From Parietichytrium sp. I65-24A (lineage: Eukaryota; Sar; Bigyra; Thraustochytrida; Thraustochytriidae): 64,000 nt of DNA. Positions 1 to 64,000 of the stretch are shown here, piece by piece. The position numbers and the translations under genes were made by a program. The notes beneath the pieces were generated by a model. The model was given only the letters and a program-made list of their open reading frames with translations, had not been told where the DNA came from and ran no database searches. The DNA lies in the NCBI GenBank assembly GCA_012862575.1, contig BLSF01000023.1, forward strand, positions 124,001-188,000. Reading direction: 5' to 3'. How positions within the stretch are numbered: the stretch's first letter is position 1; every line of letters begins with the position of its first letter.

Positions 1-1937
1 AACGACTAACACTGGTTGGCTCTAAGCCTGGTCATCTTCTCATTGTCAGTGAGGTAGGCAACACATCGCGAGACACGTCCACAGACTCCAGAGATCTCAG
101 GATCGGAAGAGAGACAGAGAGAGAGACAGAGAGAGACTGACGAGCCACCTGGAGGTAATGAGTCGGTACCAGCCCAAGTACCGGTGCTGCGCAAATTTAC
201 ATATAAAAGTTGTTGAAAATCTAATCTAATGTTAATAAAAGAGAAGAAAAAGCAAGGAAGGTAAAAATACGAATTGACTGTGATGGAAAATGATGGAAGC
301 TGCTGCGACTTGGCTACATTTAAAAGAACCGCGTTACGAGCCGGGAGATTTATTGACGGCATCGACACCGGTGAACATCAAGTTCCTAGACTACTCACGA
401 TTTGATAGTGAATGCACAGGCTGCTGCGCTGACCACTCGGACCTCCGCCGCACCTGGCAGGAAGTGAGAGACAGACGCACCTTGGCTCTCGTTTTGCAGC
501 ATTTGTGCAGGCGCGGTGATACGCTTCTTCCCTTCCTCCGAGCAGAAATCACCCACAAAGAAAGTGCAAGCGTTTGCGCTTTCCTTTTCCCTTGCCATCC
601 GACTACCCTTTGAGCTGTGCGGAGCGGCAGTCTGCTCGAGAACCCTGCTCGCACCGGCGTCTGCTCTGGCTTGGACTAATAATTCCTTTCTTTCCCTGCA
701 CATCCCCCGTCTCCACTTTCGTTTTGGCCTGAACTCTGATCTCCAAACAGGAAAAAATGAAATCCTCTTCCGTTTCAACTCGTTTCCTTGGACATCCCTT
801 CCGCCATACTCATCCTCCTCCTCCCCTCTGCACGCGTCCATTGCCTCTTTGGCTCTTGTGTTCATGAAAGTAGTTGAATCACTTGGTCCAGCGAAGAACC
901 GATTGTGCAGAACTCACGTGCAAATTCAAATGCAAATGCAAATGACTTTCTTTCCTTCTTTCTTTCTTTCTTTCTTTCTCTCTCGCGGTGTTGAGTCAAC
1001 CACCGCAAACCCCGCTTCCTTCTTCTTTCCCTGCGTTGTCTTCCTTTTCGTGTGGACCTTTGAACAGCAGGAATGCAAGATCACAGTGTGCTTGTGATAG
1101 CCGCCTCTGTAAGATCCTCTACGATCAGGTCGCGGCAACAGAGTGTGTGTGTGTGCGCTGGGAGGAGGGAGAAGGTTGGAGGAGGAGGACGCGAGAGAGG
1201 AGAGCCAGCGAACAGCTTAGAGGTTGGCTTAGCGGTGAGTACGGTTTGTGTTTGTTAGTTTCGCGATGGAAATAATAAATCTTACTTACCGAGGGGATTA
1301 ACTTAGGGAAGGCTATAGCTTGCGCTGGCAAATATCTACCAATAACACTATCACTCCGTGCCCTGCGGTTCGCAGTCGACTGTGAGATTGTGAGTTAGAT
1401 AGCTTGAATTGTGAGAAGGTGAGGAGGGGAAAGAGGAAGGAGCATCTGAAAGTGGATTGGATTTCGTGAAATCATTGATTTGAGTGGAAATTGATGTTGG
1501 GGTTCACTGTCAGGTTCACACACGTGGATTTACATGGTAGTGCTTGTAATTTTCATAGGCGCAGGCACTGGCATCATCGGAGTCCTCCGCACGAGTAACG
1601 CATGTCCATCGTTTCGGAGGAGTTATAGTCTGGGAAAGTGAAAGGTTTTTTGGGCTTCTGTAGATATTTCCTTGTCATTTGAGAGAATTTTTGGCTGCGA
1701 CACCGCCTTCTTCATCACCTATTGCTTTGCCCTTTGTCCTCCTTTCATTTTCTTTTTCATTTTCCTTCACACGCGCGAGATCACTCGCTCCTTGAGCCGA
1801 TGTAATTTACATGTTAACACTTTTCATAAATGGTCGCTACAGATTGCCTACTTAGGAATACTCGCAGTCAGTAGAGTAGAGTGGAGTAGAGTGGAGTAGT
1901 TAGAACCTACCTTTGCTGCAGCACAACGATTGATCGA

Positions 1938-1975
<38 letters not shown>

Positions 1976-2289
1976 GCCCCCACAGAAAAAACAGAGAGGG
2001 ATATTGTCGTGAGTACTGAGTACAGGCACCGTTTTCTTTGAAAATTGTTTGCTTTTAGTCTTAGCAAAGACTCTTTGAAAGAAGAGCACACTGAGCACTG
2101 CACCAAAGCACGCATTGCAAATTCAACCCTGCACCATACATTTTCTCTCCATCTCCTCACGTGCCGCAGCAGTGCAAGGAAAATAAAAAGGAGGATTTGG
2201 AGCTTCGGCAGATCCCAATTGCAAAGCCTGCACTGGCTTGGCAACAACACGAGGCGGCAAGTGGTCTGACAGTGTTGCAGCAGAAACAA
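1..2289. other. Upstream non-coding region of the BCCT gene, with microsatellites and a possible 5' UTR intron
   Basis: No convincing protein is seen on either strand; the open frames here are short and low-complexity. Simple repeats include GA-rich DNA near 105-137, TTTC units near 947-982, GT near 1143-1153 and a long CT run at about 1943-1973. A strong donor-like GTGAGT at 1235 and a CT-rich tract ending in CCCCCACAG at 1985 could delimit a 5' UTR intron of the downstream transporter gene (inference). Copies of the TGACWGTGA motif lie at 275-283 and 1504-1512, and a TACTGAGTA at 2014-2022. Confidence 0.5.
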
Positions 2290-4683
2290 ATGTTCGAGGA
2301 GAAGACAAGCATGGAGCACCGCGATGAAGACGAGACAATGGACGACCTTGAAGACAAGGGCGCAAAGCTGGCTACCTACGAGCAGGGAAACCAGCGCGAT
2401 CTGACTGCCCCGGTCGTCACGCATGAGGAGCTCTTTCCGATGCGAGAAATCAGCCTGGGACGAGCCGTCAGATTCAATCCTGTGGTGCTGGTCGTCAGTA
2501 TGGCGCTGTTGTGGGGTTTCTCCGCTTGGGTCATCGTCTCGAGCTCAGAAGCCTCTGAGCGCCTGTATGTTTGGAAAAATTGGGTTGCCACATATTTTGG
2601 CTGGACTTACATTGGTGCCGTAAACGTTTGGCTCATCTTCTTTGTCTGGGTGTACTTCAAGTACGGAAACGTCAAGCTTGGAACAGTGGACGAGGAGCCT
2701 GAGTTCTCAAACGCTGCATACTTCATGATGATTTTCTCTGCTGGAATTGGCACAGGTCTCTTCTACTATGGTGTCGGGGAGCCTTTGTACCACGCAACTG
2801 GAACCTACGGAACCAACAGATATGACGCACAGACATACATGAGCGAAGATGAGAAGGATCAGTGGGCAATTAACATCACACTCTTCCACTGGGGTTTCTT
2901 GGGTTGGGTTACTTACTCCCTTCTAGCTGTCGCGATGGGAATCATGGCATACAGACACGGCCTCCCGCTGACTTTCCGATCCACGCTGTACCCAATTCTC
3001 GGCCGCCATGCTTTCGGATGGATTGGTGACATGCTTGACGGCTGCAGTATCATTTGCATCATCTGCGGTGTGGTTTGTGATCTCGGACTTGGTGCCAGCC
3101 AGATTGTCGCTGGTCTGCAGCGCGTGAACATTCTCTCCACTGTGGAGTGCACTGACGACATCACCGAAGACTGCGTCAACACATTCTACGCTCGCACCGG
3201 GACCGTTTGGGTCATCATTGCAATTGCAGCTGTCTCAGCAGTGACTGGAGTGGACCGCGGTATCAAGATTCTCTCTCAGATTGGCTTCATTCTCGGTACG
3301 CTCATTTGGGCAGCTGTATTGCTCTCCGACCGCACCGAGTTCTTGCTCAATCTCCTCGTACAGTCTTGTGGGTTCCACGTTCAGTGGTTCTTTTCCCTTG
3401 GTTGGGCCACTGATGCTTGGGCTCGCATTCCAGATACAGTTGGTAGCGGCCGCTCCACCGACGGGCAGTCCGCTTCTGAGGACTGGATGTCATCGTGGAC
3501 GATCTTTTACTGGGGTTGGTGGATTGCGTGGGCTCCTTTTGTCGGCATGTTTCTTGCACGCATCTCCCGTGGACGTACCATCTCGAGTGTAGTCAACTTC
3601 ACCATGACGGTTCCATTCGGTTACATCATTCTCTGGTACGGTGTGTACGGCGGTGTCGGAATCCGTATGCACCGTCGTGCTGAAGAAATGGCTGCCAACA
3701 ACATCACCGCTCGTACTGACACAGTGTCCGTGTGCTACGATGTTCCTGCCGACTTTGCAGACTCACACATCAGCCCTGTGTGCTTGTACGAAGGATACGC
3801 AGATATCGCCTGGTTTGATGTCATGAGCCAGTACGGAGATATTGCCCAAGCACTGAACGTTCTCAGCGTTATCGCCATGATCATCTACTTTGTTACCAGC
3901 AGTGACTCTGGCTCCCTCGTGGTGGACTCTCTCGTGGCCAACGGCAAGTCCGACCATCTTCCATTTCAGCGTATCATTTGGGCCGCTACTCAAGGAATTC
4001 TTGCCACCGCTCTGCTCAAAGCAGATGGAACCAATGCAGTCTACACATTTCAGTATGCACTTGTCGTAGTGGGACTTCCGTACTCGTTCGTTTTCTGCCT
4101 GGTGTGTGCTTCTCTGTACAAGGTTCTCGCCCAAGACAAGATTTACGTGGAAAATGGAGTGGAGTGGCATTCCGAAGCTCTGCAGGACGTCAACACTCAC
4201 TTCGCTTACCCGATTTACGGAGGACTTCTTGACATTGTCGAGTTCGTGCTCAGCTGTGGATCTCCAAGCAAGACCCGTGGATACCAATTCCTCAGTGCTG
4301 GCAACTTGGTGGAGTTCTTCGTCTCTCTTGTCTGCCCGCCCCTCTCTTACTTTCGAATTGTCAAGCGCATTGAGCGCCCATGGTCCGAAATCATTCTCGG
4401 AACGCTTGCCTGCGCAGGAACTGCTTACAGCACCGTTGGTCTCTTGGTGGCGCGATACACTTCCAGTGACTACTCCTTTTACGGAGTCATCGCAGTGATC
4501 ATGTACTTTTGCTTTGCCCTTATGATCGCAAACTTGAGGTACACCTTCCGCCGCCTTTACAACATCTACCACGCAAACGTTGCAGAGGACTTCTTTTGCG
4601 GCCTCTTGCTTTACCCTCAGGCTCTGGCACAGATGCTTTACCACAGCAGCGTCGTGGGCTCCAGTGCCGTCAAGCAAGAGTAA
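2290..4683 (+). CDS. BCCT-family (betaine/carnitine/choline) transporter
   Basis: A polytopic membrane protein of 797 aa, probably importing glycine betaine, choline, carnitine or DMSP-like solutes by ion coupling at the plasma membrane. About 12 TM segments follow an acidic, charged N-terminal tail of some 60 residues. Diagnostic BCCT elements are visible: the glycine stretch AGIGTGLFYYGVGEPLYH near residues 151-168 (TM3-like unwound helix) and the Trp-rich signature FYWGWWIAWAPFVGMFLA followed by RISRGR near 406-430. Extracellular loops are longer and more Cys-bearing than in bacterial relatives. The start chosen is the first ATG of the open frame; the frame extends 43 codons upstream only through a GTG. 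BCCT proteins are mainly bacterial, so a eukaryotic copy suggests old lateral transfer or a marine osmolyte function; the substrate cannot be read from sequence. Single open exon. Next gene downstream is on the same strand, 330 bp away. Confidence 0.93.
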   Translation: MFEEKTSMEHRDEDETMDDLEDKGAKLATYEQGNQRDLTAPVVTHEELFPMREISLGRAVRFNPVVLVVSMALLWGFSAWVIVSSSEASERLYVWKNWVATYFGWTYIGAVNVWLIFFVWVYFKYGNVKLGTVDEEPEFSNAAYFMMIFSAGIGTGLFYYGVGEPLYHATGTYGTNRYDAQTYMSEDEKDQWAINITLFHWGFLGWVTYSLLAVAMGIMAYRHGLPLTFRSTLYPILGRHAFGWIGDMLDGCSIICIICGVVCDLGLGASQIVAGLQRVNILSTVECTDDITEDCVNTFYARTGTVWVIIAIAAVSAVTGVDRGIKILSQIGFILGTLIWAAVLLSDRTEFLLNLLVQSCGFHVQWFFSLGWATDAWARIPDTVGSGRSTDGQSASEDWMSSWTIFYWGWWIAWAPFVGMFLARISRGRTISSVVNFTMTVPFGYIILWYGVYGGVGIRMHRRAEEMAANNITARTDTVSVCYDVPADFADSHISPVCLYEGYADIAWFDVMSQYGDIAQALNVLSVIAMIIYFVTSSDSGSLVVDSLVANGKSDHLPFQRIIWAATQGILATALLKADGTNAVYTFQYALVVVGLPYSFVFCLVCASLYKVLAQDKIYVENGVEWHSEALQDVNTHFAYPIYGGLLDIVEFVLSCGSPSKTRGYQFLSAGNLVEFFVSLVCPPLSYFRIVKRIERPWSEIILGTLACAGTAYSTVGLLVARYTSSDYSFYGVIAVIMYFCFALMIANLRYTFRRLYNIYHANVAEDFFCGLLLYPQALAQMLYHSSVVGSSAVKQE

Positions 4684-5013
4684 TATATACATCTCAACCT
4701 TTTGTTTCCCGTCATTATCAACATATATCAACAGAAAAACCTTATTCTATCACTGTCATTGTCACACCTCCAATCCCTCCGACCAACGACCAACGACCAA
4801 AACAATCAAATACCCCGCTCGCACGTCTCGCATGTCTCGCATGTCTCGCACTTATCCCGAGCTTCCAACTATTCCCAACTCCAGAATTTGGACTTTCATC
4901 TCCACACCTCTCCACTTGGAAGCCATCCTTTCGCGCTGCGGGACCCAAACCTCTCTCGCGGCTGCTCTACTGGTCTACTGGTCTGCTGGTGCGCTTGCCA
5001 GTTCGCGAGCAAG
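4684..5013. other. Short intergenic spacer between two plus-strand genes
   Basis: A/T- and pyrimidine-rich DNA (330 bp) holding the 3' UTR of the transporter gene and the 5' UTR of the hydratase gene. The open frame of the latter runs through much of it without an ATG that would give a sensible N-terminus. A small direct repeat (TCTCGCATG) lies near 4827-4850. Confidence 0.5.
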
Positions 5014-5898
5014 ATGTGTCTCCGCGCCGCGACGCAGCAGCTCGCGAGCAGCAGAGCCGCGTTTCGAAAAGGTGGCGGCCATGGCGGCACTAGCAGCGCG
5101 GCGGTGGTAAGTAGAGCGCACGAGCTGCTGGGTCCGGCCAGCCCGCTGCGAGAAGCGTATTCGGCGCAGAGGCTGGTGGCCGCGCTGGACTGCGAGGACG
5201 CAGGGGAGCAGCGGCCGCGCCGCGTGGGGTTCAAGGTGGCGAACACGAACGCTACGAGCCAGGCGTTTCTGAACCTGCCGAGACCGTTCTACGGGCCGCT
5301 GCTGAGCCACAGAGTGCGGTTTGGACAGGGCCTAGAAGGCTGGCAGACGGAATTGCGGGCTGCGGAGTTTAATGTGGGTCTGTTGGAGCCCGAGATTGCG
5401 CTGGTGCTGGGGTCAGATCTCAAGCCGGGCAATGATATTGCACAAGCACTTGCCGCTGTGCGCGGCGTCCGCGGATCAATGGAAGTGATTCACTCGAGCT
5501 ATGAGGACTGGCGAACGGTCGGTGCGCCGGCTATTATCGCAGACTTGGCAGCGAATGGGGCCTTTGTGATGAGCGAAGAACAGCACTTGAGCCAAGATGA
5601 CTTAGCCGGGGACCCAGAAAAGTTCCTTGTTGGTGTTAAATGCGAGCTTTGTGTTAATGGGGAGTCCCGTTCGAAAGGCATCGCGTCCAAAGCGCTGGGC
5701 GGGCCGCTATTCGTACTCCAATGGCTACGAAATGAGCTTCACGAGATGTCAGAAGGCCGAGATTGGCTCCGTGCAGGGGACATTATTTCCACCGGGGTCA
5801 TCGTCGATCCACCGTATGAAACTGCAAAAGCCGGAGATGAAATTTCTATCACATATTCTTCGCCTCTACTGAAATCAGTTTCAGTCAAGTTTGCGTAG
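5014..5898 (+). CDS. 2-keto-4-pentenoate hydratase / MhpD-like FAH-fold protein, probably mitochondrial
   Basis: A 294-aa member of the fumarylacetoacetate hydrolase superfamily, closest in pattern to MhpD-type 2-hydroxypenta-2,4-dienoate hydratases and oxalocrotonate decarboxylases of meta-cleavage aromatic degradation. Visible family elements are GFKVANT near residue 74, LEPEIALVLGSDL (metal-site acidic pair) near 126-138, and SKALGGPLFVLQWLRNEL followed by LRAGDIISTG in the C-terminal third. The first ~30 residues are rich in Arg, Ala and Ser with no acids, like a mitochondrial leader. The ATG was chosen because it gives this leader; the frame stays open 104 codons further upstream without an ATG. 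Length is family-like (about 260 aa plus leader). No aromatic ring-cleavage partner lies nearby, so the physiological substrate is open; a decarboxylase/tautomerase of keto acids is an alternative. The 5' third is markedly GC-rich. Confidence 0.8.
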   Translation: MCLRAATQQLASSRAAFRKGGGHGGTSSAAVVSRAHELLGPASPLREAYSAQRLVAALDCEDAGEQRPRRVGFKVANTNATSQAFLNLPRPFYGPLLSHRVRFGQGLEGWQTELRAAEFNVGLLEPEIALVLGSDLKPGNDIAQALAAVRGVRGSMEVIHSSYEDWRTVGAPAIIADLAANGAFVMSEEQHLSQDDLAGDPEKFLVGVKCELCVNGESRSKGIASKALGGPLFVLQWLRNELHEMSEGRDWLRAGDIISTGVIVDPPYETAKAGDEISITYSSPLLKSVSVKFA

Positions 5899-6105
5899 AA
5901 GGAAGGGAGTAGAACGAAAAATTTGCTCAAAGCGAGTCGCCAAAACAAACGTGCGGTGTATTTTCTAGATGTAAAACTATACAGGTGCTTCACGCCTTCA
6001 GCTGTCGCGATCCAATAACGGTTCTGGAATTATGAAGACAAGCGTTTTTCCATGTTTAGCACAACGACAAGGGGATGCTTGCCCCCCTTCTCTTCTCCTG
6101 AGACT

Positions 6106-9100
6106 TCACGTGAACATGCTCTCGAGCTCGGACTCTTCCTCCTCTATTTTTTCTTCGCGTTTTGAAAATTTGATCGACTCTAAGCGCTCTTGCTCCAGCT
6201 TGCTCTCCACAAGCTGACTTGCGGTCATTTGTTCCAGCGTTGGCGTGGCTGAGCCAGACATGATAGTTGTTGCGGTTGGGTCAACCTGTTGTTTCAATCT
6301 TTCCATGATGTCGTTTCCAATACCACTGTCTGAAATCTTGCCTGCTTTGTACAACCATTTGGGAACGAAGATCCAAGCAAGTGTGGGCAAGACTGTGAGC
6401 AAAACGACAACCGATCTAAGAAACATTCGCATAGACGGGTTGTTCTCCATCATATGCTCCATTGGAAGCACTATGGAATTCACTTGCAAGAGAGACACTA
6501 TTGCGTTTGCAACGTATTTATGCTCTGAAAATGAAGCTGCAATTCCTTGTGACTGCCAGCATACGTATCCCCCTACAACGAGGAGAATCAAGTGATAGAC
6601 CTGCTGCAACGAACTAAACAAGATGCCTTCACTCTGGCAGGATCCTACGCTTACAAGCGCTTTCCCGTACTCGTCCACCTCCGTGACTTCGCGCACATAT
6701 ATGAAAGGATCCAGAAGAGTCCAGAGAGACATTAGAATAGCTTCAAAAATGCAGAGGCCTGCAATCCAGGCGACAAGCTGTTCATTTGATATCACGGCTT
6801 TGCGATGCCCGAGATGCCTAAAGGTATGTGCAACCCTGTATATTTTCAAAATTAGTGGAGCGAAAGAAAGTTGGAACCCAATTGCCGACAGCCAGGCAAA
6901 GCATAGGCATCCATACGTTGCAGCCTTTGACCCATTGCGATCGTCCACGAGTAAGCCTAAAAGCGAACCGGACATAATCAGTAGACCCACAACGATGGTG
7001 ATTAGGAATTGAATCTGAGACACCAGAACAATGGGATTTCTTCGGTTCACCAATATCCATCCCAGCGTGTATATACTGCTGAGAAAACAGCACACAATTA
7101 TGACAACAACGAACGCCCGCGCTACTGTCGGGTAGCTCAAGTCCTCCTCAGGCTCGATGGTGTCCGTGGGGCGATCAGCACTACCATAGTTGTACACAAT
7201 GGACTCGGGCAGGGTACTCTCTGTGATGTTCGGCCCGTAGGCAAGAAAATTCATTTCAAAAGAAGACGAGTTCACCCAAGCGAGATTGTACAAGGCATGT
7301 ACAACTTGATTCTTGGTCCGGCACCCGCTGCCATCGAAAGACACCGTTCCGGTCCTACCTTCAAATTGTATCCCATCAGAGCTTTGCAGATTGGCCAGAA
7401 ATTCCTTCCCAAAGGTTTCGCCGTCGAGGGGCTGGTCGCTGCTCAGAGAACAGGCACCGAGGCCAATTGCCATCACATTATCGTATAAATATCCGGCGTC
7501 GCTTTGGATGTGAGGAAGGTACGCCAGCGAACCATGAAGCGCAGTGCCGACCCTCGCAGGTACTACAAGATCGACGCACTGCTCTCGATCCCACATAGGG
7601 AAAATCCACAACGTTCCTTCTCGAAGGATACCGCCATTCGCCTGGGCACCGTCTTTCGCTCTAGTGAGGAACGAAACGAGCTCTGGCTGAGTGCAATCAA
7701 ACAGGACAACATGAATGTTGAGGCTGCTTTGCTCTGCATCTAAAACTGCAGCATAATAGCCGTCGGAACTGTTAGTCACGAGGGTTTCTTTAGGAATTAA
7801 CCCAATTTCATTTTTGCAGAGTTCTGCCATGTAGTGCGAAGAGCTGATGTGCTCAGCTTGTGAGCTGGAAAAGATGTTAAAGTACGTGTAGCCCATATTG
7901 CTCAAGAGCAAGCACATTCCCTCTGAAACTTCATGGAAGGACGGTGACGATCTAAATATACCGGGATATGCAGCGGAGTCATCGAATTCGGCTGCTCGAT
8001 TCAATACACCAATTGGCAGGGCTCCGGCGGAGAGAGTAGCTAGTGCTCGAGCAGAATTATACCCGCGAACACCTACAATTCCGTCCAGGCGCTTCACTGT
8101 GTTGCTCGACCAAATTGGGAGGATATCAGTGACAATGCTCGACACAGTCCCGTCGACGACTGTTCCAGCCAATGAAAGGAGTTTGTTACATCCCGAGCTC
8201 TTTGCGAGTGCGTTAAAGTCAACGATTGCGCTCGAAATTGCACTCGAGAGTGTCTCGCCCGCGTTCTCGGGCAACACCGCCGCAATGAAGACGTCATCTA
8301 GTGTGTCGCAACGACACGCCACGAATGGGGTAGAAACTACACATACCTCTGACTGAGAGCACTCCAAGGATGAGGCACAAAACGCGCAGCAGGAATGCCC
8401 GATTTCGCCATACTCATGTGTGCCAATGTCGCACACCTGCAAAAAGTTGGACACCTCTCCGTATCCTCCCCCGTTGGCCATAAAGCCAAGTTCCTCCTCA
8501 AGGACAAAACCCTCGGCTTGAGTGTAATATGCCACTGGCAACGTTGAGTACTTTGTAAAAGCTTCAGCGTCCGAGTTCAGAATAATATTTGAGAATCTAA
8601 TCTTGGCTGACTCAGTCGGTCTCAATCTAGACTCTTCTTGAAACTGAATGTCACCTGTGATTCCAGCATATTTTGGCTTTAGAAAGTTTTGCCAAAGTCG
8701 TCTCATGCCAGAAAAGTACCTTTCGCGAGGTGAACTCGTGGACAATGCCCGCGTGATCCACATCGACACAAATCGAATCGTATCGTGCATAAGCGCTCCT
8801 TGCGATCTTGCAAAATGAGAGTGCAAGAAGTCATACGAAGCGATCAAATCCGCAAATGGCTGATAAAGCCCGGTCGGAACGATAGCATCGTACTTTGAAA
8901 AACTACTGGAGTGGTTGTAAATATACTTGACAACCTCTTCAAACTTTGTCAAGTTGATATCATGACGCTCGACCACAATCGAGCCCTGAAGTTCAGGGTA
9001 CAGCGTTTCGTTGCGTCCAATTGCCTGAAAAACCGTTCTGTCATTGAAAATCCAACGGGAACCCTCGCCAAGAATGCCGCTTTTGCTCGCTAATGGAAAC

Positions 9101-10305
9101 AAAGCACGTGCGAGCTCATCGCCAGTACCAACTACGTAACTGACCCCGATTCCTGGGGAGCTCAGAAACGCGAAGAACGCTTGGTATACTGGGTCGCTTT
9201 CGTCAAAATCACTAGTCACGGGGAAATAGATCTGTCTCCACGCTACAGTAGAGCAGTTCAGCAACTGAGAAACAAACTGCGCATTATCAAGCGATTCTCT
9301 CTGAGGTACGAGAAGGTTTGCTTTGGTGTAGCTAAAGTGGTCTCCGATCAAATTGCAGACGGCTTCGGCAACAATATCGTCTGACACGCTCGTTCCCAAA
9401 AGAACCGGAAAGAGGTCGCCGTTAGCAAGGTCATGGCCACTCGCCCCAGAAGTTAGTACCGGTGTGTTGTATATGTACTCAATCCCATGCGTAGATATTG
9501 CAGAAGTCATGCTTCGATGGCCAACTGCTGCCCAATCGTAATGAGTCAAGAGGTCGTACAAGTGATCCGCAGAAGCAGAGGCCCCGCGGTCATTGACTGC
9601 ATCCCGGATGTAAACTTTAAATTCTTTGGGTGCATTAGCATCCTGAAGGTGCATTTCAAGACCGGCAAAGCCGAGTAGAAGGGCCGCCTGCAGATCATCA
9701 ACCTCTGAAGTAGAGTCCGACAGCGTGGAGATGACAACAAATCCAGCCTGAACGACCTCGCAATAAGCGTCGTCCCCGTCGACAACACACGCCTCATCTG
9801 TTCTGCAATAGGTGTCAAAATAATTGTAGCAACAGGAGTGAGACGCATCGCCTGGCAAGTAGCGTCCCGAGGCGCATCCACAGGCGCAGGAGCCCTTGTA
9901 ATAATAGCAAGTCTTGCAAGAATCGGCATCGTTCCAATTGCTTCCCAGCGTTTTAGTGCATAGACTCGTTGCGTTGCAGCACGAAGGAGCGAGGGCGTTT
10001 AACACATTGTCGTCATCAATGTAACACATCTCACCTTCTGTTCCAATTGACTTTTCGCTGAATGCGCTTCTTGTTTCAGCTGCGGGATCGTCAGCCGCAC
10101 CATCGATCGAGAGCCGCGACTCCCATCCTTGCAAGATCGAGTCACGGCGATTGCGCAGAACGTTTAAAGTCCGGCTGCTTTGTGTGTTTCTGTGCTCCAG
10201 GTCGGGCGAGAAAAGTGCATTGCATTCGTCTGCTTGAACTGACGTCGCGAATGCAAAGCAAAGCAGCAGTTGCGCCAAGACGCACGACGCCATCTCCAAC
10301 CTCAT
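6106..10305 (-). CDS. Class C G-protein coupled receptor with two tandem Venus-flytrap domains
   Basis: A 1,399-aa receptor-like membrane protein. An N-terminal signal peptide (cleavage expected after TSVQA, before DECNALF) leads into a Cys-rich segment (about residues 94-183) and a first periplasmic-binding-protein-like (ANF receptor/VFT) module (about 188-600). A second short Cys-rich linker (624-667) and a second VFT module (about 670-1023) follow. The seven-TM class C core is at about 1061-1320, including RNPIVLVSQIQFL and the C-terminal helix ending near FVPKWLYK. An 80-residue cytosolic tail closes with an acidic, Glu-rich end. The start is the ATG at 10305, or the one at 10293 that begins the signal peptide directly. 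Class C receptors normally have one VFT, so the tandem arrangement is unusual. The ligand is unknown; amino acids or related metabolites are typical for the family. It is transcribed away from the other class C receptor at 13454, sharing a 3.1-kb intergenic region. Confidence 0.88.
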   Translation of the reverse strand: MRLEMASCVLAQLLLCFAFATSVQADECNALFSPDLEHRNTQSSRTLNVLRNRRDSILQGWESRLSIDGAADDPAAETRSAFSEKSIGTEGEMCYIDDDNVLNALAPSCCNATSLCTKTLGSNWNDADSCKTCYYYKGSCACGCASGRYLPGDASHSCCYNYFDTYCRTDEACVVDGDDAYCEVVQAGFVVISTLSDSTSEVDDLQAALLLGFAGLEMHLQDANAPKEFKVYIRDAVNDRGASASADHLYDLLTHYDWAAVGHRSMTSAISTHGIEYIYNTPVLTSGASGHDLANGDLFPVLLGTSVSDDIVAEAVCNLIGDHFSYTKANLLVPQRESLDNAQFVSQLLNCSTVAWRQIYFPVTSDFDESDPVYQAFFAFLSSPGIGVSYVVGTGDELARALFPLASKSGILGEGSRWIFNDRTVFQAIGRNETLYPELQGSIVVERHDINLTKFEEVVKYIYNHSSSFSKYDAIVPTGLYQPFADLIASYDFLHSHFARSQGALMHDTIRFVSMWITRALSTSSPRERYFSGMRRLWQNFLKPKYAGITGDIQFQEESRLRPTESAKIRFSNIILNSDAEAFTKYSTLPVAYYTQAEGFVLEEELGFMANGGGYGEVSNFLQVCDIGTHEYGEIGHSCCAFCASSLECSQSEVCVVSTPFVACRCDTLDDVFIAAVLPENAGETLSSAISSAIVDFNALAKSSGCNKLLSLAGTVVDGTVSSIVTDILPIWSSNTVKRLDGIVGVRGYNSARALATLSAGALPIGVLNRAAEFDDSAAYPGIFRSSPSFHEVSEGMCLLLSNMGYTYFNIFSSSQAEHISSSHYMAELCKNEIGLIPKETLVTNSSDGYYAAVLDAEQSSLNIHVVLFDCTQPELVSFLTRAKDGAQANGGILREGTLWIFPMWDREQCVDLVVPARVGTALHGSLAYLPHIQSDAGYLYDNVMAIGLGACSLSSDQPLDGETFGKEFLANLQSSDGIQFEGRTGTVSFDGSGCRTKNQVVHALYNLAWVNSSSFEMNFLAYGPNITESTLPESIVYNYGSADRPTDTIEPEEDLSYPTVARAFVVVIIVCCFLSSIYTLGWILVNRRNPIVLVSQIQFLITIVVGLLIMSGSLLGLLVDDRNGSKAATYGCLCFAWLSAIGFQLSFAPLILKIYRVAHTFRHLGHRKAVISNEQLVAWIAGLCIFEAILMSLWTLLDPFIYVREVTEVDEYGKALVSVGSCQSEGILFSSLQQVYHLILLVVGGYVCWQSQGIAASFSEHKYVANAIVSLLQVNSIVLPMEHMMENNPSMRMFLRSVVVLLTVLPTLAWIFVPKWLYKAGKISDSGIGNDIMERLKQQVDPTATTIMSGSATPTLEQMTASQLVESKLEQERLESIKFSKREEKIEEEESELESMFT

Positions 10306-10444
10306 GCCACCATCCGCTGCAAGTTGACCGAGGTCTGTCCGCGTGTTTGACTGCCTGCGTGTCGCTGCGCCACTCTCACTTTGTGCCGCAGCGCTGTTGC
10401 TGGTGCTGCAAAGAGTGTGAGTACCGGTAGAGATATTACTTGAT

Positions 10445-10453
10445 TCACAGTCA
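10445..10453. promoter_or_regulatory. TGACWGTGA motif 140 bp upstream of the tandem-VFT receptor
   Basis: An exact copy (TCACAGTCA on the plus strand) lies 140 bp before the minus-strand start codon at 10305. It is one of about 20 exact copies in the window, all in non-coding DNA. Function as a promoter element is inferred from recurrence and position only. Confidence 0.35.
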
Positions 10454-12073
10454 AACCAAGTCACCTAACTTACTCTTCTCACCCCCGATTCGAGATTACG
10501 GTTAGTACATTACTTTGCACAAGCTTTTTATGCTGACAGAGAAAACCATACCTTGGAGAGGTTCAATGGAGTTGTTTGGACCGGCTACCTATGATGAAAA
10601 GCGAAGAACAGACCAACAGTCGCAGTGACTTGGTGAACTTCTTCTTGAGAGGAGTGAGTGAAATGAATGAGACTCCTCTCATTGTTTGTTCCCCTCCATG
10701 ATGAGCCTCAGACTCTTATCATGATCAACAAAAGACCGAAATTTCAGGCTTTCCAGCATTAACCACACCTGAAGTAATCACCGACTGTACAACAAGTTCA
10801 TGAAGAAGGCGAAGTCGCCAAGCGTCCTACCGTTCTGCGTTGTCTTTCCCATTGTTAGCTCCATCCTCTTCGGTTGCACTCTCAACAACGCTCAGTGAAC
10901 AAGAAGAAGGCTCCGCAAAAACAATCACAAAACGAAACGATGATGGAGAAATACCACACAGCTTCGTACTAGTACCGGTAAATCTGCGCGCCGCCCCCTC
11001 GCCACGGCGCTTACGCGGTATTAATTATTTCAACGGTCACATTTCGGACAGTTTTGGTCGAGCCTAGCCTAGTCTAGCCTAATTAGACAAGATGAGATGA
11101 GCTGCAAGTTATATCTGTGATGTTGAGCAACCACAGAGGCAGGGAAGGGGGGATCCACTTTACTCAAACTGCTTTACTGCTTCACGCGCCTGTTAACCTC
11201 GAGCCGTTTCACCTTTCACAAAAAAATGCCGCTGTGATGGTGGGAAGGAAGCTGACCTGAACCTGGCCCTGAAAGTCTGGAATCAGAATCAGAATTTAGA
11301 ATCAGAATTTAGAACCTTTTTTTGACAGTGCCGCATGCATACGTCCTTGTCGAGCGAACCGTGACTACGGAGTGTTGAGGGCCTTCGCGAGCACTTACGA
11401 CGACTCCGCCATACCAGGTGCGTTGTTGTGGAGCTCGAGGAGGACGTTACGAGCTACTTCGCATCGTTAAAACCACTTTGGCTAAGCGTCGCCAGAGGAA
11501 TCCTTAATCATGGTTACCCAACTCTTGACCAATCGCCGAAATCCCCAATTCTGAGGTGCATAATTACTAGTAGGCTCCGGGTTCACCATCACTTTACTAG
11601 AAAAGACATTGGGATGATTTAGAACTAAGAGTCAGTTAACATCAGTCAACCCTTTGAGTTTCGCTATCGTCATCCTTCCACACGTTAAATCAATACGCTT
11701 CTACAGTATTCAGCAGTATAGCCTACACGACTGGAACAGATAATGCCCGTCGATGATCGACCTAAGTAATTCAGCTAACCATTCCTATGTTACGCATTTG
11801 TATTAAGCTGCGCTAGCGAATATCATAAGCCCACAAAACACATATGGCCAGCCAGGCGTTCGTTGTAGTAGTGGTTGTCAGCAGTAAGACATATGAATCC
11901 CACACAAGAAGCTTGCAGGACTCCTACGGAAACGCAACTAGTAGGAGCAAGAAAAAGTTCCAAAACGCGGGAAAAATGGTCAGTGTGCAAAATGGACATA
12001 GAGTTTCTGTTGGGAACAAGCTATGCGAGTTTCGGACCCACTGATTGCCTTTGAAGGCACGATCATGATTGAT

Positions 12074-12237
12074 TCACTGTCAATGAGGATCATCTCATCT
12101 CAGGGTACAGTGAACGCCGGTTCAACTCAACCTTGGAATTTGATTGATTGAAATGGACCGAGCTTTAAAATCGAAAGGCTTAAACTCTCCATTTTCATTC
12201 TTCACTTTCTTTCCTTTATTTTTTTCACTCACAGTCA
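12074..12237. promoter_or_regulatory. Pair of TGACWGTGA motifs upstream of the BMP-type receptor
   Basis: Two exact copies lie at 12074-12082 and 12229-12237, both as TCACWGTCA on the plus strand, with a third near match (TCACTGTCG) just downstream. They lie 1.2-1.4 kb before the start at 13454. A regulatory role is inferred from recurrence only. Confidence 0.3.
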
Positions 12238-13453
12238 ATGAACATCGACATTGGCATTCACTGTCGATTGAAAACAACATGCAGTGTCTGTTGCGGACAG
12301 GGAGCTCAACTTCAACATCTCGAATGCGTCAGGATTTGGAACTCCAAGGATGAAAGTGTAAGGATTGCCTTGGTGGGAGGTGAGAGTGGTTAGTGGCTGC
12401 AAATGAAGGGAAGCAAGCAACCACCCACCTCATACAAGTCTCCTGCGCCTTGCCAAGACAGACCACGGATTCACACGCACATCAGTCGTCTGCAACTCTG
12501 CAAAACTTCTATGTCCATCAATTAACTTTCGTTTAAAATATAAACAACCACAGCATTTCCACCGATCAAAACAGTCAAAATATCAACAGCGCGATGAAGA
12601 GTCCTGCCTGTGACGAGTCACGGGTTGAATAATCGCGCCGTTTTAAAATGTAGGAGCTGTGCCATAGTATCGGAGGGGTAGAAATCGCATGTGTTGCTCG
12701 CATCGGGGCTCGGGAGACTCGAGAGAGAAAGAGTGTGTACGTGTGTGCATCGAGAGGAGAAGAGACTGTTCATTCTGTGCCAGCGAGCGTTATGAGCGGA
12801 CTCGGAAAATGAAAGGTGTAAAATGATGTGAGCTGTAGTTAAGTTACCCCGAGTTTGTGTTTCACGACGACACCAACGCGATCGACCCTTCCAAATTGCT
12901 TTCTATTATTAGTATTAGAAAGTTGGCAGCGAGTTTGTGAAAGCGTGGTTGACTGCTTTTTGACTCGCACACAAGAACAACTGGTTGAGTTGGTTGGAGA
13001 GGATGAGAGAAGCAGCAAACGCTTGTGTTACCATGGTTGTCACTCACAGCTCACGGTAATTGCACACCCAAAAATGCTTTTTGGAATTGGAAAGAATTAG
13101 TTCCAGGAGTGCAAGAAGTGAAGGCAGTGAAGGTTGTAGACGCAAGATTAACCGCGAGATAGTGGCCAACGCGCAAGGTCCTTGCGCAAAACAACGCACT
13201 CACAAGATCTGGGCCGACACAGCAGCGTCACAGTCCAGTTCTCACCACCGCTAGGTGCAACATTAGTTCGGGGAAGAGCCAGCTATTGTGTCCTGTGCGA
13301 GTACTCACGGTCAGTACCGATAGTACCGCTGCTCTTCTCAAATGCGACTCACGGAAGACAGCGTCTGTTTCTAAATTGAATCGTAACTCGGTCTGTGCGA
13401 GCAATCGACAAATTCCTGGGTCAACCGCTTGGCGTTCGGAGCGTTTTTGCAGC

Positions 13454-16400
13454 ATGCGTGCGACTCTTGCATCAGGGTGCCTCTTGGCTGCAGCTGCAGC
13501 TGCGGCCGGCCTTGTCGATGGCGCTTGCACGGTCTTCCAAATATCTCTTCAGAATGTTGCCGAGAGCACAGACTTTACTGCGAGCCTCGACGGCGCGGAG
13601 TTCTCCGGGACGCCAACGATCAAGCTCACGAACGTGGAGAGCGCGACTACCTACGAGAATACAAGTGTTCAAACGCTGACGTCTGAAACCTTGCAGTTTT
13701 CTAGCTCTGGATTGCCCGTGGGGCACTATACCGTCTCAATTTACGATGGCGTGACTGAGTTGTGCTCGCTCCAAAACGACTTGCTCTATGTGCATGCCGC
13801 TCTTGACATCACCAATGTTACTGGTTCGAACGGCGAAGTCACCTTCAACAATGAGCTTCAATCTGAGATCCTCATAATCGGCGACAACATTTTCTACACG
13901 CCGGGCTCTGACATCCTCATTCGTTTCGTCACGGAAGAAGGAACGAAATCGATCGCCTCCGGGGCCATCTCAATACAGAGCGGTGAAGGTCTGGCAATTC
14001 GAGGAAACATTCCTCTCATCGCGGCGCCCTCGTCCTGGTCGAACGATTGCGATTCTACCTCTTGCAATCCTGATTTCTCGGCGCAGCTATCGATCTCTAT
14101 GAATGGTGGTGCAACGTACAGCTTGGATACGTACAACGTCACGTTTACTTACTCCAGCCCCGCAAAAGTAGCCTTCCTGTACTTTGGAAGCGTTGGCGAC
14201 TTTGGCTGGACCTATCAGGTGAACTCGGCTCGCATCCGCCTTGAGTCTCTTTACAATCGAGGTGTAAACGCAAGCACCTACTACGAGAATGTGAATGTCG
14301 ACGACGCCTATGGCTTGATCCAGAGTGAATTATGCGACAAGTTTGACCTTGTAATTGCTGGCTCGATCGAGTACGCAACGGCCGTCAATGAGATCGCGGG
14401 ATCTTGCGGGAAAACGCGTTTCATGATTGCCGGGGGCGAAAAGTTGACCGACAATCCGAATTTGGTCGCGTCTGGATTCGCTAAAATGTATCAGGGCAGA
14501 TATCTTGCTGGCCATCTTGCGGGGCAAGAGCTGGCTAGAAGAGTCGAAGCTGGCGCTTCCGAGGACGCTGCCTGCGTGGGGTACATTGCTGCAATCCCAA
14601 TCCCGGAGGTGATTCGTGGAATCAACGCATTTTTGCTGGGTTGCCAAGATTCCTTTTCTAGCTGCAATGTAAAAGTGGTCTTTACCGGGTCCTTCAATGA
14701 CGCTGACCTGGAGGAGGACTCAGCCAGTTTTTTCTACAATATTCAAAACTGCGCGGTGGTAACTCAACACTCTGACAATATCGAGCCTCAGGAGTACTAT
14801 CGTGATCACGATGGGGCAAGCTTGGGTTACAACTCGGATGCAAGGTTGCTAGTGGGCGACTCAGTGTTGAGCTCAGTCGTGTTGAACTGGACCCCAGTAT
14901 TCAGCTACTACATCGACGCAATTCTCCAGGATAGCTGGGCCTCCGCGGACATGTTTCTGTGGATGGGCATGGACGCTGGCGCAGTGGACATTGCCGACAC
15001 GTTCAGCCCACTCGTTTCCGCGGAAGGCAAGGCGACGGTGATATCGTTGCAAGAAAACCTCGCTAGCTTAGAGGGCGATGATGCTTTTGGTGGCATTTTT
15101 TGTGGCTCTTTAGCTGCCAAATGGTCTGCTCAAAGTTCCAACGGTCTTTGTGGCGGATTCCCGGTGTGGACTGGGAGTGACACACCCGTAGCTTTGCCTT
15201 CGGAGTGGTTTTTCGACAAAACGTCTGGCGTGGCGCTCTCTTCAGGCGATGAGCTCACCAACTCGTCGTGTCTGAGACAAGAAGTCTTGCTTGGTAGCCT
15301 GGGATACAACTTTTTTCTTCAGGGCATTGATGTGGTGGGGGAGACAGAGACAATATACGGGTCAGTCTCTAATGAGGACCCGGCGAATTGCTCCTCAATC
15401 GATCGGCTGTACACTTCGCCAGTGGAATATCCACTTTGTGACGGAACGCAATGGGAATACGAGCGGGAGCTGGAGTGTTCCATAGACGGCACGCTCCTCG
15501 TTTCGTACTCGTGGCGTGGCGAGGAGCGTTGTAGCGAGGAGATGGATGCTGCAGGAAAGTATGCAATCATTGCTGAACTACCAGACTCCATTGCGACGAC
15601 CTGTGATTACGTCCCGTGGGGTTCGAAATACGGTACAGGAGTTGTGGTAATCGTATCTGTCGGGGCACTGCTAAACGGTGTGCTCGTAGCATTTATGCTA
15701 TACTTTCGGAAGCACCCAGCCGTGATGGCAACCCAGCCCTTCCTGGTGATCGTCATGTCTTTTGGTGGAGTTCTGTTGAACCTGAGTACCTTGCTATTCA
15801 TGGGCCTTCCAACTGACGCGTTGTGTATTGCTCGTGTTTGGGGATTTAACATCTCTTTTGACCTCATCTTTGCATTTCTATGGAGCAAGGTTTACCGCGT
15901 CCGCACCTTGTTCATGAGCGCTCTCAAGATGAAAAAGGTGTTGATCAGGAACTCGGACATGGTGAAACTTGCCCTGGGGCTAATTCTCGTGGACATTATC
16001 ATCCTCACCATTTGGACCGTGCACATGCCTCCAGCTGTGAGTGAAGATGACCCGCTGTCACTAAAGTTCCCGGAGTCAGAGACGGGCTCAGCGAACTCGC
16101 TGCAGTGCGTTTCGGCAGAGTATTACTCCTCCGCAACGCTGACTTATAAAGTGATTTTGGTTCTCACGGCTTGCTACCTCGTCATCTCATCCGCCAAGGT
16201 TCCCAAGCAGTATATCGAGCACAAGTACATCATGTTTGCCGCTTACAATACGGCGGTGTTCTCACTTATTGTGCTTGTTCTCACCCTCTCGGTCTCCACT
16301 GACTCGCCAGAAACGCTTTTACTCATCCATGCTGGCGGAGTGGCGCTTGGAACTATTGTCGTCAACGGCACTATTGCAATTCCAAGATTGGGAGTTGCTC

Positions 16401-16567
16401 TCGGCCTGCTCACAGTTCCACTCACGTCGTCCACGGGGACTGGCTCGGAGCAAAGGCATCAAATTCAGACTGCCACCCGCTTCGATACTCACGACTCCGT
16501 TTTCAAGACAGAGGATATGGGAACCGAATTCGAAGATCTGTCCTACTCCGAACACCAGCATTTGTAA
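13454..16567 (+). CDS. Class C GPCR with BMP-lipoprotein (PnrA-like) ligand-binding domain
   Basis: A 1,037-aa receptor-like protein. The Ala-rich signal peptide starts MRATLASGCLLAAA and is expected to be cleaved before ACTVFQ. Two beta-rich, Ig/IPT-like stretches occupy roughly residues 25-235. A BMP/PnrA-type substrate-binding module follows (about 236-620), with the characteristic VAFLYFGSVGDFGWTYQ start, the FDLVIAGS segment and FMIAGGE. A Cys-containing juxtamembrane region precedes the seven-TM class C core (about 727-985) and a Ser/Thr-rich tail. BMP-type ectodomains fused to class C cores are known from the Dictyostelium Grl receptors, whereas animal receptors use ANF-type domains. 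The bacterial BMP relatives bind nucleosides, so a purine nucleoside ligand is a reasonable but unproven guess. The frame extends 56 codons upstream through a TTG; the ATG giving a signal peptide was chosen. Confidence 0.88.
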   Translation: MRATLASGCLLAAAAAAAGLVDGACTVFQISLQNVAESTDFTASLDGAEFSGTPTIKLTNVESATTYENTSVQTLTSETLQFSSSGLPVGHYTVSIYDGVTELCSLQNDLLYVHAALDITNVTGSNGEVTFNNELQSEILIIGDNIFYTPGSDILIRFVTEEGTKSIASGAISIQSGEGLAIRGNIPLIAAPSSWSNDCDSTSCNPDFSAQLSISMNGGATYSLDTYNVTFTYSSPAKVAFLYFGSVGDFGWTYQVNSARIRLESLYNRGVNASTYYENVNVDDAYGLIQSELCDKFDLVIAGSIEYATAVNEIAGSCGKTRFMIAGGEKLTDNPNLVASGFAKMYQGRYLAGHLAGQELARRVEAGASEDAACVGYIAAIPIPEVIRGINAFLLGCQDSFSSCNVKVVFTGSFNDADLEEDSASFFYNIQNCAVVTQHSDNIEPQEYYRDHDGASLGYNSDARLLVGDSVLSSVVLNWTPVFSYYIDAILQDSWASADMFLWMGMDAGAVDIADTFSPLVSAEGKATVISLQENLASLEGDDAFGGIFCGSLAAKWSAQSSNGLCGGFPVWTGSDTPVALPSEWFFDKTSGVALSSGDELTNSSCLRQEVLLGSLGYNFFLQGIDVVGETETIYGSVSNEDPANCSSIDRLYTSPVEYPLCDGTQWEYERELECSIDGTLLVSYSWRGEERCSEEMDAAGKYAIIAELPDSIATTCDYVPWGSKYGTGVVVIVSVGALLNGVLVAFMLYFRKHPAVMATQPFLVIVMSFGGVLLNLSTLLFMGLPTDALCIARVWGFNISFDLIFAFLWSKVYRVRTLFMSALKMKKVLIRNSDMVKLALGLILVDIIILTIWTVHMPPAVSEDDPLSLKFPESETGSANSLQCVSAEYYSSATLTYKVILVLTACYLVISSAKVPKQYIEHKYIMFAAYNTAVFSLIVLVLTLSVSTDSPETLLLIHAGGVALGTIVVNGTIAIPRLGVALGLLTVPLTSSTGTGSEQRHQIQTATRFDTHDSVFKTEDMGTEFEDLSYSEHQHL

Positions 16568-17305
16568 ATCTAGTACCCTGTCTGCGCATCTGTCCTTGCT
16601 CTCTATTTCACATATCCCCAATGTAAACTCTCAGAATTGTGTTTTAACTTTCAACTTGGTACAAGTTTCAATCAGCGAACTTTTCATTCTCTGTGCATTA
16701 GCTGCGTCGCTTCCGCGGCTCAAGAACATTGGAATTGGGAAGGTGAAATTGTAGTCATTCAAGGTGGTGCTGCCACCGCGCCCTTGGTAGAGTATTGTTG
16801 TGGTCTCCTGGAGTTCGCCATCACATCGCCAGGACTGCCCGCAGTGCCTGCCCAAATTGGCACCATCCCCAATTCACCGAAATTCGATTGACCGACTAAC
16901 CTAACCTAATCTAACCTAAATAGAAACGTGTGCACTGTGCACTCTCTCTACTTTACCGACTTCACATAGGACTTTGTTATGGGTGGACATCGCCGTAATC
17001 CTCTAGTCACGTAAAAGGATAGTATACTGCATTAAGAAGAGGTCACTGTAAACAGTAACGGTACACAAATTTCTGCCGTGATAATACTGTAGATACCAGG
17101 AAAGGTAGGAGTGGTCAAGGCAGAAGAGGGACTGACGACAGAGTCGTACGTACAGCGAGGACGCCCTCAAGTGTACGCGGGAAGTTGCAGGTAGTTGTGA
17201 GGAGGATCGGAAAGACAATTTGAAAAGCGCGGTGGCAAAAGTCAAAAGTCAAAAGAATAAAGAATTTGAACCGAGAGGTCGGCGGATCGATAAAGGTGGC
17301 CCGGC
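16568..17305. other. Intergenic region with a CCTAA repeat tract
   Basis: No gene seen. At 16895-16920 there is a degenerate CCTAA repeat (ACTAACCTAACCTAATCTAA) about 390 bp before the DHHC-like start. The rest contains the receptor 3' UTR and the DHHC-like 5' region. Confidence 0.45.
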
Positions 17306-17998
17306 ATGGCCTCACGGGTTCAAAACGCGCCTGAAGGAGCAGATATGGAGAGCGGAAAAGGACTGGAGTTGGGGTCGAGCCCATCAGATGGTGTGGTGAG
17401 CAGGGAGGACGCAGCGATGGCATTCAGGTATCCGGATTACGCAGCAGACAAGAATTTGATATCAGCAGCAGTCCCACCGCCGCCGTTTTATGTGCGAAAG
17501 GTTGGAAGAATGTACGTGCTGAGGGAAAAAATTGGGGAGGACGGGCTGCCCCATTTCGTTTGCGTCGTTGGGCCGTGCTGGCCGATGATTTTTGTCACGT
17601 TGGCGCTCATCGTCGGGACTGCGATGGCCGTGTTCTTTGGATTCATGCCTGATATCCCGGTGTGGATGATTTGTGTATTCATTGCTGGACTCCTCTTCAC
17701 GGTGACAGCGTTCCTTCTTACCGCTTGCAGTGACCCCGGTATCGAGAAAATCGAAAAGGAGCCAAAGGATGACTCGTGGACATACAGCGAAACTGCCCAG
17801 TCCTTTCGACGCCCAGGCGCTATTTACGAGATGGAGGCCCAGGTAATCATCAAAGACATCGACCACTTTTGTCCTTGGACTGGTACCATAATAGCGAAGA
17901 AGAACATGAGGCCGTTCCAGGCGTTCACGTGGTCGTTGTGTGTGTTAATATTTCTTTGCATCGGGCTTTCTTTGTACGTGTCAATTACGCAGAGATAG
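17306..17998 (+). CDS. Degenerate, truncated DHHC-type palmitoyltransferase-like protein
   Basis: A 230-aa membrane protein related to DHHC S-acyltransferases, which palmitoylate proteins at endomembranes. TM1 (about 85-112) and TM2 (about 116-140) are followed by the family's DPG motif (ACSDPG, 140-145) and a recognisable end of the catalytic domain, DHFCPWTGTIIAKKNMRPFQ (186-205), then TM3 (205-226). Several things are wrong for an active enzyme. The DHHC tetrad reads DHFC. The Cys residues expected before it as zinc ligands are absent; the segment around residues 171-180 has Glu and Ala where Cys pairs are usual. The protein stops right after TM3, with no TM4 or TTxE motif. The nucleophilic Cys189 is retained. 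It may be a regulatory pseudoenzyme or a decaying gene; an unrecognised 3' exon is possible. It converges with the phosphatase gene downstream across a triple tandem repeat. Confidence 0.72.
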   Translation: MASRVQNAPEGADMESGKGLELGSSPSDGVVSREDAAMAFRYPDYAADKNLISAAVPPPPFYVRKVGRMYVLREKIGEDGLPHFVCVVGPCWPMIFVTLALIVGTAMAVFFGFMPDIPVWMICVFIAGLLFTVTAFLLTACSDPGIEKIEKEPKDDSWTYSETAQSFRRPGAIYEMEAQVIIKDIDHFCPWTGTIIAKKNMRPFQAFTWSLCVLIFLCIGLSLYVSITQR

Positions 17999-18016
17999 AA
18001 CCGTTGTTTCAATCCC

Positions 18017-18241
18017 TCACTGTCAGTACAAAGTTGTGTAGAAATTGTGTTATATTTTTTGAACCCCCTTTTTTTTCTTTCTCGGTCCGACTCACTGTCA
18101 GTACAAAGTTGTGTAGAAATTGTGTTAAATTTTCTGAACCCCTTATTTTTTCTTTCTCGGTCCGACTCACTGTCAGTACAAAGTTGTGTAGAAATTGTGT
18201 TAAATTTTCTGAACCCCTTATTTTTTCTTTCTGAGTCTGAC
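18017..18241. repeat. 75-bp tandem repeat, three copies
   Basis: Three near-identical 75-bp units start at 18017, 18092 and 18167. Each begins TCACTGTCAGTACAAAGTTG, then has an A/T-rich stretch and ends in a T-rich tract followed by CTCGGTCCGAC. The array begins 18 bp after the DHHC-like stop codon and so lies in its 3' UTR. Each unit carries one TCACTGTCA site. Because 75 is a multiple of three, frames stay open on both strands, but the encoded peptide is only a by-product. Confidence 0.9.
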
Positions 18242-18419
18242 TGGCACGACCAGTTCTGCTAAGGCCCGAAGCACTTTCCGAAACGATCGCTGAAGTAGCT
18301 TTCTCTTCTCTCGTGGACTTCCGCAACGTGAATGATTATTAAGTGGAAATAGACTAACTGTACGAAGACCAGGACTCCAGCGGTCCGGAGTATCTGGTTA
18401 CGCAACAATTGCGCAAGAA

Positions 18420-19923
18420 TCAGTGGGTTACTTCCTCCATGAGAGACTTCAGAGGGCTATGCGTGTGATGAACGGCTTTTCCTTTACCAGAATGCGAAGA
18501 AACTTGCTCCCAGAGGTCATTCGGTAGTAACTCTGCAAACGTGACGAATTTGTGCACGAGACCCTTCTTGGTGACATGAACAACGCGCAACCCGCTGGTT
18601 TCTGGCTTCCCAGCGATGGACCCCATCCCCGAGAGTCCAAGTGGGTCGCCGCGTGGATCCGTGGTGATCACTCCCCCGGCCGCACTTGTGGTGACTACTT
18701 CGAGAGTCTTGTACTTCCCGCCAGCATTTCGGTGATAGTGTCCACAGAACCAATGTCCAACTCCGCCTTGTTGCATGCGCTCCAAGAGATTCAGACGCAC
18801 AGGTTTGGAGAGCGGAAAGTATCCCGAGGGTTCCTGCGGATCAGAAATGAAAGGAGGAATGTGAGAGAACACCGTGACATGCCTCCTATCCTTTTGATCG
18901 TCACTGAAGAGCTGCTCGTCGAGCCACCGATCTTGAGCTTGGGCTTCTTGTTTGCAGAGCGACGCGTCTTTATATAGCTGCGAATTGAGCACAATATACT
19001 TGTCGTTGCCTATCCAGAAGGAAAAGTAATCGTCTCCGAATCTGGTTTTCCACAGCTCAATGGATCCCGCGGATGGCCTGTCGCCAACTGTGCATGGATA
19101 AAAAGGCATTTCCTGGTAAGTCTATACAGGTCATGTAGAAGGTGCATTTTGGAACGCCGAGCCACACTTACTGTCGTGGTTTCCGCACGTGCACACAAGC
19201 GGAATGTCCTTGTGAACTTGGGAAAATACCTGCTTGAAGATTTTCACTTGCTCCGCGTTCAACTCGCGCTGCTTTGATGGCGTTCTGTGCTTTAAAAAAG
19301 GTTGTATTGGAACCAGATAAGTGAACGCCAACACAAGGGAGAAAAGTCATGAGTACAGTACGCCACACTTACGCATGCACCAAGTCACCACAAACTACAA
19401 CAAATTTAGGCTTCGGGCTCATTGCGTTAATCGCTTCTACTGCCCTTCGCGCAAGCTCAATTTCGATTTCTAGTAGCCCATCTGCTTCGAGCTCTTCATT
19501 GTCATTCTCCAGAAGAGGGATCTATCATTTGCAGAACACCAAGTTAGACTTGCTGAAACCCCCCCCCCCCGCGTCGCCTCACGTACCAGACCAGAGCTGC
19601 AAATCAAAACTCACCGGCAAAAGTCTCCTGCCATCTTTCAGGCCACAGGTCGCGTAGTGAATTAAAGTCCTCAGATTCCGCACCCACTGAAGCGACCGTA
19701 TGTCGGCCAACATCCCAAACTGTGGGTCTGCAAGCTGTACGAAGGTGTACTCTTCCTCTGCATTGTTATTCCGATTTAAGCCAGCGAATCTCCTGTGCCG
19801 CGCGCGCAAGAATCTGCTCTCGTCCACCGTCACTGCTTTCGCGAACTGCGGTGGCAAGACGGGCGTGCTCGACGGAGATGCCGAGGACGAGAAAAAGTAT
19901 GAGAACGGCGACGGCGTGCTCAT
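18420..19923 (-). CDS. CPPED1-like calcineurin-type metallophosphoesterase, four exons
   Basis: Joining 19923-19615, 19521-19373, 19284-19172 and 19087-18420 gives an unbroken 412-aa protein. The introns are 93, 88 and 84 bp, with donors GTGAGT, GTAAGT and GTAAGT. Metallophosphoesterase ligands appear in order: LADPQFG (exon 1), VVCGDLVHA (exon 2), CGNHDIGDR (across the exon 3/4 junction), and FSHIPPF and [13 protein letters not shown] (exon 4). [20 protein letters not shown] is typical of the CPPED1/CSTP1 group, Ser/Thr phosphatases implicated in Akt dephosphorylation in animals. The splice phases (0, 2, 1) agree at every junction, which supports the model. A poly-C tract near 19559-19570 lies inside the first intron. 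The N-terminus (first ~60 residues) is Ser/Pro-rich and not conserved; the ATG at 19923 is the first usable start. Substrate in this organism is unknown. Confidence 0.88.
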
Positions 19924-20282
19924 TTCCTCCTTCCAACTCCTTCTGTGCGCCGCACCGAAGACGCTCTTCCACCTTTCGAGCTCGTTCACACACAATATAA
20001 TTATGAGCGCTTGAGGACACACTCTTTAACTGCTTAACTGCGGGGACTGTTACGAGTATCCGCGCTTGTTCCACTCCTATCCTTCTGTGTGCTATGCTGC
20101 TGTGTGCCTCACCATGATGGAATAAATCTCTCAGTCTTTTGGCTTTCTTTCTATTCTTGCTATCTTTCGAACTTTCTTGCAAGTTTACGATAAGTATCGT
20201 TAGGACTCCGTGGGATGCGAGCTAGTATCTCCCGAGAAATAGGAATACCCTATTCTCAACCATAGCTACCTTCTTTGACATT
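19924..20282. other. Intergenic region upstream of the CPPED1-like gene
   Basis: No gene seen. It should contain the minus-strand promoter of the phosphatase gene and the left flank of the repeat element beginning near 20283. Confidence 0.4.
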
Positions 20283-20863
20283 GAATTTCTGTAAGATCGG
20301 TGGTACTCCTTGACATAAGTATATTTGTCTTTAGATATTACAAGAAATGGTGGGTTCGATCATGCTATGCAAGAACCGGTAGTGGCTACTCATAGTTATA
20401 AATCTTAAGCAGGCCCAGAAGTGCAGGAACAGCTTCCTTGAATTCCGATGGCTCGCTGAAGAAAGTCCTTCTGCTTGTCGTCTGCAAAAGCTTTGAGCTT
20501 TGGATCTCTGAGCGAGGTTCGTTATGGACGAGGGCAAGTACGTCTCGAGCGATTGACGCACGGGACTTGAAGTTACGTTGAAGATTGTCGGCGGCATTTT
20601 TACGGGGCGGCTGTCAGGAAGGTGACCAAATCCACTAATAGCTAGCTAGCTAGCTAGATAGGGTCGTATAGCTGGAACTGTGGAAAGGCTGAAGTCGACT
20701 TGGTAGCGCCCTGCCCGTCTTCGCCATCTTGGACCAAGACGAAGTGAGAGCGTAAACAAACCCTATCGGAAGGTGGGGTGATCTTGGACGGAACTAACGT
20801 CGCTTAACAACTTCTCGGAGTCAGGACAACCAAGGGGCATGCTCCTTGGGACCTCCATATTCG
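20283..20863. mobile_element. Internally deleted copy of a two-part repeat element (segments A and B)
   Basis: Segment A (20283-20702) is a diverged copy of 21857-22260: both start GAATTTCTGTAAGATCGGT and share long blocks such as GTCCTTCTGCTTGTCGTCTG. Segment B (20705-20863) is a diverged copy of 24504-24665: both start AGCGCCCTGCCCGTC and end TCCATATTCG. Here A and B are fused, whereas in the other locus they flank about 2.2 kb. The minus strand of A encodes a decayed copy of the peptide described at 21900-22434; a TAGC microsatellite (about 20636-20657) puts a stop and frameshift into it. Calling this a mobile element is inference; a segmental duplication of a gene fragment is the alternative. 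Confidence 0.55.
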
Positions 20864-21522
20864 CCTGTCTTGCGGCTTGCAGGTTTCCGAGTGGCAGCAA
20901 GAAGAAGAAGAAGAAGAAGAAGAAGAAGAAGAAGAAGAAGAAGAAGAAGCAGGGAGTGTTTGGGTTCTAAAGGTGGGCGCTCTGTGGGAGATGGGGAGCG
21001 ATTGCCCATTCTTGTGGGAAGGAGGTTATTCCCCAATTCTCATATCTGATCACAAGCGAAAAGGAGCCTGCCTGGCGGAACCCAGCAGCCCGGCGGGCGC
21101 AAGAAGAAGAAGAAGAAGAAGAAGAAGATGCAGGGCGTGTTCGGGTTCTAAAGGTTGGCGCTCTGTGGGAGCAGGCAGGCAGGCAGGCAGGCATGTTGGC
21201 AGAACCGGAAGCCGCCGATATATATCAATGTATGTGTATCATGCGCGATCTATATACATTCATGTCGAACTAAAACAACGATGTAAAACACGTGATGTAA
21301 AATACATATTTTTTCATGACAGCATTTTTGTTACTCTCGGTTGGTTGCATGACTTACTACTAACACAGTTCATCTTTCTCTTTTTTTTCGTTTTCTCACT
21401 CCTTCATTTCAATGCATGATGAGGTCGATAATGCCGATTGGGTAGATGTAGCTACTATTTATAGTAGACTGGACTCTTTTGAGGTAACTATAATTTATAG
21501 TAGTCCTTTGTATACATTTAAC
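20864..21522. repeat. Local duplication with AAG microsatellites
   Basis: Two AAG runs (about 20898-20949 and 21101-21128) are each followed by a matching sequence (GTTCTAAAGGT then GGCGCTCTGTGGGAG), showing a local duplication of about 0.2 kb. A GGCA/GCAG run lies near 21172-21193. Long Glu-, Leu- or Arg-rich frames over these runs are low-complexity and not genes. The remainder up to the 5S promoter has two TATAGTAG copies near 21460-21500. Confidence 0.7.
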
Positions 21523-21530
21523 TATATAAA
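21523..21530 (+). promoter_or_regulatory. TATA element of the 5S rRNA gene
   Basis: TATATAAA lies 21-28 bp before the predicted 5S 5' end, the spacing seen for upstream TATA-like elements that help position pol III initiation on 5S genes in several eukaryotes. Assignment rests on spacing only. Confidence 0.5.
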
Positions 21531-21550
21531 TGCTGGGTTCCAAGTCTAAT

Positions 21551-21667
21551 ATGTCCGAACATCCAATTAGGGCTCACCGGAACTCATCCGAACTCCGAAG
21601 TTAAGCCTAATCTGGCCAGGTCAGTACTACCGTAGGGGACTAGGTGGGAAGCCCTGGTTTCGAACAT
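21551..21667 (+). rRNA. 5S ribosomal RNA
   Basis: A 117-nt sequence with the conserved 5S core: CATCCGAACTCCGAAGTTAA (loop B/C region, overlapping the pol III box A position), CAGTACTACCGTAGG and GGTGGGAAGCCC. The 5' end ATGTCCGAA pairs with the 3' end TTCGAACAT in eight of nine positions, which fixes helix I and the boundaries. Length and helix closure are normal, so the gene looks intact. It stands alone rather than in a tandem array, between a duplicated repeat element and a T-rich repeat. Transcription is expected from pol III with internal promoter plus the TATA at -28. Confidence 0.92.
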
Positions 21668-21808
21668 TTTTTTCAATTTTTTTTTCAGTTCGTTTTTTCA
21701 ATTTTTTTTCAGTTCGTTTTTTCAATTTTTTTTTCAGTTCGTTTTTTCAATTTTTTTTTTCAGTTCGTTTTTTCAATTTTTTTTCAGTTCGTTTTTCAAT
21801 TTTTTTTC
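21667..21808 (+). terminator. Pol III terminator followed by a T-rich tandem array
   Basis: A run of seven T starts at the last base of the 5S RNA, a standard pol III stop. It is followed by about five imperfect units of roughly 26 bp built from CAATTTTTTTTCAGTTCG plus T runs, giving many additional oligo-T stops. The array probably grew by slippage from the terminator itself; any back-up termination role is inference. Confidence 0.75.
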
Positions 21809-21899
21809 CTGTTCGCACCTTTTACTCTCTACTCTACTGGCGAATCTGAATTAACGGAATTTCTGTAAGATCGGTACCTTGACATAAGCATATTTTTCT

Positions 21900-22434
21900 T
21901 TAGATATTACAAGAACTGGTGGGTTCGATCTTGCAATGCAAGAACCGGTAGTGACTACATGTGACTACTATGAAACTTAAGCGGGCGGGCCGCCCGCAAC
22001 CAGAACAGGTTCCTTGGATCCCGATGGCGCGCTGAAAAAAGTCCTTCTGCTTGTCGTCTGCAAGTGTTTTGAGCTTTTGGATCTCTGAGCGAGGTTCGTT
22101 ATGGACAAGGGCAAGTAGGTATCTAGCGATCGACGCACGGGACTTGAAGCAACGATGAAGATTGTCGGCGGCATTTTCCGGGGCGTCTGTCACGAAGGTG
22201 ACGACGTCTTCTAGATAGGGTCGTATGTCTGGAACTGTCCAAAGGCCGAAGTCGACTTGATCGAGGCCGATGCTAGAGTTGAGGTATGATACGAGCCCGA
22301 CTTGGCCGATAAGGATGTGCCGAGTGCAGGGAATAAAGCTTATCAGGAAGCAAGCAAGGACTGCTTTGTGTTCGGGATTTTCCAGGTACCTCGAAGTGAC
22401 TTTCGTGCTGTATAGCCTCCTCCTCAGGAAACTT
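21900..22434 (-). pseudogene. Decayed reading frame of unknown family (segment A product)
   Basis: A frame of about 178 codons is open on the minus strand with no internal ATG in its upstream two thirds. It encodes protein-like sequence including LIGQVGLVSYLNSSIGLDQV, a PDIRPYLEDVVTFVTDAPEN stretch, and SRASIARYLLALVHNEPRSE, ending in a Cys/Gly-rich tail. The same peptide, broken by a stop and a frameshift, is found in the copy at 20331-20702, so this was once a coding sequence present at least twice. A short ATG frame starting MSKFPEEEAIQHE (near 22440) overlaps its beginning in another frame, compatible with one frameshift. Family not recognised. Confidence 0.45.
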
Positions 22435-23167
22435 GCTCATGCCACAACGGAGAGTGCCCCCAGCCCAGAGTTGAACAGTTGACATGGAGATGCTTGGTTT
22501 GTCCAGCTCTGAGCCTCCGATCCTGGAACCAATCTCGAGCGAGGAGCAGCGCAAAAAAAATTGTTTGTCACACTTTTTCGCTTTTACGAGATCTTATCTT
22601 ATCATCTTGCCTCCCTACCTGCACTCGCTGCACTAATTGCTCAGACGACTCGATGCGAGAACGTGTGGCGAAAAAGACTTGAAGGCGCTGTCGAACTGAG
22701 AACTCGCAAACGAGGGAAGAAATACGCACAGTCTTGCGCGATTGACCTAGTCTACACGTGCGGTGTTCCCGGCCTGTTGCGTGCTCACCAACAAGTGGCC
22801 TGTAGGTAAAAGGCTGATCAAGACTGTTCATTTGGAATCTCGTGAGAAGAGAAAAGTCAGTACTTAAGCAACTTCCGCACTTCTGATACTTCTGATAGAA
22901 GAAGCAGCAGTAGTGACTACTACAGTTCTTCAAATTTTATTTTTTTCGAATAACCGATGTTTTGAAAATTTGTTTAAAAATTTATCTATAGAGAGACTGT
23001 TCTACGAGCCCTTCAAACAAGCACACAGGTGGCGCAGCCGAGATGTGTAAGGAATGTCGATCAAGGTGAACTCGCTATACAAGAACCGATAGCGACTACT
23101 ATTGTGTTAGAAGAAGCAGTAATGACCACTAGTTCATCTCTTCAATTTTTCAAAATTCATAGAACCG

Positions 23168-23700
23168 ATGTCAAGGCGAGAGTCAGAGACAAAGCAACCT
23201 GAACTAACTGCAGCCAGACCCCAAACGAGGAGGAGAGAGAGGAGAGAGAGAGAGAGAGGGGCAAGAATGTCGAAAGCAAGAGTCAGGCGACGAGCGCCTG
23301 GCGAAGAGCTTGTGCCGATGGACGAACGAACCAGAGATTCGGTTGTGTGCGTACCAGCTTCACAAGCGAAGTGCAAAAATGTTCCCGGTTTGATGAACGA
23401 GCTTCGAAAGGTTGTTCTGGAAACTTCTGAATTAGCCTACTTTGCATCGCTACTGGCAAATGCTCATGTCACGCGACTGCTTGGAGCAGGTGAACAATGC
23501 CCAGAGGTAAATCAAGCCTTCTACTATTTGTGCTTGCGCTGGGTCAAAAATGGGTTCGGTCGCATGCGCCGCGACGAACACCATAGTGCTTTGGGCGAGA
23601 CTTATGCACAAGTCTTTGACACAACAGATGCTGTGGTTAACCCCGGGCACCTTGGGCAACTCGTCATTTACATTGCCATCAACATGGCAACGGCTGCATC
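23168..23700 (+). CDS. 5' part of a possible mobile-element protein, cut by the assembly gap
   Basis: At least 177 residues are readable before the gap. The first ~50 residues are Arg/Glu-rich and basic, then comes a clearly folded part: LRKVVLETSELAYFASLLAN, AHVTRLLGAGEQCPEVNQAF, YYLCLRWVKNG, and a tail ending in GHLGQLVIYIAINMATAA. The helical pattern with a conserved-looking NAHVTRLL and a VNQAFYYLCLRWV block reminds me of the N-terminal region of eukaryotic TnpB-like (Fanzor) proteins carried by transposons; that is impression, not proof. After the gap the frame reads a short peptide and stops at 24553, but the phase across unknown sequence is meaningless. Its position between repeat segments A and B supports a mobile-element origin. 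The 5' end at 23168 is the first ATG. Confidence 0.4.
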
Positions 23701-24448
23701 NNNNNNNNNNNNNNNNNNNNNNNNNNNNNNNNNNNNNNNNNNNNNNNNNNNNNNNNNNNNNNNNNNNNNNNNNNNNNNNNNNNNNNNNNNNNNNNNNNNN
23801 NNNNNNNNNNNNNNNNNNNNNNNNNNNNNNNNNNNNNNNNNNNNNNNNNNNNNNNNNNNNNNNNNNNNNNNNNNNNNNNNNNNNNNNNNNNNNNNNNNNN
23901 NNNNNNNNNNNNNNNNNNNNNNNNNNNNNNNNNNNNNNNNNNNNNNNNNNNNNNNNNNNNNNNNNNNNNNNNNNNNNNNNNNNNNNNNNNNNNNNNNNNN
24001 NNNNNNNNNNNNNNNNNNNNNNNNNNNNNNNNNNNNNNNNNNNNNNNNNNNNNNNNNNNNNNNNNNNNNNNNNNNNNNNNNNNNNNNNNNNNNNNNNNNN
24101 NNNNNNNNNNNNNNNNNNNNNNNNNNNNNNNNNNNNNNNNNNNNNNNNNNNNNNNNNNNNNNNNNNNNNNNNNNNNNNNNNNNNNNNNNNNNNNNNNNNN
24201 NNNNNNNNNNNNNNNNNNNNNNNNNNNNNNNNNNNNNNNNNNNNNNNNNNNNNNNNNNNNNNNNNNNNNNNNNNNNNNNNNNNNNNNNNNNNNNNNNNNN
24301 NNNNNNNNNNNNNNNNNNNNNNNNNNNNNNNNNNNNNNNNNNNNNNNNNNNNNNNNNNNNNNNNNNNNNNNNNNNNNNNNNNNNNNNNNNNNNNNNNNNN
24401 NNNNNNNNNNNNNNNNNNNNNNNNNNNNNNNNNNNNNNNNNNNNNNNN
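23701..24448. other. Assembly gap (748 N)
   Basis: Run of undetermined bases; the true length is unknown. It removes the middle of the gene starting at 23168. Open frames drawn across it are artefacts. Confidence 1.
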
Positions 24449-24589
24449 TTCGACGTGTTCTACACACAACAAGTTCTAGGCCTTGACCGACCAACGCACC
24501 TCCAGCGCCCTGCCCGTCGTCGCCACATCTTGGACGGAACTAACGTCGCTTAACTACCTCTCCGAGTCAGGACTACCAAGGGGCATGCT

Positions 24590-24652
24590 CTGCATGATCT
24601 GCATGCTCTGAATGCTCTGCATTCTCTGCATGCTCTGCATGCTCCTTGGAAC
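24590..24652. repeat. GCTCTGCAT minisatellite inside segment B
   Basis: About six imperfect units of the 9-mer GCTCTGCAT (variants GATCTGCAT, GCTCTGAAT, TCTCTGCAT) are inserted in the second copy of segment B; the first copy has a single unit here. This is a post-duplication expansion. Confidence 0.8.
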
Positions 24653-24665
24653 CGGTCCATATTCG

Positions 24666-27600
24666 ACGAGACTGTACAGATTCGTTGCCATCCTTGTGAG
24701 TCGCAACTGGGAGCTCTTGCGTCTTGCGCCGGGTCCTGTGCGTGGACAATTTCCTACGATCATAGGACCATGACGTCATCTACTAGTAAGGCTTCTCAGA
24801 TAATGCCATTTGCCATTTGCCATTGGCTGTGTTGTGCGACCCATCCGAATCTGAATCCCAGCTGAGGGATCTCCCGTGCCATTTGGATGATTAAAATTAC
24901 ACTTCGCAAGTCGGAGAGAGTCGCGGCCATCCTAGTGAACGAAGCAACCGCCATGCTACATCGTAAGGACTTACATTTGCTGCTGGCTGGAGCGCAAGGG
25001 GGAGGGAGGAGGGACCGTTGCTGAAAGTTGTGTTTTGTAAGAGAACAACTAGAGATATGAGCGGACGGCGAGCACGAAGGTCGCAAGTCACAAGGAATTG
25101 CGCAAGTGCGTCGTGGCCGGGAAATCGCAGGTCCCCTCCAACTCGATTGAGCAGAATTCAGATGTGCTTCAGGTGCGGGGAGCGTTTGAGCGTTTCATTG
25201 CCAGTTTGGAGATCTTGCGTCTTGACGAAAACCAAGAGATCCACAGCTCGAAGTCTTACGTGGCATTCGCTCGTCAATCCGAGAACCATCGAATCATCGA
25301 ATCCTTCAATTTGTTGATTCTCGCAACTTTAACATCGGGTGCTCAGAAAACCGAGAATGGCGCTGCTCCCAATCGCCGGTGCTTCGCCAGTGAACAGAGG
25401 CTCGAGTCACGGTATTGTACTCAGTGCGGGCATGTCAATCCAACTTGGGAATTCCCGCGCTTTGGCGCTTAGTAGGCGCGTGTATACCACAGAAATCAGG
25501 CTCACTTCTCGCCATCCTAAAAGACCGGGAGAGCGTCAAAGTTGGGAAAAAGAGTTCAACTTCTAGTCAAGTGTGTGCCGTCGGGACTGGCTGCACGCAC
25601 AGCGAGCCGTCGTTTGTCTTTGTTTCGTGCAGATTCTCACCGCTGGCAAGTACTCAAGGGATGTGTCATTCACGGCCTATCCTAGCACCCACCCGTACTC
25701 AGTACTGGTGCATTCTTCTGTTGAATGAGCATTGACTGTGAACAATGTTGAAAAATGAATCAATTATTCCAGCTCCTCCTCTTCTTGGGATGGTTCACGT
25801 TGCGCCAGTCGAGACCTTTCAGTAGAAATACAGACGACGAGCGACACTTGCGCCCGTTGATTGCGAAGTTTGCGATTCTGCGATGGATGAAATGGATCAA
25901 ATGAAAGAAGCACTTGGCTGCGTGCTACTCTGCGGGAACCTCCCCTTAGAGGCGAGGGGGGGAGGGAGAATTCACAAAGGGCTGAGCCCTTTCGGCTTGG
26001 CCTAGTCTCCTGGCCGCATGCAGATCTTGAAACGCATCGCGATCCCCATCGATTGTGAGGCGGTGAATTGACCTCGGTGTTGCAAATCGCAACGCGGGTT
26101 GCAAATTACAACATTCCTGTGAAGCTGAGTGCGATTTGAACGCATACAGACTTCCCCGTGCTGTTAGTACTTGGTGCAGTAGTCGAATACTCGCTGCGTT
26201 GAAGCTGTCTGTGCCCATTCATTCCTCAAACCCAGGCTAAAGATCATTGTTAATTTGCAATTCCCTGTCAGAACAGAATACAGTAAAGTCTGAGTTCTGA
26301 ATCTGACAGAATTGATAAATTCTGAGAGCTCAGACGCCTTAAGTGGTACTTCTCTCCCTTCTTCACATTCATTTTCTTACTTCTTTCTAAAATCTCCTTT
26401 GATTCGCTTGACTGTGAGAATGCGAGGCGGTAGTTGAAGGAGTATAGAAAGCCTACTGTGGTTTGTACGAAATAAGAATTTCCCTTTACACAACTCTCAC
26501 CAGCAGCTAAATAGCTTTCTCTTAGCTTTCTTCCACTAGAAGTTAAGCTAGAAGAGATTTGGAAATTTATAGAAACCCCTAGTGAAAATGTTTTAAATAT
26601 CATGCAGTACGATAACCCGTTTCACGAAATTTGACTCCTATAGTTTCCTGTCAAGTTTCATTACCTGGAAAAAGTTGAAGCAAGGAAGAAGGAAGGAGAG
26701 AATCTGCATCGATGCCTCTTACTCGGTATTAACGATTTGAGCTAGCTAGAACGAGTGCAACAATGCCCCGTGTTCCCCGTGTTGTGAGAACTACGAGGTT
26801 TGAAACCACACACCAAACAATTCATTTGACCTGGATTGTTCGAAGGAGACATATGTGCAGATTCTTTCCAATGATGGCTTATTTTTTCCTTGACAGTGAA
26901 TCATCTTTTTCTTTTTAGGCTAGAAAAACGAGAGGCTCAAACACAGTGACGCAACTGCGTCACCTCTGTTGCACTCTGCGTATCTCTGCAACGATTATCG
27001 ACATTATCCCTTATCAATTCTGTCTACCAATAGGCGCATGGATCAGACTTGATTTGCAGCTCGAGTTGTAACTCAGCCCCTGAGGAAAAATTCACGGTCA
27101 AGAGACAGTAGTAACAAATTGAAAGCGTCTGTTCTAGCAGTCATCGTGCAAGAAGTACGGAGAGACCTCCTTGAAACACTCAAAATTACCCGTCTTTCAC
27201 CGGCCAATGCACTCACAGTCAATACCGAGGCCACCACCTGTGCTTCTCAAGGGTCACTGCATCTGAACACATCTGTAACGAGACGCAGTGGGGTATTGTA
27301 CTCAACTGCTGTGAGGAAGGAGTGTACAGTAAAACGGAGCATAAGTACTCAGTATCCAGCATCTGACTCTCGTTCCAACTGAGAGTGGGTTCTGCCTAAG
27401 TCTCGGTCAGCCGTGACTAAGATTATCGAGTGGTACCTTTGCGGGTGCTTTGTGGGGGGCAGTGGTCGTAGCGAGAGAACCAGCTAGTTTTATATATAGC
27501 TATATAGAGAAAACCCTAACAGAGGCTTAATTGGGAGCTCATAAGTGAAAACGCTATGCTCCCCGGGTCTTACCGCACCAACTATAGGACTGACTGTAGA

Positions 27601-28711
27601 GAATGATGCTACTTCTATGTGGACAACTGACTTCTTGTAACGGGGCGTCAGCAATTCGGCGCACTTCAAATCACTAGGAGCGCATAGGAGCTACTACAGA
27701 TGAGAATGCTCTGCACCTCTAACTCTCGGGTACAGGGCTATCTAGAGGACGCCTACTGCACTCGATACATGTTCTGTATCCGTGCCTAATTTGGCTATTC
27801 AAAAGCAGATTCGTTGGCATCTTAGCCAGCAGAGGCCCTGAGGGGACTCTACTTGTCAAAGGCTTATCAACTCTTAGCAGCATTTATGATACACTCCTTC
27901 CCAGTAAGGACTCTTACACGTCCTACCAACCAGTGCATAAGAACTTGATGGGATCTGGTAGGACTCATTGCTGGAAAGTCTTAGTCATCTGTCTTCTTTC
28001 CAAACCGAAAATAATGAATCGCAAAGACTCTGAGGGACAATTGAGTGTCCTACCTGGAATGGTAGCTGCCACTCATCCGGGAAAAGGCACCCTCACAAAC
28101 GGTCCTAATTTTGTGTTAAGGACCGCTACCTTCCTTCACGAAAACCAAAGACGGAAAAGACGCACAACCACCCCGTCTCCCTCACAACAAGAGTCCTATT
28201 TTTGTCCAAGCAATTAGCACCTCTCCTCTAGAACTCTCTGACACTTTGCTTCCTCCCTCCCAACTTTCTCGCTCCACACACAACTCCGTCGCCGTCGTTC
28301 CCTCTCACACACAAGTCCTAAACCTCCGTCACCCACTCCTCCACCCACACTCACACGTCCACAGTACGCGGCGCGGACACCCTAGCTGCGGGGCCCGCTC
28401 TTCCGCGCATCTCTCTCCTTCCCGCGCGCGCCCTCCCTCTCTCCCTCCAGCGCCCTCCTTCCGAGAGAGCGCCACTATCGGAGGCTTGTTCACCCAACCT
28501 TAAACTCCGCCTCTAACTAACCCCGCGTAGTACCTCTTAGGCCTCCGAGCGAGGACGCCTCGCGCGTTACGACGCGCGGCACGCGTACGGCGGGGTCGTA
28601 TCCGTGGCAGAATATTCAGGGAATCAGTGGGGCCAGAAAGTCGCGAGGCAGCGCGTAGGGCGTAGGCGGCTGCGGACTTGAGACGTAGGGGAGATCCTTG
28701 AGATTCCAGAG
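24666..28711. other. Gene-poor region upstream of the CHAT receptor
   Basis: Four kilobases without a supported gene. A 125-codon frame at 25098-25472 ends with YCTQCGHVNPTW, which resembles one half of a TnpB-type zinc ribbon, but only one Cys pair is present and the frame starts at a TTG; it may be debris of the neighbouring element. Internal similarity exists between 24701-24728 and 25201-25223 (CTTGCGTCTTG). Motif copies TGACWGTGA occur at 25733, 26409, 26891 and 27213, and TACTCAGTA at 25697 and 27346. The last 250 bp before 28712 are strongly GC- and CpG-rich. Confidence 0.45.
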
Positions 28712-31444
28712 ATGAAGGTGGCGGCGACGGTGTTGGCGACGATGGCGGCGCACAACGCGAAGGCGCAGGCGCCGTCGATGACGCCGCACGCGCACGCGGC
28801 GAACAGGCTGGGGAAGAACGCTAATGCAAACTGGGTGGCCGCGGCGGCGCCGGGAGTGGCCCCCTCGGCGGAGAGGGACATTGTGCCCGGACAGAGCAAG
28901 GCGGAGACGGCGGCGGAGGAATGGAAGTCCACGGTGACGCTGTCGCCGACGCCGCTGTACTCGGTGTTCTCCAAGATCGACTCGGTGTACGATACGGGCG
29001 ACGAAGGGCAAGAGGACGGAGAGAAGGACTTTTTGCCGAATATTGCGGTGAATAGCAGCTGTATCGTGAGCTCGTCGTCGTCGTCGGCTGGCACGTTTTG
29101 CAGACTGAGTGACGACGAGAATCAAAGGATTGCGACGGCCTCGGAGGAGGACCCGTTTATACTGGTGGACCTGGAGGATCTGTTTTTTGTGGACATTCTG
29201 TCGTTCGCGGTGAATGTGGACTCGGTTTCGTCTCATTCCAAACTGGCGGTGGGCTGCTTAAACTCCACGCACCCGGATTTGATCAAGACGGACGGCTCGC
29301 TGCTGCCGTTCTCCTGGCAAAAGTCGGTCCTGCAAAACAGCGGCAACTACTCGTTCCACGTGCATGCGCCGTGCCAGTTCGTTCGGCTGCAGAGGAAGAG
29401 CCTCGGCCCGTTGGTCATTGCAAACCTCAAGATCTATGGTGCCAACATTAAAAACCGCGATATTATCGGCTGCCTCTCCGGCCACGAAGGTGAGATATGT
29501 TCGGGCCACGGCTCTTGCGCAAATTCCATTTGCAGCTGCGACCTCGGCTTTGCGGGGCCTAAATGCGAAGACTTCTTCCTCTTTGGACAGACCGTAGCAT
29601 CTCTGGTGCAGGCCGGGGGTCTCGTGTCCGTCTTTGTTTACTTGGTATGGTACTATATGCGGGTGATTCGTGTATCGCCAAAGTCCATCGACGCGCCCGA
29701 CGCAAAGTTCTCGTTATTGGAGTGCGAAAAACCAGAGAATGTTCGCCGAGGAATTTCAACCGGCCTCGAGTCAAATCGCGGCTCGGACGACGAGTCCAGC
29801 TCAGACACTCCGGTGAAACTCACACGCGCGATCAGCACTCCCGCCGCTGTTATGAGGCCAGACAGTAATCCAGCAGAGCACAGCGGCTCGTTGCACTTGC
29901 TCTTCGCCTCCCCTCTCGTGATGGCCGTCAACGGGAAGGAATCCTCTGACGAGAACTATCGCCCTATCCAGGCACTCGATATTTGCAAGGAGCACGCTCT
30001 CCTGCAACAGAGCCTCAGCCGCGCGGCTGGCTTTCAGCATGACCACATCCCTGTAACCGTTTCCACTGCAACCATTGACCAATTTCACACCCTCATGACT
30101 CTCGGAAACGTCCGCTGCTTGCACTTTAGCGGACATTGCACTCGCGACTTTTTGGCCTTCGAGGATGCTAGCTCTCAGCTGCATCAGATCAAAATGCCAA
30201 TGCTGAGACGCCTGCTTCGCAGCACTGTCACCTCCAAGTCCCTCCAAACCCTCCGCATGGTCGTGCTCAATGCTTGTAACAGTGAGAACGCTGCTCTGGA
30301 GTTTGTGCTTGCAGGGGTTCCACATGTTATCGCATACAACAAACGCATTCGTGATTCCACCGCCACCACCTTTACTGGTGCATTGTATCTGTCCCTCGCC
30401 TGCGGCCGCACAGTTCGCGACGCCTTTGAGTCTGCCAAGGAGGCAGTGTACTCGAGCCCGTCGTTCGATCAGAACGAGCTGGACGCCTTTCTCCTGCTCC
30501 CCGAGCGCGGCGACCACACCGAGGTTCTTTGGAAGCATTCGAACGCTATTCACGAAAAGGTACCTCGTTGGCCGCTTGAGGATGGCATGCGTGCACTCCC
30601 ACCCCTCGCAGAGGAGTTTATCGGACGACACGTCGATCTCTGGCAAATTCTTGGAGCGCTCACTCAGCGCAACCGACGCGTGATTGTGGTGAACGGCGAG
30701 TCTGGCATCGGAAAGACCCAACTTGTCACAGCCGTCGGACACCACCTTCATCACCGCCGTAGCGCCCAAGTTTGCCGCGATGGTGTGTTTATTGTGAAGA
30801 CCGGGGCCGATGTAAACGCAACTTCTCTCGTGCAGCTGGCGTCTCTTGTCGACGCTGTCTTCAAGTCAATGTGGCCGCTTTTGACAAGTACTTCGGCAAA
30901 AGACGAAGATTCGAACAGCATTTCTGCTTCTAGCAAGGAGATCCGCGATGTAATGATGTCGGAGAACCTTTCTGACTTTATGGATTCTCTCGAGACTGAA
31001 CCAGATGACAGAATTTTGAGACGGAAAATTGTTGCAAAGGTGAACGTCCTGGCCGACGCTCTCGCCAGCCGAAAGGCAAGGTGCCTCCTGGTGCTGGACG
31101 ATGTGCAAGAGTCCTTGGAGCTGGTATCTTTGTTCCTCGCAAAGTTGCTCGAAGAAGTTCCAGATCTCCGAATCTTGATTACCTCTCCAAATGCATACCA
31201 GCTCCCGCTCGACGTGAACCTGCAGCACTACAACCTTGGGCCTCTCACTCCAGGCGACTCGGCGCTTCTCTTGGTTCGCCACTTGAAGCGCAAGATCATG
31301 GTTGGAGACGAAGAAATTAGCTTGCCTCAACTTGCCGAGCACCCGTTCTTGACTGGAACCAATGGCAACCCGTTTCAAATTATTCGAGCTGCTCGTGAGC
31401 TCGCGTGTAAATCCAATACGAATGCTGCTGTATCCCTACCATAA
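28712..31444 (+). CDS. Transmembrane CHAT-protease/STAND-ATPase receptor with discoidin-like and EGF ectodomain
   Basis: A 910-aa single-exon protein. A short Ala-rich N-terminus (signal-like, cut predicted after AKAQA) precedes a disordered acidic stretch and a galactose-binding/discoidin-like beta domain (about 104-245: FILVDLEDLFFVDILSF ... CQFVRLQRK). Next comes an EGF module (about 254-286, CSGHGSCANSICSCDLGFAG), then one TM helix (about 292-316) followed by positive residues. The cytosolic part holds a Ser-rich linker, a CHAT peptidase domain (about 394-600) and a P-loop STAND/NB-ARC-like ATPase (about 633-905). The CHAT catalytic pair is visible: His475 in CLHFSGHC and Cys522 in VVLNACNSE. 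The ATPase has Walker A GESGIGKTQ (662-670), Walker B LLVLDD (792-797) and LITSP. There are no C-terminal TPR/WD repeats, so sensing is probably extracellular. CHAT enzymes are caspase relatives (separase clan); fusion to STAND ATPases is known in immune and cell-death proteins. The role as a cell-surface switch for a protease is inference. Confidence 0.85.
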   Translation: MKVAATVLATMAAHNAKAQAPSMTPHAHAANRLGKNANANWVAAAAPGVAPSAERDIVPGQSKAETAAEEWKSTVTLSPTPLYSVFSKIDSVYDTGDEGQEDGEKDFLPNIAVNSSCIVSSSSSSAGTFCRLSDDENQRIATASEEDPFILVDLEDLFFVDILSFAVNVDSVSSHSKLAVGCLNSTHPDLIKTDGSLLPFSWQKSVLQNSGNYSFHVHAPCQFVRLQRKSLGPLVIANLKIYGANIKNRDIIGCLSGHEGEICSGHGSCANSICSCDLGFAGPKCEDFFLFGQTVASLVQAGGLVSVFVYLVWYYMRVIRVSPKSIDAPDAKFSLLECEKPENVRRGISTGLESNRGSDDESSSDTPVKLTRAISTPAAVMRPDSNPAEHSGSLHLLFASPLVMAVNGKESSDENYRPIQALDICKEHALLQQSLSRAAGFQHDHIPVTVSTATIDQFHTLMTLGNVRCLHFSGHCTRDFLAFEDASSQLHQIKMPMLRRLLRSTVTSKSLQTLRMVVLNACNSENAALEFVLAGVPHVIAYNKRIRDSTATTFTGALYLSLACGRTVRDAFESAKEAVYSSPSFDQNELDAFLLLPERGDHTEVLWKHSNAIHEKVPRWPLEDGMRALPPLAEEFIGRHVDLWQILGALTQRNRRVIVVNGESGIGKTQLVTAVGHHLHHRRSAQVCRDGVFIVKTGADVNATSLVQLASLVDAVFKSMWPLLTSTSAKDEDSNSISASSKEIRDVMMSENLSDFMDSLETEPDDRILRRKIVAKVNVLADALASRKARCLLVLDDVQESLELVSLFLAKLLEEVPDLRILITSPNAYQLPLDVNLQHYNLGPLTPGDSALLLVRHLKRKIMVGDEEISLPQLAEHPFLTGTNGNPFQIIRAARELACKSNTNAAVSLP

Positions 31445-31646
31445 CAAAGTTAATCATGCCTTTAACCATTTTTGCCTCGAACTTCAGTTTACTTGCCTAT
31501 CCCTCATAAACAACACTCTGCGCTAAATTAGTGCGAAACCAAAATTCAAAAGGAAATATTCTGAGCGACTATTTTACACTATTTCTAAAAATCTACACTC
31601 TTCAGCTGAAGCACGACTCGGGCAAGAATCGCGATTCTCCGTTTCC

Positions 31647-32372
31647 TCACATTCTGCCCATATTATACAGCGTGTCGCGAAGCTGATCCAGCTCTACTTG
31701 AGTCTCCTCTGCTTGATGTCGCTGCCTCGCAAGTTCGGTCGCCAGGACCTCGCTTCTGTACAAAATCTCCTGTTCGAGAGCATCCATTTCTTCAGCGATG
31801 CTTTGCATGCGATAGTTGTCCTCGATCTGACGATCCACTGAGCCCGCAATCACGTCCATCTCGCGGCTCACGTCCTCCGCATGTCTTTGTTCGTAAAACC
31901 TCTGCTCGCTTTCCATTGACTCCCACTGGTACTGATCTTCTTCACCCATCATGTACTCGTCTAGAATGTCGGGATACGGGCTTGCGCAAACGACAATGAC
32001 TACATTTGGACCAGCTTCGCAGGAGACACCTAACTGGGGAAGATGCGCCCCGCGAACTACGGGCTCAATTTGTTCACACATTCTTCCTAGTCTTCCATCG
32101 TCGTAATCTGGCGAAAAGCCGGCTTCTGCTGGGCTCAGTGTGCTCTCTGCCACAGTTTGCGTGAGCCCCTCTCCAACTTTGGGAACATGGTAGTCAAATT
32201 TGTCCCTTCTCTTGCGAAACTTGTCATTGCGAATCTGGACCTGCAGCGCTTCGGCCAGCTCTCGCTTCCTCTCCCTCTCTGCGTTCGCCCTGTCTCTGTC
32301 GCCACCGATAATGTTTCGGCTCACGTTTCCGAACCGAAACCGCTCTCGGTTCAAGCATTCATTCAACAACAT
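31647..32372 (-). CDS. Coiled-coil protein of unknown function
   Basis: A 241-aa charged protein, family not recognised. The N-terminal ~70 residues are basic and helical (DRANAERERKRELAEALQVQ, then RNDKFRKRRDK), like microtubule- or basal-body-associated proteins. The middle (about 80-140) is less regular and includes a hydrophobic PNVVIVVCASPYPDIL. The last 90 residues form a Glu/Gln-rich coiled coil ending in a heptad-like VELDQLRDTLYNMGRM. The start used is the first ATG; five more codons are open upstream from a TTG, and an unrecognised 5' exon is possible because a donor-like GTGAGT lies on this strand near 32420. It converges with the CHAT receptor gene, 202 bp between stops. Confidence 0.6.
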   Translation of the reverse strand: MLLNECLNRERFRFGNVSRNIIGGDRDRANAERERKRELAEALQVQIRNDKFRKRRDKFDYHVPKVGEGLTQTVAESTLSPAEAGFSPDYDDGRLGRMCEQIEPVVRGAHLPQLGVSCEAGPNVVIVVCASPYPDILDEYMMGEEDQYQWESMESEQRFYEQRHAEDVSREMDVIAGSVDRQIEDNYRMQSIAEEMDALEQEILYRSEVLATELARQRHQAEETQVELDQLRDTLYNMGRM

Positions 32373-33615
32373 CTTCGCGCAGCGCAATGTACTCCTTCGC
32401 TTCCCGTGCCCTGGCCACTCACTGCTCGATCACTTTCGAGTTGAGGGTCTGCTGCAAGCAAGCAAGCAAGCAAGCAACAGAGCATTCAACACTTTCTTTA
32501 CACTAATCACGGGCTTTCGGTATCGCTTTCGCTTTCGGTATCGCTATCGATATCAGTATCAGAATCACTTGTTTGCTTCCTCCAGAGCACGCTTGGGCGA
32601 TGGATGCCAGAAGAAAATAATGGACTGTAATTTGATTGTGATCGCACAATGTGGCATGCATCCAACAAACAAACAAACAAACAAAAGCAACGTCCATCTT
32701 TTTCCATCCAAATCCATTTCACACCAGCCAACTCCACTTCTGTGTGCTAGCTAGGACAATCTTAGAGAAAACGTAAAGGTCCAGGAAAGTGCACATATTG
32801 GACGGAGACTCCAAAAGAATCCATTTACACCTACTCCGTCGCGTAATGTCAAGAACCGAGGCAGGGCAGACCTGGTTCTCACTCTCGGGTCCCACTTCCC
32901 TCGCCCACCTAGCTATGATAAACTATAGTCCCCTGCTAACGAACTAGAACGCACACGTTTTACTAGGATCCTGCGTATACCATATATCTCAAGTCTATCC
33001 CAAATGAAGAGTAATACCCAGTACTATGAGTTGCATATTGGGACGCTACTCACCAACTATTGCCACCTATCCAGCTATCTTTATTACTCTACTACTAGTA
33101 ATACACAACCGCCAAGTTTTACATTTTACACGTGCCCTTCCTTGTGCGGCTCGCAAATGATTTCTTTCTTGAAACACAAGGTCTGCAGTGTCGGCAGAGC
33201 ACTACATGTATTGTTCAAATGTGAGTGCACAAGCACTCAATACTCAGTGGTACTCAGAACTCAGAACCAGGCCCCGTAGCGGATTGGGATAAGTGACACA
33301 TCACATCACATCACAGTCGAGCGCCTATTCCTGGCATGCTGTGAACAGCAACGAGGGAGACGAGGGACGAAGAAGACGAAGAGGGAGGAAGGGGAGCACC
33401 TACCTCACTTCCCGGTCGCCTACCACCGTTTACCATCAACTGTAAGAGAAAAGCGGGCGACCTGATTAGAGCAGAGCAAAGTAAAAGCAAAGCAAAAGCC
33501 AAAGCCAAAGCCAAAGCAAAGACAAAGACAAAGACAAAGCACAGGCAACGGTGCGGGAGAGGGCGCGAAGGCAAGGTAAAGAAAGGCAGAAGGGGTGACG
33601 GATAAAGAATAAAGA
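32373..33615. other. Intergenic region with several microsatellites
   Basis: No gene seen. Simple repeats: CAAG units near 32456-32478, a hexamer array of TATCGC/TTTCGC type near 32518-32565, AAAC units near 32664-32690, ATCAC units near 33296-33315, and a purine-rich AAAGCC/AAAGAC array (about 33478-33545) just before the mutase start. The last tract would lie in the 5' UTR and has almost no pyrimidines. Confidence 0.55.
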
Positions 33616-35295
33616 ATGGGTTTCGTGGCAGAGAAAGTGGCGTCGCTCGCGAAGGCGTCGCCCAAGACGGCCGGCTTCGTGTACAGGTATGGGACCGCGG
33701 GGTTCAGGGAGAAAGCGCAGGTGCTGGACTCCGTGTGCGTGCGCATGGGCATGCTTGCATGGCTCAGGGCCAGGAGCACTGAGAGCGCCGTGGGGCTGAT
33801 GGTGACTGCGTCCCACAACCCTGTGGAGGACAATGGTCTCAAGGCTGTGGACCCGGACGGTGGCATGCTCGCGCATGATTGGGAAGAGGTGGCCGTGGAT
33901 CTCGTCAACGCTGAAGACGATGAGGTGGTGAGCGTGCTAGAGTCCATCGCTGCAAAGATGAAGATCGACCTCAGCAAGGGGTGCGAAGACGCGCTGGTTT
34001 TCATCGGAAGGGATACACGTCCTCACAGCGAAAAACTTGCTACTCTTGCAATTCGAGGCGTCGAAGCGGTCGGCGGAACGGTCTCAGATGTGGGGGTGGT
34101 CACCACGCCTCAGCTGCATCACTGCGTTCGGTCTAAGAACCTGCCAGAAGAACTGCACCTTGCATCCGTAGAAGGCTACTACACGAAACTCAGCGAGGCC
34201 TTCCGCAAGCTTGTGAAGGACCGCTCTGCAGCTTCGAGCATGGTTGTGGATGCCGCGTACGGAGTCGGTGGCCCAAAGTTCGTTGACCTCTTGGCAGCAG
34301 TAAACAAAGAGCGCCAAATTCTGAGTGTCGACATCCGCAACTCGCCAACTGGAAAGGCAGAATTGGCCGACGAGGAGGCAGAAAAGTTGAACAATGGTGT
34401 CGGTGCTGAACACGTGCAGAAGAAGCTTGCCTTTCCGGAAGATACTTTGGACTTGCCAAACGAGCAGCTCGTGCGATTCGCAAGCTTTGACGGCGATGCC
34501 GATCGCATCGTTTACTTTCGTGCCTCAGAGGAAAGCAAGCTAAACCTCTTCGACGGAGACAAGATCGCTTGTCTTCTGACCTTCTTCATCCAAAAGCAGC
34601 TCGCCAAGCTTCCTTCTGAGGTGACAAAGGACATCACGCTGGCCTGCATTCAGACTGCCTATGCTAACGGGGCTTCCTCAAAATACATTGTCGAGTCTCT
34701 TGGGGTCGAAGCGCCGCTCACCAAGACTGGTGTCAAGTACCTTCACCACAAGGCGCTCGAGTACGCAATCGGTGTGTACTTTGAGGCCAACGGTCACGGC
34801 ACGGTTCTCTTCAACCAAACCTTCATCAGCAAGGTCCGCGCTGCGGCTCCTTCGCTCAAGGACGACTCTGCCAAGTTGGCTGCAGAAAACATTCTCGCTC
34901 TGGAGCAGCTCATCAATCAGGCCACTGGAGACGCTATGGCTGACTTGCTTGCCGTTGAAGCGGTGCTGATGGTGGAGAACCTCTCTTTGGACGACTGGAA
35001 CAGCATGTACCAGGACTTGCCTTCGAGGCAGCTCAAGTGCACCGTTGCTGATCGCACCGCAATCAAGACAAGTGATGACGAGTCCAAAGTCCTTGCACCA
35101 ACTGCGCTTCAGGACGCAATCGACGAGCTCGTGGGGGAGTATGAAAGTGGGCGCGCTTTCGCAAGGCCATCAGGAACCGAGGATGCTGTCAGAGTCTACG
35201 CTGAGGCATCTACGTCCACCCTCGCTGATGAGCTTGCTCTCAAGGTGTGCCAAGCCGTCTACGACAAAGCGGGTGGAGTTGGAAAGCGCCCATAG
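33616..35295 (+). CDS. AGM1: Phosphoacetylglucosamine mutase (PGM3/AGM1 type)
   Basis: A 559-aa cytosolic enzyme converting N-acetylglucosamine-6-phosphate to the 1-phosphate, the step before UDP-GlcNAc pyrophosphorylase; the product feeds glycosylation, GPI anchors and chitin-like walls. All four alpha-D-phosphohexomutase elements are present: the phosphoserine loop VTASHNPVEDNGLK (Ser66), the Mg-binding FDGDADRIVYF (near 289-299), the sugar-binding VYFEANGHGT, and the phosphate-binding RPSGTEDAVRVYAEA near the C-terminus. The Asn after the Ser-His pair and the FEANGHGT motif separate this subgroup from glucose phosphomutases. Full length for the family (about 540-560 aa). The ATG at 33616 gives the typical GFVYRYGTAGFR entry. 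Single exon; tail-to-tail with the mitochondrial carrier, 247 bp between stops. Confidence 0.95.
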   Translation: MGFVAEKVASLAKASPKTAGFVYRYGTAGFREKAQVLDSVCVRMGMLAWLRARSTESAVGLMVTASHNPVEDNGLKAVDPDGGMLAHDWEEVAVDLVNAEDDEVVSVLESIAAKMKIDLSKGCEDALVFIGRDTRPHSEKLATLAIRGVEAVGGTVSDVGVVTTPQLHHCVRSKNLPEELHLASVEGYYTKLSEAFRKLVKDRSAASSMVVDAAYGVGGPKFVDLLAAVNKERQILSVDIRNSPTGKAELADEEAEKLNNGVGAEHVQKKLAFPEDTLDLPNEQLVRFASFDGDADRIVYFRASEESKLNLFDGDKIACLLTFFIQKQLAKLPSEVTKDITLACIQTAYANGASSKYIVESLGVEAPLTKTGVKYLHHKALEYAIGVYFEANGHGTVLFNQTFISKVRAAAPSLKDDSAKLAAENILALEQLINQATGDAMADLLAVEAVLMVENLSLDDWNSMYQDLPSRQLKCTVADRTAIKTSDDESKVLAPTALQDAIDELVGEYESGRAFARPSGTEDAVRVYAEASTSTLADELALKVCQAVYDKAGGVGKRP

Positions 35296-35542
35296 GCGTT
35301 TTCGCGCCACCCTGCACAGGCAGCGAATGAGGTTCCTGTGCTAACATCCCGACTACCAGGATTCGGAAGAATATAGAACATACAAGCATCCCGTCTGACC
35401 TCTTCTAACTTCATAAAGTAGGCATGAGCAGTGAACTAGAACATCCATTTTCTTTCTCTCAACACACACATTCTAACAAAGCAATACATTCAAACATCAA
35501 CAGAGGCGTACGGGGGTTTTCACACACAAAGGGACTATTGTT

Positions 35543-36424
35543 CTAACCAAATCGGGAGGGACCTTGGCTGAGCTTTGACATCTGCTCAAAGGCAAGAAAG
35601 AAGGAAAGAGACCACGGGGCCATCCGAACCCAAGTTGTCAGCCATCCCTTGTACAAGGCTAAAACGCCCTCTTCGCGGACGGTCTTCGTAAAGCAGTCCC
35701 ATGTAGATCTATACAACACACCTTTGCCAGTTTTCAGATCGACGGGTTGGCTCATGAATCTGGTCTTGGCCACGTCGAAAGGGGTGCCGAGCGTTGCGGC
35801 TACGAGCCCTGCGCATGCACTGCTCATGGCATGAAGTGCTGGTCCGTCCTTAACGCCATATTGCCGGAATGTGCGCTTCGCCGCGTCATAGGTGGTGAGA
35901 TCACCAAGCTGGACAAATGCTGCTCGATTACAATTCGGAGCCCAACCACGCCACATGCCCGCAAGCCCTCCTTCAGCGTATAGAACTTTTACTGCAGCGC
36001 CAGTCGAATGAAACCTGGGATTAGGCTTGCTTCGCTCAAGCTGCATGGTCACTTTGACCAAATCAGTGGGGCTCGCGATGAACTGAGCAATGAACCCTGC
36101 TGACATCCCGCACGCCACACCTTTCCACAGCGGGAAATGGCCATTCGCATCAACACCGCCCCAGACGTTGTCACGAAGGCTTTGGTACAGCGCCACTCGC
36201 GATCCGCTGAAGAACACATGTCGAAGACAGGCCGGCGCCAAGCCTTGGTAAAACCCTGCCCATCCTTCCCGCGCCGCGAGCTCCTTGGCTACGCTGATCG
36301 CCGACCTGCTCGCTTGGCGGCCGCCTTCGCCGCCCTTTTGCAGTCTGCTCTTCACCACGTCCAGCGGGAACGTGAGCGTTTCCGCAAAGCACGCTGCCCC
36401 TGCGCTCAGCACGCAGGTCTCCAT
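35543..36424 (-). CDS. Mitochondrial carrier, UCP4 (SLC25A27)-like
   Basis: A 293-aa inner-mitochondrial-membrane carrier with the usual three repeats of about 95 residues, each with a PxDxxK-type signature: TFPLDVVKSRLQ, SPTDLVKVTMQ and TPFDVAKTRFMSQP. The C-terminal block, from GKGVLYRSTWDCFTKTVREE through LYKGWLTTWVRMAPWS, is characteristic of the UCP4 branch of uncoupling proteins, which move anions and protons and dissipate the proton gradient. Length is normal. The ATG at 36424 gives a compact family-like start (METCVLSAGAACFAE); the open frame continues upstream 34 codons to a GTG through a repetitive VWQVWQ stretch, which is not expected to be translated. Confidence 0.92.
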   Translation of the reverse strand: METCVLSAGAACFAETLTFPLDVVKSRLQKGGEGGRQASRSAISVAKELAAREGWAGFYQGLAPACLRHVFFSGSRVALYQSLRDNVWGGVDANGHFPLWKGVACGMSAGFIAQFIASPTDLVKVTMQLERSKPNPRFHSTGAAVKVLYAEGGLAGMWRGWAPNCNRAAFVQLGDLTTYDAAKRTFRQYGVKDGPALHAMSSACAGLVAATLGTPFDVAKTRFMSQPVDLKTGKGVLYRSTWDCFTKTVREEGVLALYKGWLTTWVRMAPWSLSFFLAFEQMSKLSQGPSRFG

Positions 36425-36609
36425 CTGCAAAACCGTCTGTCCCTTTCCTGCCTGCGCCAATGCAAAACTTCGAAAGTTGCACACTTGCCATACTTGCCAC
36501 ACTTGCCACAGCCAAACGTTTGCCACTCTTCACGCAGACCAGACTCTAGTCTCTAGCCGCATGCTTACCTGTTCGTTCTGTTCGTCGCCCACTCGGTCCA
36601 CGTCGGTCC

Positions 36610-36618
36610 TGACTGTGA
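36610..36618. promoter_or_regulatory. TGACWGTGA motif 186 bp upstream of the carrier start
   Basis: Exact TGACTGTGA, followed by GTACCG. It lies 186 bp from the minus-strand ATG at 36424. A regulatory role is inferred from recurrence in intergenic DNA. Confidence 0.35.
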
Positions 36619-37289
36619 GTACCGTGGTACGGAGAGTACGGAGAGTACGGAGTACCACCCGGTTCAATCGCAAGGTCGCCGCTATTCTGAGTCGACTGCA
36701 AGGAGCTTCGAGACCTTGTGCGAGGTTTGCCCGGACGCGATGTGGCTCGGCAATTTCCTGCTTCGATTTCGGTTTCGATTCAATTGGCAGATGTAAGAGA
36801 ACCATCTCTGAAGTAGTGTTCGTTCTCTTCTGAATTCTGAATTCTGAATTATGTATTCTGACATTCTGACCAAGAGACAGAGCCACGCACACAAAGAGAG
36901 AGAGAGAGAGAGAGGCAGACATTTTACATTTTGCAGTGCTCATAGTGTGTTGAGCCGGCCGAGGCTCTTCGTTGTCTGAGTTTCAAACGAAGACCCTTCT
37001 CTTCACTTCTTCTCTTCTCTCGTCCACTACATACTATCACCATCAATTGAAAAAATATCAGACAAACAAAGCCTACAAAGCCAATCAAAGCAATCAAACA
37101 GAGAAAACTGAGAAAACATGAGAAAACAGAAAAAAGAAATGAACAGAGACTTGACTTGCTTTTCCGTTCCGCAGTCCTCGCCGCGTAGCGGTGTGTATAG
37201 AGTAAATACTGACTTTGACTCAGCTCATGGAAGTCTGAGAGTGCAGTGCATGCAAGCGCCAACGGATCTGTGTCAAAATGACTTTTGAT

Positions 37290-37343
37290 TGACTGTGAGA
37301 TCAACAAGATTGACAAAGACATTTACAGTGACAGTGACAGTGA
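37290..37343. promoter_or_regulatory. Cluster of three TGACWGTGA motifs upstream of the LRR protein
   Basis: Exact sites lie at 37290-37298, 37329-37337 and 37335-37343; the last two overlap in an AGTGAC repeat. They are 480-530 bp before the start at 37820. This is the densest cluster in the window apart from the 75-bp repeat. Confidence 0.4.
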
Positions 37344-37819
37344 AGAAAGCAAAAGGTTTTGTAGTTGTACGGTCTTGGTGATGGCGATGACTCTACTGCT
37401 GATTCGAAAGCCACCAAACAATTGCGATCAAATACAGCTATAGCCGGAGAGTGCAGCGTTTCCTGGATTTGGCACTCGATCAGCAGTGGAGAAAGACGAG
37501 CAAAGTACTATACTATACGGAGTTTAGTTTACACTCGGGTGCAAGGCAGACAAGGCAGCCAGGAATCGCAATGCGTTTGTGAGCAAGTGTCCGCTGGCAG
37601 CGACTTGTAGTTAGTAGATTTTCCCGTGTTGGTTGTTTGATCACTCCTGCGCAACATACTTGCTCAGCCGCCAGGAGCCACGGTCGGACTCGGCAGGTTT
37701 GCACGCTACGGCAGAACAAAAGTCTCGAGCGCGCGCACGAACGCCAGCTTGAGGGAGTTGACTCGGAGTCAACCGTGACGCACGGACAAGCGGGGTCAAA
37801 GGCTGATCGGCGTGGCAGA

Positions 37820-39118
37820 ATGCGAAAGTCGAAGGTGGCCGAGCGGCCAAGAGTGTCCAAGAGCGGGCGACATCATTCGGACCGACGCGTTGAGGACACC
37901 GGGGATGTCCTCGAGTCAAAAGAGGACGAGTTGGAGGAAAAGGAGAAAGACCCAGAGTTGCAGCAACTTGAGTTGTCGTTTCCAGAAGCGCCAAATGACG
38001 CCAAAGACTTGAGCACGAAGGAGGTTACAAGGGAACTGGAGATTCGGTCGGTCGTGCCAACAGGATTCTATGGGGATGACGTGCGCATGTTGCAAGAGTT
38101 GTACAACAAAGAGTTCGAGCAGCAACTTGAGGCTGCGCAGGCCCGAAGAGACGAGTACTTTGTGAAAAAGCAACTTGAGAAGGAGCGAGCAAAGGAGCGC
38201 GAGAAAGAGGCCGCCGAGCGGGAGGAGGAGAGAAAGGCCACTCGTATGCATCCGCGCGCCGCGTTTTGGATCAAGGTTTTGGGCACTGCATCATGCCCGG
38301 GGGACGCCCAGATCACGGGTGTCACTCCTCCCATCTTGCGGGCATTGTCACGCCAGCTGCCGCGCACGATGAATCTTGTTAGCCTTGATCTGGCACATGG
38401 CCTCATTGATGAACAGAGTGGGAATGGGCTGGCCATTGCCCTGTGCACAAACACGACCATCAAGCGGCTGGAACTCGAAAATTGCAATATTGGGCCAAAT
38501 ACGCTGGCATCATTTGCTAAGGTCTTGAATGAAAATGAGACCATTGCACATCTCTCGCTTGAGAACAACCCTCTTACCGGGCCAGAACGTGACAACCTAA
38601 GCGGATTGCAGCAGTTCTCCTCAGCATTGCAAGGCAATAAAACTCTATTAATGCTCAACATGTGGCGCACCGGACTTGGCTTCAAAGGCGGGCAAATTAT
38701 AGCATCAGATCTGGAGAAGAACAGGACGCTTCTCGCTCTCGGTGTGGGATGTAACAACGTGAGTGTTGCTCACGAAAAGGATATTCACCTCTATCTCGAG
38801 CGAAATGCCGAGATTAAAGCGGAGCACGATCGCTCCAAAAAGCTCGAGAAGGAAAAGATCCGGGCGCGAGAAAAGATTTTGCAAGAACAACTCGAGCAAG
38901 AACGCGTGCGTGAGGAGGAGGACCGATGGCTCGAGCAAAGGAAGCGGGAGCGAGCCGAAGCGCGAGAGCAAGAGCGGCTTGAGGCCATTCGAAAGAAAGA
39001 GGAGGCTGAGCGGCTTGCAGCAGAAGAGAAGGCCAGGTTAGAGGAAGAGGAAAGACTTCGTCAGGAGGCTAAGAAGAAGAAGAAGAAGAAGGGCAGCAAA
39101 AAAGGGAAGAAAAAGTAA
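37820..39118 (+). CDS. Leucine-rich-repeat protein flanked by coiled coils
   Basis: A 432-aa protein, no signal peptide or TM. The N-terminal ~90 residues are acidic and disordered; a Glu/Arg/Lys coiled coil follows (about 92-142). Ribonuclease-inhibitor-type LRRs occupy about 183-315 (for example LVSLDLAHGLIDEQ, IKRLELENCNIGPN, IAHLSLENNPLTGP). A long charged coiled coil (320-418) ends in a poly-Lys tail. This LRR plus coiled-coil layout is common in ciliary, basal-body and dynein-regulatory proteins, so an axonemal role is a reasonable guess but not shown. The start is the ATG at 37820; the frame is open 61 codons further up to a TTG. Tail-to-tail with the GST gene, 152 bp between stops. 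Confidence 0.75.
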   Translation: MRKSKVAERPRVSKSGRHHSDRRVEDTGDVLESKEDELEEKEKDPELQQLELSFPEAPNDAKDLSTKEVTRELEIRSVVPTGFYGDDVRMLQELYNKEFEQQLEAAQARRDEYFVKKQLEKERAKEREKEAAEREEERKATRMHPRAAFWIKVLGTASCPGDAQITGVTPPILRALSRQLPRTMNLVSLDLAHGLIDEQSGNGLAIALCTNTTIKRLELENCNIGPNTLASFAKVLNENETIAHLSLENNPLTGPERDNLSGLQQFSSALQGNKTLLMLNMWRTGLGFKGGQIIASDLEKNRTLLALGVGCNNVSVAHEKDIHLYLERNAEIKAEHDRSKKLEKEKIRAREKILQEQLEQERVREEEDRWLEQRKRERAEAREQERLEAIRKKEEAERLAAEEKARLEEEERLRQEAKKKKKKKGSKKGKKK

Positions 39119-39270
39119 TCATTGGCTGACCGAATTGTGTAACAAGTATTAAACTTACTACTATGATGTTTTAAACGAAGGTTTTTGACAAATTCCTCTT
39201 TGGCACTCGAAAAGACTTCACGTCAAACAGGCTTTTTGGCGGCAATTCATGACTACCGATCACGCAACGA

Positions 39271-39930
39271 CTAACCAAGAATGTCTCTGATGGCTTGCAC
39301 GTAAACCTTTCCAACCTCACCAGCAGGATATGGAGAGTGTTTTTCAGAAGACAGGTAAAACTGGATGCCTGGCAGACCCACGACTGCGTCAAGTATGTTC
39401 ATGCATTTTGGGTAAGCTTCAAATACATCCCTGTTCACCACGTTGTCCTTGAGCTCATGAATGAGCTCGGCGAGAAGGACATCGGCCATGGTCATTCCGC
39501 GTTCATCAATCCACAAACTTGACTTGATAAGGGCCTCAAAAACAGGAAAAACCTTATCAACCTTCTCCTTTGCCTTGATTCGCACGCTCTCTTGATCGGC
39601 GGCAAAAGGCAGCCCAGATGCAAACCCTCGCGTGTCGCGAATCGTCTCCAGAACCATGTCTACCAGCGCTTTGGAATCGGCGTCAAAACCGTCCAGCCCA
39701 GCTCGCCGCGCCAGATATCTGACAATTGCATGTGACTGAACAAGGTTCAGCCCGTCCATTTCTAACAGTGGCATCTGACCAAACATGAGTTTCCCAGTCG
39801 CCTTCAGCTCTTGAAACTCCTCAGCAGTGCGGATCGGGCAGAACTCCCAGTCGCCGACTGTCGCACTCAGTGCCCATCGCGACTGCTCTCCGAGCCCATG
39901 GCCTTCAAAATACCAGAACCGCGCGCTCAT
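39271..39930 (-). CDS. Glutathione S-transferase (alpha/sigma-like)
   Basis: A 219-aa cytosolic GST that would conjugate glutathione to electrophiles or peroxides. The N-terminal thioredoxin-fold domain shows the glutathione-site pattern GQMPLLEMDGLNLVQSHAIV followed by RYLARRAGL (cis-Pro and QSxAI motif), and a Tyr in MSARFWYFEGHGLGE that could be the catalytic residue of Tyr-type GSTs. The alpha-helical C-terminal domain follows (about 85-205) with the conserved MTMADVLLAELIHEL. Length is family-typical. The ATG at 39930 is the first in frame; an upstream extension exists only from a GTG. A CCTAACCTAA tract sits a few bases 5' of the start codon. Confidence 0.9.
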   Translation of the reverse strand: MSARFWYFEGHGLGEQSRWALSATVGDWEFCPIRTAEEFQELKATGKLMFGQMPLLEMDGLNLVQSHAIVRYLARRAGLDGFDADSKALVDMVLETIRDTRGFASGLPFAADQESVRIKAKEKVDKVFPVFEALIKSSLWIDERGMTMADVLLAELIHELKDNVVNRDVFEAYPKCMNILDAVVGLPGIQFYLSSEKHSPYPAGEVGKVYVQAIRDILG

Positions 39931-40510
39931 CTCCTCCCACCCTAACCTAATAATCTCCCGTGCTGAACCCGCCCGGTGCACACGACTCGCGTCTCACTTC
40001 ACTCCAACAGCGGCGCTCGAGGGCAAGCGTGCGTGCTCGAGACCCTGCGTCGGCGTCCCGAACTGTAAACTAACGTTAAACAAACGCTTCTGACTCTCAC
40101 TGCGCAAGGCACTTTGCACTCAAAAGCTCCGTCCACATCGTCCATGGCAAGTCTTGACTTCGATGTCGGTCACGGTCCCACTGATTACTCTTATTGTGAT
40201 GGATAGGCCGCGTCGTAGTTGTCGTTGTGGATGTGTGATACTTTGAGTAGGCAGAGATGCTTAGGATGGAACAGTTGATGGCAAGGCGAGCCTCTGAGAT
40301 TGGGCGACGATCACCATACATCATTTACATCATTCTTCATTCTTCATCATGTATGACGATGTAACGTGTGTGTGAGTGTGTGTGAAGGACAGAGAGACGC
40401 ACACAGAGAAAGAAACAAAGAAACAAAGAAAGAATCAAAGAGTGGGCAGTCGCGGTGTATATTTGGTGATATTCGCGGCGCAAGAAGCGCTGTATTGCGT
40501 TTCTCGAGCG
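39931..40510. other. Divergent promoter region between GST and ABHD13-like genes
   Basis: A 580-bp head-to-head spacer with no gene seen. A CCTAACCTAA tract (39940-39949) abuts the GST start. GTGT and AAAGAAAC-type simple repeats occur near 40365-40440. Confidence 0.5.
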
Positions 40511-41561
40511 ATGGGAGTGGTGGCGATAACGTTGTGGACGTTGGGCGGCATCTTGGGGCTGGTATGCGTGCTCCTCTGCGTGCTGTGGGCGGCGCAGGAC
40601 AGACTGCTGTACATGCCTAGGGTGCCTGGCGCGATTCACAACAGAGACCCGCGCGAAAATGAGCACTTGGCGCAGCGAGACCCCGCGTTTTGGGAGTCTG
40701 ACTTTGAGGAGTTGTGGCTCGCGGGCGACGGCGGGGCGAGACTGCATGCTTGGTTGCTGAGGACGACCGCAAGCGAGGACTCTCCGACGGTGATTTTTTT
40801 TCATGGAAATGCAGGGAATATCGGCCACCGGCTGCAGTTTGCGAACGGGTTTACGCGGGATGCTCAGTGCAACTTCGTTCTGGTAGAATATCGCGGCTAC
40901 GGGCGTAGCAGCGGCAAATCGTCGGAGAAAAACTTGATTGCGGACGCTGTCGAAGTACTAAAGCAAATTCGTGAGAGAAATGACATTGCCGCAGATCGCG
41001 TTTTTGTTATGGGGAGGTCACTTGTAAGTTTTGAACGTGGATTGCTGGTGCTTCTGCACGAGTCGTTGCCATGCATTGTTCGTTGAGTGCGTGTGTTCAC
41101 AAATTGATGATTTTTTTTTCTGGTAGGGAGGTGCCGTCTCCATCGCGCTTGCAGCCAAATGCGCCAAGACTTGGCCATCGGACCCTGCCGAGGCACCGTT
41201 CCAAGGCCTCATCCTCGAAAACACCTTCCTTTCCATCCCCACGCTTGTGGAAGACATGCTTGAGGAGTATATTAGGAATAGATGGATTGCCAAGATCATT
41301 GTGGCTGGCTTTGTGTGGCTGAAATGGAATAGTGCGTCGAGAATAAAGCACATACCAGAGTCCTTGCCTGTGCTCTTCATTTCGGGCGAGGAGGACGAGA
41401 TCGTTCCGAGCTCACACATGCGCGTTCTGTCCCATCTCTGCCCATCGTCAGCGAAGAAATTTGAGTCTTTCAAGTATGGGGACCACAATTTTACCTGGAT
41501 GCAGGGCAGATACTTTGACAGAGTAGGGTACTGGATCAGAAGCGTTTGTGAAAGTCGCTGA
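40511..41561 (+). CDS. ABHD13-like alpha/beta hydrolase, two exons
   Basis: Joining 40511-41023 and 41127-41561 gives 315 aa; the 103-bp intron starts GTAAGT and ends TTTTTTTTTCTGGTAG. An N-terminal TM anchor (about 3-27) is followed by the hydrolase fold: oxyanion region FFHGNAGNIGHR, the conserved EYRGYGRSSG, the nucleophile elbow GRSLGGA (Ser170, immediately before the splice junction), the acid in SGEEDEIVP and the His in YGDHNFTW. This matches the ABHD13/BEM46 family of membrane-anchored serine hydrolases, which includes depalmitoylase-like and lipid-hydrolase members; the substrate is unknown. If the intron were read through, the frame would end 21 codons later, losing the acid and His, so splicing is needed. 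Length is close to human ABHD13 (337 aa). Confidence 0.92.
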
Positions 41562-42681
41562 GTGGAGACTGGCTTTTATACAAGCTGCGCGCACCGCTCT
41601 TATCTGCCTGCATAGCGCGGGGCTATAACGGTAGAAAAAAAAAAGACGGAAAGCGTCTGCAGTGTCATCGCCAAGATGCCGCGACTTGTGGCCTTAGCGA
41701 CGCATCAACCACTGCTCCGAGTCCGTGGTTTGTGAAGATGCTTAGACTCATGCCTCCTGTTAAAATCAGGTGGGCGACCGACCACAATTCTGTCTTGCCG
41801 GAGTATCGCTACTCTACTGAAAATTCGTAACTTTTGGCTTTCGTCCTTCGTTCCATTCGACTGATCGACCGATTTCCGAAATTCAACAATACAATAAGTG
41901 ATGTTGTGTAGATTGCTCTACGAGCGTAGATTGTGAGTCCTCAGTGTATCCAAGATATGTAATTTTAACATAAATCCTAATGCTCGCTCGAAATTGTTGC
42001 AGAATTGTTGGTTTCAGATGGTTTCATGTGGAGCGTGGGGCGCAGCGCGGTAAAGCGATGCTGCTTCGACTCTTTTTCGGCAAGTCTCGACTCGCGGGTC
42101 ATCGCTAAGAGATTCTACAGGAACTCCTAGTCTTCACATTGACAAGTCCAGCATGTCCATATCGTCGTTCCATCCACGCAAGTAAACCTCGCAGTCGAGA
42201 AAGGCCAGAACGATCAGAGAGCGGGAGAGCGCTTCTTAAGCTGCGGGTCTATTCAACACGCAAGCTTGCCACAGCCGCCTTGCCCTCGGGTAAAAGAGCC
42301 GAAGACGCTGTGGCACTGATGCCAGGAATTTGTCCGTTCTCGCACACCTCATCGTGATGATAGCTCTTCCTACGGGAAACCCAGTAATACTGTGGGCCAC
42401 ACGGCGTTTCAACGCTCCAACGAGAGAGACAGAGATAGATGGATGTATAGATAGATAGATAGGTATTGATAAAGAGAGAGAGCCGTGCACCACCATGCAC
42501 ACGAAGTCTATCGCGTTTCCGTGCTCCGGGAGATTGGGGAGGCCGTAGCGAAGATGCCGGGATCCTAGCGAGCGAATTGGTTTTGTGGACGAATGAAGCA
42601 ATCACCAAATTGCCTCGACTTGGACAGGAAACTTGGTCTGAAGCAAGGGCACGAGGATACACAGTACTCGGACATGTTACC
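41562..42681. other. Intergenic region
   Basis: No supported gene in 1.1 kb. GATA/GATG simple repeats near 42431-42470. The frame of the next gene is open upstream to about 42466 but only from non-ATG codons. Confidence 0.45.
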
Positions 42682-43398
42682 ATGCCATGTCGTTCCGAAT
42701 CGCGTTTTTTTGTCATGCTTTGTTGCCTACTTTGCGTTGGTCACGTGGGCGCTTCTGCACAAGGCACGCAACTGGCTGTCTCGCTGAGATGTTCGACGGA
42801 CGACTGCGCTAAAGTTTGCCTTCAAACAAGCGAGTGCATACAGCATACATCGAACGCGGACGCCCAGGAGTGCAACCTCTATGCAAGCGCGAATACTGGA
42901 ATGGGTTTCTGGAAAGCGAATTTGACGCAGACTGGCTGCTTTGAAAGCGGACTACCGGAGAGAGCCGGGCCCCAATCGCTGATTGCGACCGGCCGCAAAT
43001 TGCGGACTGGACTGTTTTCTCGAGGAAGCGGAAGCACAATACCACCAATCGCGTCATTGGGCGTCGCGTGCGGAATTTATTTGCTGTGCTTTGTGCTCGT
43101 ATTCTTCATCCTGAGCGTGCTGCACCGATTTTGTTTCATAGATATTTCCATCTTTCAAGATATTGAGATTGAGCCAGAGTCAGAACCGGAAATGTTATTG
43201 CCAAGGCAAATTACGCATCGCAACACATTGCATTCGTTGCAGCCACCCTCGGGGCCGCGGCAGTCCCGCGCGTATCGGAACACTATTCTTTCCATGGACT
43301 CTGTGTTTGCGCAACAACACCCTGTTCACTTCAAGACTTCGCTGCGCAATTTCAACAATAACTTGGCCCCAATACCCACGAGCAGGCCGCTCGAATAG
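42682..43398 (+). CDS. Small type I membrane protein with a PAN/apple-like Cys-rich ectodomain
   Basis: A 238-aa protein of unknown function. The signal peptide is clear (hydrophobic FFVMLCCLLCVGHVGASAQ, residues 9-27). The ectodomain has six Cys in about 55 residues (RCSTDDCAKVCLQTSEC, then ECNLYASANTGMGFW and TGCFES) in a spacing like PAN/apple modules that bind glycans or proteins. A membrane-proximal Gly/Ser/Pro segment leads to one TM helix (about 122-150) and an 88-residue cytosolic tail: first acidic (EIEPESEPE), then basic and rich in Asn, Gln and Pro. The ATG chosen begins five residues before the hydrophobic core. No catalytic domain is seen; it may be an adhesion or receptor-like protein. 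Confidence 0.72.
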   Translation: MPCRSESRFFVMLCCLLCVGHVGASAQGTQLAVSLRCSTDDCAKVCLQTSECIQHTSNADAQECNLYASANTGMGFWKANLTQTGCFESGLPERAGPQSLIATGRKLRTGLFSRGSGSTIPPIASLGVACGIYLLCFVLVFFILSVLHRFCFIDISIFQDIEIEPESEPEMLLPRQITHRNTLHSLQPPSGPRQSRAYRNTILSMDSVFAQQHPVHFKTSLRNFNNNLAPIPTSRPLE

Positions 43399-44353
43399 CT
43401 ACATCTCAAACCGCCGCTCTGTGCGACCAATGTATACTAGCAAGCTCAACACAGATACCTGCCATTGTCATACAAAACCCGAACTTTTCTTCCATCGACA
43501 CGACCCGACTCTTCTTTTTTCCTGGTTCCACGTTTTCACTCACCGGCCGGTTCTCGCGACAGGAACCCAATTCACACAAATCTTACTGAGAAGTAATGAC
43601 GAATACTGAGTACCTAATTCTCTCTAGTGCAAGAGCTATCCCTTCAACCTCACCTTTCCCTTTCCAGGATCAATCCAGGATCGGAAGAACACTCTACTAC
43701 CCGTTCATAGACTAATCAGAATACTCTCTACGAGCTATAGCTAGCCCTGTAAACCAACTAAGACCGGTATTCACATTACACACTCCTTTACTTACTAATG
43801 GATAAGTACGGTTAAGTGACAGTAATCAACAATAAGGGCTAGCTATAGGCATACCAGATCATGGGACGGAGTGAGTTGGACGTACATTGTTAGAGTTGTG
43901 CTCTCGATGGAAAACCAAAATCAAAAAAACTGTCAACTGCTGAGACACCATGATGTTGAGACACTGAGAGACTGTGGCACATCTGGCACATCTGGCACGT
44001 CTGGGATTGGATTCACAGTCAGCACTCAGCGGTGCACTTAGTAGCGGTGTAGCTGTGGCGAGCATAGCGCGATCATTTGGACGACGATCGATCGCCACTT
44101 GCATGTGGTGAGGAAGCGAAAGGCTTGACAACGCCTACAACATCACCTGGAGCTTACACATTACACATGCAGCACTCTAGTGTAGCTTGCTGGTACAGGA
44201 GAGTCAATTCTGAGAGCGAGTTGGCAATCATAATCAGACACAGATAGAGAAGGAGCGACGGGAAGAGGAGGGAAGCGTCGCGTCAATTCCGTAAGGTGGA
44301 CCACAGATTCGGAGAGCACGCTTGGAGGATCGCGAAGAGCAGTGGAGCAGTCG
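43399..44353. other. Intergenic region upstream of the acyl-CoA dehydrogenase gene
   Basis: No gene seen. Contains a TACTGAGTA at 43604-43612, a TGACWGTGA site at 44013-44021 and a short ACATCTGGC repeat near 43978-44000. Confidence 0.45.
44013..44021. promoter_or_regulatory. TGACWGTGA motif 333 bp upstream of the acyl-CoA dehydrogenase
   Basis: Exact TCACAGTCA on the plus strand. The distance to the start codon at 44354 closely mirrors that of the site at 47670 to its gene. Role inferred from recurrence. Confidence 0.35.
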
Positions 44354-46189
44354 ATGCGCCCCGTGCAGCAGCTAATTCAGGCCATGGAGCACCGGGTGAA
44401 GCACTACCAGTCTGGCCCTCGACTGGGAAACCCGTTCAGCGAGGACGCGGCTCTGCAGAGGTTTGTGGGCGTATTGCTGGAGAAATGCCCGCAGGGAGAG
44501 AAGCAGCGCATTGTCGAGGACCTGTCGCGGTTCGGGGACAAGTGCGGTGGGGAGTACATCAAGATGGCGGATAACGCTGAGAGGTTCAAGCCGGTGCTCG
44601 AGCAGTTTGATCAGTGGGGAAGGAGGGTGGACAGGCTCCATCTGAGCGAGGGCTGGAAGTACTTTAAGAAAGAGGCTGCTGAGGAAGGGTTGGTTTCGAT
44701 CCCGTACGAGAACCCAACAGAGTTTTCACGGATCCACCAGGCGGTCAAACTTTTCATGTACGAGCCAAGCTCCGGCATGTTTGGCTGTCCACTGGCGATG
44801 ACAGATGGTGCCACATTTGCCATCAACTCGATTCTCGGGAACAAAAAGGCAAAGAGCACCCTGGCAGAGAAAACCGTCGAGGAACTGAAAGAGGCTCGAT
44901 ACCACCTTACCACACGCAATGCTGCGGACTTTTGGACCTCCGGCCAGTGGTTTACCGAAAAGCGCGGTGGAAGTGACTTGAGCCGAGCTACCGACACTTT
45001 TGCGGTCGAAAACGAGTCTGCAAGCAGCACCCACCAGTTGTATGGCTTCAAGTGGTTCACCAGCGCGGTAGACTCTGAAATGACGTTGACTTTGGCCTCC
45101 ATCACCGATGATCCAAGCAACGGCTTGATCGATGATCGAAAGCCGCTTTCCATGTTCTTTTTGCGCACACGACGAAGCAAGTCCAGACTCTCAGAAGACG
45201 ACACCCTCGAGCGCGACGATATCCTAAACGGTATCAAGGTCGTTCGCCTGAAGGAGAAGATGGCGACGAGGCAACTTCCTACTGCTGAGCTCGTTCTCGA
45301 AGGAGCTGACGCGCATCTTATTAGCGCGCCTGGTGCTGGAATCAAAACCGTGACACCAATGTTGGTGATCACGAGATTTCACAACTCTATCACAGCAGCT
45401 TCGTATGCGGCTCGCATGCGCAACTTGGCAATCGACTTTGCGCATCGTAGAAACGCATTTGGCCAAGCCATTGTGGACAAGCCTTTGCATATCCAGAGCC
45501 TCTTCGAGTATGACATGGATACTCGCGGTAACACTTTGATGGTCCTTGAGATGAGCCGCCTGTTGGGGCTTGTAGAGTGCGGGAAGGCCTCGGAAGAGGA
45601 GGACAACGTTCTGCGAGTGATGACTTCGCTTGCCAAGCTGTTCACTGCCCGCGAATGTGTCCGTCTGATGAGTGATGGAGTTGAGCTCTTTGGTGCGGTA
45701 GGCGTCATGGACAACCACATGAGCGTGCTGTTCCGAGACTCCTCGGTGCTCCCAATCTGGGAAGGCACGACCAACACCCTAGCCCTCGATCTCTTGCGTG
45801 TCTCTAGCCGCGAACCAGAAGGAATCGCCTCTCTGTACAAGTACCTGTTGCGCATGGGTGGGGAGGTCCCAGAGTTGAAGGCGAATATTGACAAAGTCTT
45901 TGGATTTATCAAGGGATCCGCAAACTCGCTGGATCGTTTCGAGTGGAACGCTCGCCGTCTATCCATGAACCTCTCACGCCTCTTGGTCGCGTGCCTTGCC
46001 GTTGACATGAGCAAGAAGACCGGTCATAAGGAGGATACCGTGATGGCCGATTATTGGGTAGGCCGCGTGACTCGCCAATACGAGGAGATGACCGACCCAA
46101 CCATGCTGGAAACATACCGTTCTGCCCTACCAAAAGACATGAACGGCGAGAAGAAAGACAAAAACGGCCGTGTGCGCTCTTATTTGTAA
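44354..46189 (+). CDS. AidB-like acyl-CoA dehydrogenase family protein
   Basis: A 611-aa flavoprotein of the acyl-CoA dehydrogenase superfamily. The pattern fits the AidB branch: a long N-terminal helical segment (first ~150 residues), FWTSGQWFTEKRGGSDLSRA (FAD-binding beta domain entry), LYGFKWFTSAVDSEMTL, VRLKEKMATRQLPTAELVL, then the C-terminal helical domain with HRRNAFGQAIVDKPLH, LFGAVGVMDN and LPIWEGTTNTLALDLL. AidB in bacteria is an alkylation-response protein with weak isovaleryl-CoA dehydrogenase activity; eukaryotic members may act in fatty or branched acyl oxidation. The C-terminus SYL is not a strong peroxisomal signal and no clear mitochondrial leader is seen. An upstream GTG four codons earlier is ignored. 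Tail-to-tail with the SDR gene, 187 bp between stops. Confidence 0.87.
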   Translation: MRPVQQLIQAMEHRVKHYQSGPRLGNPFSEDAALQRFVGVLLEKCPQGEKQRIVEDLSRFGDKCGGEYIKMADNAERFKPVLEQFDQWGRRVDRLHLSEGWKYFKKEAAEEGLVSIPYENPTEFSRIHQAVKLFMYEPSSGMFGCPLAMTDGATFAINSILGNKKAKSTLAEKTVEELKEARYHLTTRNAADFWTSGQWFTEKRGGSDLSRATDTFAVENESASSTHQLYGFKWFTSAVDSEMTLTLASITDDPSNGLIDDRKPLSMFFLRTRRSKSRLSEDDTLERDDILNGIKVVRLKEKMATRQLPTAELVLEGADAHLISAPGAGIKTVTPMLVITRFHNSITAASYAARMRNLAIDFAHRRNAFGQAIVDKPLHIQSLFEYDMDTRGNTLMVLEMSRLLGLVECGKASEEEDNVLRVMTSLAKLFTARECVRLMSDGVELFGAVGVMDNHMSVLFRDSSVLPIWEGTTNTLALDLLRVSSREPEGIASLYKYLLRMGGEVPELKANIDKVFGFIKGSANSLDRFEWNARRLSMNLSRLLVACLAVDMSKKTGHKEDTVMADYWVGRVTRQYEEMTDPTMLETYRSALPKDMNGEKKDKNGRVRSYL

Positions 46190-46376
46190 GATTTTCCTCA
46201 TTTTTTTAAAGAAACAGGACTGATTTGTTTTTTTAAACCAGTTCATTGCTGCAATTCAATTCATTTGTATTGGAAGAAGGAAGGAAGGAAGAAATACACA
46301 GTCAGGAACGCCGGGCATGAGTACAATATGTGAACTACTACAACGCGAGGAAGAGGCTTCCGGTGACAACCGCCAG

Positions 46377-47333
46377 CTAGTGCGCACGAGTTTGTTTGAA
46401 GTCGTTCATAGAGTTTGTGACACCAATGTCCTCCAGCACCCTCTCACATAGATTAACAGGCAAGATCGACTTGAGAATTGGACTCAGGTATGCGAAGGAC
46501 GGCATGACGAGGGTTTTTTGATTGCGCTTCATCGCATTGATGATCTGATCAGCAACGTATTGCGGCTCGAGAAGGGGCATCAGAAAGTTCACCAGACCGC
46601 TGAGAATCTTGATGCGCGGTTGCAAAACGGCCCCCTCAAACATGCCTGTCTTGATGTACATAGGACAGACGCACGTGGTGGACACCTTGGAGCCAATTTT
46701 TCGCAGCTCCATACGCAGAGATTCGTCAAATCCAACGGCGCCAAATTTTGATGCACAGTAGTCCACAAGGCCAGGCACGCCAACAAGCCCGGCGGAAGAA
46801 GCAATGTTGATAATGTGTCCATGATCACGCTTGAGCATTCCTGGCAGAAACGCCTTGGTCATGAAAATGAGCGCAAGGGTATTAATTTTCAGGGTAAGTT
46901 CAATGCGGTTATCATCTGCCTCCAGGAGCTTCTTGCCTCCAACAATTCCTGCGTTGTTGATAAGAATGTCCACACGGCCAAAGTCTTGCTCGATCAGCTC
47001 TGCCGTCTGATAAATGTTCTCGCGAGCAGAAACATCGCAGATGTAGGCCTTGCATGACACGCCCAACGCTTGGACCTCCTCCGCAACCTTCTCCACAGCC
47101 TCTTTGTTGATATCGATCAACACTATCTTGCAACCTTCTTTCGCGAGGCGGAGCGCCATCAGCCGCCCGATGCCGCCGCCACCTCCTGTGATCACGGCCA
47201 CATCCCCTGCGATCTTCTTTTCAAAGAGGAAGGGAAGGAGTTCCCTGGCAGCGTAGTACGCAGCAACGGCACCGAGCAAGGTCTTCCACTTGCGCGGCGC
47301 GCGGGGCAAGTAGTCCGCAACGGCGTTGTTCAT
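46377..47333 (-). CDS. Short-chain dehydrogenase/reductase, SDR16C/RDH10-like, membrane-anchored
   Basis: A 318-aa NAD(P)-dependent oxidoreductase. An N-terminal hydrophobic segment (about 17-38) probably anchors it in ER or lipid-droplet membrane. The Rossmann motif TGGGGGIG (49-56) is followed by an acidic ID at the end of beta-2 (favouring NAD), NNAG (126-129), catalytic Ser near 179-180 and YCASK (Tyr192, Lys196). The CPMYIKTGMFEG stretch and C-terminal hydrophobic helix fit the retinol dehydrogenase 10 / 17-beta-HSD11 / DHRS3 group acting on retinoids, steroids or long-chain alcohols. The substrate here is unknown. The ATG at 47333 is the natural start. Single exon. A TGACWGTGA motif lies 337 bp upstream. 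Confidence 0.9.
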   Translation of the reverse strand: MNNAVADYLPRAPRKWKTLLGAVAAYYAARELLPFLFEKKIAGDVAVITGGGGGIGRLMALRLAKEGCKIVLIDINKEAVEKVAEEVQALGVSCKAYICDVSARENIYQTAELIEQDFGRVDILINNAGIVGGKKLLEADDNRIELTLKINTLALIFMTKAFLPGMLKRDHGHIINIASSAGLVGVPGLVDYCASKFGAVGFDESLRMELRKIGSKVSTTCVCPMYIKTGMFEGAVLQPRIKILSGLVNFLMPLLEPQYVADQIINAMKRNQKTLVMPSFAYLSPILKSILPVNLCERVLEDIGVTNSMNDFKQTRAH

Positions 47334-49382
47334 GGCTCCAACTAACTGGGCGAAAAAGCTGAGCAGCGCGAATGCCGGCGCAATTGGCTTGGTTTCGGGT
47401 TTGTGTTCTGCTCAGTCTCAGGCTCTTGCTCAGCGAGGCTCATCCGCTCCGAAACGGGCTTGCAACCCTTGCAACAGATACCTTTGGGAGACGCGTACGA
47501 GTGCTTATGATGAATCGAGCACCTCGCACAGCCTTCAGGTGGAGGGAGACTAGCGCAACCTATCACAATCGCTTATTTGCGTTGCATTTTGCGACTGCTT
47601 TCACTCATTGTCAATACTCTGCAGAGACTGCAGAGCCATCTATCTCTCTATCCATCTGTTGACATCAGTTGACTGTGAGTCACATACATTTTCTGAATTC
47701 TGAACAACAACACAACAACACAATAACTAATCACGTGCCGCCATGCCGAGGCATCCAAAGTGTCGGAAGACCGTGACTGACTACCAAAGAAACGCAAGGC
47801 CGACGCAGCGTTCTGGCTCGCTAGATAGAACTGTACTCGACACTCATGCGGTGTAACTCCTTGCTCATCATGGTTCGTTATTCGCGCTCGCTATGCCGCA
47901 TCGAAAGGTGTCGATGCGCGATGCGTTGGCTCTGTTGGCTCTGTGAAATGAGCAGTACACGCCAGATCGCGCAAAACCAAGTTCTGTTTCGCGATGCGAT
48001 GTTCTGCGAAGCGCTTGTTCGGCGACGCCTCCGTTTGGCGGTGTCGTGGTTTGCGATGATTCGTTCTGCGATGCTCCTGTTTGGCGGGCCGCTGCTTTGG
48101 GATGAGGAGTGTACTCTTTGTAAGGATTCGATAAGGATCGGCCACTGCGGAGACTAAGCCTCGCCTGGGATGGCTGGTTAGTAAGTGTGGAAGAGAGAGA
48201 GAAAGAATGGAAGAGGGAGATCGCAGGAAGGGAGAAGGTACTCGATCATGTCGCCAGCAGCTGTAGCTGCGGCTACGCAGGTCGGGTATGGCGTTGGTTG
48301 GCGAGAAGTGGTCACAGGTTGCCTTCGCCGGATCATGAGAATCATGAAGATTTCACGAGTGTCGTGTCATGTCATGTCATGTCATGTCATGTCAGTCGAA
48401 TGCCGAATATGAAATTTCACGTGAAATGTGACATGCCGATCGTCATTCGTCAGGTGTCAAATGTCAAACGGCAATTCACTTGTCCAATGCCGAATGCCAA
48501 ATTATGCCAAATGCCAAATGCAGATCGTCAGTTGTGAATTGTAATTGTGAACAACTGCAGTGCAAAGACTCGTGCGTGCAACGCGTGGTATGTGTGGTCT
48601 TGGTGGTTAGGTGAGTGTGCTAGTACGCTGGAAGTAACGCTCGAAATTGGAACGTTCTCGTGTGAGGTGAGCACACGGCGCCAAACGCGTCTGCAGCCAC
48701 AGCAGCGAGAGAGTCTGCGCAACGTGTTGACAATAGGCGCACTCTTACCGCGGAAGAGAAGGGCCACAGGAAGCGATGTGTCAGAAACGTGTTTGTCACG
48801 TTCCAAACGAGTTCAAGTTGCGAATTGCAAATTTGATTTTATGATTGACTGGTTTTCGCTGCTCTCAAGATTAGGCCTACACACTAGAAAGCCACGAAAA
48901 TGGGAGATCTTGTCAATCTTGTCTCTCTGTCTCTGTCTCTCTCTCTCTCAGATTTGTAAGCCAACGATTGGGAGCGTCATAAGCCAACGAAGTACAATTG
49001 CACCTTTCCCACAGGTGCATCTCAGAGTGGTATCTTCTTGTCTGACAAAGTTGTGGCGTGAAAAAGTAACCTACCACTACTACCACTCGTACTTTGGTTT
49101 CACGTGGCGTCTATCTCTTGCTAATCTCATTCATTCATTCACAACAGTAAAGAGCAAAAGCTGACGAGGAGATCACTTGCACGGTGAACAAGTGGTCACG
49201 GCAACTCAGTCGTGCACATACGCCACTTCAAGAGAGCGGTTTTGTGCACGCCTTCGGGTTTGAGGGACAAGGCGCGCCACAGCTTTGCGATATCGCCTGA
49301 CCCATTGAGGACGCACTGGAAAGTCCGGAGCGAATGCAACAGACCCTGAACAAAGCGCAGCTGAGACCTTTGAGGAAGAAAC
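47334..49382. other. Gene-poor region
   Basis: No supported gene in 2 kb. An array of TGTCA units lies at about 48365-48394, followed by a patchwork of AAATGTGACATG- and ATGCCAAATGCC-type short repeats to about 48540. CT run near 48920-48950. The motif at 47670-47678 probably belongs to the SDR promoter. Confidence 0.45.
47670..47678. promoter_or_regulatory. TGACWGTGA motif 337 bp upstream of the SDR gene
   Basis: Exact TGACTGTGA followed by GTCAC, on the plus strand, upstream of the minus-strand start at 47333. Role inferred from recurrence. Confidence 0.35.
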
Positions 49383-49655
49383 ATGTGTTGGAAAGACAGG
49401 AGATTAAAGAAGACTGTGGACGGCCCAGCAACCACAGTCGTGTCGACCTATGAGTCGGACTTCACAACCTTCACGAGCGTGAGCCAAGCGGCCACAACTA
49501 TGGTCACTGTCTCGGATTTGGAGTCGCAACACTCGACTAGGTTGGAGGATGTGGCTCCGATTGAAAGAAAGATCTTCTTTGCTGTCGTCGTGTCGCTCTT
49601 GCTTTGCGCGATTGCTGGGGCAATACTACTCTTCATCTTCGTGCTCAATCCTTGA
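49383..49655 (+). CDS. Small tail-anchored membrane protein
   Basis: A 90-aa protein of unknown family. The first ~60 residues are Thr/Ser/Val-rich (TTVVSTYESDFTTFTSVSQA) with a DLESQHS motif, followed by a basic turn (PIERK) and a strongly hydrophobic C-terminal helix (about 64-87) ending three residues before the stop. This is the layout of a tail-anchored protein (cytosolic N-terminus, ER or outer mitochondrial membrane). No similarity to SNAREs is evident: there is no heptad region. The coding call rests on ATG, composition and TM helix; it could still be chance. Confidence 0.5.
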   Translation: MCWKDRRLKKTVDGPATTVVSTYESDFTTFTSVSQAATTMVTVSDLESQHSTRLEDVAPIERKIFFAVVVSLLLCAIAGAILLFIFVLNP

Positions 49656-52461
49656 TTTTAATTTCATACACCACTGCAGCTAAACACGACGGAAAGTGGC
49701 GATCCAGAAAGTTAGGTTCATCGTTCGCGTTTCTGCTTGTTGTAGGGGCGCGGAAAGTCTAAGAACTGTTTTCTCTGGGCTCAAGAACCGCTCGCTAAAG
49801 TGAACTGAGAGACGCGCCACTTGCAGCTGGTATATGGTCTTCTCTTGCCGAGAAGACGAGCTGTCTGCGCAGAGCCCGCCATCTAGAACACCTGCCCTTA
49901 TTCTGGTTTCGATAACGTTCTGGCAAAGCCACATGTTGAAAGGCCAAGCCACGCAATTGAAACGGAACGACGTGTTCAAGGAAGAGGTTCGCTGCCATCG
50001 CGCCTTTTACTCTCTCTGTAATGTAAATGATGGACATAAAAACATCGCTTTTGATTCTACAATTGTTGAACTTGAGGTACTCAGTACCGAGTGCAAAGCT
50101 TTTCGATTACAACAAAGTCGGCGCGGATCTGATCTGATGTCCAATCTGTGTCCCAGTCCCTTGCTTCCTGCTGGCAGCGGTGACAGATCTGTAGTGGGAA
50201 TACAGATGCTGCCTCTTCTGCGTCTCCTTCACAACAACGATGACTGGTTCCGCTTGGACCAAGATCTTTTGCGGTTTGAACCTATTGCCTTCAGTCTTGG
50301 GGGGGGGGGGGGGGCGTGAGGGTTTGTCCCACGGGCTAGTAAAGAAAGGATAGTTTTGATTTTGACACTCCGAGGCCCCCTTGCTGTGCTCCAGGAATGT
50401 CCACGGCACAAGAAGCTAGGATCATTGTTGCGAGAGGTTCTTACACCCGCCGCTCATCTCCGAGATTGTAGGTAGATCAGGCTACACAACGCTTGCTTCA
50501 AGTCAACCAGTCTATCATCGACTTGTTGAGATCGAAAACTCTCTGGGTTGCTGCGAAGTTTCAGAAGCAACAGTAGGCAAGGCAGGTTGCCCTTCACATT
50601 TGATCCTCTATAAAAGAAGGAACAATGTCCTAGCTCGATTCTGAGAATTGCGCTCGGAAATCGTGAAGAGTTGGGCTCTTCTCCTCCACTTACGACGCTC
50701 AGTTTCTTGCCGGTGAGCGCATGACTTTGAAACCCGTCTCCTTTCTATCCGGCACAGGTAGTCGAGCCTCTACACTGTCCGCAGAGCACCGCCGTTGCAG
50801 TGTCCGACCAGAGGCTCTCCTCGGCCGACTTGACATGGCTTGACCACCGCACGTCGGCAAAGAATTTTGAAGATCTTCACTTTTGTTCAACCGCCAAAGA
50901 TCTTTCGTTACTAGGACGGGGAGCGTTCTCTCTCATCATTTCAATGAACATGTCAGGAGTTAGAAAACATTCTCGGAAGAAACTTGACCCAACAAATCCC
51001 CGCGCAGCGAGCATAGCGAGCATCAGCCAAGACCAGCACGAACGCCTACCGAGGACAGGTAGTACTACTGAGTACCCAATCCAAAAGCCACCCTGGGAAT
51101 GCGGGGAATTTCTGATCCAATGTCTTCCCGACGCCCGCTGTGACTAAGTACTCCACGCTGTAGATGGCTGGGACGAATAGTGATTCCACTATCATGCACA
51201 CCTCCTCTGCTTCATTGACCGTGACTGTGAATGAGTGAACGAACGGGGCATTTGCTGCAAGCTTACGCGCTGACTGTGAGTTGGAGTACTGAGGAAATTT
51301 AAGGAGCCTCCGGCAAACAACGCCATCGATCCCGGCCCCGGCTCGACAAGTGGTCCCTGCCTTTCATTTACAGTTAATTCATTCATTCGCTGTCGATCAT
51401 TGATGGACCTTTAGGTGCACACCGATCGGAGAGTTAGTGAACAGTAGGAAGGCTTTTATTCATCTAGTCGACTTTTTCGCAGTTGGCTGGATTTACAAAA
51501 GCTTAAAAATTAAAACGATTGTAAGTCTCTCGACACGCTGAGCTGCAGAAGACTGGTGCGCGTCTAGCCAACCTTTCCTTTCTCTTGTCTATTTGCAATT
51601 GTCTCTTGCACTTGTTTTTGACATGCCATTATCTCACACATGACCGGCTACTTCCAACTAATAACAAGTATACTCTGCTCCCACTGCGCAGAGTAATTCA
51701 AGAGATCAGATTAACAGTAAATAGATAAAACATTATTGTCAGGGTGTCGCGCGAGACCAGGACCGTCTCGAGCGTCCTACATATTTCACTATACGATCCA
51801 GTACAATGTAGGGTGGCACTGCTCGCGGATTTATAGGGTGGTGACATTTTGCACGATGAGAAAACAATAACATATATATGGTAAACATGTAGTACTCCGG
51901 GAGGCTTGACTTGCAGTTTCTCTCTCCTTAGATCTCTTTAGGAGGGGCTGCCTTCTTCCTACTCAGTTTTCGAATGCAGTCAGTACTTGGGACGAATTAC
52001 TTGGCTGCCCGCCGGTTTGACAACAAGTAAAGACTGTGCTGTTCTCAATTCTCTCTAGCCAGCCTGCCTGCCTGCCAGCGATCAGATAAGCTGATCAATA
52101 ATAATTTTCAAACAAAAGCTCTATAAGAGCTCATTCCCAGCCCTGAGCATTTTGAACCGATCTTCTTGTGTTTTTTCGCAAGAGAGTATGGTTAGCGCAC
52201 TCTTACTGTGAACTACACCATCCCGTACCCACCGACTATTCGTCGGGATAGGTGAAAAGGTAAGCAGAAAACGTTCGCGTCCTATTCGTAGGTAGCGAAT
52301 ACGGGTAGGGCAGGCGCGTGGGCGGGAAGACACTCAAGACACTTTTGTTGAGACACAGCAGACACCAAACGCAAGAGACGAGAGCGAATTGTGCGAAAGA
52401 AGACGCGCGAGGCGAAGGACTACATGAAAGGGAAGGCGTCAGGGCAAGCAGCACGAGGAGA
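49656..52461. other. Gene-poor region with poly-G tract and motif copies
   Basis: No supported gene in 2.8 kb. A poly-G run of about 16 lies near 50300-50315. TACTCAGTA occurs at 50078 and TACTGAGTA at 51066. TGACWGTGA copies lie at 51222 and 51271, with near matches around 52205. The end of the region (52318-52461) is open in the frame of the next gene but has no ATG. Confidence 0.45.
51222..51279. promoter_or_regulatory. Pair of TGACWGTGA motifs
   Basis: Exact TGACTGTGA at 51222-51230 and 51271-51279, same orientation, 49 bp apart and about 1.2 kb before the small membrane protein at 52462. Role inferred from recurrence. Confidence 0.3.
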
Positions 52462-52866
52462 ATGCACGGAAGAAAGATGAGCGTGGTGGTGGTGATGGCG
52501 GCTTCCATGGTGTGGAGCGCGCAAGCGCAGTCCGGAGGCCAGGTGGAATTGGAGGAGACTGTCAGCAGTAGTAACTCGAGCGAGCTCAGCCCGACGGAGA
52601 TTGCACTGGTCGCGCTTGGCACGGTTGCGGGGCTCATTCTGCTCGGGATGTTCTACAAAATGTGGGTGTACTGCAATGTAGATGTGAGCAAAGTCTTGCT
52701 CGAGATTAATTCAGACATTGAGTCCCAACACCCTCCTGTTAATACAGCGACGTCGGCAGCCCGTCGCGCCAACGCGCAAGAGGAGCAGGAGCAGCGCTCT
52801 GCGCAATCTGTTTCTGCGTACTCGTCAACCCAGCCGCAGAACTCAAACAATCTGCCGGATTTGTAA
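52462..52866 (+). CDS. Small type I membrane protein
   Basis: A 134-aa protein of unknown family. A signal peptide (MSVVVVMAASMVWSAQA) is followed by a very short Ser/Glu-rich ectodomain (about 24 residues), one TM helix (about 46-70) and a 64-residue cytosolic tail rich in Gln, Ser, Ala and Asn. The tail contains EINSDIESQHPP, reminiscent of the DLESQHS in the 90-aa protein at 49383; the similarity is too short to prove kinship. The ATG at 52462 or the one five codons later starts the signal peptide; the upstream frame to 52318 begins at a GTG and is ignored. Confidence 0.62.
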   Translation: MHGRKMSVVVVMAASMVWSAQAQSGGQVELEETVSSSNSSELSPTEIALVALGTVAGLILLGMFYKMWVYCNVDVSKVLLEINSDIESQHPPVNTATSAARRANAQEEQEQRSAQSVSAYSSTQPQNSNNLPDL

Positions 52867-53807
52867 ATATCATCGTCTTTCAAACCTCTCTTTGTCACAT
52901 ACCCATAGTAGCATACCCATTCTTTATTTAATTTACAGTTAAAATTGAACAATCAACCTAGTAGATTGACTCACATCCGCTCTCCTTTATTTAGCTTTCG
53001 GAATGGCCCGCAGGGCTTTCGTCGTCGCGTTTTAAACCCCGAAACCTATCGCCGTCCATCCCTCACAGATGATTAACATTTACATCTTCCTTGCGCACGC
53101 TGGATCACACCACAATTCTCTGCGAGTTGCGCCATCTCGCACGCCTTGACTGCACATCCGTATTTTCCTTTGTCACTGAGTTCTGTCCAGTTTCAAGGTT
53201 CACTTCCTGCGGTTCGTTACTCGAGCGGCTTCCCTGTACGAACACAAGCGTCAGATGACCCCGCAGGATTGACAAACTGGCCGTTCAGAAGAGCACTGCT
53301 CAGCTGAACAGAACCAACAAGACACCATTTTGGCTTGAGCATTGAAGCGACTGAAGCGATTGAAGCGATTGAAGCGATTGAAGCGATTGAAGCGCGCGCA
53401 CGGCTTTGAGGAAAGAACGCCCGGCTTCGGCATTCGTTTGTTGAATACATAGCCAGCCCACAACCAGCGAGCACATCTCGAAACTTTGGACATTCTCGCT
53501 CACACAAGGCGCACAAGGCGCACAAGGAGCACAAGTGTCACAAGTGTGTATTTCCGCATGCTTGACTTGGACAAGACTCCAGAAGAGCTCGCGGTTCTCT
53601 TCACATCTTCGACGGAGCAGTGCGCTCTGTGAGAAACCCCAGAATCCAATCACCACCGCTGGTCTAGAGAGCTAGAAAGGCAAGGAGCAAGGAGCAAGTA
53701 GGTTAGGTTAGGTTAGGTTACACCAGAAGGTCCGCGAGTACCCCCTCCACCCACCCACCCACCCACCCACGTCCGCCCTTCTAGACCCGCCGTTCCTGGA
53801 CAGGTCC
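52867..53807. other. Intergenic region with minisatellite and TTAGG repeat
   Basis: No gene seen. A 9-bp array (TGAAGCGAT, five to six units) lies at about 53342-53394, and an AAGGCGCAC array near 53505-53545. Four TTAGG units are at 53699-53720, about 90 bp before the MoeA-like start, followed by a CCCA run (about 53750-53770). Confidence 0.55.
53699..53720 (+). repeat. Short TTAGG (telomere-like) repeat upstream of the MoeA-like gene
   Basis: Four TTAGG units sit inside the presumed promoter. Similar CCTAA tracts are found at 16895-16920 and next to the GST start at 39940-39949. Too short for a telomere; a promoter box or interstitial telomeric fragment is possible. Confidence 0.6.
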
Positions 53808-55565
53808 ATGCTGGCCATCACGTCCGCGCAGGCGAGCGTGCTCTCCCGCGCCGGGGCAGCCTCGTCCCACGGGGACGCTCGCCTGGAGCGCGTGGCACTG
53901 TCCGCGGGGACCCGACGCGTATGCGCACGGGATGTGCGCGCACCGTGGCGTTTCCCGCGCGCACCCACCGCGATAAAGGACGGCTTTGCCGTGCGCGCAG
54001 CCGACTGTGCCGCGCCGGGTACGCGCCTGCGCGTGGCCGGCAGGGTCCCCGCTGGGCACACGGCGGCGGCGGAGGAGAAGGAGAAGGAGAAAGAAGGGTA
54101 CGCGGCGTACGCGACGTACGTGACGACGGGAAGCGTGGTGCCCAGCGGCGCGGACGCGGTGGTGCAGGTGGAGGACGCGCGAGAGGAGGCGGACGGCTCG
54201 GTGTGGATTGCGGAGGCGGTGGAAGCGGGCCAAGATGTACGCGCGCCTGGGTCGGATGTGCGCGAAGGGGACGTGCTGGTGCGCAGCGGGGACGTGCTGG
54301 ACGCGGCGAGGCTGGGCGCACTGGCCATGTTCGGCATAGCAGAGTGCACGGTGTGGAAGAGGCCCAAAGTTGCGGTGCTCTCCACGGGCGACGAGCTCGT
54401 GCGTGCTGGCGCAGAGGACTCAGAGCTCGTCGAAAAGGGTACGCGGGTGTTTGACTGCAATCGGCCGATGCTGCTGGCGTTTGCTCAGGAATCGTTCAAC
54501 GGCGCCGCGGAGGTGGTGGACCTCGGGATCATTGAGGACAAGCCGGCTGCCGATGCAGACGACACCTGGCTTGTAGATATCATCGAAAAACACCCGCACC
54601 TGGACGTACTGGTGACGAGCGGCGGGGTAAGCATGGGTGAGCGGGATTTTGTGCGGACCAGCGTCGAGAGGGTCGGAACCGTGCATGTGGAGAAGATTTT
54701 CATGAAGCCCGGCAAGCCGTGCTTGTTTGCTACTATTGAGCGCCCAGCGCCTCGGAGCCCGCTCCTGTTCTTCGGGCTACCCGGCAACCCTGTCTCAGGG
54801 CTTGTGACCTATTCGCTCTTGGTCGCGCCGGCAGTGCGAATGCTTGCTGGCTGGAGAGCACCTCGTCCGGCAAAATTGTTCTGTCGCCTGGCCCACGACA
54901 TCAAATTGGATCCTGTGAGGCCAGAATACCACAGAGCTAAACTTTCTGTTGGGGAAGATCGTCAGACACTACTTGCGAACACCACAGGGTTTCAGCGCAG
55001 CTCGGCACTTTTATCGATGATTGAAGCGGATGTTTTGCTGGAGCTTCCGAACGCAGTTGATCACGGAAGCTCGGTGATTCGAGCAGGCACGGTTGTGGCT
55101 GCCGTTGTCATCGGCGATCTAAGAATTCAGACGCAATTATCGGGGCACACGGACTTTGCCAAAGGCGTGTCCGTTTTGTTAATTGAAGGCCGCACAGATG
55201 ACGCCAAAGTGTTCGCCCCCCAGCTTCAGCTCAGCCTCGGGTGCTCAAGGGTCGACACGGCATCTCGAGGCGCTCTGACCATAGAAGAGGTTCTTCTCCA
55301 AGCAAAGGGTTCTACTGATGTTGTTATTTGGGCCGGGGCGGCTCCTGTTCTTGATCAGCTATCAAATATTGTTGGAAAACGAGTGACAGGGTTGGAAGAA
55401 AAGCTGCGTTCACACTCTTTCTCCTCCATTGTGGAAGATGTAGTGTTCGCCCCAGAAGAAGGGCCTCTTCTGATTGTGTTGCCAAACGACGATGAAAACG
55501 CCACCCACCTCAAGAAGCTACTCGATATTTGGCCAGCCGTGCATTCCATTTGCAACATGGCTTAG
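53808..55565 (+). CDS. Molybdopterin molybdotransferase (MoeA/Cnx1-E type) with a degenerate C-terminal G-like domain
   Basis: A 585-aa protein. The E domain (about 1-440) inserts molybdate into adenylylated molybdopterin and carries all usual motifs: AIKDGFAVRAAD, TTGSVVPSGADAVVQVED, DVRAPGSDVREGD, LSTGDELV, FDCNRPMLL, VTSGGVSMGERDFV, KIFMKPGKP and FFGLPGNPVSG. The C-terminal 135 residues (450-585) line up with a MogA/MoaB G domain: VSVLLIEGR at the first strand, TDVVIWAGAAP where TGGTG-type residues are expected, VTGLEEKLR, and LLIVLPNDDENATHLKKLL near the end. The order E-then-G is that of plant Cnx1, not animal gephyrin (G-then-E). The G part has lost the Gly-rich active-site motif, so adenylyl transfer is probably supplied by another protein. 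The first ~1 kb is extremely GC-rich while the rest is not. Converges with the next gene, 67 bp between stops. Confidence 0.87.
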   Translation: MLAITSAQASVLSRAGAASSHGDARLERVALSAGTRRVCARDVRAPWRFPRAPTAIKDGFAVRAADCAAPGTRLRVAGRVPAGHTAAAEEKEKEKEGYAAYATYVTTGSVVPSGADAVVQVEDAREEADGSVWIAEAVEAGQDVRAPGSDVREGDVLVRSGDVLDAARLGALAMFGIAECTVWKRPKVAVLSTGDELVRAGAEDSELVEKGTRVFDCNRPMLLAFAQESFNGAAEVVDLGIIEDKPAADADDTWLVDIIEKHPHLDVLVTSGGVSMGERDFVRTSVERVGTVHVEKIFMKPGKPCLFATIERPAPRSPLLFFGLPGNPVSGLVTYSLLVAPAVRMLAGWRAPRPAKLFCRLAHDIKLDPVRPEYHRAKLSVGEDRQTLLANTTGFQRSSALLSMIEADVLLELPNAVDHGSSVIRAGTVVAAVVIGDLRIQTQLSGHTDFAKGVSVLLIEGRTDDAKVFAPQLQLSLGCSRVDTASRGALTIEEVLLQAKGSTDVVIWAGAAPVLDQLSNIVGKRVTGLEEKLRSHSFSSIVEDVVFAPEEGPLLIVLPNDDENATHLKKLLDIWPAVHSICNMA

Positions 55566-55632
55566 AATTTTAATTGCTTCACTAGACTCTAGTCTTACAT
55601 TATAAGTTTACAAACAAGAAAATGAAAAAAAG

Positions 55633-57225
55633 TCACTTGGCGCTGGTTGGGCTGGCAAGAACTTGCTGCGCCTCCGCACGGTCGGGTAGAGGTGCGATTT
55701 TGGACTGGCAGAGCGGAGACCGCCGAGCATAGCTCTTTCGCAGCGCCCCCAGAGCCTTGCTGCGAAGATTTTTGCTCTTGAGGCCTACGGAATTGGTGTT
55801 ATAGATCTGAGTGTGAAACTTTGGCTTGGCGACCTGAAACTCGAGCATCTTCATAAACGTGTGCCAAGATTGTTTCTCCTGTTTCCACGTCGTCTCGTAT
55901 AATATTCGCCCAAGGCGAACCACCATAGGAGCGAGTCTGACGTCTGGAATGTTTCGCAGGAACTGGCGAAATTGCTTAAGATCGATCGCTTGCCCCACAC
56001 CATCCCCCAGCTTGAATGCTTCAAGTGCAAGCTTGCGAGAGATCTCAAAAAGCTTAAGCTCCAAATGATCATTAAGTGAGCTGCTCAGAATATGCGTATT
56101 TTCGATGAACGCGTAGAACTGCTCACGCACGAGCTTGCCCTCCAAAGATCCCACGCTCTTAAATACTGTTTCCAAGGCCTCCATTATATCCCCGTCGCCG
56201 TTTTGAGCATTGGGACGCTGAAATTCTAGTTGTGTGCTTGGGTTTTCTGCTATCCACTCCGTGACATCTTCGATGTCGATGATGTCCAGCTTTGCTTTAT
56301 CAATGTCGTCGAAAATAGCGTCTAGGTAGCGCTCGATAATATTCTTCTGCTTGCGTTCCTTCTCTTTGCGCTTTTCGTCCTTCTCCATCTCGTCAATAGT
56401 TTGCATTTTGGCTGCCTGTGCCAGATCCTTCTCGCGTTCTGCAGGGTCGCAGTCTAGTGGAATCACAAAGCTATCTTCGTAGTCTGACACATACAAACCA
56501 ACAAGCAGAGTTCGCATGGCTTCTGCAAAATCCTGAATTGAAAGCCGCTTGCTCTGCGAGTGATCGAAGAGCCAAAAAAAGTATGTGACTTCGTCGTACT
56601 GCACGTCTTCATACAAATGCAAGTGCCGTTTCCAGAAAGAGGCGCTTAGCAAAAACTCGTGGAGATCGATGGAGTTTGCAGAGAGCTGTAGCTCCTCTAC
56701 CCTCTCGCGCTCTTCCTCCGACATCTCCTCTTCTGTGTGCATCTTGGCCAACATAGTCTTGACGAGTTTCATCTCGCGTGCGCGGGAACGCAAGGTTTTT
56801 CTCTCCCTGTCTGCCAAGTACGGATGGTCTCGCCCGGGAAGAATATCGTCCGGCCTAGGTTTGACTTTGGCGTGCTCAAAAAGGGCAATAAAAGACTCCA
56901 GTTGCTCGGTCGTCAATGGTTTGTCCCGTGCGCTGGCATGCAAGACCATCTGCACAAACTCCACGCTTGTCAGCCTCTCCTTGTCAAATTGCTGCGCAAA
57001 CCGGTCAAACGCAAGCCCCAGCGCAGCGATCTCCGTCGAAGACAGGAAGAGCCGGAGCCCGCTGCGGAGTCTCTTTTCCACGAAACTAATAAAATATGCC
57101 CTCTCGAGCTCCTTCTCGCGAGCAGTGCGAGCGACTTTGAGCCGCTTGGCGCGCAGCCGCTTCTTCTTCAATAACTTGTCATTTCCAGTCACCTGCGCAA
57201 TCTGCCACTTGGCCCATCGATACAT
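55633..57225 (-). CDS. EF-hand-like cytoskeletal/ciliary-type protein of unknown function
   Basis: A 530-aa soluble protein, no signal or TM. The start is basic (LKKKRLRAKRLKVARTAREK). The body is helical with EF-hand-like pairs: ALGLAFDRFAQQFDKERL near 69-86, then FLLSASFWKRHLH, YFFWLFDHSQSKRLSIQDFA near 219-238, and later IFDDIDKAKLDIIDIEDVTE. The loops lack a full set of Ca-binding acids, so the hands look mostly degenerate. A Glu/Lys coiled segment (about 270-300) separates two halves. The C-terminus is basic. Such divergent EF-hand proteins are frequent in protists and flagella; no firm family could be named. ATG at 57225 is clear. It is head-to-head with the coiled-coil/PH gene. Confidence 0.72.
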   Translation of the reverse strand: MYRWAKWQIAQVTGNDKLLKKKRLRAKRLKVARTAREKELERAYFISFVEKRLRSGLRLFLSSTEIAALGLAFDRFAQQFDKERLTSVEFVQMVLHASARDKPLTTEQLESFIALFEHAKVKPRPDDILPGRDHPYLADRERKTLRSRAREMKLVKTMLAKMHTEEEMSEEERERVEELQLSANSIDLHEFLLSASFWKRHLHLYEDVQYDEVTYFFWLFDHSQSKRLSIQDFAEAMRTLLVGLYVSDYEDSFVIPLDCDPAEREKDLAQAAKMQTIDEMEKDEKRKEKERKQKNIIERYLDAIFDDIDKAKLDIIDIEDVTEWIAENPSTQLEFQRPNAQNGDGDIMEALETVFKSVGSLEGKLVREQFYAFIENTHILSSSLNDHLELKLFEISRKLALEAFKLGDGVGQAIDLKQFRQFLRNIPDVRLAPMVVRLGRILYETTWKQEKQSWHTFMKMLEFQVAKPKFHTQIYNTNSVGLKSKNLRSKALGALRKSYARRSPLCQSKIAPLPDRAEAQQVLASPTSAK

Positions 57226-58383
57226 TGTCCGTCTTCATTAATTGCGAGCTGCCCAGGTCCGGCGCGTCGTCCCTCGCGCAAGCGAACTACTCTGCTGCTA
57301 TTTTCCAGCAAGCAGCCGGGACACGGTGTCCCCGTTCCTCTTTCACCCTTGACTGTTCTTCAGGCCAGGCCGATAGAGTCAACTTGTGGGCTCAACGTGT
57401 CAGTCAATGCCAACTGCGTTCTGTCTCTCTCTATATATGTATATTCTCCTTTTATCTATCCCTCGCGCGATGAGTGTCTCGCGCACTTGTGACAAAAGCG
57501 CGGCATGAAATCAGGAGATATCACAAGAACGAAACATGAAGCGACTTCTTCGCTGCAAGATGAAGTGGCATTCTTTTTCTGCGTAGCTGTGCGGAATCCA
57601 ACCCAGTCTCACCAAAGCTCTAACTTTGTTGTGAAACTCACAGCCAGGACGCAAATTCTGAACTTGATTTCACATCGATAATCATCAATAATCCCAAAGT
57701 CAGCAGCTCTCTCCTTAATTTTTCACGAACAAACACCTTCTGATGGTGAATGAAAACTAGGACCTCGCACTTGCACATCTTGATCTTTGATTGAGTCTTT
57801 TGATGTCAACGCTCAACTACCTTGGCAAAATTTTTTCTGAGCCTGATGAGCCTGATCATGATGAGCCTCTGAGTCTGACGCCGTCAACGGATAAACAATC
57901 CCGACGCGGGGTCCTTGACGAGCATTCCTTTTATTCCCTCTCTTCGAAGAACACTTCTGAAGAACTTCGCCGTTTCCAGTGCACACTTTCTACGGCTACC
58001 CTAGCCGAGACTAGAGCAGCATGTTTTTTGTGTGCTGGCAAGAAACACGTTGGTCGCGCGTCCAATAACGAACCGGCGGGGAACGCGGTGGTGCTTCTCG
58101 TTCCGGAACTGCGCGCGGCAAGCGCGTACCCTCGCCAGGTCCCGGTACAGAAGCACGCGCACTATCCATCTCTCTCTCTCTCTCTCTCTCCCTCTCTCGC
58201 ACACAAGAATACACAGACACACACACGAAATTCTCCGTTTCCGGCAAATCAAATCAAATCAAACCGCACGTTCACATTACCCTCTGGTNTCAAATCAAAC
58301 CGCACGTTCACACTACCCTCTGGTACGCGGGACTGGGACTGGGACTGGTACGCGGGACTGGGACTGGGACGGGGACGGGGACG
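57226..58383. other. Divergent promoter region with an ambiguous base between direct repeats
   Basis: No gene seen. A CT run lies near 58170-58200. Two 35-bp direct repeats (58254-58288 and 58290-58324, one mismatch) sit either side of a single N at 58289. Immediately after comes a GGGACT minisatellite (about 58328-58383) that runs up to the ATG of the next gene. Confidence 0.6.
58254..58324. repeat. 35-bp direct repeat flanking a single N
   Basis: Two copies beginning TCAAATCAAACCGCACGTTC differ by one T/C change and are separated by exactly one undetermined base. This could be a genuine duplication or a contig-joining artefact. Confidence 0.85.
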
Positions 58384-61300
58384 ATGGCGCAGCGGCGCAG
58401 GAGCTCAGTGGAGGTGGCGGAGTGGGAGCATGCGTTGAAGAGTGGCGGTGAGAATGGTAATGGTAATGATAAGGAGAAGGTGCGCGTGGCGAAGAAGCTG
58501 CTGGCGGAGGAAGCTCGTATTCGCAGGAAAGCAGCGGCGAGCACGCAAGATGCGGTGCGCAAGCTGGTGAGCGCGCTGCAGCAGCGCGTGCAAGATGAGC
58601 AGCGGCTGGAGCTGGAGAATCGCATGTTGGAAGACCTCTTGGATGAACAGGCGCAAAGGTGCGTGGTGGCAGAAAAAGGCAGAGCGGCGGCGGAAAGCAA
58701 GCTGGTGCAGGTGTCGGAGCTGCTGGCGACGACTGTGGAGCAGGCGAAAGTGCAGGCGCTTCAGCTCAAGCAGATTAGAAAGAAAGAGGAAGAAGCCGTG
58801 GAGGAGATCAACCGGCGAGCGGTTCAACATTCACGTCTGCGGGAGACGATCAAAGAGCTGGAGGCGCAAGTTGTCCAGACCATGGTTAAAACTTCGGAAA
58901 GCGTGGATACACAGGCGCGCTTGGCGCATCTGCAAGACGAATTGAGACGCTCTGCACTCGCTCACGAAAAAGAGAAAGCAGAGAATAACCGCGTTCGTAA
59001 TGAGTTGGAGGCCAAGGTCTCTCATCTGGGCGGCGAGTTGGCCGCCCAGAAAGCACAGCTGGAGCGAACAAAGTCTGCACACGTGCTGAGTGCGGTCCCT
59101 AACCAGTTGAACGCTTTACAGGACAAAATTGACCGCCAAGTTGTCGAAATTATCCGCCTCAAAACAGAAATTACAAAGCGAGAAAAAGACGTGTTACAAC
59201 ATAAGCGCCAAATTGAATTGCACACAAGACAAATCTCGGAGATGGAGAATGAGTTGCACTTGACCCGTACAAACTTGGCTGATGGCGGGGCCTCGAGAGA
59301 CACAGAGGGGCGCTCGAGTGTGCCTGAGGAGGACAAGGAGCTGATGGAAACGCTCAGCCAAGAATTGGAACTCACGCGCCAAGAGCTTGCCAAAGCTCGC
59401 GAGAGTCTGCATGAGGAACAACGCAAGAGTCGCGAGAAAGAAACTACCCTTCAAAAAGAAATCGTCAGTCTGAATGAGGAGTTGCTCTCAAAGGAGCAGC
59501 TTCAGCTGACGATGAGTCAGTATGAGGCAGATCTCGCAACGAAACGAAACGAGATCGCTAGTCTAACAAAAGAGAACGCTCGACTCGCACAAAATTTTTC
59601 TGAGCGTGAATTCATTATGCAAGAGCAGATCCAGAAACTCAAGCACGAGCAATCGACGGATTACGCGAGCGGTCCTTCTACTTCGGAGATAGAAACCCTC
59701 TCGGAGGAAGTGTCAAGCCTCTACGAGATGTGCAAACAGCTCTCCTCCGACTCGAAAGAAGTCAAGGCCAATTTGCTCGAAATGCAACAAAACGGCGGGA
59801 CGTCTGTGCGAAGCACGTCTGCCGCGGACAACACAGACGTGGATTTCCTTGTCAACGAGCTCACTGCACTCCGTGAGCAGTGCTTGTCACAAAAGAATGT
59901 GGTCAAGTTGATGAAGAAGGAGCTTCTCTCTCTTCAACGTGTGCAAGAGAAGAATCTCGAGCGAGCAGCGGAACTGGCACAATCTGGCGTGGTGGAGTCG
60001 GGGGAAATCGAGAGCAAGTTGTTTAGGGAAGCACAGGATTTGCGCAGTGAGGCTGCACAAATCAAAGCTGCAACCAATTCTCTGCTGCAAAAGCTGCAGG
60101 CTCAACCGCCGTCGAGTACAGGGAGTAATAGCTCTGCACCCATGGCAGGGAATACAGTCGCACCGGAGCCAGCAGAAGACGGGGATATGTTGGAGCTGGA
60201 AAAGCTGTTGCATCGGAAAGATTCCGCTTCGCAAGTTCTCGGCGACATTTCCAAGCAGCGAGCTGCCTTCGTCGCAGCTCTTGACAGGGAGGACAGCGAA
60301 CTCCCCAGCGCTTTCGACGACGACGAGACAAGCTCGTTCGTAATGGCGCGGTCATCCTCTAGCGGGGGCTCGAAGCCCGTAAAATTGCAGGGGTACCTGA
60401 CAAAGTCTCCTCCAAAGTCGAAAGGCTACTTGAGCCGTTGGCGAAGGCGTTGGTTTGTGATCCACGGCCCGTATTTGTTTTACTTTAAGAATGACACGAG
60501 CGAGGTGCAGAAGGGTATCATTCCCTTGGCAGGAGCTGTTGTCGACGGTCCTCGCGACGTTGTAGATCGAGACTCGTGTAAATTTTATATCACCACTCCT
60601 CATCGCGAGTATGCCCTTTGCGCAGACAGTAAGGAGGAGATGGCCACGTGGGTACAGACTCTTGGCCGCTACGTCTCAGCGCAGTTGACTCGTCGCGACA
60701 GCTCTTTAAGCGCGCCGCGAAGGCCCTTGCAGTACATGCTTCATGCCTACATGAGGTACTATGAGCGGCTCGGCACTTCACGTGACGCAAGTGCAGAAGA
60801 GATAAAGGCCGCATTCGAAGCGAAAGCGGTAGAGTTTCATCCGAGCAACACCTCGAATCCTGATTCTGTCGAGTTTGAAGAACTCAAGATTGCTTATAAC
60901 ATACTCTCCGCGCCAAGCTTACGTGCTGACTACGACGTGAGCCTTGACGTGAAAGACATGTTCCATGCTTCTTTCAGTGCAACTTTGCACATTGTCCAGC
61001 AGCTCAAGAAGGGCAAGAAGTACAAGGAATCCTACCATGCTTACCCTCGCAAATTTTACTCGGACGACAAATTGAGCCGCATCTACTGGTGTTTGCTGGA
61101 CTCGGTTCCTTTTGAGGAGTCTCACCGCTATGTTGACACGGTTGACATTGCTCAGGTACAACGTGGTGAAGAAGTAATAGGCGGGCCCCTATTGCATTTA
61201 TCTCCCGAGCGCAAATCGTGTGCGTTTTCACTGGTATGCAGAGACGGGAGTGTGCTAAGTGTGGAGGTTGACGGAAAGGTTACGAGAGACAAAATCACTC

Positions 61301-61431
61301 ATGGCCTGCAACTCTTGGTTGCCACCCTCTCCGACGCGATGCAGTACCACCACGAAGTCCACCAGAATTTATACGACAACCCCCCGAGATCACCTCCACC
61401 TCCCCCACCGCCGGCTGCCCCATCACAGTAG
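58384..61431 (+). CDS. Coiled-coil scaffold with PH domain and a degenerate J-like domain
   Basis: A 1,015-aa protein. Residues 30-570 are almost continuous coiled coil, with a Ser/Pro linker at 574-660. A pleckstrin-homology domain follows (about 665-765: KLQGYLTKSPPKSKGYLSRW, WFVIHGPYLFYFKND, with a final helix containing MATWVQTLGRYV), expected to bind phosphoinositides. Then comes a J-domain-like segment (about 790-853: YYERLGTSRDASAEEIKAAF ... LKIAYNILSAPSLRADYD), in which the essential HPD tripeptide reads HPS (819-821), so Hsp70 stimulation is unlikely. A further PH-like stretch (about 868-985) and a proline-rich tail (PPRSPPPPPPPAAPSQ) complete it. It is probably a membrane-trafficking or cytoskeletal tether; the combination was not recognised as a named family. 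ATG at 58384 follows the GC-rich minisatellite. Tail-to-tail with the exchanger gene, 144 bp between stops. Confidence 0.82.
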   Translation: MAQRRRSSVEVAEWEHALKSGGENGNGNDKEKVRVAKKLLAEEARIRRKAAASTQDAVRKLVSALQQRVQDEQRLELENRMLEDLLDEQAQRCVVAEKGRAAAESKLVQVSELLATTVEQAKVQALQLKQIRKKEEEAVEEINRRAVQHSRLRETIKELEAQVVQTMVKTSESVDTQARLAHLQDELRRSALAHEKEKAENNRVRNELEAKVSHLGGELAAQKAQLERTKSAHVLSAVPNQLNALQDKIDRQVVEIIRLKTEITKREKDVLQHKRQIELHTRQISEMENELHLTRTNLADGGASRDTEGRSSVPEEDKELMETLSQELELTRQELAKARESLHEEQRKSREKETTLQKEIVSLNEELLSKEQLQLTMSQYEADLATKRNEIASLTKENARLAQNFSEREFIMQEQIQKLKHEQSTDYASGPSTSEIETLSEEVSSLYEMCKQLSSDSKEVKANLLEMQQNGGTSVRSTSAADNTDVDFLVNELTALREQCLSQKNVVKLMKKELLSLQRVQEKNLERAAELAQSGVVESGEIESKLFREAQDLRSEAAQIKAATNSLLQKLQAQPPSSTGSNSSAPMAGNTVAPEPAEDGDMLELEKLLHRKDSASQVLGDISKQRAAFVAALDREDSELPSAFDDDETSSFVMARSSSSGGSKPVKLQGYLTKSPPKSKGYLSRWRRRWFVIHGPYLFYFKNDTSEVQKGIIPLAGAVVDGPRDVVDRDSCKFYITTPHREYALCADSKEEMATWVQTLGRYVSAQLTRRDSSLSAPRRPLQYMLHAYMRYYERLGTSRDASAEEIKAAFEAKAVEFHPSNTSNPDSVEFEELKIAYNILSAPSLRADYDVSLDVKDMFHASFSATLHIVQQLKKGKKYKESYHAYPRKFYSDDKLSRIYWCLLDSVPFEESHRYVDTVDIAQVQRGEEVIGGPLLHLSPERKSCAFSLVCRDGSVLSVEVDGKVTRDKITHGLQLLVATLSDAMQYHHEVHQNLYDNPPRSPPPPPPPAAPSQ

Positions 61432-61575
61432 GTCAGAGACCATTCTCTTGTGGCGACGAAAGGTGTGGACTGGACATGTTCCCCAAAGTATCATAAAAGT
61501 CATGAAGAAGAGTGTCTATCTAACGGTTTAAAAGTACTATAAACAAATTGACAGTGGGTTCAAGTAAGTTCTCCC

Positions 61576-63597
61576 TCAGACCCCAGGTGGCACATAAGAA
61601 TCTCTGGGCATGTTGATTTCGGCAAAAGAGTTACTCGAGTTGGATCGCGTTCGCGAGATGTCATTCATTTCAAGCTGTGGGCCAGCAGGACTATGTGCAG
61701 ATCCAGGCGACGCCTCGGAATGCCTCGAAGAAGGACTCCCGTTCGCGGCTTCGAATGGATTCCCAAACCCATCATCGCTGCCTCGACGACCCGAAAGAGG
61801 CTTGATCCCAACTTCCGATAACTGACCCGTGTGCGGTGGTAGGTCACTGTCGGAAGACACTCGACGAAGGGCGGAGCTCGGGTGACCGTTCTCGTGCAGC
61901 CCACCATGAGAACGGTGCTGACCGTCAGTGTGGTTTGAGGAGGCTGGCGCGTCCTCTGCCACAGCAGCGATTCCCATCAACAGAGCGTCTGTATCTCCCT
62001 CTTGAATGGCGTTGTACAACGCTGGATCAATCCGCGACTTTTGATGGCCCTTCCCGCCGAAATATGGTTTCATGTAATTGTTGTCAAACGAGCGCCAAAA
62101 AGAGTGCACGCGTTTTCTGACAACCTGAAGCGTCGGAGCGTCCAATAACTCAGTATCAGCCTCTCCACCGGTATTCGGGGAGCGTGGTAACTCATGGTAG
62201 GCTACAAAATCTTCTCTAAGTTGGTTTGAGCCTGCGCGCTGTTTGTCGTTCTTGAGATCCAGCCTTTCCAGAACATGCGAGGCTGTCCCTCCGAGGAAGA
62301 AGGTGGTGAAAATTACAATGCCGAGGGTAGTGGTTTGAATGATCTCTATCCCATGTGCGTGACCCGTGTTGGCACCAAGCTGAGTGGAGAGGGCATAGCT
62401 CACAGCTCCGCGTAGACCGCTAAAGAACATGAATTTTTGCATATTCGAGCTGATCTTTTCTGTGCGACAGAGGTTGGCCAGCCAGCTCATTGGGAAAATG
62501 TTGCAAGCCCGGCCAAGCAAGCAGAATCCGGTACCCAGAATGATAAATATCGGGCTCCATGCTGAGCGAGAAGTGAATATAGACACGCCCATGTACGCAA
62601 ACACGACGGTCTCCGATGTTTTGGCCATTCCTTCAAAAACGTATTTTGAGGAAATTTGAGTCTGCACCGACAGATTGTAATAATTGTAGTGCGCCAACGT
62701 GAGAGCACAGAAGAATAGGGATGTTACGCCGGACATACTAACAAGCTCGGCAAGCGCAAAGCAACCGAAAGAGAACAAGAAAAGCAGCTGTATCTCGTAA
62801 GCGTGATATTTGTGTATCCGCGAGGACTTGAAGACAAACGAGCAAACCAGTCCGAATACAACCCCAATCGCAACAGATGCCATGGTCATGAACAAGAACT
62901 TGATAAACACCATCATAATGTCCGAGCCCTGAAAGGACTTGCTCTCTGAAGCGTACTCGTTCATGACGTGAAACAAGACGATAGCGACAGCGTCATTCAA
63001 GACACTTTCCCCGAAGACTAGACTGTAAAGCAAAGGTTCGCAGTTTGCCTCGGAGCTGCCAAGAATGGCCAGTGTGGCAACGGGGTCCACTGATGAGATG
63101 AGGGACCCAAACAAAAGCGACTGCAGGGGAGTGGAGGCATCAATCCCGATGATGCCAATCTTTGCGAAGCCGAACGTTAGGAACCCCACCACAAAGGTGG
63201 AGATGAAGGTGCCTACGACAGCGTAGAGCGAGATGGCCGTAATGTTGCTGAAGAACCTCTTCTTCTTCAGAGTGTACCCAGCCTCGAAGATGATCGGCGG
63301 AAGCAGCACGAAAAAGAAGATGAGCGAGTTGAACCGCAGGAAGTCCAGTTCCGCCTCACTGTTCACCGTCAATCTAATGAGGCCACCTGCCAGCGTCCCC
63401 AGCAGCATGGACGCCCCACTCTCTGGCAGATAGCTAACTTTGCGTTCCTGCAGCACATAGCCGAGAAGGATACAAATCAGGAGCAAGCCCACTAGGAGTA
63501 GCGTGTTCGCCGCCCCGAACTCGTGGTCGTTCGACGTGTCTTCTTCGGCGTCCCCCTCTGCGACATCTTCCAGTCCCCTGAACAACAACTCCGACAT
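61576..63597 (-). CDS. Na+(K+)/H+ exchanger, NHE8-like endomembrane type
   Basis: A 673-aa CPA1 cation/proton antiporter. About 12 TM segments fill residues 28-440: LLLVGLLLICILLGYVL (TM1-2), FFFVLLPPIIFEAGYTLKK (the amiloride-region motif), FGSLISSVDPVATLAILGS and LVFGESVLNDAVAIVLFHV (ion-binding Asp and ND motif), and FFSGLRGAVSYALS. The FGESVLNDAVAIVL and LRGAVSYAL patterns fit the NHE6-9 endomembrane group, nearest NHE8, which acidify or set pH in Golgi and endosomes. The cytosolic tail of about 230 residues is Ser/Gly/His-rich with little conservation. No signal peptide is needed. ATG at 63597 gives the usual short acidic N-terminus. Single exon. Confidence 0.93.
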   Translation of the reverse strand: MSELLFRGLEDVAEGDAEEDTSNDHEFGAANTLLLVGLLLICILLGYVLQERKVSYLPESGASMLLGTLAGGLIRLTVNSEAELDFLRFNSLIFFFVLLPPIIFEAGYTLKKKRFFSNITAISLYAVVGTFISTFVVGFLTFGFAKIGIIGIDASTPLQSLLFGSLISSVDPVATLAILGSSEANCEPLLYSLVFGESVLNDAVAIVLFHVMNEYASESKSFQGSDIMMVFIKFLFMTMASVAIGVVFGLVCSFVFKSSRIHKYHAYEIQLLFLFSFGCFALAELVSMSGVTSLFFCALTLAHYNYYNLSVQTQISSKYVFEGMAKTSETVVFAYMGVSIFTSRSAWSPIFIILGTGFCLLGRACNIFPMSWLANLCRTEKISSNMQKFMFFSGLRGAVSYALSTQLGANTGHAHGIEIIQTTTLGIVIFTTFFLGGTASHVLERLDLKNDKQRAGSNQLREDFVAYHELPRSPNTGGEADTELLDAPTLQVVRKRVHSFWRSFDNNYMKPYFGGKGHQKSRIDPALYNAIQEGDTDALLMGIAAVAEDAPASSNHTDGQHRSHGGLHENGHPSSALRRVSSDSDLPPHTGQLSEVGIKPLSGRRGSDDGFGNPFEAANGSPSSRHSEASPGSAHSPAGPQLEMNDISRTRSNSSNSFAEINMPRDSYVPPGV

Positions 63598-64000
63598 GCT
63601 TTCCCGCCACTCGCCTCCTCTCTCTTTATCTGTATCTGTATCTGTGCGTGTGTGTGTGTGTTGCTGATCTCGATCTTCCTCTTGCCTCCAGTTTCAGTTG
63701 TGTACTCGGCGCGTAGTCTGCGTGAGTACTCACCAAACACAGCCAGCGCTACAACCCTCTCCAACCTTGCCGCAGGTCCCGCAAGTCCCGCAGGTAGCAA
63801 ACTATTCTGTCTCTCACGTCACGTGCCCAGTGCGTGACGTGAAGAAATGCATGGAGAGTTGGATAGCAGCGCCGAAACGACGTGACAGAGGCGTGTACGT
63901 GACGAGAAACTGCCCTATCCTACCTGTTTCTGTTCAGCAATATTCAGAATTCAGCAGGTGAAGGAAGCAGGGCAAAGCATCTAGCAGGTCCATAGGTCCA
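63598..64000. other. Upstream region of the exchanger gene, running to the window edge
   Basis: No gene seen. A GT run lies near 63645-63660 and TATCTG repeats near 63622-63645. A perfect 12-bp palindrome, GTGAGTACTCAC, lies near 63722-63733. Confidence 0.45.

Follow-up and report, generated by a model that had tools for sequence, protein, structure and literature searches.

A candidate single-pass receptor with a CHAT protease domain and a STAND-type ATPase core in one reading frame of the thraustochytrid Parietichytrium sp. I65-24A

The window analyzed here is a stretch of 64,000 nucleotides from Parietichytrium sp. I65-24A (contig BLSF01000023.1); all coordinates given below are positions in this window and refer to its forward strand. 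At 28712..31444 lies a reading frame of 910 amino acids, which starts with ATG and requires no intron. The gene is known here from the DNA sequence alone. The original prediction that the protein is encoded in one unbroken frame was confirmed, as the 910 codons follow the ATG without a stop. By codon score, the sense frame outranked both other forward frames in every one of 14 segments, including the linker described below, and came first among the six frames in 12 of them; in the remaining two segments, where an antisense open reading frame of 322 amino acids is located, the antisense frame scored slightly higher. Splice donors of the forms GTAAGT and GTGAGT, the two that were searched, do not occur inside the frame. 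Introns are present in the genome, as inferred by homology in a paralogue on contig C48, and a spliced exon could in principle replace the residues past the stop of the frame. The frame is genuine, its inner half (CHAT and ATPase) being secure and its outer half less so.

The outer half begins with a possible weak signal peptide (28712..28771, residues 1-20). The model contains an N-terminal helix at residues 2-18 with pLDDT values of about 67-69, the insertion energy of residues 1-17 is just +4.1, and a putative cleavage site after AKA or AQA was assigned by inspection only. A beta-sandwich-like block follows (29021..29446, residues 104-245), which has no family match. It had been described as discoidin-like, and this description finds no support in the sequence: searches against Pfam (residues 100-249 and 60-249) and PDB (residues 100-249) at E-values up to 10, with filters that discard most weak matches, listed nothing. 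At the level of the genome, the F5_F8 profile likewise had no match at E-values up to 0.001, a search that weak or intron-split matches may escape. Folded as a single sequence, the block is a beta sandwich with a mean pLDDT of 41.7, and this low-confidence model resembles carbohydrate-binding and Eph ligand-binding jelly rolls (Z 7-9). Three of the five N-glycosylation sequons of the protein are located in the outer part, namely at residues 114, 184, and 212 of the protein, within the block. When searched against its own genome at E-values up to 1, the outer half returned itself only and no ectodomain paralogue. The EGF module that had been predicted next to the block (29471..29566, residues 254-285) stands, based on a profile match above the cut-off and six cysteines from C254 to C285. 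The match to EGF_2 at residues 256-285 reaches 22.7 bits and thus lies barely above the Pfam cut-off of 22.1, and the PDB matches are headed by the EGF modules of selectin, Notch, and Reelin.

The predicted transmembrane helix (29591..29659, residues 294-316) is followed by basic residues. On a Hessa-type scale, its insertion energy of -0.56 kcal/mol is the minimum of the protein and the sole negative value. Among 11 comparison proteins without a known transmembrane helix, the minima ranged from +0.81 to +3.36 in ten and reached -0.11 in the eleventh. Of 100 shuffled versions of the protein, 14 reached a value as low as that of segment 294-316; the transmembrane helix of the original prediction is retained as a predicted helix, but not decisively so. 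The GES scale is uninformative for this segment, its value being matched by 352 of 1000 shuffles. The stronger argument is the position directly after the EGF module and ahead of the basic residues; an EGF module outside and basic residues inside would fit a type I topology.

A linker modelled with low confidence (29660..29890, residues 317-393) leads to the CHAT protease domain (29891..30502, residues 394-597), which is delimited by Pfam and the model. The Pfam match to CHAT (PF12770) spans residues 440-586 with an E-value of 3.3e-13 and 50.2 bits versus a cut-off of 24, and the model has a caspase/separase fold, both in agreement with the CHAT domain proposed earlier. The proposed intact catalytic pair was found exactly in place, with His475 encoded at 30134..30136 and Cys522 at 30275..30277. 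In the model of the inner half, pLDDT values are 60-93 in most ten-residue blocks and 51 in the lowest. The CHAT model superimposes on a SAVED-CHAT protein (8tl0; Z 23.1, rmsd 2.4, 190 residues) with His and Cys aligned, on the transmembrane anti-sigma factor DdvA (8rw5; Z 14.4, rmsd 3.1, 167 residues), and on separase (5fc2; Z 12.5, rmsd 3.0, 166 aligned residues). The residue following His475 is cysteine (GHC) where glycine (GHG) is usual; the paralogue on contig C85 also has GHC, and alanine or valine occupies this position in two of 21 bacterial loci. To judge from family, dyad, and modelled fold, the protein is a putative CHAT protease.

The C-terminal part is formed by a STAND-type ATPase core consisting of the nucleotide-binding domain (NBD) and the first helical subdomain (HD1; 30599..31429, residues 630-906). 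The predicted NB-ARC-like ATPase with intact Walker motifs was recovered: AAA_16 matches residues 635-821 (E 2.7e-10, 41.5 bits versus a cut-off of 32.6), NB-ARC matches with an E-value of 1.8e-5 and 24.5 bits versus a cut-off of 23.5, and Walker A (GESGIGKT, 30695..30718, residues 662-669, with Lys668) and Walker B (LLVLDD, 31085..31102, residues 792-797) were both located. The sequence GNP (31364..31372, residues 885-887), which we take to be a GxP-type motif, lies 23 residues ahead of the stop; it was located separately, a fixed-pattern search for GxP having found the motif in only one of six proteins. The ATPase model superimposes on CED-4 (3lqq; Z 13.5, rmsd 4.1, 211 residues), NRC4 (9cc8; Z 13.2, rmsd 4.1, 210 residues), and Apaf-1 (3sfz; Z 13.1, rmsd 3.7, 211 residues), the alignments extending to residues 344-351, 368-369, and 335-337 of these proteins, respectively. 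The fold alone is no proof of an apoptosome-type assembly, since AAA proteins of the ORC/Cdc6 type match the model as closely as Apaf-1 does (Z 12-14).

In Apaf-1 and NLRs, the ATPase core is followed by a winged helix, which locks these proteins in the ADP state, and by C-terminal sensors. A winged helix with an MHD-type motif after HD1 is absent from the frame, in which only 23 residues are left past GNP, and C-terminal superstructure-forming repeats were not found either: the frame stops at residue 910 and the Pfam scan detected no repeat family, so the absence of sensor repeats that had been predicted holds. The stop after NBD and HD1 leaves no space in which a winged-helix/MHD lock could fit. 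Sensor 1 is TSR in C2 and in the two Haliscomenobacter proteins described below, against TSPN in the present protein; the sensor-1 arginine is present in three of four aligned relatives and missing here. Lacking room for the winged helix as well as this arginine, the protein is not a standard NLR switch, and with winged helix and repeats missing, it contains the ATPase core of the STAND/NLR class only and is not a complete member.

The genome, a eukaryotic one of 42.5 Mb with long uninterrupted frames, in which a search for a PfaA-type synthase gave 13 partial matches, none of them reaching the cut-off, contains at least three further CHAT genes, encoding a CHAT-ATPase-SH2 protein, an LRR-CHAT-ATPase protein, and a CHAT protein without an ATPase match; the SH2 domain scored above its cut-off. 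The catalytic residues proved to be conserved, His and Cys being present in all four of the CHAT genes found and the P-loop Lys in all three with an ATPase. The ATPase paralogue on C48 also stops shortly past the same region, which suggests that the early end is a shared trait rather than a sign of decay, although this paralogue has an intron and an uncertain end. Other ATPase matches were considered as further receptors of this kind and rejected, as no CHAT match was present in the four inspected. These comprised, CHAT genes aside, three of 17 AAA_16 matches (ORC5 on C28, a cyclase plus AAA protein on C7, and ORC4 on C17) and one of three NB-ARC matches (an NB-ARC-TPR protein on C35).

Conservation extends to bacteria. 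Among 21 bacterial loci, which include five closely similar ones of Pseudanabaena, the His was kept in 20 and the Cys in all 21; the His was absent from the search patterns, and one of the two patterns includes the Cys. The P-loop Lys is present in all three bacterial CHAT-NB-ARC-TPR proteins, one from Aminicenantes (L013), which is the top bacterial match, and two from Haliscomenobacter (L011 and L012). These share the order of CHAT and ATPase with the protist protein at 24-28 % identity; in contrast to it, all three continue into TPR repeats, the Aminicenantes protein by inspection also has a winged helix, and neither an EGF module nor another outer domain of a known kind turned up in their Pfam scan. 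In a tree, the Aminicenantes protein clusters with the three ATPase-bearing protist CHAT proteins (support 90/86), with long branches. Taken together with the LRR and SH2 paralogues, the match to the bacterial CHAT-NB-ARC-TPR protein therefore points to different sensors on one CHAT-ATPase core.

Several known systems share part of this architecture. Apaf-1, CED-4, Dark, and the plant resistosomes resemble the protein in the ATPase core (Z 12.2-13.5, rmsd 3.7-4.8, 208-214 residues) and act on separate caspases or by pore formation, whereas here the protease is fused to the core and the protein appears to be membrane-bound. The filament protein 8tl0 has the same CHAT fold, coupled to a SAVED domain according to the title of the entry. 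In fungi, passages of three publications describe a TPR-bearing CHAT protease that activates gasdermin and CHAT NLR genes that adjoin gasdermin genes (PMC12881547, PMC10197012, PMC9815663). As far as these passages go, the fungal CHAT NLRs likewise have CHAT first and the ATPase second, with the protease built into the receptor, and often contain ANK, TPR, or WD40 domains; they differ from the present protein, which has an N-terminal outer part and a candidate transmembrane helix and no repeats. Caspase-fold or STAND domains at or across the membrane are found in DdvA (8rw5, by its title) and, in the passages concerned, in a bacterial conflict system designated System 4, in which at least 33 % of the caspase-carrying proteins have transmembrane helices (PMC7159879), and in a bacterial NACHT-lectin protein predicted to be periplasmic (PMC10907252). 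The passages on these two systems contain no protein that unites CHAT, STAND ATPase, and an outer sensor in one chain (PMC7159879, PMC10907252). In the literature search, no paper was recognized as describing a membrane-spanning CHAT-STAND protein from a eukaryote, by which absence from print is not claimed.

The predicted order of outer part, candidate transmembrane helix, CHAT domain, and STAND-type ATPase core holds, and we tentatively favor the reading as a type I single-pass receptor that has a CHAT cysteine protease and, behind it, a STAND-type ATPase core on the cytosolic side. To this reading we give slightly less than an even chance. In such a receptor, the outer beta sandwich and the EGF module would bind a sugar or a surface ligand. 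Receptor clustering in the membrane would concentrate the ATPase cores locally, cores in the ATP state might assemble side by side as in the wheels of CED-4, Apaf-1, and NLRs, and their assembly would draw the CHAT domains together so that a cytosolic substrate is cleaved. Membrane clustering rather than release by a C-terminal repeat sensor is the expected mode of control, because the winged helix seems to be missing. By analogy, the output would most likely be a death or defense response, a non-lethal signaling cleavage being possible, and a role in immunity, allorecognition, or death may likewise be proposed by analogy. A gasdermin partner had no match in the genome at E-values up to 1, which does not prove its absence, and no pore-former family appeared among the matches of 18 neighboring frames, taken from 41 listed frames, a set with mutual overlaps to which the frame of this gene itself belongs.

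Rather unlikely, though to be taken seriously, is the proposal that the CHAT protease, tethered to the membrane, cuts a latent regulator to signal without killing the cell (in adhesion, in the sensing of wall or sugar, or in life-cycle transitions), while the ATPase does no more than provide a platform for assembly. The carbohydrate-binding jelly rolls resembled by the low-confidence model of the outer block, the structural CHAT-like domain in a protein entitled transmembrane anti-sigma factor, the above-threshold SH2 domain as a signaling module in one paralogue, and the missing gasdermin match (E up to 1) are in line with this proposal; it is weakened by the low confidence of the very ectodomain fold and by the ties of fungal CHAT proteins to gasdermin death, which in the passages cited above are experimental for the TPR-bearing protein and rest on gene neighborhood for the NLRs.

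The remaining alternatives concern the integrity of the protein. It is unlikely that segment 294-316 is no membrane helix, or that the true start lies elsewhere (in an upstream exon or at an internal ATG), and that a cytosolic CHAT-ATPase merely carries an N-terminal extension: a six-cysteine EGF module requires an oxidizing compartment, three of five sequons lie in the outer part, and the only negative insertion energy contrasts with the positive minima of ten of the 11 comparison proteins, even if the weak signal peptide, the 14 shuffles, the occurrence of introns, a possible splice acceptor at 28707-28709 directly before the ATG, and two weak donors (27904 and 28585) within the scanned kilobase speak for it. 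Still less credit is given to a degenerate or dominant-negative receptor with a shortened ATPase unable to switch and an inactive CHAT domain. The stop 23 residues past GNP, which excludes a winged helix, TSPN at sensor 1, and GHC in place of GHG would suit it; against it, the catalytic and P-loop residues are retained, the C48 paralogue ends similarly as far as its intron and uncertain end allow, and C85 shares GHC. Two genes or a fusion artefact appearing as a single frame are very improbable, as the slightly better antisense frame in two of 14 segments, with its open reading frame, is opposed by the stop-free run of 910 codons, by the lead of the sense frame over the other forward frames in every segment up to and including the linker, and by the homology of CHAT and ATPase, which sets the sense strand.

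The favored receptor reading can be extended to a ligand-gated "surface apoptosome", a speculative and rather doubtful proposal. It would place the ectodomain, the ATPase wheel, and the executioner protease on one chain, let membrane clustering replace the winged-helix/repeat-sensor lock, and assign the gene to a small set that equips one CHAT-ATPase core with sensors of different kinds (a surface jelly roll with an EGF module, leucine-rich repeats, or SH2). In animal cells, surface receptors are coupled to caspases by adaptors, and NLRs sense intracellularly. If the proposal is true, that pathway would shrink to one molecule, which combines sensing on the outside with an ATPase core of the apoptosome type and a protease of the caspase clan. 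The LRR and SH2 paralogues suggest that the CHAT-ATPase core serves as a plug-in output module, and receptor-driven protease activation in protists would become testable via a single gene.

The gene under study is a stop-free frame of 910 aa at 28712-31444 (+), and translation bore out the single unbroken frame of the original prediction. Contig C23, which carries the window, is one of the 172 contigs of the 42.5-Mb source genome. Codon scoring, trained on ten further frames from the window, ranked the sense frame above both other forward frames in all 14 segments and first of all six in 12; in the remaining two (aa 456-520 and 586-650), one antisense frame scored slightly better, and the sense strand is fixed by the CHAT and ATPase homology. 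An antisense ORF of 322 aa with a TTG start (29801-30769, −) lies inside the gene and overlaps both of these segments. Elsewhere in the window are a BCCT transporter gene (2161-4683, +) with a weak C-terminal PLAC8 match under the cut-off, two class C GPCR-like genes (6106-10464, −, and 13286-16567, +) differing in their ligand-binding halves (ANF_receptor vs Bmp/PnrA-like), and a region (20000-28000) with few long frames and a G+C content of 0.41-0.45, below most of the window.

The encoded protein couples a CHAT protease domain to a STAND-type ATPase core; we do not class it as a complete STAND or NLR protein. Pfam places CHAT at aa 440-586 (E 3.3e-13) and AAA_16 at aa 635-821 (E 2.7e-10), both over the cut-off; in the ATPase region NB-ARC is over the cut-off too and NACHT just under it. 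In the AlphaFold model from a 16-row alignment (overall mean pLDDT 55.2, pTM 0.43), CHAT and ATPase are folded, with most ten-residue blocks at pLDDT 60-93 and some down to 51, and aa 60-308 lie below 50. Foldseek ranks SAVED-CHAT first, followed by resistosomes and Apaf-1. In VIA-align, the CHAT model matches SAVED-CHAT 8tl0 (Z 23.1, rmsd 2.4, 190 residues), DdvA (Z 14.4, rmsd 3.1, 167 residues) and separase (Z 12.5, rmsd 3.0, 166 residues), and the ATPase model matches CED-4 (Z 13.5, rmsd 4.1, 211 residues), NRC4 (Z 13.2, rmsd 4.1, 210 residues) and Apaf-1 (Z 13.1, rmsd 3.7, 211 residues). ORC/Cdc6 proteins match the ATPase model in a like range (Z 12-14), so that a STAND core and an ORC-type AAA domain are inseparable by fold alone; the NB-ARC match and the CHAT-ATPase pairing in bacteria argue for the STAND assignment.

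Inspection of the protein located the predicted catalytic pair H475/C522 and the P-loop lysine K668. At least four CHAT genes are present in the source genome, three found by profile and the fourth, on contig C85, by protein search (28.4 bits vs a cut-off of 24 in Pfam). His and Cys align in all four, and the P-loop Lys is kept in all three that have an ATPase. In the C85 paralogue (L010:2255-4813), a long insert rich in charged residues splits CHAT between the half with His and the half with Cys, and there is no ATPase match. Among 21 bacterial CHAT loci, five of them closely similar Pseudanabaena loci, His is the independent count and is kept in 20 (Tyr in L031); Cys is present in 21/21, a count that is not independent because one of the two search patterns contains it. 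The residue following the catalytic His is Cys, not Gly, in the main protein and in the C85 paralogue. Sensor 1 reads TSPN in the main protein and TSR in the paralogue on contig C2 and both Haliscomenobacter proteins (L011, L012); the paralogue on contig C48 also lacks TSR.

The ATPase is short at its C-terminal end, with 23 residues from the GxP-type motif GNP (885-887) to the end of the frame. Up to about residue 906, the model reaches CED-4 344-351, Apaf-1 335-337 and NRC4 368-369 in VIA-align, positions at which we take the first helical subdomain to end. Since the frame ends right there, a winged helix or repeats do not fit in it; sensor repeats are absent, as had been proposed, and the winged helix, which that account did not consider, seems to be missing as well. 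In contrast, TPR repeats come after the ATPase in the bacterial CHAT-NB-ARC-TPR proteins of Aminicenantes (L013) and Haliscomenobacter. The C2 paralogue (L008:3567-6248, 893-aa frame) continues past CHAT and the STAND-type ATPase core with a long linker and an SH2 match (22.3 bits vs a cut-off of 21), combining SH2 and a caspase-clan protease in one protein. In the C48 paralogue (L009:42-4956), LRRs precede CHAT and ATPase, and homology predicts a 112-base GT-AG intron within the CHAT domain, across which the frame is joined; the paralogue ends soon after the matching ATPase region, so that the short ATPase may be a trait common to it and the main protein, but with introns in that gene its end is uncertain.

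In the outer half, the EGF module is borne out by an EGF_2 match at aa 256-285 just over the Pfam cut-off, six cysteines, and PDB matches to selectin, Notch and Reelin EGFs (E ~4e-4 to 1e-3). Of the five N-glycosylation sequons in the protein, three precede residue 215. For the candidate TM segment 294-316, the calculated insertion energy is −0.56 kcal/mol (next best segment +1.61), a value reached in 14 of 100 shuffles of the protein. Among 13 comparison proteins, the minima were −2.12 and −3.29 for two membrane proteins, +0.81 to +3.36 for ten others and −0.11 for an NB-ARC-TPR protein from contig C35. The N-terminus is weakly signal-like (insertion energy +4.1). Discoidin belongs to the galactose-binding-like jelly rolls; the block so named had no family match listed in Pfam or PDB searches (E up to 10). 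Folded alone, aa 100-293 form a low-confidence beta sandwich (mean pLDDT 41.7) that matches nothing at E <0.001 in Foldseek. VIA-align relates this model to BcsB (Z 8.9, rmsd 2.5, 101 residues), the EPHA7 ligand-binding domain (Z 8.2, rmsd 3.3, 118 residues), CBM29 (Z 8.0, rmsd 4.2, 120 residues) and CBM35 (Z 7.9, rmsd 3.0, 106 residues), scores close to those that the program describes as usual when a model has no clear match; the predicted fold is consistent with a galactose-binding-like jelly roll, which is not proof. The original prediction stands in its main lines, its discoidin and TM claims being weaker than stated and the signal peptide of the proposed receptor weak too.

Sequence and model show the parts of the main protein and their order, the TM helix being a candidate. 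The outer part would bind a ligand outside the cell and the receptors would then cluster, ATP-bound cores might assemble side by side, and their proximity would activate CHAT, which could cleave a substrate. Work in P. anserina showed gasdermin activation by a CHAT protease that carries TPRs, and fungal CHAT-bearing NLR genes adjoin gasdermin genes (excerpts of PMC12881547, PMC10197012, PMC9815663); a search of the source genome gave no gasdermin match (E up to 1). Bacterial precedents place caspase-fold or STAND domains at membranes (excerpts of PMC7159879, PMC10907252), DdvA, transmembrane by its entry title, being a further one, and membrane-bound CHAT or STAND as such is therefore less novel. 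Our literature searches found no description of a single chain that joins CHAT and a STAND core to an outer part with EGF.

Bacterial CHAT is also fused to a SIR2-like domain (L024, Stenomitos), to HEAT and TIR (L022, Elainella), and to pentapeptide repeats with several predicted TM segments (L028, Calothrix). The C35 gene (L034:2264-4972), with no CHAT match, is another apoptosome-like gene of the source genome. A CHAT tree of 23 rows (the four own genes, L011, L012 and 17 of the 21 bacterial loci, excluding L017, L018, L023 and L030) groups the C23, C2 and C48 proteins with the Aminicenantes protein (support 90/86), on very long branches flagged by the program, and places C85 elsewhere, unsupported. 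From this tree and the domain orders, the CHAT-ATPase core is therefore probably a shared module, whose sensor varies from gene to gene.
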